Source: Iphinoe sp. HA4291-MV1 (GTDB lineage: Bacteria > Cyanobacteriota > Cyanobacteriia > Cyanobacteriales > Nostocaceae). Taken from it: a stretch of DNA of 35,851 nt. Below, piece after piece: positions 1 to 35,851 of this stretch. The translations under genes were made by a program, and so were the position numbers. How positions within the stretch are numbered: the stretch's first letter is position 1; the number at the start of each line of letters is the position of its first letter. The stretch spans positions 1 to 35,851 of the forward strand of contig JAHHHH010000077.1 in assembly GCA_019359415.1 (NCBI GenBank), written 5' to 3'. The notes beneath the pieces were generated by a model. That model was not told the DNA's origin. It saw only the letters and a program-made list of their open reading frames with translations, and ran no database searches.

Positions 1-12
1 TATGGGCGTTAC

Positions 13-2522
13 GTGGGAGAACCAACACCTCTGCAATTAGCTCGTTATTTTCATCTCGACGATACAGCACGACAATTGGTGAAACAGCGTCGTGGCGACC
101 ATAACCGTTTGGGCTTCGCCATCCAACTTTGCACCGTGCGGTTTCTAGGAACTTTTTTGATTAACCCAATAGATGTCCCACCTGGAATCGTAGCTTCACT
201 CGCTCAACAACTAGGCATCTCCCAAACCAACTGTCTGCTGCGCTATTTAGAACGACCCACCACTCATTGGGAACACGCTCAAATCATCAAGCGACACTAT
301 GGTTATCGAGATTTTACTGAACAGCCCTCTAGGTGGCGTTTGCTGCGTTGGCTATACGAGAGAGCTTGGAGCAGCGATGAAAGTCCGAGTATTTTATTTG
401 ACTTGACTACTGCCCGCTTGCTTGAGAACAAAATTCTTCTACCTGGAGTGACGGTGTTAGTACGGCTGATTGGCAGTGTTCGAGAACAGGTCAACCAACG
501 AGCTTGGTCACTAATCTCTAAACTACCAACTCCTGAGCAACGAACCAAACTGGAGTCTATTTTAAGGGTCAACGAAAAAACCCAACAGACTCCTTTAGAC
601 CAGTTGCGCCGTTCTCCGACCCGGTACAGTGCGCCTGCTTTAGTATCCGCTTTAAACCGTCTTGTCACAATTCGTGATTTCGGGATCAGAAAATTAGATG
701 TAGCAAAAATCCCGCCCATTCGCTTCAAATCTTTGGCGAAAACGGCTTTAACGGTTCGGGCGCAGGCCATTGAGCGAATGTCAGATTCTCGGCGCATCGC
801 TACTCTAGTTGCGTTTATTTATATTATGGAAGCTATCGCCACCGATGATGCCCTCGATATCTTGGATTTACTAGTCAAAGATTTGCTGTCCGACTCGGAG
901 CGAGAAAGCAAAAATCAACGATTGCGGACTTTAAAGGATTTAGATACATCTGCTTTACAACTATCTGTTGCCTGTCGAGTCCTACTCGACCCACATTGTA
1001 ATGACCAAAAGGTTAGAGAGCAGGTGTGGCAACTGATTAGCAAAGAACAGTTAGAAACAGCGATCGCTAAAGTAGAAGATTTGGCTAGTCCAAATGACGA
1101 TAATTACTACCGGGAGTTATTGTTGCATTGGCGAATTGTCAGACGTTTTCTACCCATTTTACTGCGAACAATTGATTTTCAAGCCAACATGGCTGGCAAA
1201 CCTATCAACTCAAAATACTCGTAGACAGTTTATTGCCTCATGTTGATTTACCAGAAGTCCTGTTGGAGATTCAAGCAAAAACTGGATTTATGGATGATTT
1301 TACCCATGTCAATGAAAGTTTTGCTCGTGTCAATGACTTATTTACCAGTATTTGTGCTGTATTAATCGCCTCTGCTTGTAATATTGGTTTAACCCCCTTA
1401 GTGCGCTCAGATGTCCCAGCCTTAACTCGTGGCAGACTTACTTGGGTTGAACAAAACTACATTCGTCCTGAAACTCTGATTCGAGCTAATGCACGATTAG
1501 TCGATGCTCAAGCTCAGATTCCTTTGGCGCAGATATGGGGAGGTGGCGAAGTCGCATCAGCAGATGGTCTACGCTTTGTTGTGCCTGTACGTACCCTCAA
1601 TGCTGGGGCTAACAGCAAGTATTTTGGTCAAGGACGCGGTATTACTTATTACAACTTTACCTCTGACCAATTTACTGGTTTTCATGGTTTGGTCGTCCCA
1701 GGAACATTAAAGGATTCGCTCGTGGTTCTGGTAGGGTTACTCGAACAGCAGACCAGTTTGCGTCCCAGAGAATTAATGACTGACACCTCTGGCTACAGTG
1801 ATGTGGTTTTCGGACTGTTCTGGCTGTTGGGTTATCAGTTTAGTCCGCGCTTGGCAGATGCGGGAGAAGCCCGCTTCTGGCGGCTCGACAGAAACACTGA
1901 TTACGGGGTGCTAGATAAGTTAGCACGGGCTACAGTTAAGACAGAATTGATTGAGCAGAATTGGGATGATATGTTGCGAGTGGCAGGGTCTCTCAAGTTG
2001 GGAACTGTCAGTGCCTTAGAAATTATGCGGGCTTTGCACAGAGGTAAAAAGCCTTCTACTTTAGCCAAGGCGATTGCAGAATTGGGACGAATTTCTAAAA
2101 CTTTGTATTTGCTTAACTATGTCGATGATGAAGATTACCGTCGCCGCATCTTGACCCAATTAAACCGAGGTGAAAGCCGTCATAGTTTAGCTAGATCTGT
2201 GTTTTTTGGTCGTCGAGGAGAGCTACGTCAAGCTTACCGGGAGGGGCAAGAGGAGCAATTGAGTGCATTGGGGTTAGTGGTTAACGTACTGGTGTTATGG
2301 AACACTTATTATCTGGATGTAGCTCTTAATCATTTACGTGCTGAAGATGAAACTGTCATGCCAGATGATGTAGCTCGCTTATCTCCTTTAGCACACGACC
2401 ATATTAATATGTTAGGGCGCTACCATTTTAATTTGCCTGAATCTTTGAAGAATGGCGGGATGCGTCCTTTGCGCTCTGATAAAGGTACGGCAGAAGCGTG
2501 GGCTGAAACTCTTTACTGGTAA
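13..2522 (+). pseudogene. tnpA: Tn3-family transposase, internally deleted and frameshifted
   Basis: Two reading frames together encode most of a Tn3-type DDE transposase. The first (13-1224, 403 aa) is the N-terminal DUF4158-type DNA-binding region, with the family's GEPTPLQLARYFHLDD and GDHNRLGFAIQL motifs. The second (1233-2522, 429 aa, another frame) is the catalytic domain. It keeps the expected triad: D111 in ASADGLRF, D184 in TDTSGYSD and E314 in LNRGESRH, with spacings of 73 and 130 residues. Family members are about 980-1,000 aa; here roughly 130-150 codons are missing between GKPI and LLPHVDLPEV, and the frames no longer join. Read across the window junction, the N-terminal frame extends upstream as SVQKDSYGRYVGEP to a TAG at 35831. 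No good ATG is visible and GTG 13 is only a nominal start. The protein is almost certainly inactive. Confidence 0.9.
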
Positions 2523-2532
2523 ATCTTTTAGC

Positions 2533-2570
2533 CTTAGCGTAAGTTCCTGCACGATTGCTACAAAAACCCC
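2533..2570 (-). repeat. Tn3 element terminal inverted repeat (right end)
   Basis: This is a 38-bp terminal repeat that starts 11 bp after the transposase stop codon. Read from outside inwards it begins GGGGTTTTTGTAGCAATC and ends TTACGCTAAG. It differs from the other end (35725-35762) at a single base. It is followed by the target duplication TCTTT at 2571-2575. Confidence 0.92.
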
Positions 2571-2697
2571 TCTTTCTACCTATTCTTTTACAATGTTGCT
2601 CTGATGCAGCTGGCAGCCAATACCTAGTCTCAGCGAGTGGGTCAAATTTCCCTTCAACCCGCTCTATACCGTCGTTTGGCTGATTTCCTTCAGTCAT
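2571..2697 (-). pseudogene. 5' part of a 70-aa gene interrupted by the Tn3 element
   Basis: An ORF starts at ATG 2697, overlapping the stop of the 23-codon ORF upstream (ATGA), and runs into the transposon after about 42 codons. If the element and one TCTTT copy are removed, the frame continues without a stop into 35724-35634. It then ends in a TGA that overlaps the ATG of the next gene (35641). The restored protein is 70 aa and hydrophilic at the start (MTEGNQPNDG); its C-terminal third is hydrophobic-rich (IEPLPIICIF) and it ends in GYPDE. I do not recognise the family. It lies in the replication operon between a small HTH regulator and the Rep-like gene. The current copy would read through into transposon sequence and is presumably inactive. 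Confidence 0.8.
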
Positions 2698-2765
2698 GCA
2701 CTCTGAACCTCATCGATGTTGTTTAATCGCGTTGTTGTGTCGGGTGGTACTGCTGAATCCGTCAT
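2694..2765 (-). CDS. small ORF, 23 aa, in the replication operon
   Basis: This ORF of 23 codons begins MTDSAVPPDT. It has a strong Shine-Dalgarno sequence (AGGAGG four bases before the ATG) and starts 27 bases after the end of the upstream HTH gene. Its stop codon overlaps the start of the interrupted 70-aa gene. Its function is unknown. It may be a real small protein or a leader that couples translation of the next gene. Confidence 0.45.
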   Translation of the reverse strand: MTDSAVPPDTTTRLNNIDEVQSA

Positions 2766-2792
2766 TTGTCCTCCTCTTGTTTTGGTTTGCGG

Positions 2793-3008
2793 TCACTTTC
2801 GCTCTTCTTCAATCCAGTAAATTAAGTCACCTGGCTGCACTTTGTAGCGCTCGCAAATTTTGTCTAAGACATTAACTTGCGGTATCCAGTCAGGATTGTC
2901 GTAGAGATTGTAGGCGGTGCTAGGGGCAATACCCGTCTCTTTGTAAAATTGGTAGCGAGTAATACCCATACCGTCTATAAACTCTTTAATCCTGTTTTTA
3001 ATAGGCAT
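2793..3008 (-). CDS. small Cro/C1-type helix-turn-helix regulator
   Basis: This 71-aa protein consists almost entirely of a Cro/C1-type HTH: helix 2 and the turn lie around YQFYKETGIAPSTAYNLY (residues 20-37), followed by the conserved LDKICERYKVQPGDLIYW. The family is typified by one-domain XRE repressors. A paralogue sits at 33466-33687 before dnaB, sharing MGITRYQFYK versus LGITRYQFYK and the CxxxPGDL/CQIGDL end. It is the first gene of the minus-strand replication operon. A near-perfect inverted repeat (3019-3044) lies just upstream of its start, which suggests autoregulation and control of replication genes. The role is inferred from position and fold, not shown. Confidence 0.85.
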   Translation of the reverse strand: MPIKNRIKEFIDGMGITRYQFYKETGIAPSTAYNLYDNPDWIPQVNVLDKICERYKVQPGDLIYWIEEERK

Positions 3009-3018
3009 TCAGTAACTA

Positions 3019-3044
3019 TAAGCGGTTGTTAATACAACCACTTA
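3019..3044. promoter_or_regulatory. candidate operator: 11-bp inverted repeat before the HTH gene
   Basis: TAAGCGGTTGT and ACAACCACTTA form an inverted repeat with 10 of 11 positions complementary around a 4-base centre. It lies 10 bp upstream of the start codon of the HTH gene. Position and size fit a repressor operator for that regulator or its paralogue; this is inference. Confidence 0.5.
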
Positions 3045-3098
3045 TCATCACTAATTTTTAGGCGCTCGTAAATATCAATCGCTTTATACTACTGAACG

Positions 3099-3138
3099 CT
3101 TGACATTAATGAACAGTTGTAATTATATTAGTGTCAAG
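3099..3138 (+). promoter_or_regulatory. sigma70-type promoter embedded in a 12-bp inverted repeat
   Basis: TTGACA (3100-3105), an 18-bp spacer and TATATT (3124-3129) form a good plus-strand promoter. The same stretch is an inverted repeat, CTTGACATTAAT and ATTAGTGTCAAG, with 11 of 12 positions paired. A protein dimer bound there would cover both promoter boxes. It would drive the small plus-strand ORFs at 3371 and 3429, and it faces away from the replication operon. Confidence 0.5.
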
Positions 3139-3370
3139 GTTATTAATACGTCAAATACCTCAATGAGCGCAAAGGCAAGTCAAGCATAAAAGCTAAGGCG
3201 ATTCCCAGAAAGGGTTGTAAGACTTGCGAGCGCGAAATTTCAAGCATGGTGCAACTATCCTGTTATCGGTAGTTGTAAATGTATATTTGCGTTTGCAGCA
3301 TGAGTTATGTATCTGAACCCTAAAAAATCAATCGTCTATGAACCACTGTCAGTTATGAGAGGACACCTTA

Positions 3371-3442
3371 ATGTTTCTCAACTTACGCCAAGAACGAGTC
3401 AATCAACGAACTATTAAAGGACAAAACAATGCTGAACAATAG
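3371..3442 (+). CDS. possible 23-aa leader ORF
   Basis: This short ORF (MFLNLRQERV...) has a GAGAGGA ribosome-binding sequence 7 bases before its ATG. It overlaps the first 14 bases of the next ORF in a different frame, an arrangement that allows translational coupling. Function is unknown. Such a short frame could be fortuitous. Confidence 0.3.
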   Translation: MFLNLRQERVNQRTIKGQNNAEQ

Positions 3443-3605
3443 CCAAATTCGGCGTTTAGAAATCATTTCGCGATGGCTCACAGAAATTAGAGATTCAGAT
3501 GAATTCAAAAAACTGGATTATTACCCAGAAGTCCATTTAGGCGATGCAATACAAGCCGTGGGCGAACTGCTATTGGAGCATGAACCCTGTCAGGAACTTT
3601 TATGA
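3429..3605 (+). CDS. small hypothetical protein, 58 aa
   Basis: The 58-codon frame starts at ATG 3429 with an AAAGGA ribosome-binding sequence about 8 bases upstream. The product (MLNNSQIRRLEIISRWLTEI...) looks like a globular, mostly helical acidic protein: LDYYPEVHLGDAIQAVGELL is followed by a short tail. No family is recognised. It lies downstream of the promoter at 3099-3138 and before the plus-strand cluster at 3.9-8.1 kb. Confidence 0.5.
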   Translation: MLNNSQIRRLEIISRWLTEIRDSDEFKKLDYYPEVHLGDAIQAVGELLLEHEPCQELL

Positions 3606-3873
3606 GCTTGTTCTTTTGGTGCGTTTGTCCGGGGGTAAAAATGGGCTGTCCAATGACCCCACAAACGGTAAGTGTTTCGTTATTGCGTGGTTATGGCCCA
3701 CAGAGAAAAACTTTTTTCATCTGTCCAATGCTGAAAATCCAAGGTTATTGAAACCCTCCAAAAATTAGGTACTAGCAAAAAACTCTGTCCAAAAGCAGGG
3801 TCAATGCAAATACCTTAGACCTCTGGAAATCAGGTGAAAAAGATACACATTTACATATCGGTACGGAGATAAT
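3606..3873. other. no convincing gene (268 bp)
   Basis: A frame at 3544-3768 crosses this stretch but it overlaps the better-supported 58-aa ORF and has no ribosome-binding site. I see no clear promoter, hairpin terminator or repeat here. GGAG at 3865 is the ribosome-binding site of the next gene. Confidence 0.4.
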
Positions 3874-4386
3874 GTGGCAACGAAAGAATACACAACTAAG
3901 TATCGCAAGCTCAAACAAGTATATGAGCGCATTACTGGCAAAGAAATTTCTGACATAACTTGGTATAGAACAGTTTCTACTCTCAAGCGACACTTTAAGC
4001 TTGATGTTTCGTCACCCAGCGCTTTACTCATTGTTGAAGCGTTCGCAGACTTAAAGAGAAAGTATGCAGCCTTTTCCTTTAGAACTTCAGACTTTGAGGA
4101 ACGGTGGGCGTTATTCAAAGATTTCTACGAGTCAAAAGAAACTCGATACACCTGTAAGGAATTTTTGGATTTGCTTGCTGTGCGGCTAGGTATCGACTTA
4201 AAAGATGTACCACGCAGTACCCGCTATTACTGGTTTGAACGCGCTGGAGTTCCATATCAAGCCGAGGAACTAAGACACAGCAAGGATTTAGCGCTTGTTG
4301 CCTTTGTCGCTGCTAAGTGGGCAATCAACAGGCGAGTAAAGCCAATGAAATCTGCAAGCGCCGAAGTTTTAGTACTAGCCAAATAA
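3874..4386 (+). CDS. hypothetical protein, 170 aa, helical, possibly DNA-binding
   Basis: This basic, helix-rich protein starts at GTG 3874, with GGAG five bases upstream of the start codon. Residues about 8-40 (YRKLKQVYERITGKEISDI, then WYRTVSTLKRHFKL) could form a helix-turn-helix-like unit. A second similar stretch lies around residues 105-130 (LAVRLGIDLKDVPRSTRYYW). No family is recognised. It opens the plus-strand cluster, is followed 13 bp later by the 227-aa gene, and could regulate or organise it. Function is unknown. Confidence 0.7.
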   Translation: MATKEYTTKYRKLKQVYERITGKEISDITWYRTVSTLKRHFKLDVSSPSALLIVEAFADLKRKYAAFSFRTSDFEERWALFKDFYESKETRYTCKEFLDLLAVRLGIDLKDVPRSTRYYWFERAGVPYQAEELRHSKDLALVAFVAAKWAINRRVKPMKSASAEVLVLAK

Positions 4387-4399
4387 AGGAGCAATTATT

Positions 4400-5083
4400 A
4401 TGTCTAATAAATTCACTAACAACGTCCGCACTCGCCTGTACAAACAAGGTTACCAAGGATTCACCAAAGATGACTTCACCGACGCCGCGATCGCAGTCAA
4501 TTGTGACAACTTAGATGAACCAACCAAAGAGCAGATGAACCAAGCAGTGGATTACCTCAAGCAAAAGTCGATGTCTCGGCTAGCAGTAGTTTCGCCAACA
4601 GAGCAGCTGCTAGAGGAGTTGGTGCAGGAAACACCAGAAGAACCAGTAGAGAACATAATAGAAGAACGAAAAGAAGAATCCACGCAAGAAACCACCCAAT
4701 CTGGTCAATTAGCAACAACAGACGCAGCCACGGACGTTGGTCAACTGGTCACATCCAAAGCAAACGAGATGGGTGTGGTCCTCTCCGAACAACAAATTAA
4801 TGATATCGCTGATAGCGTGGACACCTCAGCAGACACCTTTGACGAAATCTTAGACCACGTAGAACAAGCACTACTTGCCTATGCTGACCACTCTGCTGAC
4901 AGCGTAGACGCCAAAATTGACCAAACACTTGACAGAGTGCAGCAACGGGTGATTTATCGTCATGAGCAAAGCCGCGAGCATCTAGCACAAAAATTGACGA
5001 AATTAGGTGCGGTATTGGAGTCAAGCCGCAACCAAACAAAAAGCCAACTCACAAGCATCCTCGCCCGACTCAAGACAGTTTAG
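4400..5083 (+). CDS. hypothetical acidic protein with coiled-coil tendency, 227 aa
   Basis: The ATG at 4400 is preceded by AAAGGAG. The first 60 residues (SNKFTNNVRTRLYKQGYQGF...) may form a small fold. Residues about 70-105 are a low-complexity Glu/Thr/Gln linker. The C-terminal half (DIADSVDTSADTFDEILDHV onward) has heptad-like helices ending in a Gln/Arg-rich segment. No family is recognised. The next gene (5142) starts 58 bp downstream on the same strand, so a common transcript is likely. Confidence 0.7.
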   Translation: MSNKFTNNVRTRLYKQGYQGFTKDDFTDAAIAVNCDNLDEPTKEQMNQAVDYLKQKSMSRLAVVSPTEQLLEELVQETPEEPVENIIEERKEESTQETTQSGQLATTDAATDVGQLVTSKANEMGVVLSEQQINDIADSVDTSADTFDEILDHVEQALLAYADHSADSVDAKIDQTLDRVQQRVIYRHEQSREHLAQKLTKLGAVLESSRNQTKSQLTSILARLKTV

Positions 5084-5141
5084 TCAGAAGTTAGCCAGCG
5101 AATACACACTAACTGAGTGTTTACTCATTCGCGTTTCATTG

Positions 5142-5429
5142 ATGAGCTACTGGCAGAGATTAATGCTTGGGCTAGGCGTAATCGCGTCCATAATTCTACC
5201 AGTGCATTTCTTCATCATCACGCCAACAAACGAGTACTCAAACTATCAGAAATATCTCAAAAGGAAGCACGCCATAGAAGAGTACACCAAAAGAATGGAG
5301 TACCACTGCAACCAAATATTTACCCCTCAAAAGGAGTACATTTGTGAAAAGTTCGTATCTGCTCAAAAATCTGGTAACTTCAAAATCGCGCCATCTGGAA
5401 AAGCAATTGAAGGGCAAGTTCAACGCTAG
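5142..5429 (+). CDS. small membrane protein, 95 aa
   Basis: Starting at ATG 5142, the protein has one clear N-terminal membrane segment (LMLGLGVIASIILPVHFFII, residues 7-26). A charged region follows with two CxxxxF-like cysteines (YHCNQIF and YICEKF) and a short tail. If the tail is exported, the two cysteines could form a disulfide. The reading frame is open further upstream, but those starts would lie inside the previous gene. The 3' end overlaps the next gene by 86 bp. No family is recognised. Confidence 0.6.
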   Translation: MSYWQRLMLGLGVIASIILPVHFFIITPTNEYSNYQKYLKRKHAIEEYTKRMEYHCNQIFTPQKEYICEKFVSAQKSGNFKIAPSGKAIEGQVQR

Positions 5430-5997
5430 CAGTCACCTTGTCATACGTGGTCTGATGGGTGATAAAGCAGCCCTCAAACTGATAGGTCAAATGGGCAACG
5501 ATGGTGCAAAGATAAGTGAATTCGCTCCACAGGTTAGAGAACAAATGCTAGCTGCAATCAAAGGGACGGAGGACTTAAACGTCGTCCTTGCTGATATCTA
5601 CAAGCAAGCTGGTGTGTCTGGCGAGAAGATTGAGAGGGCTGTGCAATCAACTATCCTTGCTGACACCCATCTTGCCAATATCTTAGAAGAGATGCAGATT
5701 GACTTTGACTCAGCCAAAGAGCGAGAAGAACAGCGCCACTCTCAGTCAATGGATAACATCAAACTCAAAGCATGGGTCGATAAGCACATGATGCAGATTG
5801 ACGGCGAATACCAGATGCTGCAAACTGAGTTGAGGACTGACATCAAGCAACAAACAATTGACCTACAACACGACAAAGAACTGGGCAAATATTACTTGGA
5901 GATGGGTAACAATGCCCGTGATGAATATAAGCCCAAAAAACAATACGCTGGACGTTCAATCATTCAATCAATTAAGGAGACCCTCTTAGGTTTCTAA
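5344..5997 (+). CDS. hypothetical helical protein, 217 aa
   Basis: The start is GTG 5344, supported by AAGGAG 8 bases upstream. The protein is almost entirely helical, with long amphipathic stretches (residues about 115-185, rich in Glu, Gln, Lys and Asp) that suggest a coiled coil. There is no membrane segment. It overlaps the preceding small membrane protein gene and may be translationally coupled to it. No family is recognised. Its place among membrane proteins and a VirD4-like ATPase suggests a role in plasmid transfer, which is inference only. Confidence 0.7.
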   Translation: MKSSYLLKNLVTSKSRHLEKQLKGKFNASSHLVIRGLMGDKAALKLIGQMGNDGAKISEFAPQVREQMLAAIKGTEDLNVVLADIYKQAGVSGEKIERAVQSTILADTHLANILEEMQIDFDSAKEREEQRHSQSMDNIKLKAWVDKHMMQIDGEYQMLQTELRTDIKQQTIDLQHDKELGKYYLEMGNNARDEYKPKKQYAGRSIIQSIKETLLGF

Positions 5998-6073
5998 GAT
6001 AAATCCTCTAGCACGTTTACGACTTGCTAGAGGGGATTGGTGTACTTTTCAAAGGGTTCCATCATGACACATC

Positions 6074-6643
6074 ATGACATATGACTTTGACGATAACCAA
6101 GACGAGATGGTAGGCGAAATCGCTCCTGACACGCCATTACCCAAGGACTTGCTAGAGCACCTAGAATCGCGCAAGAAACACCGCCAAGAAATTATTAATA
6201 CTACAGAGAAACTAACCAGATTTTTTATTGGTTGGTCGCTTAATTCAACCGGATTCTTTATAGCTAAATTCTTATTAATAAACGGTGGAAGTCTCTATTA
6301 CTGGCTTGCTATTTCGCTTTGCTTCTCCATATCAAGTGTTGGCTCCTTAGCCGGATTGACAGGATTCAGGATCAACTACAAGGAGGGACTAGAGGTGGAC
6401 AATGGACAAAACGTGCTCAAGGCAGTAGGCGGTGTGGCGGGTGCAGTCGGTGTCACTTGGCTTGCAACCAAGGATTATCAATACTTTGAGAACCTGACCA
6501 AAGAAACCGCTGCACAAATTAACCAAGACATTGCAACTATCGAGAAACAGTACCCACAACTTGACCCCTGGCTAGGGATTGTTATTGCTGCACTGCTTCT
6601 GTTAGGTGGATTCAGGCTTATTTTTGGAGGTGGCGATAAGTGA
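6074..6643 (+). CDS. membrane protein with three predicted membrane segments, 189 aa
   Basis: A cytoplasmic N-terminus (about 45 residues, acidic then basic) is followed by a hydrophobic region at residues about 48-100 that could hold two membrane spans. Another hydrophobic, glycine-rich stretch lies near residues 115-130, and a C-terminal span (WLGIVIAALLLLGGFRLIF) near residues 165-183. The start ATG 6074 lies in an ATG-rich stretch with only a distant AAAGGG. Its stop overlaps the GTG start of the ATPase gene by 4 bp, so the two are likely co-translated and may work as a membrane complex. No family is recognised. Confidence 0.75.
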   Translation: MTYDFDDNQDEMVGEIAPDTPLPKDLLEHLESRKKHRQEIINTTEKLTRFFIGWSLNSTGFFIAKFLLINGGSLYYWLAISLCFSISSVGSLAGLTGFRINYKEGLEVDNGQNVLKAVGGVAGAVGVTWLATKDYQYFENLTKETAAQINQDIATIEKQYPQLDPWLGIVIAALLLLGGFRLIFGGGDK

Positions 6644-8106
6644 AAGAAAGTATTGCAGAGTTAGCACTTGCGGGTTTCTTTGGTGTCTCTGCAATCATCG
6701 GGTTTACCGCAGCCCAAAGTAAACAGCCCTACGACCTAACACAGATACAGTTCTGTCCTAAGTCAGCCAACGGCATAGTCGGTCAAGTAGAGCTAGATAA
6801 GCGCTTTTGTTATCAACCACGTTACGTCCTAGCAGAAGCATGGAAGCAATACGGCGGTTACAACAGCCCCATCCCCTACAAAGGGGACGCCATTCAACTG
6901 GTGCGCGAACTGCCCACAGATAATCCCAAGCAGATAATGGGTGGTGCGATCGCCATTGTTGGTTTATGGGGTGTCACTGGTTGCCTTATTGTCCGCACCA
7001 ATCGTCTAAAGCACAAGGATTACGAACTTGGTGAACTCGAAAAAACCTCTGGTTACATAACCTGGAACGCCCAAAAGCAAAGACGTTCGGTCAAAGCACA
7101 TTCTACTCAATTACGTACCGACCAACTCAAGGACGGACTGTCAGCACTAGATGTGCAAGAACGCCAAGAACTAGGACTGACAGATGAAGACAACGAACGG
7201 GCTAAGGCTCGTATCCAGCTTGAGGACTACTTAAAAGCTCGTGCTGTTAATCACTCAGTAATGGACAAGCAAATTGCAGAAAACCTAAGAGATAAGGCTA
7301 AAGCTGACCAAGAACGCGAGAAGATTGAGGGTAAGAATAAGAGTGCGATTACAGATGACGACAACCAGCAATCAGTTAACCAGCAGCGAGCAAATGAGCT
7401 TATAGAAGCACTCAAAGCCCATGAAGACTGCTGGCTATGGAAAATTATTGACAATTTAACCCCATTGTGGCTTATTGGTCGTCAAGGCTCAGGTAAAACC
7501 TACACCAGTGCAGCCATAGCGCTTGTTAGAAAGCACTGCTTAGGAATTCCTATCTATTACCTTATTGACCGTCACGCGACTGGGGATAACCAGAAAGCAT
7601 GGCAGTATCTCGACACGACTAATATAGCAGAATCAGAAGAGGAGATAGACACCGCGCTTGATACTCTCTGCAACCATTGGCTATTAAGAATCAAAGGGAA
7701 AAACGACCTAGAGCAACCCGCTTTGATAACGCCTGAGCAAGTACTGATTGATGAGTATACCAACTTAAAGGGACTGGACGCAACCAAAGACAGCGCTGAG
7801 AAATTCTACAAGATGCACCTCACTGACACTAGAAAAGCTAAGTCCCATGTGATAGGCATCACCCACAATGACACTAATGCTTCGTACCCAGAAGGAACAC
7901 AAGCAACTCGAGAGGCAGGCACAATCCTCATTCAAAAGTTCTCAGCCAACGGGAAAACACCGCTCCCTAGAGTAAAAATCGTGCGCGGCTTGCTTGATGA
8001 TAACGGTGAAGAACTAAAAGACGCAGAACGCACACTGCCCAAGTGGTTTAACCCAGAGGACATCTACAACCATTTTAACGGTAAGCCGATTGTTTTTGAT
8101 AACTAA
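6640..8106 (+). CDS. membrane-anchored P-loop ATPase, VirD4/TraD-like coupling protein candidate
   Basis: This 488-aa protein has two N-terminal membrane segments (about 7-25 and 98-118) separated by about 70 residues containing two cysteines (C39, C57). This layout is typical of type IV coupling proteins. A charged linker rich in Lys, Glu and Gln leads to a P-loop domain with Walker A GRQGSGKT (280-287) and Walker B VLIDEY (368-373). Coupling proteins hand a relaxase-DNA complex to a conjugation channel. The relaxase genes of this plasmid lie 6 kb away, which fits. The protein is shorter than VirD4 or TraD (about 550-700 aa) and could be another FtsK/HerA-like ATPase. The start is GTG, overlapping the upstream stop by 4 bp. 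Confidence 0.7.
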   Translation: MKESIAELALAGFFGVSAIIGFTAAQSKQPYDLTQIQFCPKSANGIVGQVELDKRFCYQPRYVLAEAWKQYGGYNSPIPYKGDAIQLVRELPTDNPKQIMGGAIAIVGLWGVTGCLIVRTNRLKHKDYELGELEKTSGYITWNAQKQRRSVKAHSTQLRTDQLKDGLSALDVQERQELGLTDEDNERAKARIQLEDYLKARAVNHSVMDKQIAENLRDKAKADQEREKIEGKNKSAITDDDNQQSVNQQRANELIEALKAHEDCWLWKIIDNLTPLWLIGRQGSGKTYTSAAIALVRKHCLGIPIYYLIDRHATGDNQKAWQYLDTTNIAESEEEIDTALDTLCNHWLLRIKGKNDLEQPALITPEQVLIDEYTNLKGLDATKDSAEKFYKMHLTDTRKAKSHVIGITHNDTNASYPEGTQATREAGTILIQKFSANGKTPLPRVKIVRGLLDDNGEELKDAERTLPKWFNPEDIYNHFNGKPIVFDN

Positions 8107-8223
8107 TTAGTGTTCAGCATCAAAGTACCGTGAGGTCATCAATAGGGCAGAGCTTTAAGCTTATCGGTGAGGCGATCGCCAATTATGGAGTTTGTAGGTA
8201 AGGGAACCGTACAATTCTGCAAT
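8107..8223. other. 117-bp gap between convergent genes
   Basis: This short stretch separates the plus-strand ATPase gene from the convergent minus-strand operon. It contains one HIP1 octamer (GCGATCGC, near 8171) and the small palindrome-like GAGCTTTAAGCTTATC. No strong hairpin followed by a T-run is visible. Confidence 0.4.
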
Positions 8224-9063
8224 TTAAGAGGATAAATCATCCAGATCAAGCGGATCGCTCTCAACATAATCCTTTGCTGTCATATCTTCTAGAGAGACTA
8301 CCAATCCTTCTACAGATTGAAAGCGCCCAGATTCAGGGAGTAATTGCAACCACTGTTGAAGAAATTGATCCCATCCTAGTTCCTGAAATTGAACCTGCTC
8401 TTCATTACGGATAAACCAGAACATCAATTGAATTTCAGGAGCATTCCAAGAAGGTGCTGCACGTACTCTAATTTCACGTAGGGCACGAAGGGCTTCCCCT
8501 TCAACGCTGCCTTTATCGTGTTTATCTCGCATTCGCTTTTGAAGCTTTTTAGCAAATCTCACAAAATCATCAGGAAAAGCAAATCGAACTCGCTTCCGCG
8601 CTAATGCTTGTCCCAGCGCTCTAATCTCTTCATCGTTTCGGCATCCTAGCTTACGCTCCCATTTTGCAACGACAGCTTTTTCCACTGTCATCACACGATC
8701 AAGATCAGCAACAAGATTAAGCTGTGCAACCCCTGGAATATAAACGAACTGAGGTCGTCTACTTTTTTGAATTTCATACAGGAGTTGCTCATTAACCTTT
8801 ACCAGAGGTACCACTTCTATGAATGGACGATTCGCGCAAGAACGCACAATATCGCATGTCTGTGTAACCACAACAAAACCCTCGACCTCGGATTCTGCAA
8901 GGTCAATTTCTTCTTGTGCAACATTAGCAGAGTCTGATGTCAGAGGACGTTGAGGATTAAAACGTTGAACGAACCAATGTTCCCCAAGCACACAATCACC
9001 CTGACACCACTCCTTGAGAGTGTCGTCTACTTCCCGAATCCAAACATCACGCTCATTGCCCAC
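8224..9063 (-). CDS. hypothetical protein of a three-gene operon, 279 aa
   Basis: This soluble protein has a conserved-looking core strand VVVTQTCDIVR (Cys-Asp in a TQTCDI motif) followed by PFIEVVPLVKV and a mixed alpha/beta region. Residues about 150-215 are basic and helical, and the acidic tail ends in DPLDLDDLSS. The frame is open to 9186, but GTG 9063 is the better start because the ORF then overlaps the HTH gene by only 11 bp and has GGAG upstream; an ATG at 9141 is another option. I recognise the TQTCDIV-type motif from uncharacterised proteins in accessory regions but cannot name a function. It is the last gene of the operon and may be the effector. Confidence 0.7.
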   Translation of the reverse strand: MGNERDVWIREVDDTLKEWCQGDCVLGEHWFVQRFNPQRPLTSDSANVAQEEIDLAESEVEGFVVVTQTCDIVRSCANRPFIEVVPLVKVNEQLLYEIQKSRRPQFVYIPGVAQLNLVADLDRVMTVEKAVVAKWERKLGCRNDEEIRALGQALARKRVRFAFPDDFVRFAKKLQKRMRDKHDKGSVEGEALRALREIRVRAAPSWNAPEIQLMFWFIRNEEQVQFQELGWDQFLQQWLQLLPESGRFQSVEGLVVSLEDMTAKDYVESDPLDLDDLSS

Positions 9064-9739
9064 TACTGTTTCTTCGGCTCCTTGCTGCTCTGGCAGGTTT
9101 GGATCGTCCACTTTCACGGTGGATAGGCTCTTGAAGAGCATCAACCAAATCTGTTGGATTCTGTGGCATACGTGACATACGTGCATCTTCGGATAAGGGA
9201 ATTAATTGTGGTTTCTCAGGTACATTACCAGGACCAAGAACCTGTTTAACCTCTTCGTGTTCACCTGCCACCAATAAATCAAGAAGAGGTCTACCGTCAC
9301 TACCTGGTCTCAATAAGAGACTGCGATTGAGACTTGCACTCCCTCGATTAATGTATTGAATGGTGCCCAAAAGTCGATTCAGGTTCTCCTCATTAAAACG
9401 AGATAGTGGTTGTCCACTTGCCCAGAAATGAAGACTTCTACGTGAAACATTAAAGAGCTTAGCAAGTTGATCCCAGGTCAATCCACTCAACTTCCTTAGT
9501 TCGTTAAGAGCTTTCTGCGTTGCTTCTATAGAACTAGTTGATGGCAGAGTAACCCCACTTGTTGTCATCTCCAAAGCAGCTAACAAATCTCGTTCAACAG
9601 TTGTTCTGGAAGCGGTTGTGCTAGAATGAGCCATGAAAATTTTAGAGGCAATGAATTGATTAGTACCTAAATGCCGCATAGCTCCAAGCGCAGAAGTCCT
9701 CGATAACTGATCAGGCTTTCTACCTAAAACAGTGCTCAT
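9053..9739 (-). CDS. helix-turn-helix protein of the three-gene operon, 228 aa
   Basis: Residues about 72-125 form a Cro/C1-like HTH (LRKLSGLTWDQLAKLFNVSR, then RSLHFWASGQPLS). The N-terminal 60 residues are Ser/Thr-rich and the C-terminus is basic (RSKPARAARSRRNSSGQ). It starts at ATG 9739, with GGAGGTG 7 bases upstream, and overlaps the TIGR04255-family gene by 4 bp. Its role is probably regulation of the operon or recognition of a DNA or protein signal; the LxWDQLAxLFxVSRRxxHxWxSG pattern is common in small accessory operons. Function is otherwise unknown. Confidence 0.75.
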   Translation of the reverse strand: MSTVLGRKPDQLSRTSALGAMRHLGTNQFIASKIFMAHSSTTASRTTVERDLLAALEMTTSGVTLPSTSSIEATQKALNELRKLSGLTWDQLAKLFNVSRRSLHFWASGQPLSRFNEENLNRLLGTIQYINRGSASLNRSLLLRPGSDGRPLLDLLVAGEHEEVKQVLGPGNVPEKPQLIPLSEDARMSRMPQNPTDLVDALQEPIHRESGRSKPARAARSRRNSSGQ

Positions 9740-10533
9740 AATTCACCTCCAAAGCGCCGCAAAAAGTCATCCTCCACTGCCCATCGAAAGAAAGTATAAA
9801 TCCTCTCCGCAAAACGCTGTGCTTCACTCATCAACGCCTCAACACTGAATTCTCGGTTTCTTGAAAGGGACATATCTAGATCAAGTATCCAGTTAGATTC
9901 AGCAATAGGTTCAATTGCATCTGGATCAAAAGTTGCACCAGCAGGCATAAGTCCCCACCTTGCGATCATTTGCTCACCTCCATCCGGAATGACAAACAAA
10001 CATTCATTAATAGTTTGATGAATATATTCTTTAAACTCAGCAGCTGTAATACCAGCTATCTCAGGTTTCACAAGTGATGATATATCTTTCAAATTTTGAC
10101 CAACAAGTCTATCGATATATCGCAATCCAAATCGTTCAATAATCTTGGGATTAAAACTTTCATTAAGTGCTACAAGCACGCTCTCTAAATGTTCTAGAAA
10201 ATCACTACGACTTGAGTAAGCAGTCGTCTCAAGCGCCACAAAGTTAGGTGCTAATGAGACTCGCCAACTATTTGTTGTGTCCACAAACCGCCAAGTCACT
10301 TGAGGTGCAGTTTGCACAACACCTTGAGGACCAAAAGCAAAACCCTGAGTTTGTTCAGGCTGTAGGATAGGATATTTTTCTCGAATTGCCTCCTGAAATG
10401 AACCCACAAAATCTTTCTTTTCAATCGAAAGAATAGGTGGAAAGCGCACCTGTGCAATTACTCGAACAAGAGGTGCATCTTTTAACGGCACCTCTTTAGG
10501 TGGCTGTGCAATGAGTGGGTTGATATTAACCAC
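9736..10533 (-). CDS. TIGR04255-family protein, 265 aa
   Basis: The protein has the N-terminal signature of the TIGR04255 family: an LKDAPLVRVIAQVRFPPI strand-turn segment, a conserved FGPQGVVQ region, WRFVDTTNSWRVSLAPNFVA and the IERFGLRYIDRLVG motif near residue 140. The family is widespread and uncharacterised, and often sits next to a regulator and a third unknown gene, as here. It is the first gene of the operon, starts at GTG 10533 with AGGA upstream, and its stop overlaps the HTH gene's ATG. No catalytic motif is evident. Assignment to the family is fairly sure; function is unknown. Confidence 0.75.
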   Translation of the reverse strand: MVNINPLIAQPPKEVPLKDAPLVRVIAQVRFPPILSIEKKDFVGSFQEAIREKYPILQPEQTQGFAFGPQGVVQTAPQVTWRFVDTTNSWRVSLAPNFVALETTAYSSRSDFLEHLESVLVALNESFNPKIIERFGLRYIDRLVGQNLKDISSLVKPEIAGITAAEFKEYIHQTINECLFVIPDGGEQMIARWGLMPAGATFDPDAIEPIAESNWILDLDMSLSRNREFSVEALMSEAQRFAERIYTFFRWAVEDDFLRRFGGEL

Positions 10534-10721
10534 TTTCTACATCCTTTGTGGGGCTTTTAGAGAAATTGAGCATAGTTAGAGACGAGAGATACTACCTATC
10601 GTTCCCTATAACTATCGTAGGGCAAGAATGTGAAGTATAGTGTGAAGTTTAAGAGATATTTTCCTATAGGATGCTGACTAAGTACACATCACCGTAAAAG
10701 GGGTACGGAATTTGATTTGTC

Positions 10722-10752
10722 GTAGGTTGGGTGGAGTACAGCGCAACCCAAC
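10722..10752. repeat. REP-like element (GTAGGTTGGGT type)
   Basis: GTAGGTTGGGTGGAG followed by AACCCAAC forms a short stem with a loop of about 12 bases. Closely similar GTAGGTTGGGT...AACCCAACA elements are dispersed in many bacterial and cyanobacterial chromosomes. Its presence here suggests exchange of DNA with the chromosome. Confidence 0.6.
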
Positions 10753-10831
10753 ATCAATCTCCAGCATTTGGGACCCCTATTAATGAAATCCTGTACTAAG
10801 CAACTGTTAACAACCAGGCGGCGTGTGCGGA

Positions 10832-10906
10832 GTGTCTGCCGTTGCCTGCGACTAATTGGGCTACTTTATACTTTAAGAGAGTCTACCAATTGGCAGTGGC
10901 AGACAC
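10832..10906. repeat. long imperfect hairpin downstream of the relaxase-CTD-like gene
   Basis: GTGTCTGCC (10832-10840) pairs with GGCAGACAC (10898-10906), and the pairing continues inward with interruptions (GTTGCC with GGCAGT, CAATT-type arms). The same core, GTGTCTGC...GCAGACAC, recurs after the relaxase gene (16277-16343). The two copies are in inverted orientation relative to each other. It may act as a transcription end for the minus-strand mob operon or be a small mobile hairpin. Confidence 0.6.
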
Positions 10907-10950
10907 CGTAAGCGTTGAGCGCTAGCGGTTAAAACCTTGCGCTCTATCTC

Positions 10951-11490
10951 TCAACGAGAAAGCCCTCGACTACGGTTTTCTCTTGACTTTTCTTCTTCTT
11001 GTTGCAGGTAGAGCAATCTCTCTTGGACCAGTTGAGCAAACTGCTCCATATCCTGCACAACCTCCAGAGTCAGATCTGAGCGCTCAACCGGCTCCCATTG
11101 TGATTTCTCCGAATTATAAAACGCCCTCATTAACTCCACTTCCGAGCTATTACTCACCAAAACCACTTGCTTTTTCTCCCAACAAATGCTGTACCTCCGT
11201 CCCTCAAACCGATTTGCTCCCATGACTTTTAGAATCCTAGCAAGAATGGGTGCTACAGTTTGAGTACGTTCCCATTGAATGAGTTCTTCCTCTTCTCCAA
11301 ATTCTTCTGCAACAAGTTCATTTTGGGTTAGGCACATCCTACGCTGTTCAATTTCGTCAAGATTTCTATTAGTATTTTCAATAGCCCTGGCAGTTGCTGC
11401 AGTATTAAGCTTAATGCGCTCAAGGCTAGCGCGAGCCAGTAGTATGCTTGCGTTAGAAGCCGAATCAACGGAGCTATTACTTTCAACCAC
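10951..11490 (-). CDS. protein homologous to the relaxase C-terminal domain, 179 aa
   Basis: Residues about 73-179 match the last 107 residues of the relaxase encoded at 14598-16172 along their whole length. Shared blocks include ERTQ-VAPIL, RFEG, SQWEPVERS and EKSRENRS-GLS. The N-terminal 70 residues differ and are helical (LERIKLNTAATARAIENTNR), suggesting a coiled coil. The match continues at DNA level to the stop codon, and a related hairpin follows both genes. The start is GTG 11490, after purine-rich AAGGGG. It is the last gene of the minus-strand mob operon. A likely role is an accessory relaxosome subunit that binds the same partner as the relaxase tail; this is inference. Confidence 0.8.
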   Translation of the reverse strand: MVESNSSVDSASNASILLARASLERIKLNTAATARAIENTNRNLDEIEQRRMCLTQNELVAEEFGEEEELIQWERTQTVAPILARILKVMGANRFEGRRYSICWEKKQVVLVSNSSEVELMRAFYNSEKSQWEPVERSDLTLEVVQDMEQFAQLVQERLLYLQQEEEKSRENRSRGLSR

Positions 11491-11507
11491 CCGTTTAACC
11501 CCTTCCC

Positions 11508-12491
11508 CTAATTTCTATTTTTTTTCTGATTCGGATCTGTCCCCAACTTTTTTTCAACTCGCTGTAACTTTACATTCGCATATCCCACTTGCTCAGTAGT
11601 ATATTGAATCTGCTGTTGAACAAAATAGGGCAAAGGAGCAGGTGCAAATTGAAAAGTCACTCTAGTGACAATTGCTAGAAACACACAAACAACCACAAAA
11701 CACACCATCCCTCCCACCAATCCCGACCACAAGTCCACACTATAAAATAAAAATGAAACCGCCTCTTCTAACCTCTGCCAAACACCTGCAAACATCCCCA
11801 GTGAATTTGTTCTCTCACTCTCCTTAAGTACCAACATCTCCATCTTCTGCATCAGCCATCTCTGATTCTGCGCCAACTCCTCCATCTCCCCCTTTATCAA
11901 ACCCAACTCCCTATTCCTAGAAACAGTCAAAATCTCCCTTTTCAACTCCTCCATTTGAGCAAAAGATAACTCCACCCTTAACATCTGATTTTGAGAGAGC
12001 GCTTGATTGAAATTCACCAACAGTTTCTTCAACGTTGGTATCTCTGATATAATGCCTTTCAAAAAAGGTGAAACTTCACTCAAAACTTTCAATTGCTCTA
12101 ACTGCTGCTGCGACGTTAAATCTAAAGCATTCAACGCCGTAGAAAGTCTATTACAAGACTGAGCTAGATTATTGATAGTCTCGCTTTGTTCTGCTGCTTC
12201 CTCTAATTGCTCCGCAGTCAATTGAGTCCACTCATTCAATTCCCCCTGCAATCTCTGAAATAATTCCTTCCATTCCAGTGGAGCTGATTCTGTCAGTTGT
12301 GCCAAATACCCGATATACTGCACCAATCGAAAAGCTGGGTCATCCGGCTTCATCCCTGCATCAATCGCAAAACGCAGTACCTTAGTTTGAAATTCTGCTG
12401 GCTTGTCTTCTAAAAGTTTATCTAAATGAGATAGTTCCCCTTCAGGAGATGATTCCCCCGCTTGAACCTTACCATTAGTCCTTCTCATCAC
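11508..12491 (-). CDS. coiled-coil membrane protein of the mob operon, 327 aa
   Basis: A long helical region (residues about 60-230, rich in Leu, Glu and Gln) is followed by one strong membrane segment (LVGGMVCFVVVCVFLAIVT, about 260-278). A short tail follows with a final coiled-coil-like stretch. Mobilisation operons often contain such a one-span protein, such as MobB of RSF1010, which links the relaxosome to the membrane or the transfer channel. Sequence similarity to MobB is not evident to me, so the comparison rests on layout. The start (GTG 12491 or ATG 12488) overlaps the stop of the ATPase gene by about 4 bp. The next gene begins 17 bp after its stop. Confidence 0.65.
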   Translation of the reverse strand: MMRRTNGKVQAGESSPEGELSHLDKLLEDKPAEFQTKVLRFAIDAGMKPDDPAFRLVQYIGYLAQLTESAPLEWKELFQRLQGELNEWTQLTAEQLEEAAEQSETINNLAQSCNRLSTALNALDLTSQQQLEQLKVLSEVSPFLKGIISEIPTLKKLLVNFNQALSQNQMLRVELSFAQMEELKREILTVSRNRELGLIKGEMEELAQNQRWLMQKMEMLVLKESERTNSLGMFAGVWQRLEEAVSFLFYSVDLWSGLVGGMVCFVVVCVFLAIVTRVTFQFAPAPLPYFVQQQIQYTTEQVGYANVKLQRVEKKLGTDPNQKKNRN

Positions 12492-13276
12492 CCCAACCCC
12501 AACTGCACAGTCGCCTGATTAAACTCATCCTCAATAGCATCCAACCAGCCAAACAACCTAGATTGATTGCTCAATGTCAGCGCCTCATGTTCCAGTGCTT
12601 CTCTGAAGGTAAGGTCATTACTGTCAATAAAATCAAAAATATCATCAAAAAGCTCAGGCAGATTCAACTCAATGACACCCAACTCCAAAGCAGTCTGCCG
12701 TGCTTTTGAATTGTTGTAGCGAGTAAATTTATTTTCTGCTCCCCAGTAGAGATTCCTAACTACTACATAGTCCACTCGATTTCCACAAAACTCCACCAGG
12801 CGCTTCAGCTGCATCACGCTATCCTTCACTCTCCCTAACACGCTTACCATTGTGATTTGATAGCCCAGGCGTTCAGCATTTTGGAACAAGTGAATGTCAT
12901 TCGCCAAATCTTCAAAATATTCTGCAGCACCTGCAGGTAAATCCACAAGCGATATTTGAGGAGAAAGACTCTTCAAATCATCCTGCAATGCATCAGCACC
13001 ACCTCGATGATTTAGCTTCAAAGTATTGACACCAGGGGGAATCTTATTGTAATGTCTCCACAGTTGAGGATTACTCTGATCGCACTCGTAAGCAATGCAA
13101 TTGATATTGCGGTGGCGGTAGATATCCAGCAGCACTCGTGCTACTACGCTTTTCCCGGTGCCCCCCTTATCCCCAGTACACATCACAATCCTTTTGTTAG
13201 CTGGTGATGCTAATGGTTTATCAGCAACTTCACTATTCTTATTTTTAGTATTTTTAGTACTTTTAGTCTTAATCAT
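12488..13276 (-). CDS. ParA/MinD-like ATPase of the mob operon (TraL/VirC1-like)
   Basis: The 262-aa protein has a deviant Walker A motif (GDKGGTGKS, near residues 35-43), a CDQSNP motif where ParA-type ATPases have their A' motif, and LVDLPAG as Walker B. A Lys/Thr/Asn-rich N-terminal 28 residues precede the domain. It is distinct from the plasmid's true ParA (28546-29307). TraL of IncP and VirC1 of Ti plasmids are ParA-like ATPases encoded with relaxosome genes. Position here, between a TraK-like gene and membrane-protein genes and divergent from the relaxase, points to such a role. The ATG overlaps the previous stop by 4 bp. Confidence 0.8.
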   Translation of the reverse strand: MIKTKSTKNTKNKNSEVADKPLASPANKRIVMCTGDKGGTGKSVVARVLLDIYRHRNINCIAYECDQSNPQLWRHYNKIPPGVNTLKLNHRGGADALQDDLKSLSPQISLVDLPAGAAEYFEDLANDIHLFQNAERLGYQITMVSVLGRVKDSVMQLKRLVEFCGNRVDYVVVRNLYWGAENKFTRYNNSKARQTALELGVIELNLPELFDDIFDFIDSNDLTFREALEHEALTLSNQSRLFGWLDAIEDEFNQATVQLGLG

Positions 13277-13824
13277 AAATCATCATCGTTATAAAATTTC
13301 GGTTCAAAACGTAAGCTTTCTTGTTGTTGTTGTTTCTGTTTTATTTGCGTCTGCGTCAAATCCTTTTGCTTTTGCAGCTCTTCTCGGTGTGATTGCGGCT
13401 TCAGTATTTTTTGCTCCTTATGCTTTTTCTTCTCAATTTTCAATGGCTCACTTGTCGCAAGCTCAGGATGAGAATCAGTTAGCTCCGACTCCTGCGGAGC
13501 CGAATTCACTTGCTCCGTCTCTGACTCCTCTAAATGTTCAGCTTTCTTCTTGTTTTGAGAGCGAGTAGACTTACGGACTTCTGCTAGTAAATATTTCAAC
13601 CGACTACCACCGATGTGAATGTCCAACCCTGCCAATACAGAAGACACCTCATCATAGGTATAGCCAAGCCTCAGCACCCGCTCTATCTGCCGTCGCATCT
13701 TTCTGATAGCAACTTTAGCAGGTACATCAGGTAGTTCCTTAGCATTAAGTGCCCTTAGTGCTGCTAGTGCTTCTGGGATTTTCTCTTTGCCGATTCTCTC
13801 TTGTTCTGGTAGTTTTTCTGACAC
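13273..13824 (-). CDS. TraK/MobB-like DNA-binding accessory protein candidate, 183 aa
   Basis: An N-terminal domain of about 90 residues contains IRKMRRQIERVLRLGYTYDE, then VSSVLAGLDIHIGGSRLKYL. This pattern (a 'gysydevasvLa..gi.i....lk.yl' helix pair) is typical of short DNA-binding proteins in mobilisation operons. The C-terminal half is very Lys/Glu/Gln-rich and probably disordered, ending in acidic DDDL. It is the first gene of the minus-strand mob operon and starts at GTG 13824, directly beside the presumed oriT region. A role in binding oriT is inferred. Confidence 0.6.
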   Translation of the reverse strand: MSEKLPEQERIGKEKIPEALAALRALNAKELPDVPAKVAIRKMRRQIERVLRLGYTYDEVSSVLAGLDIHIGGSRLKYLLAEVRKSTRSQNKKKAEHLEESETEQVNSAPQESELTDSHPELATSEPLKIEKKKHKEQKILKPQSHREELQKQKDLTQTQIKQKQQQQESLRFEPKFYNDDDL

Positions 13825-14218
13825 TTGACACCCCAGTTTCCGTCCTCTTTCAAACTTTTTTCTCTATGTATAATCACTAATCTCTTTAATTGTTAACTAG
13901 GCTACTCTTATATCAAGATGGCTCACGGAAATTCGACTGTCAATAGGTGTTCAAAATCCGCCAATTCAAGCGCCGTGGGTGTCATCCCCATTGCCCCTTC
14001 GCCTCCCTACGTTGCGGGTAACTCATGTCCTCTCGTAGCGAGTCCGCGTGAGTATAACCTTTGCCTGGAGCCAAATCCAGCCGCGTGGGTGGAGAGCAAG
14101 CCATAGCCTAAACCTGCGGTTTGCCCTCGCTTCGCTCGGCACGGCTGGCTTGCCAAAGGGGGAAGTATCCCCACTTTGGAAACCCCCTCAAACAGTTGCA
14201 CTTCGTCTGGTATAAATT
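13825..14218. other. intergenic region between divergent mob operons, candidate oriT
   Basis: This 394-bp stretch separates mobC-relaxase from the divergent accessory operon, the usual place for oriT. It includes a 10/11-bp hairpin (14153-14179), a 7-bp inverted repeat (GCAAGCC 14096-14102 with GGCTTGC 14147-14153), a GC-rich CGCTTCGCTCGG stretch and a TATAAATT just before mobC. ORFs here (13918-14106 and 14007-14201) look spurious. No protein-level evidence fixes the nick site. Confidence 0.5.
14153..14179. promoter_or_regulatory. candidate oriT hairpin
   Basis: CCAAAGGGGG (14153-14162) and CCCCACTTTGG (14169-14179) form a stem with a 6-base loop, AAGTAT, and one unpaired base. It lies 40 bp before mobC. 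MOBP-type origins typically place such an inverted repeat beside the nick site; the assignment here rests on position and shape. Confidence 0.4.
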
Positions 14219-14617
14219 ATGCCCAAACGTTCTGACCAATCACTCATTCGCAGCAAAATGCTGCAAGCCCGATTCAGTCCCATTGAATATGAAATGATTC
14301 GCTCCAAAGCTATTGACACAGGTATGAGCTTGGGAGAATTAACCAGACGCAGTCTGTTATTACAACCAATCCCACCACCACCACTGCGACTGAGCAGAGT
14401 AACTATTGCTACATACCTAGAACTTTCCCGCATTGGCAACAACATTAACCAACTAGCCAAAGCCACCAACACAGCTATCAAAATGCAACTGTCACCACCA
14501 GCAAAACCAGAACTCTTACAGGAACTACTAGAACTGCTGCGACACTGCCAACGGGAAATAGCCAACACCATAATATCAGAATCAGACTCACAAACTGATG
14601 ATTGGCAACCAGACTAA
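14219..14617 (+). CDS. mobC: MobC-family relaxosome accessory protein
   Basis: This 132-aa protein has the MobC pattern: an N-terminal ribbon-helix-helix-like part (FSPIEYEMIRSKAIDTGMSL, then GELTRRSLL) and the family signature SRIGNNINQLAK near residue 80. MobC proteins bind oriT and help open DNA for the relaxase. Its 3' end overlaps the relaxase start by 20 bp, the usual mobC-mobA arrangement. The start ATG has no clear ribosome-binding site and follows TATAAATT closely, so the message may be almost leaderless. Confidence 0.9.
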   Translation: MPKRSDQSLIRSKMLQARFSPIEYEMIRSKAIDTGMSLGELTRRSLLLQPIPPPPLRLSRVTIATYLELSRIGNNINQLAKATNTAIKMQLSPPAKPELLQELLELLRHCQREIANTIISESDSQTDDWQPD

Positions 14618-16172
14618 AGGGCGAGGATTTCGCGGATTGCTAAATTATTTGGAATCTCAAAGAGATGCCAGACTCATTGGTGGTAACATGGGCGGTTACA
14701 ACGCTCGCGCACTTGCCAGGGAATTTCAAATCTCCCGTCAATTAAACCTGAAAGCTGACAGAGTCGTATACCATGCATCATTGTCACTACCACCTAACGA
14801 GCGATTGGACGACGAAACTTGGAACGAAATCGCCAACCGCTACCTTGAACAGATGGGATTCGACTGTAACCAGTATGTAGTTTACAGACACGCCGACACC
14901 TCACACGACCACATACATATCTGCGCCAGTCGCATTCGTTTGGACAATGGCAAGATAGTTCATGATAGCTGGGATTACAAGCGCAGCGAAACCATCATCC
15001 GTCAAATTGAACGGGATTACGGCTTACAACAAACTCAAAGCAGTTACGAGAAATTATCCCGTAACCCAAGTGTGGGACAACAAAGACGGCTGGAAAGAGA
15101 ACACTTTGAATACATTAATGGCTTACGCCCAACACCACAAGAGCGCCCCATCAAACAACAACTCCAAGAACTCATCGACCGCGCTACAACAGACCATCCA
15201 ACCATGCCCCAGTTAATTGAGCGACTGCAACTACTAGGTGTGGAAGTTCGCCACGGATTTACACGTAATGGTAAATCAAAAGGTATCAGCTATTCAATGG
15301 ATGGGCAAGCCTTTAGTGGTTCTCAGTTAGGAAGCGCGTATACCTTTCCCGGATTACAAAAACATAAGGGAGTTGACTACCAACCACAACGCGATTCACT
15401 TAGCATAGAGCAGTTGCTGTTGAACCCAGTTAAACTAACACAAATTAACCAGCAGTTTCTACTGAGTTCACAACCCGAAACAGTAAAAGCTTTTGATACT
15501 CAGTTACGTTCTGTCCAGAGTCATTCGGTAGGGCAGGGTATAGAGGATTGGGTGTTGGGTGTTGAGAAAGAACATTCTTCACTACACGACAGTGCAGTCA
15601 ATTCCTCAGCACAATGTGTTACGGTGTCGAGTGTTGGGAAAGAACATTCTTCACTACACCCAAAACCCGACGCATTGGGCTTTGACTCGGAGCCAGGCGA
15701 TATTACCCCACGGGTACACGACTCACTAGACGAATCAACCATAAAGCCTGGCTCATTTTCACAAGTCTTACCCCGTAACATCCCACACCCAGCCGAGGAA
15801 GTAATATCTTTGAATGCAACTCCATCTACTGAGGATGAAAACGAAAAAATCCAATTCGAGCGGACTCAAATTGTTGCACCCATTCTTGCTGGTATTCTAT
15901 CAGTAGCGAGAACAACGCGATTTGAGGGCAAAGAGCACACTGTTTATTGGTCAGAAAATCAACTGGTTTTGGTCAGAAACAGCGACCAAGCGCAGTTAAT
16001 TCGAGCGAGAAAAAAACAGTCGCAATGGGAGCCAGTTGAGCGTTCGAGTCTTACAGAAGAAATTGTACAGCACTTCCAGCAATTCATTCCAAAAATTGAA
16101 GAAGGACTACGCTACCTGCAACAAGAAAAAGAAAAGTCCAGAGAAAACCGTAGTCAAGGACTTTCTCTGTGA
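14598..16172 (+). CDS. mobA: relaxase (MOBP-like, MobA/VirD2-type)
   Basis: The 524-aa relaxase nicks one strand at oriT and stays covalently bound for transfer. The probable nucleophile is Tyr17 in GLLNYLES. The histidine motif is YRHADTSHDHIHI (H98, D100, H103, H105, H107), which coordinates the metal. The N-terminal 200 residues form the PF03432-type domain. A middle region (about 180-275) precedes a less conserved linker (about 300-415). The final 107 residues (about 418-524) form a domain that also exists as a separate protein at 10951-11490. Assignment to MOBP rather than MOBV rests on the gene pairing with MobC and the motif order. The linker contains an 11-residue repeat-like pair around VLGVEKEHSSLHDS and SVGKEHSSLHPK. 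Confidence 0.9.
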   Translation: MIGNQTKGRGFRGLLNYLESQRDARLIGGNMGGYNARALAREFQISRQLNLKADRVVYHASLSLPPNERLDDETWNEIANRYLEQMGFDCNQYVVYRHADTSHDHIHICASRIRLDNGKIVHDSWDYKRSETIIRQIERDYGLQQTQSSYEKLSRNPSVGQQRRLEREHFEYINGLRPTPQERPIKQQLQELIDRATTDHPTMPQLIERLQLLGVEVRHGFTRNGKSKGISYSMDGQAFSGSQLGSAYTFPGLQKHKGVDYQPQRDSLSIEQLLLNPVKLTQINQQFLLSSQPETVKAFDTQLRSVQSHSVGQGIEDWVLGVEKEHSSLHDSAVNSSAQCVTVSSVGKEHSSLHPKPDALGFDSEPGDITPRVHDSLDESTIKPGSFSQVLPRNIPHPAEEVISLNATPSTEDENEKIQFERTQIVAPILAGILSVARTTRFEGKEHTVYWSENQLVLVRNSDQAQLIRARKKQSQWEPVERSSLTEEIVQHFQQFIPKIEEGLRYLQQEKEKSRENRSQGLSL

Positions 16173-16453
16173 AATCAGCTGCACTTAAAAGTGTCAACAT
16201 ATCTTTTAACCCCACTACCACGAAAGCGACTGGGAGACGCGAGCTACACTGCCGTTCCGCTCGCTCGCACGGAGCGGTGTCTGCACTGCCCTATAATAAC
16301 TCTGGGTGAGCATCCCATTTGGCACTTTGGGGCAGGCAGACACTCCGCTTCCGCCGCTCCGTGCGCTCCTAGTCGCTCGTTCAGTTTGAACAGAACCAGT
16401 CTTTTTATTGGGGAAGAAATAAACAATTGATACCCCAAATTTTTACACTATAA
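16173..16453. other. 281-bp intergenic region after the relaxase
   Basis: No gene is supported; frames on either strand are shadows of GC-rich repeats. The stretch holds a long imperfect palindrome (16225-16377) and a short CACTTAAAAGTG palindrome just after the relaxase stop. Confidence 0.5.
16225..16377. repeat. long imperfect palindrome downstream of relaxase
   Basis: AGCGACT (16225-16231) pairs with AGTCGCT (16371-16377). Inside it GCGGTGTCTGC (ending 16284) pairs with GCAGACACTCCGC (from 16336), with interrupted pairing between. The core matches the hairpin at 10832-10906 downstream of the paralogous gene. It may end transcription of mobC-mobA. Confidence 0.6.
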
Positions 16454-17132
16454 GGGGTAGTGTTACGGAAGCTGTCACGAGGGGCAAAGTAGTACACACG
16501 TATTAAACTGGAAACTTCCCCATTACCCCGTTATATTCCTTCTGCGCTTCTCCTATTGACAACCGTGAGTACACTTCCAGCGACTGACGGGACGAATGTC
16601 CTGAGTAAGGTTGAATCAGTGCATCATCAATTCCTTGCTGCTTCAACCATGTCAGCAGAAAGTGGCGTAGCCTGTGAGGAGAGATAGCTCTAGAGAGTCC
16701 CGCCAAAGTTGCATACTTTTCTAGGATTTTCCTCACGCCTCGGTCACTATACTTGCGCTTCCACGACGACTCAAACAAGTAAGTCGCTTGTTTGCGTTGC
16801 ATCAAGTCTACGTGCATCGCCAAAATTTCCTTAAAACTAACAGGAAACGGAACAATTCTGTCTTTTCCCCCTTTCCCCTGGAGCCGGAACTTTACTCACT
16901 GCAATTGTGCAATTTTTAGGTTTTGAAATGGTAATTTAGACTGTTAAACATAGTAAGTGCAAACTCTCATAGTAAATTCGGTACTTTTTTAGGAAGTACC
17001 AAGGAAGCGTGAAAGCTGGATTTGAAAAGATCTGATTTCCGGTGAACTTCTACATTGTAAAATTTGAAAGCTAGTCCACGAAAGGCTTTTGGGCTACTTT
17101 GCCCCTCGTGACAGCTTCCGTAACACTACCCC
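16454..17132. mobile_element. miniature element with 39-bp perfect inverted repeats (Tn3-like ends)
   Basis: Positions 16454-16492 and 17094-17132 are perfect inverted copies of each other over 39 bp. They begin GGGGTAGTGTTACGGAAG at the outer ends. GGGG ends and this length are typical of the Tn3 family. The interior (about 600 bp) holds only a 5'-truncated tyrosine recombinase on the minus strand. The flanks share only TAA, not a clear 5-bp duplication. A related shorter element lies at 31072-31375. It is best read as a non-autonomous TIME/MITE-like derivative, possibly of a Tn3-type element that once carried a TnpI-like recombinase. Confidence 0.8.
16503..16895 (-). pseudogene. tyrosine recombinase, C-terminal fragment
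   Basis: The readable frame begins after a TGA at 16898 and encodes [15 protein letters not shown], then the recombinase signature [13 protein letters not shown] and a [10 protein letters not shown]...SLEVYSRL tail. The HxxR, H/W and Tyr boxes are therefore present. The N-terminal half, including the first catalytic Arg box, is missing. The longest ATG/TTG-started frame is only 16503-16823. It is distinct from the full-length recombinase at 29699-30667 and lies wholly inside the 16454-17132 element. It is a remnant and probably inactive. Confidence 0.8.
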
Positions 17133-17134
17133 TA

Positions 17135-17245
17135 ATACCAGAAATTTCCCAAATCGAAGACATCGAACAATTAAGGGCGATAAAAGAAGGAATAAAAACT
17201 GTCAGTACGATTGAGGAGCTGCGTCAAATCTATCAGCGCTTTTGA
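17135..17245 (+). pseudogene. 3' remnant of an unidentified gene
   Basis: Immediately right of the miniature element an open frame encodes about 36 residues, IPEISQIEDIEQLRAIKEG, then a TVSTIEELRQIYQRF end and TGA. It has no start codon and looks like the C-terminus of a larger protein cut by the element's insertion or by deletion. The left side of the element does not show a matching 5' part. The family is not recognised. Confidence 0.5.
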
Positions 17246-17276
17246 TGTTAGTGGAAGTTAAGTATATAGTGAAAGT

Positions 17277-17312
17277 TAATTCTACCCTATGCTGTCGTGA
17301 GGCGTTGAGCAC
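17277..17312 (+). repeat. degenerate CRISPR repeat upstream of the cas promoter (a)
   Basis: This 36-bp stretch shares the 3' part of the array repeat (GAGGCGTTGAGCAC, preceded by GCTGTCGT in place of GATGCCGC) and keeps a GTCGTGAGGC hairpin with a GNRA-type loop (GTGA). The 5' half is eroded. It is on the same strand as the array and lies 116 bp before the cas promoter -35 box. Confidence 0.75.
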
Positions 17313-17378
17313 TTTCACGATTTCAAGGTTTAACACCTTTGAGTGATGCAGGGCAGCTGGGATTAACATAACCCTGCC

Positions 17379-17414
17379 TGCTCTAAACCTTTGATGCCGT
17401 AAGGCGTTAAGCAC
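17379..17414 (+). repeat. degenerate CRISPR repeat upstream of the cas promoter (b)
   Basis: This copy is very close to the array repeat: CTAAACCTTTGATGCCGTAA is followed by GGCGTTAAGCAC. The hairpin has a GTAA loop and the terminal 8 bases are TTAAGCAC instead of TTGAGCAC. Its 'spacer' position (17415 onward) contains the cas promoter itself. Confidence 0.85.
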
Positions 17415-17427
17415 ATTAGTAAATAAA

Positions 17428-17456
17428 TTGACATACTGATATATTTATGTTATCTA
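17428..17456 (+). promoter_or_regulatory. probable cas operon promoter
   Basis: TTGACA (17428-17433), a 17-bp spacer and TATCTA (17451-17456) make a good sigma70-type promoter. It lies between degenerate repeats b and c. The untranslated leader to cas6 would be about 170 bases and contain repeat c. Confidence 0.6.
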
Positions 17457-17556
17457 TGAGTTGAGTCTAATGTTTCATGATTTAAAGGTTGATTTCAGAG
17501 TTTCACACTGAAATACGATTCAGTTCTGGCTCGAAGCACTACGTGCTACTAGTTCT

Positions 17557-17592
17557 TGCTTGCTACCTCGGATGCCGTAAGGTTTTGAACAT
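17557..17592 (+). repeat. degenerate CRISPR repeat in the cas6 leader (c)
   Basis: GCTACCTCGGATGCCGTAAG followed by GTTTTGAACAT resembles the array repeat. The stem is weakened (GG-TTTT side) but the GTAA loop is kept. It lies in the presumed 5' untranslated leader, 42 bp before the cas6 start, where Cas6 could bind or cut the mRNA. Confidence 0.75.
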
Positions 17593-17633
17593 TTTAGGTA
17601 TTTGAAAATTTGTCATTTAGGAGGATTCCTGAA

Positions 17634-18299
17634 GTGATTGCATCTGTAGGTTTTTCTGCATCTCAAGATGCAGGTAGTGAACTTGAGCCTTTCGTTGAAT
17701 TAAGCTTTCCAGTCCGAGGAAAATACCTTCCTGCGGATCATAATTACGCTCTTTTTGCAGCGTGCGTTCACATCATTCCAGAGATACGTCAGCAAACATC
17801 TCTCAGTATTTTGACAATCCCTGGTTTTGCTGACAAACAAGGGAAGATCCTTTTGACTGAGCAATCTTGCTTCAAGATTCGTGTACCAATTCCACAAATC
17901 TCTTTGATTTATCAATTGGCAGGGAAGTCTATTCGTGTAGGAATACATGAAATTCAAATTGGCATTCCACAAATATTTATGCTCCGACCAGCAAAGAAGC
18001 TGAAGTCTAGAATTGTTGTAATTAAAGGATATAGCGAACCGGAGCCTTTTTTAGTCGCAGCACAGCGCCAGCTTGATAATTTAGAAATTTCAGGTAAAGT
18101 TTCTATTCCAATAGATAAAGAAGGTGAACCAAGCCGTAAAACTCTCAAGGTCAAGCGGTATACCATTGTGGGTTTTACAACAGAAATTTCAGGCTTAAGT
18201 GACGATGATTCCCTAAAGTTGCAACAGTGGGGAATTGGTGGGAAAAGACACCTTGGTTGTGGATATTTCTTGCCTTATAAGGGAGGTAAGAATGTTTAA
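17634..18299 (+). CDS. cas6: CRISPR RNA endonuclease Cas6 (MYXAN type, Cmx6)
   Basis: Cas6 cuts the pre-crRNA within each repeat, leaving an 8-base 5' handle. The 221-aa protein has the RAMP-type layout and a glycine-rich C-terminal loop (GIGGKRHLGCGYFLP) typical of Cas6. The N-terminus (FVELSFPVRGKYLPADHNYA) fits the MYXAN (Cmx6) family. GTG 17634 is preferred as start because AGGAGG lies 9 bases before it; a TTG 24 bases upstream is the alternative. The gene opens the operon, and its stop overlaps the cas3 start by 8 bp. Confidence 0.85.
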   Translation: MIASVGFSASQDAGSELEPFVELSFPVRGKYLPADHNYALFAACVHIIPEIRQQTSLSILTIPGFADKQGKILLTEQSCFKIRVPIPQISLIYQLAGKSIRVGIHEIQIGIPQIFMLRPAKKLKSRIVVIKGYSEPEPFLVAAQRQLDNLEISGKVSIPIDKEGEPSRKTLKVKRYTIVGFTTEISGLSDDDSLKLQQWGIGGKRHLGCGYFLPYKGGKNV

Positions 18300-20715
18300 G
18301 GTGTTGTTAGCTAAGTCCTTATCACAGCAAGAGAAGGAAGAAGATAGAGCACGAGGAGCCGCTAAGTATACAGGACACATTAGCTTTGTAATGCAAGCAG
18401 CTGATGTTTTAGTAGATAAATTGGGATTATCTATCCTCCAACAATTGGGTATAGAGCACATCGATTTAGGCTACTTTGCAACCACAGTTCGATTAGGCGC
18501 GTACTTACATGATTGGGGTAAAGCAAATCAACATTTTCAGGAGATGGTTTACCTGAAAACTCTTGATCCTAAATCACCAGATCCAAAGCTCCGAGATTAT
18601 AGAAAGCAAATTTTGGCACTTTCAAAGAAGCATTCAGACAAACAAATGCTTCGTCATGAAGTCATTAGTGGTATTTTGGCGTTGCAAGTTCCCAGCTTTA
18701 GGAAATGGCTTGAACAGTGCCCCAATAGTAATTTAATGATTGCTGTCTGGGCAGCAATGGGGCATCATCTAAAAATAGGGATAAATAAAAATAATCAACC
18801 TGCGGAATTTATAGCCGAAATTCCTTCTAGTACTGGGGATAATTTGAAAATTTACACCCATCATTCAGACTTTCAAGCAGTATTGAAAATGGGTCATCAA
18901 GTTTTAGGATTACCTGAAAGCTTACCAGAAGCCCCTCAAGAAATTTGGTCTAAATCTCAATTACAAGAAGCCTTAATAAATCTGCGTGATGAATTTATTC
19001 AGTTTGAATCGCAACTGGACTGGGAACAGCAAAAGTTTATAGCTGCGGTAAAGGCAACGGTGATTGCAGCGGATTTAGCTGGTTCTGCATTACCTTTAGC
19101 TGAAGAAGACTTTAAGGTATGGATTGAACAAGTATTGACGCTACAACTCTCAAAAGAAGAGGTTCAGAAATTAGTTAATCAACGTTTACAAGGAAAAAAA
19201 TTACGTCGTTTTCAGAAGCAGATTGCCCAATCTGCTCGTCGAGTTACGCTAGTTGTAGCAGGTTGTGGAACGGGTAAAACAATTAGTGCTTATGCCTGGG
19301 GGGAAAAATGGGCTGTAGGACGTAGACTGTTTTTTTCCTACCCGACTACAGGCACAGCTTCACAGGGATATATTGACTATGCAGATGGTACAGAAATAGA
19401 AACGGCTTTAATGCATTCTCGTGCTGATTTGGATCGAGAACTGCTATTTTCTGGTGATTCTGATGATGCTGAGAGTATTGATGCTCGATTAATGGCTTTT
19501 CAAGCATGGCGCAAGAAACTAATTGTCTGTACGGTTGATTCTGTGTTGGGTTTGATTCAAAATAACCGCAAACCGCTTTACTCTTGGGCTGCGATCGCTC
19601 AATCAGCTTTTGTTTTTGATGAAGTCCATGCCTACGATGCACGTCTTTTCGGGGCGCTATTGAAATTTATCAAAGCGTTTCGTGGTGCGCCTATTCTCTT
19701 GATGAGTGCCAGCTTTACTCCTGAACAGTTACGAGCTATTCGTCAAGTACTTGCAGAACAAGGCGAAGAACTAGATGAACCCATCGAAGGACCAAAAGAG
19801 TTAGAGGAACTTAAACGCTACGAAATTAAATACATTCCTGAAGTAGCTGACTTGGATGAACTCAAGGAAATCTGGCAACCTGCAATAGAAGCTCTCAGAA
19901 ATAAGCAGAAAGTATTGTGGGTGACTAATTCTGTACCAACCTGTATCGAAATTTATCGCACAGCCAAAATTAAGCTTGCTGAACAATTACCAGAGTTAAG
20001 CATCGAACCGTTAATCTATCACAGTCGTTACCGTTACAAAGATAGGCTCAAAAAGCATAAAGCTGTAATTGAAGCCTTTAATAAAGATGAACCAGTCTTG
20101 GCTATCACTACGCAAGTTTGTGAAATGTCTCTAGATTTAAGTGCAGATTTATTGATATCTGCAATGGCTCCCGCAGCATCTTTAATTCAACGCTTGGGAA
20201 GACTGAACCGCAGGATGACTAGACAGGAAGAAGGAACAAGGCTGGCAATTATTTATCCTTGGGATAATAAGCGACCCTATGATACAGCAGAGCTTTCTAC
20301 AGGAGAGCAACTAATTCAAGAATTTTCTGGTAAAACAGGTATTTCTCAACGAGATTTAGCTGAAGTCGCTGCCCGTCTTCACTCAGAGAAAGTCGAGCAA
20401 GTTAAATCAAGTTGGTTAGAAGAAAACTGGTGTAATCGCCCAGATTTCCTGCGTGAAGGAGGATACACCATCACGGTGTTATTGGGTGAAGATGAAGAAA
20501 AAGCGATATGGGATATTGCTGAACAGCGCAGACAAGAATTACTTAAACAAGGCAAGAATGAATCCTTAATGAAATTATTCAAACAAGAAGCACAAGCTTG
20601 GTCAGTACCTATCCAAATTGAACCAGACTATCGGGAATGGCAACGTAGGGGATTCTATCCCATCACTCCAAAAGGCAGAATTCGCTACAGCAAAGAGGTA
20701 GGGGCAGAACAGTGA
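18292..20715 (+). CDS. cas3: CRISPR helicase-nuclease Cas3 (HD + DEVH)
   Basis: The 807-aa protein combines the HD nuclease and superfamily-2 helicase that unwind and degrade DNA once Cascade has bound. The HD part shows H29 (TGHIS) and H73-D74 (YLHDWGKAN). The helicase has Walker A AGCGTGKT (323-330), DEVH (443-446), a SAS motif (MSASF, 471-475) and motif VI QRLGRLNRR (about 655). All key residues are present, so it looks active. ATG 18292 has GGGAGG upstream and is preferred over earlier in-frame starts inside cas6. It overlaps cas8 (GTGA) by 4 bp. Confidence 0.93.
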   Translation: MFKVLLAKSLSQQEKEEDRARGAAKYTGHISFVMQAADVLVDKLGLSILQQLGIEHIDLGYFATTVRLGAYLHDWGKANQHFQEMVYLKTLDPKSPDPKLRDYRKQILALSKKHSDKQMLRHEVISGILALQVPSFRKWLEQCPNSNLMIAVWAAMGHHLKIGINKNNQPAEFIAEIPSSTGDNLKIYTHHSDFQAVLKMGHQVLGLPESLPEAPQEIWSKSQLQEALINLRDEFIQFESQLDWEQQKFIAAVKATVIAADLAGSALPLAEEDFKVWIEQVLTLQLSKEEVQKLVNQRLQGKKLRRFQKQIAQSARRVTLVVAGCGTGKTISAYAWGEKWAVGRRLFFSYPTTGTASQGYIDYADGTEIETALMHSRADLDRELLFSGDSDDAESIDARLMAFQAWRKKLIVCTVDSVLGLIQNNRKPLYSWAAIAQSAFVFDEVHAYDARLFGALLKFIKAFRGAPILLMSASFTPEQLRAIRQVLAEQGEELDEPIEGPKELEELKRYEIKYIPEVADLDELKEIWQPAIEALRNKQKVLWVTNSVPTCIEIYRTAKIKLAEQLPELSIEPLIYHSRYRYKDRLKKHKAVIEAFNKDEPVLAITTQVCEMSLDLSADLLISAMAPAASLIQRLGRLNRRMTRQEEGTRLAIIYPWDNKRPYDTAELSTGEQLIQEFSGKTGISQRDLAEVAARLHSEKVEQVKSSWLEENWCNRPDFLREGGYTITVLLGEDEEKAIWDIAEQRRQELLKQGKNESLMKLFKQEAQAWSVPIQIEPDYREWQRRGFYPITPKGRIRYSKEVGAEQ

Positions 20716-22244
20716 AATTAGAGTTTGATTTAGGTAATCCTAGCTTTACTTTGTTGCATTGTGCTGGTTTAGCTGGGTTATGGATGACTTTAAAGCAGTT
20801 AGAAATAGAAAAAGTGGCTCCTCCAGAGGGTTTAAATTGGCAGCTTTCCAACCGAAAAGTCATCTTAAATTGGGAAAGAAGCGATAAAACAGTTTTGGAA
20901 TGGCTATTAAAAGAATCATTCCAAATAAATGATGGACTAATTGCCCTTCGTGGTTTAGATTCGCAAACTATGCGTAAGGATGCTCAGGTGATTGTACACC
21001 AGGGAATTCTTGGTACTTTTTTACAACATACCAGCACCCATAAATCGATTGGGACAAAAACCGAATCTCTATCATTAGGTGAGGGGGAAAAAGAGATTCA
21101 GGTTACATATAAAGCCTTACAAAGCTATGCTTATCAAGATTTTACCAGTAACCTTTGTGATAAAAATGGACAATTGCTGACAAAATCTATTAGCGTTGCT
21201 GGATGGTTAAATCCTGGTGCGGTGGTACGTCATGTTGCTTTTAGTTCTGATACAAGTTTTGAAGAACTTCCAGAAGATGCATTTGTTCTATTATTTGCTC
21301 CCGTCGCTTGTTATTACTACATTCTCCGCTCCAAGTTGCGAGATAAACGTGCTCAGTATGCATTGGTAGTTCCAGAAATCACAGATTTAGAAAAATATGC
21401 TCAATACCGCCAAAATCAACACTTGAGATATGCCACTTATAAAGATTTCCATGCATCAGGTTTAGGCGATGCAGGGTTGCGATTTTTAACATTGAAGGAA
21501 ACTGTAAACATTACTCAAACTTTTGGTATACCGCGTTGTCAAGTTTTGACATTGGGAACTGTCGCATGGGCGACTCAGCAAAAAACTCGGACAGATATGT
21601 ATGTGGTAGAAGCCAGTGACGAGGTTTGTCACAACTATCAGGTTTGTGACGATTGGTTGAAAGACAAAGCCATTGAAGGTAAAGAAGGTGGATTTGTTGC
21701 TACTAACTTTGCAAAAGAACTAATAGCTGAAAACTTGGCAAGAAATCAACCTTGGTATTTTGGGATTTCAGAAAAAGTAAACAGTAACGAATTATTCAAA
21801 AAGTTAGCTTACGAAAGGAGAGAACTATATCAAGTGATTCAGAAAATTCAATCAGATGAACGCGAAAGACTATTTATTCAGGCTTGTCATGAGGCAATTA
21901 AATTTACATACGGACAAATTTCTGAACAAGCGAAGAAACGAGGAGAAGTGCCAAATTTCGACCGAGAAACAGTACGCATCAGAACAGGATTAGGTCGGTG
22001 TAAAAATGCTGAAACATTTCGAGAATTTATTACTGATTTTTGGTCAAGAGCAGGAAGAATTCCCACTTTGCAGGAGCATTGGCAAGATTTGATGGAGTTT
22101 GTTATGCGAGATAGTCATTGGAAAAAGTCAAGAGACTTAGCTTTACTAGCATTAGCTAGCTATAAAGGCAAAGGAGTTTTTGATACAGATGATACTGAGC
22201 GCGAGAATATAGATGGAAACATTGAAATTGATATTGGCTTATAA
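20712..22244 (+). CDS. cas8: Cascade large subunit Cas8 (MYXAN, Cas8a1/Csx13-like)
   Basis: This 510-aa protein sits where the large subunit is expected, between cas3 and cas7, with the gene order of the Myxococcus dev locus (devT-devR-devS). It begins MKLEFDLGNPSFTLLHCAGL, a segment typical of MYXAN Cas8 proteins (the Cas8a1/Cmx1/Csx13 family). The large subunit recognises the PAM and recruits Cas3. No nuclease motif is expected or seen. Its GTG start overlaps the cas3 stop. A 150-bp gap with an inverted repeat (22301-22357) separates it from cas7. Confidence 0.82.
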   Translation: MKLEFDLGNPSFTLLHCAGLAGLWMTLKQLEIEKVAPPEGLNWQLSNRKVILNWERSDKTVLEWLLKESFQINDGLIALRGLDSQTMRKDAQVIVHQGILGTFLQHTSTHKSIGTKTESLSLGEGEKEIQVTYKALQSYAYQDFTSNLCDKNGQLLTKSISVAGWLNPGAVVRHVAFSSDTSFEELPEDAFVLLFAPVACYYYILRSKLRDKRAQYALVVPEITDLEKYAQYRQNQHLRYATYKDFHASGLGDAGLRFLTLKETVNITQTFGIPRCQVLTLGTVAWATQQKTRTDMYVVEASDEVCHNYQVCDDWLKDKAIEGKEGGFVATNFAKELIAENLARNQPWYFGISEKVNSNELFKKLAYERRELYQVIQKIQSDERERLFIQACHEAIKFTYGQISEQAKKRGEVPNFDRETVRIRTGLGRCKNAETFREFITDFWSRAGRIPTLQEHWQDLMEFVMRDSHWKKSRDLALLALASYKGKGVFDTDDTERENIDGNIEIDIGL

Positions 22245-22300
22245 AGCGCTCAAATCAAACGATATCTATGGAGCATTTAGCTACTCAAGCAATCATATTT

Positions 22301-22357
22301 GATTTGTGATAATTCTCGTGTTAATCGTTCCTAGTCATTAGTGATTTATCACAAATC
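22301..22357. promoter_or_regulatory. 12-bp perfect inverted repeat between cas8 and cas7
   Basis: GATTTGTGATAA (22301-22312) and TTATCACAAATC (22346-22357) are perfect inverse complements separated by 33 bp. It could be a stem-loop that tunes expression of the downstream cas7 gene, or a two-site operator. No T-run follows that would make it a classic terminator. Confidence 0.5.
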
Positions 22358-22420
22358 ATTTCTATCTGCTATCTCTGGTGTAAAAAAAAGAAAATTGTGA
22401 TTTTTGAGGAGATTTCAAAA

Positions 22421-23341
22421 GTGTCATTTCATTTATTTGGAAATGTTTTAACTGGGTATGGTACTGCTGCTAACAATCGCGGAGAAAATGAAGGTAATAT
22501 AACTACCCTGCAAAAAATTCTTTGGAAGGGAGATGTACATACAACAGTTTCATCTGAGGCAATTCGTTGGGCATTGCGCTACTACTGGCAGACTGCTGGC
22601 AACGGTTACCAAGTCAATCGTCGTTGGGACGATGATATCAACGATAATGTTTGGCAGAATGAAAGTTTTGATGACATCAATTTTATTGATGATGATGTAT
22701 TAGGTTTCATGCGTGCAGAGGGTGCAAAAGTTGAAGCTTCCGATGAACCTAAACAAAAAGGGAAAAAAGCACCCAAAGGTACAACAACCGCTAAAAGAGG
22801 AGTTTTAGAAGTAACTCGTGCTGTTTCTACAACAGCTTTTAGTGGGGATTTAACCTTCAATGCTGCTAGTGGGAAAAAAGGACGGACTTCACTTTATGGA
22901 ACTGAAGTTCATGCAACTCGCTATCAATATGGATTTGCATTAACTCCAGAACGCTTGAAAGATAAATCTCGCATAATTGCAGTTTTGGATGGTTTGAGTT
23001 CTTTGGGAGAAGTAGCAGGTAACCACTCTCGTTTTCTTTACGACTTTTCTCCTGAAAGTTTAGTTTTACGATGGACGCATGACTTCGCTTCCCGAATTCT
23101 TTACTGCTTTGAAGAGGAAGAGGGAGAAATATCAATTGGGGAATTGATAAGAAAAGTCAAAAATCAAGATATTGAACCGCAGGAGTTGTGGATAGCCGGT
23201 GCAATTACAGAATCTGAGGAAGTGGAAGAATTAGAAGAATTGGGAGTGAATATTTTTCCAGGAATTAAATTAGCTGTACAAAGCATGAAACAAGTCATCG
23301 CGAGAGATTTGCAGCTACCTCAACTGGAGTTAATTCGATGA
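22421..23341 (+). CDS. cas7: Cascade backbone Cas7 (DevR family)
   Basis: Cas7 forms the helical backbone that coats the crRNA spacer. The protein (306 aa) begins SFHLFGNVLTGYGTAANNRG and contains the DevR/Cst2-type GEVAGNHSRFLYDFSPESLV motif near residue 210. A lysine-rich insert (KQKGKKAPKGTTTAKRG) lies around residue 113. GTG 22421, with GAGGAG 9 bases upstream, is preferred over the in-frame GTG 22397. Its stop overlaps the cas5 ATG (ATGA). Confidence 0.88.
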   Translation: MSFHLFGNVLTGYGTAANNRGENEGNITTLQKILWKGDVHTTVSSEAIRWALRYYWQTAGNGYQVNRRWDDDINDNVWQNESFDDINFIDDDVLGFMRAEGAKVEASDEPKQKGKKAPKGTTTAKRGVLEVTRAVSTTAFSGDLTFNAASGKKGRTSLYGTEVHATRYQYGFALTPERLKDKSRIIAVLDGLSSLGEVAGNHSRFLYDFSPESLVLRWTHDFASRILYCFEEEEGEISIGELIRKVKNQDIEPQELWIAGAITESEEVEELEELGVNIFPGIKLAVQSMKQVIARDLQLPQLELIR

Positions 23342-23988
23342 CGACAACAACTGAGAAAATGTTGGCTTTGGAAGTAGAAGTTCCCATAGCTAGCTTTCGT
23401 CAATCTCGCGCAAGGGAATATGCTGAAACTTATCCAGTACCTCCACCATCTACAGTTTATGGGATGTTATTGTCTATAGTGGGGGAGATCGACAGATATA
23501 AACATTGTGGAATTAAGTTAGCGATCGCTCTCATTTCACAACCACAAAAATCAACTGTTATCCGCACATTTCGCCGCTTTAAGAAGAAAGATATCCATGA
23601 CCCTAGCAACGCCAGACCAGATTATCAGGAACTATTGACTGATGTTAGATTTATTACTTGGGTTGATTCTGGGGAAGATAATTCGCAGCCAACGCTAGCA
23701 GAACGCTTACAGATGGCATTTGCCAACCCTGCTTCTATCAATCGTTTTGGCGGTCTTTGTTTAGGAGAAAGCCGAGATTTGGTTAATGCTGTTACCTTGT
23801 TGCCAAAAAACTATCAAGGTCAATCGTTGCAATGGCTGGTACGGGATGAAAATGGGTTGTTGACTTTACCCTACTGGGTGGATCACGTTGGCTCAAAGGG
23901 TACTCGTTGGCAGAGATACTTTATACTTGAACCTTCTGATCTGTATTATCCTCCTGAGTCTGCCTGGACAGTAATTCAGACAACTTAG
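23338..23988 (+). CDS. cas5: Cascade subunit Cas5 (DevS/Cmx5)
   Basis: Cas5 caps the 5' handle end of the crRNA. The 216-aa protein shows the RAMP N-terminus with FRQSRAREYAETYPVPPPST and VYGMLLSIVGE, a signature of Cas5. A glycine-rich INRFGGLCLGESRDLV motif lies near residue 138. It is the DevS/Cmx5 form. It overlaps cas7 by 4 bp. About 160 bp of repeat-containing sequence follows before cas4-cas1. Confidence 0.88.
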   Translation: MTTTTEKMLALEVEVPIASFRQSRAREYAETYPVPPPSTVYGMLLSIVGEIDRYKHCGIKLAIALISQPQKSTVIRTFRRFKKKDIHDPSNARPDYQELLTDVRFITWVDSGEDNSQPTLAERLQMAFANPASINRFGGLCLGESRDLVNAVTLLPKNYQGQSLQWLVRDENGLLTLPYWVDHVGSKGTRWQRYFILEPSDLYYPPESAWTVIQTT

Positions 23989-23989
23989 A

Positions 23990-24119
23990 AAAAGTTTACC
24001 TCAGATGCCGTTAGGCGTTGAGCACACTTGAAGCGGTGGGTATGCCTAAACCTTAGAAATTGCAAGGCGTTGAATATTTTAATTAATTTCTACCTCTGAT
24101 GTCGTAAGGCGTTTAACCG
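23990..24119 (+). repeat. three degenerate CRISPR repeats between cas5 and cas4-cas1
   Basis: Copies at about 23990-24025 (GATGCCGTTAGGCG, TTGAGCAC), 24042-24077 (AAACCTTAGAAATTGCAAGG, then CGTTGAATAT) and 24084-24119 (ACCTCTGATGTCGTAAGGCG, then TTTAACCG) resemble the array repeat, in the same orientation. The stretches between them are only 16 and 6 bp, too short for normal spacers. The first keeps the whole handle; the others are eroded. Confidence 0.75.
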
Positions 24120-24147
24120 TTTATATCTAACCTTACACACATCAAAA

Positions 24148-25812
24148 ATGCAAACTTTAGATTGCTTAGAAATTACTAAAGCCGACACCATCCGGGTTTC
24201 TGCGCTCCACGCCCTCGCCTACTGTCCCCGCCTTTTCTATCTTGAAGAAGTTGAAGAACTCTACACCCAAGATGCCGCAGTATTTGCCGGACGCAGACTG
24301 CACACCGAACTCGAAAAACAGGAAGACGAGGAATGGGAAGAACTCTTCCTCGAAAGCGAAGAATTAGGGTTACGCGGTCGGCTTGATGCCCTCCGCACCC
24401 GTGATGGGCAAAAAATCCCCTACGAACATAAACGCGGTCGCTGTCACCGAGATGGGAATAATCAACCTCAAGCATGGGAGAGTGACAAGCTGCAAATCCT
24501 CGCTTATGCCTACCTCTTAGAATCAGCATTGGGAATCACGGTTAAAGAAGGTCGCATCCGCTACCATGCTGACAACGTCCTCGTTCACGTACCACTGGAT
24601 AATTCAGGACGTGCGGCTGTTCAAGAAGCAATTCAACAAGCACGAGTACTCAGACAATCTACCCACCGACCACCAGTAACTGACAACGAGCGATTATGCG
24701 CCCGCTGTTCTCTTGCTCCTGTGTGTTTGCCAGAAGAAGCTCGACTCGCCCACGACCGGGAGTGGCAACCAATTCGGCTGTTTCCGGAAGATGACGAACG
24801 GCAAATTATTCACGTTTTGGAACCAGGAACATCTGTTGGCAGAACAGGAGAACAAATCAAAATCGCGCGTCGGAATCAACCTGTGGAAACCGTTCCTGCT
24901 CGTCAGGTAGGGCAACTGGTTTTGCACAGTTTTTCACAAATCTCCACCCAAGCACTGCACTTTTGTGCCGACCAAGAAATCGGGTTACATTTTCTTTCTG
25001 GCGGCGGACGCTACATCGGTAGTTTTGACACCCGACATGGTAGTATTCAACGCCGAATTCGTCAATATGCTGCTCTTAGCAATCCTGATACTTGTTTGGA
25101 GTTAGCGCGTAAATTGGTGACCTGTCGGGGTCAAGGACAGCGGAAGTTTTTGATGCGGGGAACTAGAGGCAAAGCTGAAGTGCCAGAGACTTTGAACAAA
25201 GCCATTAAACAGATGCAAATCCTCCTTAAAGAAGTTCCCAAAGCACAATCTTTGGCATCTTTGTTAGGACTGGAAGGTAATTTAGCTGGATTGTACTTTA
25301 GTGCCTTGCCTTGTTTAATTTCTCAAGGAGTTGCTAAGGAACTTTGCTTTAATAGTCGCAATCGTCGTCCTCCCAAAGATAGATTTAATGCCTTGTTAGG
25401 CTTTGGCTACGCTTTGCTAATCAAAGATGTGATGAATTCTATCTTAACCGTGGGATTGGAACCAGCTTTAGGATTCTACCACCAACCTCGCTCTCAAGCT
25501 GCACCATTAGCACTGGATTTAATGGAAGTTTTCCGAGTTCCGTTAGTCGATATGCCAATAATGGCATCAATTAATCGTGCTCAGTGGGATGTGCAAGCTG
25601 ATTTTGATATCCGAGGAGAACAAGTCTGGTTGAGCGAAGCTGGTAAGCGCAAGTTTGTTGATTTGTATGAACGGCGCAAACAAGAAAGTTGGAAACACCC
25701 TGTTACTGGTTATTCCTTAACTTATCGCCGCCTGCTGGAATTGGAAGTTCGGCTTTTAGAAAAAGAGTGGTCTGGTGAAGGTGGTTTGTTTGCTCAATTG
25801 ATATTGCGGTGA
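24148..25812 (+). CDS. cas4-cas1: Cas4-Cas1 fusion, spacer-acquisition nuclease/integrase
   Basis: This 554-aa fusion contains Cas4 (about 1-200) and Cas1 (about 215-554). Cas4 keeps C26 (AYCPRLFYL), H52, D80 (RGRLDAL), E93-x-K95 (PYEHKRG), Q116 (QILAYAY) and C184, C187, C193 for an Fe-S cluster. Cas1 keeps E376 (LLGLEGNLAG), H445 (GFYHQPRS), D457 and E460, the metal-binding residues of the integrase. Cas4 trims prespacers and selects the PAM; Cas1 with Cas2 inserts them. Such fusions occur in MYXAN type I-B and some I-G systems; the neighbouring genes decide for I-B. ATG 24148 follows a short repeat-rich gap, so it may have its own promoter. Confidence 0.92.
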   Translation: MQTLDCLEITKADTIRVSALHALAYCPRLFYLEEVEELYTQDAAVFAGRRLHTELEKQEDEEWEELFLESEELGLRGRLDALRTRDGQKIPYEHKRGRCHRDGNNQPQAWESDKLQILAYAYLLESALGITVKEGRIRYHADNVLVHVPLDNSGRAAVQEAIQQARVLRQSTHRPPVTDNERLCARCSLAPVCLPEEARLAHDREWQPIRLFPEDDERQIIHVLEPGTSVGRTGEQIKIARRNQPVETVPARQVGQLVLHSFSQISTQALHFCADQEIGLHFLSGGGRYIGSFDTRHGSIQRRIRQYAALSNPDTCLELARKLVTCRGQGQRKFLMRGTRGKAEVPETLNKAIKQMQILLKEVPKAQSLASLLGLEGNLAGLYFSALPCLISQGVAKELCFNSRNRRPPKDRFNALLGFGYALLIKDVMNSILTVGLEPALGFYHQPRSQAAPLALDLMEVFRVPLVDMPIMASINRAQWDVQADFDIRGEQVWLSEAGKRKFVDLYERRKQESWKHPVTGYSLTYRRLLELEVRLLEKEWSGEGGLFAQLILR

Positions 25813-25821
25813 GGTGTGGCG

Positions 25822-26115
25822 ATGGCTTCAGCTCAAAACTGCTACTTGATTTGCTACGACATTCGTGACAACAAGCGCTGGCGCAAGGCTTACAAGTTGT
25901 TGTCAGGATACGGCGAAAGAATTCAATACTCGATATTTCGCTGTTGGCTAAACCAGCGCACACGCGAAAAATTGCGCTGGGAACTGGAGAAGATACTTGC
26001 TGCTGAGGATAGTATTCTTTTGCTTCGTTTGAGTAACCGTTGCTTGGAAGATATCCACAAGTACAATCGACCAGGTGCATGGCGTCCAACAGAGGAACCA
26101 TATCGAATTGTTTGA
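25822..26115 (+). CDS. cas2: spacer-acquisition protein Cas2
   Basis: The 97-aa protein has the Cas2 fold signature: LICYDIRDNKRWRKAYKLL, then YGERIQYSIFRC, with Asp at the end of strand 1. Its C-terminus is typical (RLSNRC...). ATG 25822 is preferred; a GTG two codons earlier (25816) is the alternative. It follows cas4-cas1 by 9 bp and ends 248 bp before the first repeat. Confidence 0.93.
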   Translation: MASAQNCYLICYDIRDNKRWRKAYKLLSGYGERIQYSIFRCWLNQRTREKLRWELEKILAAEDSILLLRLSNRCLEDIHKYNRPGAWRPTEEPYRIV

Positions 26116-26363
26116 CGCAAGCATCTTTTAGTGTGAAGTCAAATAAAAGCGAATCAAAGCGCAAAAGCTTGACTATAATTAGCGTTAGAGAGTTTTACAC
26201 TTACTCAAGGTGCTTGCAATTTTCCAAATACCTATGAGAAGCCAAAATTGGCTCTATGGCTGTCTCCATTTGGTTGAAGTTGAGAGTTATTATTATCGCC
26301 TTTTAAAGGGTAGTTGTAGAATTGCTCCAGAACTTTGATTGGACAAGGCTTTCAGGACTCGCT
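26116..26363 (+). promoter_or_regulatory. CRISPR leader
   Basis: This 248-bp AT-rich stretch between cas2 and the first repeat fits the leader. The repeats nearest to it are identical, and variant repeats lie at the far end, which fixes the array orientation as plus strand. A promoter within it is expected but no box pair stands out. Confidence 0.7.
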
Positions 26364-27550
26364 ATGAGCTAACCTTTGATGCCGCGAGGCGTTGAGCACA
26401 ATTAGAAGCTAAAGCTTTCTATGTTCCTCCAAATATGAGCTAACCTTTGATGCCGCGAGGCGTTGAGCACACTCTCTTGTGTTAGTTGGAAATCAGAAGA
26501 TAAATATGAGCTAACCTTTGATGCCGCGAGGCGTTGAGCACACCTTGAATCAAGTCTGCCTGCCATTGTATCTTTAATGAGCTAACCTTTGATGCCGCGA
26601 GGCGTTGAGCACTCGACATAGTAGTTCGATTCTTGGCGAGATTGTAAAGATGAGCTAACCTTTGATGCCGCGAGGCGTTGAGCACTCTCTCGGCATTAGA
26701 GTTGCACAGCATACAAGAGCGGATGAGCTAACCTTTGATGCCGCGAGGCGTTGAGCACAAGAAAAGAGCGAGGAAACAGACGCTGAGGTGAAGCATGAGC
26801 TAACCTTTGATGCCGCGAGGCGTTGAGCACGCAATGCGTCATAAAAAAAGGTTAAAAGGTAACAAATGAGCTAACCTTTGATGCCGCGAGGCGTTGAGCA
26901 CTTGGTAACAATAAATATTTAAATCCGGTTTCTGTAAATGAGCTAACCTTTGATGCCGCGAGGCGTTGAGCACGTTGCAAATCTTGTAGATTTTTTGAGG
27001 AAAATGTTATGAGCTAACCTTTGATGCCGCGAGGCGTTGAGCACTTATACGAAATAGAAAAAACCAAACAGATTTGTAGAAAATGAGCTAACCTTTGATG
27101 CCGCGAGGCGTTGAGCACTTACCACCAAATACTGGGTCAGCACATTTAATACGTATGAGCTAACCTTTGATGCCGCGAGGCGTTGAGCACGAACTATTCG
27201 ACATAGAACACTATACCGCCCCTTCTTATGAGCTAACCTTTGATGCCGCGAGGCGTTGAGCACGTTACAGTCTGGTTTATCCCATTAAATTGGGAATCAT
27301 GAGCTAACCTTTGATGTCGTAAGGCGTTGAGCACAGGTGAATTGAAGAAGTCACCCTCGGCATTTGGGAAATGAGCTAACCTTTGATGTCGCAAGGCGTT
27401 GAGCACCGCTAATTATTTACGACTTCTTCAGGCTTATAACTACATGAGCTAACCTTTGATGTCGCAAGGCGTTGAGCACGACAAGCGGTACATAAAAGAA
27501 CCCAAGCTAGCGGCGTGAGCTAACCTTTGATGCCGTAAGGCGTTGAGCAC
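26364..27550 (+). CRISPR. CRISPR array, 17 repeats of 36 bp and 16 spacers
   Basis: The repeat begins ATGAGCTAACCTTTGATGCC and ends GAGGCGTTGAGCAC. Spacers are 35-38 bp. Repeats 1-13 are identical, while 14-17 (27299-27550) vary: GTCGTAAGG, GTCGCAAGG (twice), and the last GTGAGC...GCCGTAAGG. All variants keep a GCC/GTC...GGC stem with GNRA-type loops (GCGA, GTAA, GCAA). Cas6 cleavage after the stem would leave the 8-base handle TTGAGCAC. I see no spacer matching another part of the window. Confidence 0.97.
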
Positions 27551-27621
27551 AGATGAAAATCGGTTGTGTTGCAAAAATAGGGAGAAGTGGTAAAGTAGTC
27601 GGCTCCAAAGCAAAGATACTT

Positions 27622-28545
27622 TCAGTCAGACTCAGCAATAAGAGCTTCCAACTCTGCCAACAAAGATTCTAGCTTCTCCCGCTTCTGTGGATTTTCCCAC
27701 ACCGAGGACTTCTGAGCCTTCTTGTAAGTAGCTGACAGACGGCTTTGCAGTGTTGGGAGTTCTGTTGCTGGTTGTTTCCTTTTTACCTGTTCTTTAATTT
27801 GCGACAGAGACAAAGGTAGTTCAATGGCAGCTTCTAAGAGTTCAGTCCTGTCTTCTGCTGATTCCAGCTTGGCTATTTCCTTAGCTTTGGTGTACTCAAT
27901 ACGTCCAGCACGCAAAGCTTCAAGGATATCAGTTGGCAATTTTAACAGCGGCAGTCGTGTGCGGACAAATGATTGCCAGTTCATCCGCCCCAATTCAGCA
28001 AACACTTTTTCTACTGTTGATGCCTCAGAATTACCCGAAACGTTTCGGGTAATTTTCCCTTTCGCTGAATTTTCCATTTTGTAAAGTAAGGAGGACACTT
28101 CTGCTGCCTCACATCCCAATCGCAGTGCCAAAAGTTGCAATATTCCTTCAGTTTCTTCTACTGGGTTTAAGTCCTCCCTTTGCAGATTTTCAACCAGGGC
28201 ATACTGTACCGCCTGCTCATCAGACATCTCGCGCACTGTTACAGGCACCTCAGTTAAACCCGCTGATTGTGCTGCCTTATATCTCCGCTCTCCTGCAACT
28301 AACGAATACTTGTCCCCCACAAGTCTGACCAAAAGAGGTTGGAGAATGCCATTTTGCTTTACCGACTCCACCAAAGATTGCATAGCTTGGGGGTCAAAAT
28401 AACGCCGAGGTTGAGTAGAAGGGAGGACAATCTTATCTAGTGGCACAGTATCAGGAGCCGTCTGCTCATCTTCTTTAAACAGAGCGACGTTTTTGAGCTT
28501 GCTTCTATCAGCAGGTGGTTGTTGGCTAACTCGTCTGGGACTCAT
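27622..28545 (-). CDS. parB: plasmid partition protein ParB
   Basis: The 307-aa ParB binds parS and spreads to form the partition complex. It shows the N-terminal VPLDKIVLPSTQPRRYFDPQ arginine-patch segment, box I GERRYKA (near residue 86) and box II ENLQREDLNPVEETEG (about 117-133), then a DNA-binding helical region. The stretch ITRNVSGNS near residue 170 is a variable linker encoded by a perfect 26-bp palindrome. ATG 28545 directly abuts the parA stop, with GGAGG upstream. Confidence 0.93.
   Translation of the reverse strand: MSPRRVSQQPPADRSKLKNVALFKEDEQTAPDTVPLDKIVLPSTQPRRYFDPQAMQSLVESVKQNGILQPLLVRLVGDKYSLVAGERRYKAAQSAGLTEVPVTVREMSDEQAVQYALVENLQREDLNPVEETEGILQLLALRLGCEAAEVSSLLYKMENSAKGKITRNVSGNSEASTVEKVFAELGRMNWQSFVRTRLPLLKLPTDILEALRAGRIEYTKAKEIAKLESAEDRTELLEAAIELPLSLSQIKEQVKRKQPATELPTLQSRLSATYKKAQKSSVWENPQKREKLESLLAELEALIAESD
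28029..28054. promoter_or_regulatory. candidate parS: 26-bp perfect palindrome inside parB
   Basis: AATTACCCGAAAC followed by its exact inverse complement gives 26 bp without a mismatch. It resembles in style, not in sequence, the canonical parS palindrome that centres on a CG step with GAAAC/GTTTC arms. It falls inside the coding sequence of parB. Confidence 0.6.
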
Positions 28546-29307
28546 TTATATTTCCTCCATCGCTTGTGCTATCTCGTCAAAGATGCGGAGAATAGCTAGA
28601 TTCTTATTAGGGCATAATGCTAAAGGTTTACCGTACTCGGCAGCTTCAGCCACTGTTGTAGCGCGAGGCAACGGGGTAAATATTTTTCCTATGGGAGACA
28701 GTTGCTCGCGTATTGATTCTAGAGTTCTTTGGTCTAGAGAATTATTAGCAGAGTACATCGTTGGGAAAAAACCTGCTATTTTGAGAGAGCGGTTGAGCTT
28801 GCGTTGCACTCGTGCTACCGTCTTAAGCAACGAGTCTGTTCCCTTCAACGCCTTGAACTGACACTGGATGGGAACTAGCACATGAGTAGAAGCAACCAGA
28901 CTAATTTGGCTAAGAATACCTAAACTGGGTGGACAGTCAATCAAAATAAAATCGTAATTATCTAATAGGGGAGTTAGCACTTCTTTCAGTCGAAATTCTC
29001 TTAGTTCAGCAAATATAAGTTCTTGTTCGGCGTTGGCTAGCAAAATGTTAGCTGGAACCAAGTCCATACCGTGTACATCCCGGTGTATTGGCACGGGTTC
29101 ATCTGATGATGATACTAAGGCATCGTAAACAGTTTTTTCTAAATCAGCAGGTTCCAACCCCATGAACGTCGTTAAGGAGGCTTGAGGGTCAATGTCTACC
29201 AAGAGAACACGGTGATGACGCACAGATAAATGATAGCCAAGGTTTTGGGCGGTTGTCGTCTTGGCGACACCCCCTGCCTGATTGAAAAGTGAGATTACCT
29301 TGGTCAT
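28546..29307 (-). CDS. parA: plasmid partition ATPase ParA
   Basis: The 253-aa ParA drives plasmid segregation together with ParB. The deviant Walker A is NQAGGVAKTTTA (residues 9-20), with A15 in the position usually held by G. Motif A' is DIDPQAS (near residue 38) and Walker B is FILIDCPPS (about 117-125). Having no N-terminal HTH, it is a type Ib/soj-like form. It is transcribed first, immediately followed by parB. The ATPase of the mob operon (12488-13276) is a distant paralogue with a different job. Confidence 0.93.
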   Translation of the reverse strand: MTKVISLFNQAGGVAKTTTAQNLGYHLSVRHHRVLLVDIDPQASLTTFMGLEPADLEKTVYDALVSSSDEPVPIHRDVHGMDLVPANILLANAEQELIFAELREFRLKEVLTPLLDNYDFILIDCPPSLGILSQISLVASTHVLVPIQCQFKALKGTDSLLKTVARVQRKLNRSLKIAGFFPTMYSANNSLDQRTLESIREQLSPIGKIFTPLPRATTVAEAAEYGKPLALCPNKNLAILRIFDEIAQAMEEI

Positions 29308-29480
29308 CTATATCATTGTCATTCTGCATTTAGTATAATTGCCAGGATAACCTAAAAAGTCATATCAAAGATTTTTGAAGAAGAATCTCCGCTCGATTCG
29401 CTCCGCCTCCGGTCAGAAGTCAGATGAAATAAAATTGATAAAGCAATTTCCGGCTTAACTATTGTGTAAACACAGGGGGA

Positions 29481-29510
29481 ACAATGACCATGCTGTGTAT
29501 AGGTCATTGT
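29481..29510. promoter_or_regulatory. 9-bp perfect inverted repeat
   Basis: ACAATGACC (29481-29489) and GGTCATTGT (29502-29510) are exact inverse complements with a 12-bp centre. The site overlaps the start codon of the 49-aa ORF and lies 174 bp upstream of parA. It may be an operator or an accessory partition site. Confidence 0.4.
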
Positions 29511-29633
29511 AGTTTGGCTGTAGATAAATTAATCGAGGAGCTTCCAAGCCTGCCCATTTCTTTACGTGTAAGACCCCGTGACTTTGAGCGAATGCGACAA
29601 GTACGAGAATTTCCTTTGGAAAATTGGGTATAA
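29484..29633 (+). CDS. small hypothetical protein, 49 aa
   Basis: The frame starts at ATG 29484 with a GGGGGA sequence 3 bases upstream and encodes 49 residues. The C-terminal half (RVRPRDFERMRQVREFPLEN) is rich in Arg and looks like a conserved tail of a larger protein, so this may be a remnant or a small real protein. It is divergent from parA. The family is not recognised. Confidence 0.4.
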   Translation: MTMLCIGHCSLAVDKLIEELPSLPISLRVRPRDFERMRQVREFPLENWV

Positions 29634-29698
29634 AACGGATTTAAACTAATTTAATATCTCAATTATGAGCTATCACGAAAGCAGCCCATCCACCTCAA

Positions 29699-30667
29699 TC
29701 AAACCAAATCCGCAAGAACGTTGCTGACTTTCAACTGATGCTGCTGCCGATTATCATCATAAATCATCAGCGTCTCCAACTTGCTGTGCCGACTGAGTTT
29801 CTGTACTTCTCGCACACTCTGCCCCGCATCCAACGCAGCTGTAATCGAACTATGCCTTATGCGGTGCGGACTTAACGGCTTAGTAATATTTGCCTTTTTC
29901 GCCCTAGTTCTCACCATCTTCGCAATCCCAGCATCTGTCAAAGGATGCCCCGGCGTATTCAAATCCAACGCCACAAACAAAGCATCTTTAGTTGACGCCA
30001 ACCCCCGAAACGCCAACCAATAACAAATCGCATCCCTAGTCTTCGGAGTCAAATCAAGCTTTTCCTTCTGACTACCGCGTCCCTTCCCTAACACCAACAA
30101 CTTGCTATTTTGACGGTCAAAATCCCCCATAGTCAACGCCGCAATCTCCCCCCGACGCAGAGCATTATCCCAAAGCAAGCGCAGTAGAGCATAATCCCTC
30201 ACCCCCTTCGCCGTAGAGCGATCGCAAGTCAGTAATATCTGCTTAAACTCCTGGGGAGTCACACCACTGGTATCCCGGTACTTCATCACCGTCTCACCTT
30301 TTATGTCTTCCAAGGTATAATTGCACACCCCCAATACCCGACCCTTATGCACCAGCGCCCTCAACGCCGACAGCCGCCGATTCACCGTTGCTTCAGACAA
30401 CCCCTGCTTTATCATCGCTGCTTTATACCGCACCACCCACGACAACGCCTGCGCCTGGGACAATGCCAAAAACCGCACAACGTACTCCGCGCTCGATTCC
30501 ACCCCAAACATAGTTAAGAAAAAATGCTTAATATCCCGGTCATAAGCTTTACGTGTAGATAAACTCCGCTTTTCCTCTAATAGCATCGCCAAAACATCAG
30601 GCGCTTGCCACCAAGAAACCACTTGAGGTAAAGTATTATTAGCTACCTTTAAGATGCGACTGGACAT
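29699..30667 (-). CDS. full-length tyrosine site-specific recombinase (XerC/D-like)
   Basis: The 322-aa recombinase has an N-terminal SAM-like core-binding domain (about 25-110) and the catalytic domain with R171/R172 (ALRRGEIAAL), K near 195 (GKGRG), H268-x-x-R271 (SPHRIRH), H294 (SRHSK) and the nucleophile Tyr303 (MIYDDNR). All active-site residues are present. On plasmids such enzymes resolve multimers or integrate elements. The inverted repeats at 31478-31614 are a possible target, which is inference. It faces the par genes and lies 0.4 kb upstream of a miniature element. Confidence 0.92.
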   Translation of the reverse strand: MSSRILKVANNTLPQVVSWWQAPDVLAMLLEEKRSLSTRKAYDRDIKHFFLTMFGVESSAEYVVRFLALSQAQALSWVVRYKAAMIKQGLSEATVNRRLSALRALVHKGRVLGVCNYTLEDIKGETVMKYRDTSGVTPQEFKQILLTCDRSTAKGVRDYALLRLLWDNALRRGEIAALTMGDFDRQNSKLLVLGKGRGSQKEKLDLTPKTRDAICYWLAFRGLASTKDALFVALDLNTPGHPLTDAGIAKMVRTRAKKANITKPLSPHRIRHSSITAALDAGQSVREVQKLSRHSKLETLMIYDDNRQQHQLKVSNVLADLV

Positions 30668-31071
30668 AAAAATTAGGTGACGATAATAAGTCTTTCCGTA
30701 ACCTTATACACCAAAAAAGGGGTCAAAACAAGATAAATTTGCTTGCGCTTTTATTATTGTGGTACAAAACGATTGGAGAAGGAGCCAGCCTTATATTGCG
30801 TTAGTCGTAGCGATGGAAATGAGATCTCAGCTCACTACGAGGTATCCCTGATATTTCTAAGCACAAAAATGGCTACGTAAAAAACCATACTGCTTAGTAA
30901 CCGATATTTCCCAGCACCAGAGAACGCGATAGCACTCCTAAGAACGAACGTTTTCGTTCCAGAGCGTTTATTGCGCTCCGGAACGAATCGCTTTTTTGCG
31001 CTGTCTGAGGTTAGACAGTGATTTGATATCACTGCTATCACAGTGCGCTTAGTCGGGCAATCTCCCAAGGA
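30668..31071. other. 404-bp intergenic region with a cluster of hairpins
   Basis: No credible gene is seen (a frame at 30835-31068 has neither ribosome-binding site nor recognisable product). CGTTCCAGAGCG pairs with CGCTCCGGAACG (30955-30985), followed 11 bases later by TTTTTT, so it may be a terminator on the plus strand. Two more hairpins follow: CTGTCT/AGACAG (31001-31018) and CAGTGAT/ATCACTG (31016-31034). Confidence 0.6.
30955..30985 (+). terminator. strong hairpin, possible plus-strand terminator
   Basis: CGTTCC and GAGCG arms pair with CGCTC and GGAACG around a 7-base loop with one A/C mismatch in the stem. A run of six T lies at 30992-30997. The distance to the T-run is larger than in a classic terminator, so the call is tentative. 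Confidence 0.4.
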
Positions 31072-31375
31072 GGGGTAGTGTTACGGAAGCTGCGGCCAAG
31101 GGCAAACTAAACCGTATAGTTTAATTAGCGACAGATAAAAGTTCCGAATTTTATTGAAGAGTCGGAACTTGACTCATGTTCGTGACAATTTGATGCCCCA
31201 AAAGTATCAAATGATAGGTAATTTCGCTAAAAAATTCCGACTCCAATGCAAACCGGAACTTCTCCTGCCGTCAATAGCGATCGCCATCTAGTTCCAATTC
31301 TATTGGCTGAAACGCTTGTATAGCAATAATTACAGATGACTTTGCCCCTGGTCGCAGCTTCCGTAACACTACCCC
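31072..31375. mobile_element. 304-bp miniature element with Tn3-like inverted ends
   Basis: The ends GGGGTAGTGTTACGGAAGC (31072-) and its inverse complement (ending at 31375) match over about 34 bp with three to four differences. They are related to those of the 16454-17132 element. The interior holds further small inverted repeats (AAGTTCCGA 31139-31147 with TCGGAACTT 31162-31170) and no gene. No 5-bp target duplication is evident. It is TIME/MITE-like and non-autonomous. Confidence 0.75.
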
Positions 31376-31477
31376 CAGCTCTGTTCCCCGCGACGCCTTA
31401 TTAAAACGAGTACCCGACGGAGCCGACAGATCAACGAAACACTTGTGTGGCAGAATTTTAGGGTTGGGCAAACCCTC

Positions 31478-31614
31478 GACAAAAATGGACAACCCTTGTA
31501 TTTTGGCGGCCTCCAGTCAACTCGTTTTACCCAAGAACTTGGGTATGGCCGCCAAAATACACCCAGATCTTGAGTTTTACGAGTAGACATTGTGTAGGGT
31601 TGTCCATTTTTGTC
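31478..31614. repeat. nested inverted repeats, 137 bp
   Basis: The outer arms GACAAAAATGGACAACCCT (31478-31496) and AGGGTTGTCCATTTTTGTC (31596-31614) are exact inverses. The inner arms TGTATTTTGGCGGCC (31497-31511) and GGCCGCCAAAATACA (31547-31561) are also exact. The right side has 34 extra bases between outer and inner arm. A central CCCAAG-AA-CTTGGG palindrome lies between. It could be a recombinase site, an origin structure or a decayed miniature transposon. Confidence 0.75.
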
Positions 31615-31656
31615 TATGGAAAATGAAGCGGAACAATGCGTCAAAGAAATATTTCT

Positions 31657-32013
31657 CTAACCGGAGTTTATGTGGTTTTGGATCAAATCTAGCATCGGAT
31701 TTCTAGGCGGATGCTCATGGAACTTTTGAGCGAGTAGCGAGCGCTCTCGCTCTGTGAGGTCACCCCCCTTGGTCAAATGCCAGTAGAATTGTTGCACAAC
31801 TTCATCAAAGTTGCTGCACCGTTTACACAGTTCCCTGTCTTGCCAGCGCTGCTCAAGCCGTCTCGCCACGTCGTAGAATTTGTCAATCTGCTTTTGCGTT
31901 AGCTGCTTGCCACTTTCTTGCTGGGCTTCTAGTGAAGTTAGGAAGTTTTCTTCCCATTCAGACGCTAGGTGGCGCGTTGGTACAACTGCACGCCAGTTCA
32001 AATCTGTTTCCAT
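31657..32013 (-). CDS. hypothetical protein, 118 aa, end of replication operon
   Basis: This small, helical, charged protein (METDLNWRAVVPTRHLASEW...) contains a short Cys pair (ELCKRCSNFDE) in the middle. No membrane segment or known domain is seen. The ATG at 32013 has no clear ribosome-binding site. It lies 110 bp downstream of dnaB and on the same strand. Function is unknown. Confidence 0.6.
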   Translation of the reverse strand: METDLNWRAVVPTRHLASEWEENFLTSLEAQQESGKQLTQKQIDKFYDVARRLEQRWQDRELCKRCSNFDEVVQQFYWHLTKGGDLTERERSLLAQKFHEHPPRNPMLDLIQNHINSG

Positions 32014-32123
32014 ACACAGGTTAGTATAGGTAAGTTTGTACTACCTTTTCGGGTATTGCCATTGTCAGTGGCGATTTTTAGCAATCTGGTAAGGACTGCT
32101 GACAATTGGGTTGTACTACTAAC

Positions 32124-33497
32124 CTACCAACTAGGACGCGCCATATTCTTAAACTTGGTGAATTGTCCATCGAACAATAACTTGGCTGTACCCGTTGGTC
32201 CTTCGCGGTGTTTTGCAAGAATAACCTCGGCTATACCTCTGTCTTGAGTGTCTGGAGTGTAGTATTCCTCACGGTAAAGCATGATTACCTTGTCCGCATC
32301 CTGCTCAATTCCGCCACTGTCACGCAGATCCGAGAGCATAGGACGCTTGTTGGTGCGAGTCTCTACTGCTCGTGACAATTGAGAAAGGCAGATAACAGGG
32401 GTTTGTAGTTTCATAGCTAGACGCTTTAAACCGCGTGTTAGTGCTGCTATCTCGTTGTTTCTGTTGCCGTTGTGCTCACTGCTCATCAGCTGTAAATAGT
32501 CAACAACAATTAGCCCAAGCTCACGGCGCTCCGAAGCCATAACTTTACGGCACTCAGCCTCAATGTAAGTCAGTGGGGGGTCTGGAGTGTCGTCCAGATA
32601 AATAGGCAACTCCGAAAGTGAGCCAATGGCTTTTGATAGCGGTTCCCATTGAGCTTCACCGATACGTCCTGACTTCAAATAGCCGGTTTCTATGCCTGCT
32701 TCGCTTGCCAACAGCCGCAGCGCAACCTGCAACTTAGACATTTCAAGGCTAAAAACAACGACTGGCAAGCGATAACTAGAGGCAACATTGAAAGCCACTT
32801 GAGCCGCGAACGCCGATTTTCCCATGCTTGGTCTGCCAGCGATAACAACCAAATCACCGCAACTAAAACCACTTGTCATCGCATCCAAGTCATAGAATCC
32901 AGTGGGGACACCTGGCAATGATGCACCTTGATTGCGCTCCTCAATTTGTTGGTATAAACCAACAACGACCTCACAAATGTGGCTGGCTCCAGATGTGGAT
33001 TGATTCTGTTGCAATTCGTAGATAAAATCCTGTAACTGCTCAATCGCCTGTTCTAGCGGCGTTTCTTCGTTTGATTTGTGCTGTAACTCGTTGGCAAGAC
33101 TGGCAAGTCTGCCTAATTCCCGGCGCTTCCATTTTTCAATAACCAGATCTGCAAGTGCATCAATGTTGATTGCTGATACTGTACAGTTAAGCAAAGTCGC
33201 TAACTTGTTGCAACCGCCAACGATTTCAAGCAAACCATTGTCAGCTAAGTAAGATTTCACACACAACAAGTCTGTAGGCTTTTCTTGGGCATTGAGTTTC
33301 AGTGCTGCTGAGTAGATGCGAGCGTGGGCGTTGATGTAGAAGTGCTTGGGCTTTAGGGTGTCCTTGACGCGCTCTATCGCCTGTGGGTCAAACAAAATCC
33401 CTCCAAGTATCGCTGACTCAGCCTCAATATTTTGAGGTGGAATTTTACCCGCTGCGCTTGCAAAATCAATGACATTGTCTCGGTTGTTCGCGTACAT
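32124..33497 (-). CDS. dnaB: DnaB-type replicative helicase
   Basis: The 457-aa protein has the DnaB N-terminal domain (PPQNIEAESAILGGILFDPQ, residues 20-39) and the RecA-like C-terminal domain. The latter carries Walker A GRPSMGKS (221-228), Walker B LIVVDYLQLM (about 334-343), SQLSRAVETR and DLRDSGGIEQDADKV motifs. It unwinds DNA at the fork. No intein is present. A plasmid-encoded helicase next to a Rep-like gene suggests self-reliant initiation. The start overlaps the upstream HTH gene by 32 bp. Confidence 0.93.
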   Translation of the reverse strand: MYANNRDNVIDFASAAGKIPPQNIEAESAILGGILFDPQAIERVKDTLKPKHFYINAHARIYSAALKLNAQEKPTDLLCVKSYLADNGLLEIVGGCNKLATLLNCTVSAINIDALADLVIEKWKRRELGRLASLANELQHKSNEETPLEQAIEQLQDFIYELQQNQSTSGASHICEVVVGLYQQIEERNQGASLPGVPTGFYDLDAMTSGFSCGDLVVIAGRPSMGKSAFAAQVAFNVASSYRLPVVVFSLEMSKLQVALRLLASEAGIETGYLKSGRIGEAQWEPLSKAIGSLSELPIYLDDTPDPPLTYIEAECRKVMASERRELGLIVVDYLQLMSSEHNGNRNNEIAALTRGLKRLAMKLQTPVICLSQLSRAVETRTNKRPMLSDLRDSGGIEQDADKVIMLYREEYYTPDTQDRGIAEVILAKHREGPTGTAKLLFDGQFTKFKNMARPSW

Positions 33498-33687
33498 ACT
33501 TCATTAAGTCTCCTATCTGACAATCAAAAGCCGCACAAATACGCTCAATCGTTTCGGTGTCAGGTATGCGCTCATGGTTTTCATAGAGCGCATATGCCGT
33601 TGTCTTACTTATTCCAGCGCGTTTGTAAAACTGGTATCTAGTTATGCCTAGACTGTCTACAAATTGCTTGATTGTGTTGATTACCAT
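33466..33687 (-). CDS. small HTH regulator preceding dnaB
   Basis: This 73-aa Cro/C1-type protein has its HTH around YQFYKRAGISKTTAYALYEN (residues 16-35), followed by ERICAAFDCQIGDLMKY. It is a paralogue of the regulator at 2793-3008. ATG 33687 is preferred over an in-frame ATG at 33714, because similarity to the paralogue begins there. Its 3' end overlaps dnaB, so they are co-transcribed. It may bind the same type of operator as its paralogue. Confidence 0.85.
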   Translation of the reverse strand: MVINTIKQFVDSLGITRYQFYKRAGISKTTAYALYENHERIPDTETIERICAAFDCQIGDLMKYVREQPRQCH

Positions 33688-33742
33688 GTTCCCGCTAGGG
33701 GGTACTACTTGCAATGACGATAGCTCATTGCAGGTAGTACCG

Positions 33743-35191
33743 TCAAGCAGGAATATTCACAAACCTCTCAGGATGCTTGGCGAGCGCCCACTCATACCAC
33801 TTGGCAGATATCTTGTTTTCACAGAATTTGGTTAACCCAACCTTCAGTAAAGTGTGGTATTGCCCTTCGTGACTGTGTATCTCCCAACTTTCAAAATCAA
33901 ATTTCTTGCGCTGTCTCTCCATTTCTGCGGGATCTTCTGCATAGTTGCTGATTTTGCGCTCACTAGCTCTACAAGCATCCTTCCACTGGTCAAACAGTAC
34001 AATCACCTCAACGTCTCCCCCATTGTCGTTAGAAAGCGCCGTAGAGACGTAGCTGTGAGCGTTCACAATATCGATGCCTCGCGATGTTTTCATGTAAGTT
34101 TTGTAGTACCCCAAAAATGCGGACTCGTTGAGGGGGTCATCGCTAAAAGCCAAATTTTGAGAACTCTTCTCACGCGCCGCGCCGCAATGTTGTTCCTTAA
34201 GAATCGGCTTGCTCGTAGTCGTTACGTCTTTGTTTTGTTGAACAACGATAGACGGAGTATCTTGAATAACCTTGTCTTGGATCTTGCTTTCGGCTTGTTC
34301 CTGACTTTTTTCCTTTTCAGATCCATCCTCTTGGGTGGGGGGCGCGGGTGGCGCAGCCAGGGGCGCTATCTGATTGATATGTGTAGAAGTATCTGTTAAT
34401 TCTCTGTAAGAGGGCTGGAGCGCTTGCTGTAACTGCGTTTCAGCTGTCGATTTTGCCACGGATGGCAGACCCTCTGCCATTGATGACGCAACCTCTGCCA
34501 CGGATGGCAGACCCTCTGCCATTGATGGCATAGGTATTTGTGCTTGCTCTGCCATTGATGGCATAGGTATTTGTGCTTGCTCTGCCATTGATGGCATAGG
34601 TATTTGTGCTTGCTCTGCCATTGATGGCATAAGTATTTGTGCTTGCTCTGCCATTGATGGCATAAGTATTTGTGCTTGCTCTGCCACAGAGGGTGGTACG
34701 GTTATCACTGAGTGACCTGGGCTGCTAGGTGTTGCTGACGAGGTCTTACACGTAAGACTTGGAGCCAGCCTTTGTTCCATTGATCTGTCGTCGGAGTCGG
34801 GTACTCGTTCTAATAACGCTGGCTCCAAGTCTAGGGGACAAATGCGTGTTCCATGCCAAAGCTTCATAGGGGCGTTGGGCTCGGTTTCCCAATAAATGAT
34901 TCCTTGCGCCCGTAACTTAGAAATGACACGGTAGAAGGTGCGCTCAGGGATGCCCCATTCCTTACAAAATGCCCGGACAGTCGTGTGCAGGACAAATCCG
35001 GGCTTATTGCACTTGATAATCCCCTCAATGTAAAATTCAGCCGTTATTTTCTTTTGCTTGTAAGCCTCTCTTAGGATGCTGGGTGTTACCATCCAAAAGA
35101 ATTTCTCTTGCTTTTTATTTCCACAATTATCGGAATTAGAAGCGAATGTGGAGACAGTGCCGTTGAGGTTTGTATTTGATTGTGTCATCAT
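33743..35191 (-). CDS. Rep-like winged-helix protein with a repetitive linker, 482 aa
   Basis: Residues about 30-105 form a winged-helix domain (WMVTPSILREAY..., VRAFCKEWGIPERTFYRVIS, KLRAQGIIYWE) common in cyanobacterial plasmid replication proteins. A long linker contains five perfect or near-perfect 11-residue repeats (SMAEQAQIPMP type). The C-terminal 130 residues contain a second folded part (NESAFLGYYKTYMKTSRGID...). ATG 35191 is chosen over 35344 because a hairpin and a promoter-like stretch lie between them. A role in initiation is inferred from the neighbouring dnaB. Confidence 0.65.
   Translation of the reverse strand: MMTQSNTNLNGTVSTFASNSDNCGNKKQEKFFWMVTPSILREAYKQKKITAEFYIEGIIKCNKPGFVLHTTVRAFCKEWGIPERTFYRVISKLRAQGIIYWETEPNAPMKLWHGTRICPLDLEPALLERVPDSDDRSMEQRLAPSLTCKTSSATPSSPGHSVITVPPSVAEQAQILMPSMAEQAQILMPSMAEQAQIPMPSMAEQAQIPMPSMAEQAQIPMPSMAEGLPSVAEVASSMAEGLPSVAKSTAETQLQQALQPSYRELTDTSTHINQIAPLAAPPAPPTQEDGSEKEKSQEQAESKIQDKVIQDTPSIVVQQNKDVTTTSKPILKEQHCGAAREKSSQNLAFSDDPLNESAFLGYYKTYMKTSRGIDIVNAHSYVSTALSNDNGGDVEVIVLFDQWKDACRASERKISNYAEDPAEMERQRKKFDFESWEIHSHEGQYHTLLKVGLTKFCENKISAKWYEWALAKHPERFVNIPA
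34515..34679 (-). repeat. 33-bp tandem repeat, 5 copies, inside the Rep-like gene
   Basis: Five head-to-tail copies of a 33-bp unit (beginning TCTGCCATTGATGGCATA on the plus strand) encode 11 residues each. Single-base changes (AGG/AAG) separate the first three from the last two. The array keeps the frame, so copy number can vary without breaking the protein. Confidence 0.9.
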
Positions 35192-35224
35192 GGGTTTAGA
35201 AATTTTTATTTTTAAATTGTTTTC

Positions 35225-35254
35225 GGGGCGCTTCTGTTGGTTACAGAGCGCCCC
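35225..35254. promoter_or_regulatory. GC-rich hairpin in the leader of the Rep-like gene
   Basis: GGGGCGCTTCTGT pairs with ACAGAGCGCCCC with one bulged T and a 5-base loop. It lies 34 bp upstream of the chosen rep start and downstream of a promoter-like TTGAAT...TAAATTATA stretch (about 35310-35280). It could be an attenuator controlling Rep level. Confidence 0.45.
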
Positions 35255-35401
35255 ATTTTGTTGTATGCCATCTGACCTGTGGTATAATTTACAGTCAAAT
35301 AATGGCAGCAATTCAAGGATACTGCGAACGTCAGACTCATGCAATATCTGCTCTTAGGAAAAGATTTCTATAGCAGACAGTGATGCTTTTGGTAGTGACT
35401 T

Positions 35402-35641
35402 TTACGCGACATCCTTGACTGTAAAGCCCTTGCTGCACCATTGAACTAACAGCCATCTGTCAGATTCTTTATCTAACGCTGGCTTTAGTCGCTGGGCAAA
35501 AAAATCTTCCCAAGCCTCTATACCGTGTTGTGTAACGAATTGTTTTTCAACTTCCTTAAATCGCTCCCAGTTGCGATCGCTTATAGCAGTTAGCATTGGA
35601 ATTAATTCACTAACTGGTATCTGGGTAGTTGTTTCACTCAT
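35402..35641 (-). CDS. hypothetical protein of the replication operon, 79 aa
   Basis: The 79-aa protein (MSETTTQIPVSELIPMLTAI...) is helical, with ERFKEVEKQFVTQHGIEAWE in the middle and a WLLVQWCSKGFTVKDVA end. No domain is recognised. ATG 35641 has GAGGG 8 bases upstream and is better than a TTG 15 bases earlier. It overlaps the stop of the gene interrupted by the Tn3 element. A TTGACA (35695-35690) and AATAAT (35670-35665) pair upstream, spaced 19 bp, might provide transcription now that the element cuts the operon. Confidence 0.7.
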   Translation of the reverse strand: MSETTTQIPVSELIPMLTAISDRNWERFKEVEKQFVTQHGIEAWEDFFAQRLKPALDKESDRWLLVQWCSKGFTVKDVA

Positions 35642-35724
35642 CTGGGTAGCCCTCAAAAATACAAATTATTGGCAAAGGTTCTATCTTGGTGTCAACAACT
35701 TTAACTAATTTTATTCCCCTCTTT
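35634..35724 (-). pseudogene. 3' part of the 70-aa gene interrupted by the Tn3 element
   Basis: This is the continuation of the frame that starts at 2697. Joined through one TCTTT, the reading goes KRIGRKRG to IKLVKVVDTKIEPLPIICIF and ends GYPDE with TGA at 35636-35634. The stop overlaps the ATG of the 79-aa gene, as expected for neighbours in an operon. As it stands it has no start codon. Confidence 0.8.
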
Positions 35725-35851
35725 GGGGTTTTTGTAGCAATCGTGCAGAAACTTACGCTAAGGCTGAAAGCTTTACTGGATAAAGGTTATAAACGTCAAG
35801 GTTTGAGGTGTAGTGCATTTGATCTGTAATTAGTCTGTCCAAAAAGACTCA
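35725..35851 (+). mobile_element. Tn3-family transposon, left end (continues at position 1)
   Basis: The left terminal repeat (35725-35762) begins GGGGTTTTTGTAGCAATC and ends ACGCTAAG. It is preceded by TCTTT, the same 5 bp found after the right end at 2570. The remaining 89 bp lead into the transposase N-terminus across the window junction. No promoter is obvious. Confidence 0.92.

Follow-up and report, generated by a model that had tools for sequence, protein, structure and literature searches.

The window, i.e. the whole stretch of 35,851 nt that was analysed, carries a cas operon in which cas6, cas3, cas8a1, cas7, cas5, cas4-cas1 and cas2 follow one another on the plus strand, with the CRISPR array behind them (Table 1). 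NCBIfam labels the parts of the operon type I-MYXAN, and the cmx6-type cas6, the cas8a1, the devR-type cas7, the devS-type cas5 and the cas4-cas1 fusion are those of the I-B 'Myxan' (Cas8a1/Cmx1) systems. Type I-MYXAN is described as the lineage to which the dev operon of Myxococcus belongs (PMC11237760), and a relative of the system in Synechocystis PCC 6714 is classed as type I-B, 'subdivided as Myxan' (PMC11096372). A relaxase gene upstream and genes for ParB and ParA next to the array (window positions 14598-16172 and 27622-29307) lie on the same contig, which suggests that the CRISPR-Cas system is plasmid-borne. A search for Cas8 on plasmids returned five records, all of them cyanobacterial, and no relatives of Cas7 were found among viral contigs.

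Table 1. Features of the cas locus in the window. Matches of the repeat copies are given against the consensus of the array repeat.
Feature	Position	Strand	Remarks
Possible -10 box of the crRNA-like RNA, TATAGT	17265-17270	+	By eye; the start would fall approximately at copy 1
Repeat copy 1 (psiR1)	17276-17312	+	27/37; same place in relatives
Putative 5' handle	17305-17312	+	Last 8 nt of copy 1, TTGAGCAC
Candidate guide, target-matching part	17313-17330	+	Seed = positions 1-5 and 7-11
Conserved hairpin	17350-17384	+	Behind the guide, extending into the start of copy 2; z -2.1
Repeat copy 2 (psiR2)	17378-17414	+	26/37; would close the crRNA-like unit
cas promoter	17428-17456	+	TTGACA (17428-17433), 17 nt, TATCTA (17451-17456)
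Putative PAM of the target, ATG	17470-17472	+	
Candidate target (protospacer)	17473-17490	+	Approximately +10 from the inferred transcription start
Repeat copy 3	17556-17592	+	21/37; in the cas6 leader
cas6/cmx6	17634-18299	+	TIGR02807 8.8e-67; GTG start chosen, open frame from TTG 17610
cas3	18235-20715	+	TIGR01587 6.1e-52
cas8a1/cmx1 (DevT type)	20712-22244	+	TIGR03485 1.4e-96
cas7 (DevR type)	22397-23341	+	TIGR02585 8.8e-36
cas5 (DevS type)	23338-23988	+	TIGR02586 2.3e-46
Repeat copy 4	23989-24025	+	28/37; between cas5 and cas4-cas1
Repeat copy 5	24041-24077	+	24/37; between cas5 and cas4-cas1
Repeat copy 6	24083-24119	+	21/37; between cas5 and cas4-cas1
Repeat arm and anti-repeat	24097-24144	+	Arm 24097-24109, anti-repeat 24131-24144; can pair just 5' of the cas4-cas1 ATG (24148)
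cas4-cas1 fusion	24148-25812	+	TIGR03983 3.8e-177
cas2	25816-26115	+	TIGR01573 1.1e-15
CRISPR array	26363-27550	+	17 repeats of 37 nt; spacers 34-37 nt

Six degenerate copies of the repeat lie outside the array; their register was set by the repeat of the array (37 nt, 17 copies starting at 26363). All six have the same orientation as the array and the operon, as a first-pass annotation of this DNA had stated for its own copies. The best match per shuffle of the whole window was 19-23/37 (20 shuffles), therefore copies 1 and 2 exceed the chance level and copy 3 does not by sequence alone. In other words, of the three copies that had been claimed around the cas promoter two are borne out by their sequence and the third is not, though it recurs in relatives. 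A weaker fourth copy, suspected at 17230-17265, was rejected: its match of 17/37 is below the range of the shuffles. The Rfam model CRISPR-DR33 gave 38.1 bits for copy 2 (E 3e-5; gathering score 39) and 31.2 bits for 23993-24025 (copy 4), and copies 1 and 3 were absent from its list at E <= 0.1.

A search for the copies upstream of cas6 in relatives had been proposed in the first-pass annotation, and copies 1 and 2 indeed recur there. In several relatives the loop of copy 1 is enlarged while the closing stem and the handle are kept (by eye). A repeat pattern within the last 148 nt 5' of cas6 was seen in 19/28 loci; since this pattern is copy 2 in L055, L062 and L088, copy 3 recurs in 16/28 loci. 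The sequence of copy 3 is poorly conserved, and the pairing of the cas6 leaders with their own repeat (-5.48 kcal/mol) was the same as with shuffled sequence (-5.41 kcal/mol; 13 loci), so the cas6 leader holds no anti-repeat to copy 3. Copy 3, which lies outside the guide, may be a Cas6 site in this leader.

The sequence directly behind the handle of copy 1 matches the target in 16/18 positions. The seed is matched in 10/10 positions and only positions 6 and 12 are mismatched; type I Cascade leaves every sixth guide base unpaired. The target starts 16 bp 3' of the -10 box of the cas promoter, with the ATG directly in front of it, and lies approximately 160 nt from the guide. The seed rule (1-5 and 7-11) has been demonstrated by mutation for CreA, where changes at 6 and 12 were silent and each of the other ten positions was needed (PMC8501985). 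The first-pass annotation had placed the cas promoter in the 'spacer' after copy 2 and had proposed comparing the spacer-like stretches with the promoter region. The promoter is present at that place, and the comparison gave the match of the copy 1 stretch; the stretch after copy 2, however, is the promoter itself, and the working guide would be the sequence after copy 1. A full ATG and seed match within the window was seen for the copy 1 guide only, out of 23 guides (6 orphan, 17 array), and for the 'spacers' after copies 2-6 the window has no ATG-flanked match of 9 or more seed positions out of 10. Matches of 9/10 in the window occurred once each for copy 1 (a second site), spacer 8 and spacer 11. 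The 7.36-Mb genome of the host contains two sites with ATG and seed, i.e. the target and a site on contig C48, which lies inside an ORF that in our own reading resembles a phage tail gene and was taken as a chance match.

The relatives comprise 13 related loci from genomes and further loci found with Cas6 or Cas8 models; the sample consists of the cas6 matches obtained at operon length, which are a part of all cas6 matches. After the removal of 11 duplicates and of L126, which has no cas6, the analysis covered 99 loci, one of which is that of the window. The gene order of the window and a cas8 identity above 50% define a group of 29 loci, with L043 and L089 added by hand. Pairs were searched as sequences behind a TTGA-type handle that recur with at least 9/10 seed positions at most 1 kb 5' of cas6, with any PAM. 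A handle-anchored, ATG-flanked guide-target pair was found in 27/29 loci, the window included, or in 24/26 if L073-L075, which were refetched after a pair had been seen, are excluded. The two loci that lack a counted pair are L046, where the seed match is only 8/10, and L094, which holds too little upstream DNA. With the guide placed directly behind the handle (offset 0) there were 31 ATG-flanked seed pairs, and each of 16 other offsets (-8 to +8) gave 0-3. A TTGAC-box lies 5' of the target in most of 28 loci (by eye).

The trinucleotide before the target was ATG in 31 of the 41 handle-anchored seed pairs of the 29-locus group, any other trinucleotide occurring at most twice. For Synechocystis PCC 6714, whose Cascade is of the Myxan I-B kind, the reported PAM is AYG, with ATG the best of those tested (PMC11096372), and ATG is given as the most frequent PAM of the myxobacterial B-type (PMC11237760). 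The target thus appears to be flanked by the PAM of the system, the PAM being taken from these papers on the family as phage searches with the system's own spacers gave no credible protospacer. Against phages the array spacers gave weak matches to phages of other hosts (E 0.05 or worse), among them one to a Synechococcus phage (E 0.2), or none, and against plasmids the matches were other CRISPR arrays.

The position-wise match was tabulated for 28 loci; where a guide has two targets, the target further from cas6 was taken. Positions 1-5 match in 27, 28, 28, 28 and 26 loci and positions 7-11 in 28, 28, 23, 27 and 27 loci, i.e. 270/280 for the whole seed, a figure that is partly selected because the pairs were chosen by a seed of at least 9/10. 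This selection does not affect positions 6, 12 and 13-18, the PAM count, the control with other offsets or the test in which loci exchange their targets. Positions 6, 12 and 18 match in 5/28, 8/28 and 7/28 loci, positions 13-17 in 23, 25, 17, 20 and 17 loci (102/140), and from position 19 on the match is at chance level. There are 21 kinds of seed among the 28 loci. When targets were swapped between loci the mean seed total was 161.6 (sd 7.8) and the maximum in 20000 swaps was 205, as compared to the observed 270. Co-change was followed in 14 non-overlapping, phylogenetically independent locus pairs on a tree of Cas6 and Cas3. Here, 37 seed changes were concordant in guide and target, 5 affected only the guide and 3 only the target, and positions 6, 12 and 18 together showed only 1 concordant change. 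Guide and target have thus been kept together in evolution.

The pairs were also counted in all the loci with a looser handle, a PAM of ATG or ACG and twelve control offsets. The 29-locus group again gave 27/29 (controls 0-3), and the loci with a nearby cas3 and no recognisable cas8a1 gave 8/12 (controls 0-3); L060 and L077 among these twelve have Cmx8, and L080 is doubtful. Among cas3-less loci the count was 1/39 with controls of 0-5, therefore no pair is shown for them. The distant cas8a1 loci gave 1/14 (L148; controls 0-2) and the remaining loci 0/5 (controls 0); L050 (Trichodesmium), which is outside the 29-locus group, has no pair. As the cas3-less relatives show pairs no more often than the controls, the CreR-type control discussed below seems to go with the cas3 nuclease.

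Four loci (L055, L062, L088 and L093) have one guide with two targets. In L055, L062 and L088 the second target overlaps the start of cas6, the start codon being the ATG PAM (in frame by BLAST placement), and in L055 and L062 the first target is inside the enlarged loop of copy 1 itself. The targets of L093 are 667 and 103 nt 5' of cas6, and the more distant one (L093:1360-1380) precedes small ORFs.

Counted from copy 1 to copy 2, the unit has a length of 102 nt, compared to 71-74 nt in the array, and its doubled 65-nt 'spacer' consists of the guide and the conserved hairpin. Since this 'spacer' is longer than those of the array, a standard mature crRNA is not assured. The unit length is kept: the core of copy 2 is at +80 from the guide start in 19/28 loci and at +80 to +83 in 24/28, and L081 has a short unit (+52). 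The hairpin folds with a mean z of -2.17 over 28 loci (L085 is positive), and its arms pair better within a locus than when swapped (0/20000 permutations reach this; 27 loci, L081 left out). We infer that the hairpin protects the guide or ends it at the normal length.

The cas4-cas1 leader contains a separate element in which a repeat arm can pair with an anti-repeat. The leader of the window has a minimum free energy of -11.0 kcal/mol, and of -4.8 kcal/mol if the anti-repeat is kept free. A stem of this kind, with compensating changes and with the anti-repeat ending a few bases 5' of the start codon, was seen in 18/26 cas4-cas1 leaders of the group (in L049 the start was moved by hand). The arm is missing in 6/26 leaders, among them that of L048, where cas4-cas1 is outside the operon, and 2 of the 20 leaders with the arm do not pair (L044 and L085). 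The single-locus folding z is weak (-1.4 in the window, +1.0 to -3.8 over the 26 loci), and the case for the stem is made by swaps and shuffles of the arms: the locus' own arms sum to -251.4 kcal/mol, swaps between loci to -216.0 (sd 10.4; 14/20000 as low) and shuffled 3' arms to -92.7 (sd 9.1). Among the loci outside the group whose ATG start could be placed, L078, L084 and L148 show the stem, and it was not seen in the other five (L060, L099, L102, L107 and L108). The long stem cannot form together with the short hairpin of Cas6 type, and the leader stem may be a switch by which Cas6 controls the adaptation genes.

Copies 1 and 2 very probably constitute a mini-CRISPR with two repeats, whose product is a CreR-type RNA by which loaded Cascade would repress its own promoter. 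This reading is built on the sequences and their placement, the position-wise match, the PAM and the co-change observed across the relatives; its molecular steps, from transcription, Cas6 processing and Cascade loading and binding to repression and release, are modelled on the work on CreA and CreR. The mini-array would be transcribed towards cas6, Cas6 would cleave at both repeats, and Cascade (Cas8a1-Cas7-Cas5-Cas6) would load the product, which consists of the 8-nt handle followed by the guide; the crRNA-like RNA would begin with TTGAGCACUUUCACGAUUU. Guide positions 1-5, 7-11 and 13-18 would pair with the target beside the ATG and just 3' of the cas promoter. Pairing over so short a stretch would not be expected to license Cas3, therefore bound Cascade would block the promoter or transcription in its earliest steps. 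Cascade would thereby limit its own supply, and repression of the operon would end once Cascade is drawn off by an inhibitor or by crRNAs of the array. The first-pass annotation had suggested that Cascade could regulate its own operon through the copies in the manner of CreA and CreR, and the comparative evidence favours this suggestion, with the corrections given above. A point that counts against the model is the report that the nuclease activity of Cas6 is dispensable for dev autoregulation in M. xanthus (PMC8616872).

It could be argued that the copies are functionless, decaying leftovers of an older array 5' of cas6. Arrays are in fact found directly upstream in L040, L044, L082 and L128, and copy 1 of L040 is the last repeat of such an array, so the mini-array element may have originated in this way. 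Nevertheless, leftovers would not keep a guide whose changes are mirrored in a target 160 nt distant, nor would they keep the hairpin or a unit length of +80 to +83 in 24/28 loci, and we consider this explanation extremely unlikely. Near-identical direct repeats that flank a promoter could also be two operators of an ordinary DNA-binding repressor, and plain direct repeats (CCATAACTTTGCCGC type), which have neither handle nor PAM and are perhaps protein-repressor operators, do precede cas6 in the cas3-less loci L140, L142, L144 and L146. But the 21 seeds in 28 loci, the fall of the match to chance at positions 6, 12 and 18, the exact start behind the repeat handle and the presence of ATG before the target only make the probability of this reading negligible. 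A CreTA-like module, in which the guide mainly restrains a toxin and loss of Cascade is punished, had been mentioned in the first-pass annotation as a further option. Small genes do lie between the targeted promoter and cas6 in L060 (a 68-aa ORF, hicB and hicA), L081 (103 aa) and L148 (200 aa), and L093 has its second target upstream, but the ORFs of L081 and L148 have no family match over the cut-off. In the window no ORF of at least 80 aa is listed on the plus strand between 17490 and 17610 (this covers protein genes and not a toxin RNA), and the ORF list gives no toxin gene (creT) under the targeted promoter, which leads straight to cas6. With no gene between promoter and cas6 the toxin-guarding option is not needed in the window, and we regard it as very unlikely.

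Regulation by Cas6 alone, through copy 3 in the cas6 leader and copies 4-6, is rather unlikely as well, though less so than these three, and it may coexist with CreR. It would fit the copies in both leaders and the leader stem that excludes the short Cas6 hairpin (18/26); on the other hand it leaves the co-change of guide and target unexplained, and copy 3 is poorly conserved and has no anti-repeat. The mini-CRISPR reading can also be extended to a two-level control, a tentative proposal that we hold to be unlikely, somewhat more so than regulation by Cas6 alone. CreR-guided Cascade would set the transcription of the operon, and a Cas6-sensing switch would set the translation of the adaptation genes: the repeat arm would be either in the short Cas6 hairpin or on the anti-repeat that covers the cas4-cas1 start, and spare Cas6 would open spacer acquisition. 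Under the same proposal a hidden CreR would also explain the autoregulation of DevTRS in Myxococcus.

CreR RNAs, reportedly described by Liu et al. 2023 (Cell Host Microbe), are said to be cas-regulating RNAs from mini-CRISPRs. They are treated in two reviews (PMC12737573, PMC12948488). The present element has in common with them a crRNA-like unit that lies near the cas genes but apart from the array and carries degenerate copies of the local system's repeat, a spacer analogue that partly matches the cas promoter region (27/29 loci) and a PAM beside the target, and by analogy Cascade autorepression is expected. It differs in its lineage, the I-B 'Myxan' (cas8a1/dev) systems of cyanobacteria, in the doubled 'spacer' with its conserved hairpin, and in the two targets per guide of four loci. 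CreA of CreTA likewise has two degenerate repeats around a spacer analogue, the first of them degenerate, and the same seed (PMC8501985, PMC9458426), whereas here the target is the cas promoter and the window has no toxin gene. DevTRS of Myxococcus xanthus has homologous Cas8a1, Cas7 and Cas5 and a negative autoregulation of the cas operon, which we infer for the present system (PMC8616872, PMC11237760). Unlike here, no guide is known there, and the nuclease activities of Cas6 and Cas3 are reported not to be needed (PMC8616872). In type II-A a long tracrRNA represses cas9 (Workman et al. 2021, via PMC8616872); there, too, a truncated guide makes the effector repress its own promoter, but the effector is a single protein and the guide comes from the tracrRNA, not from a mini-array.

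What is new here are the I-B 'Myxan' lineage, the doubled 65-nt 'spacer' and the separate repeat/anti-repeat stem in the cas4-cas1 leader, with the reservation that Liu et al. 2023 may already list such loci. A cyanobacterial or Myxan CreR was not met in the available parts of the CreR reviews and the CreTA papers, and 'autoregul' and 'MYXAN' are absent from a review of 2025 on the type I systems of cyanobacteria. With the present loci, self-control of the CreR type would reach the dev-type I-B lineage, and their natural co-variation shows that selection has kept a short seed with the six-base rhythm of Cascade across many cyanobacterial genera. They also provide a candidate mechanism for the long-open question of DevTRS self-repression in Myxococcus. 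A candidate of the same kind is present in Synechocystis PCC 6714, for which a Cascade structure and the PAM have been published, so the model is testable in a harmless and well-studied strain. This locus (L060) is on plasmid pSYLB; the candidate CreR guide and target (9/10 seed) are followed by the 68-aa ORF, hicB-hicA and cas6 (L060:674-1579).

Other repeated sequences were also seen in the window. At the two ends of each of the segments 16453-17132 and 31071-31375 a 37-39-bp sequence (AGGGGTAGTGTTACGGAAGCTG type) occurs as an inverted pair, and the former segment, just 5' of the mini-array, contains a fragment of a tyrosine recombinase gene (16503-16823, minus strand). A tandem repeat of 5 x 33 bp, 99% alike, is at 34514-34686.
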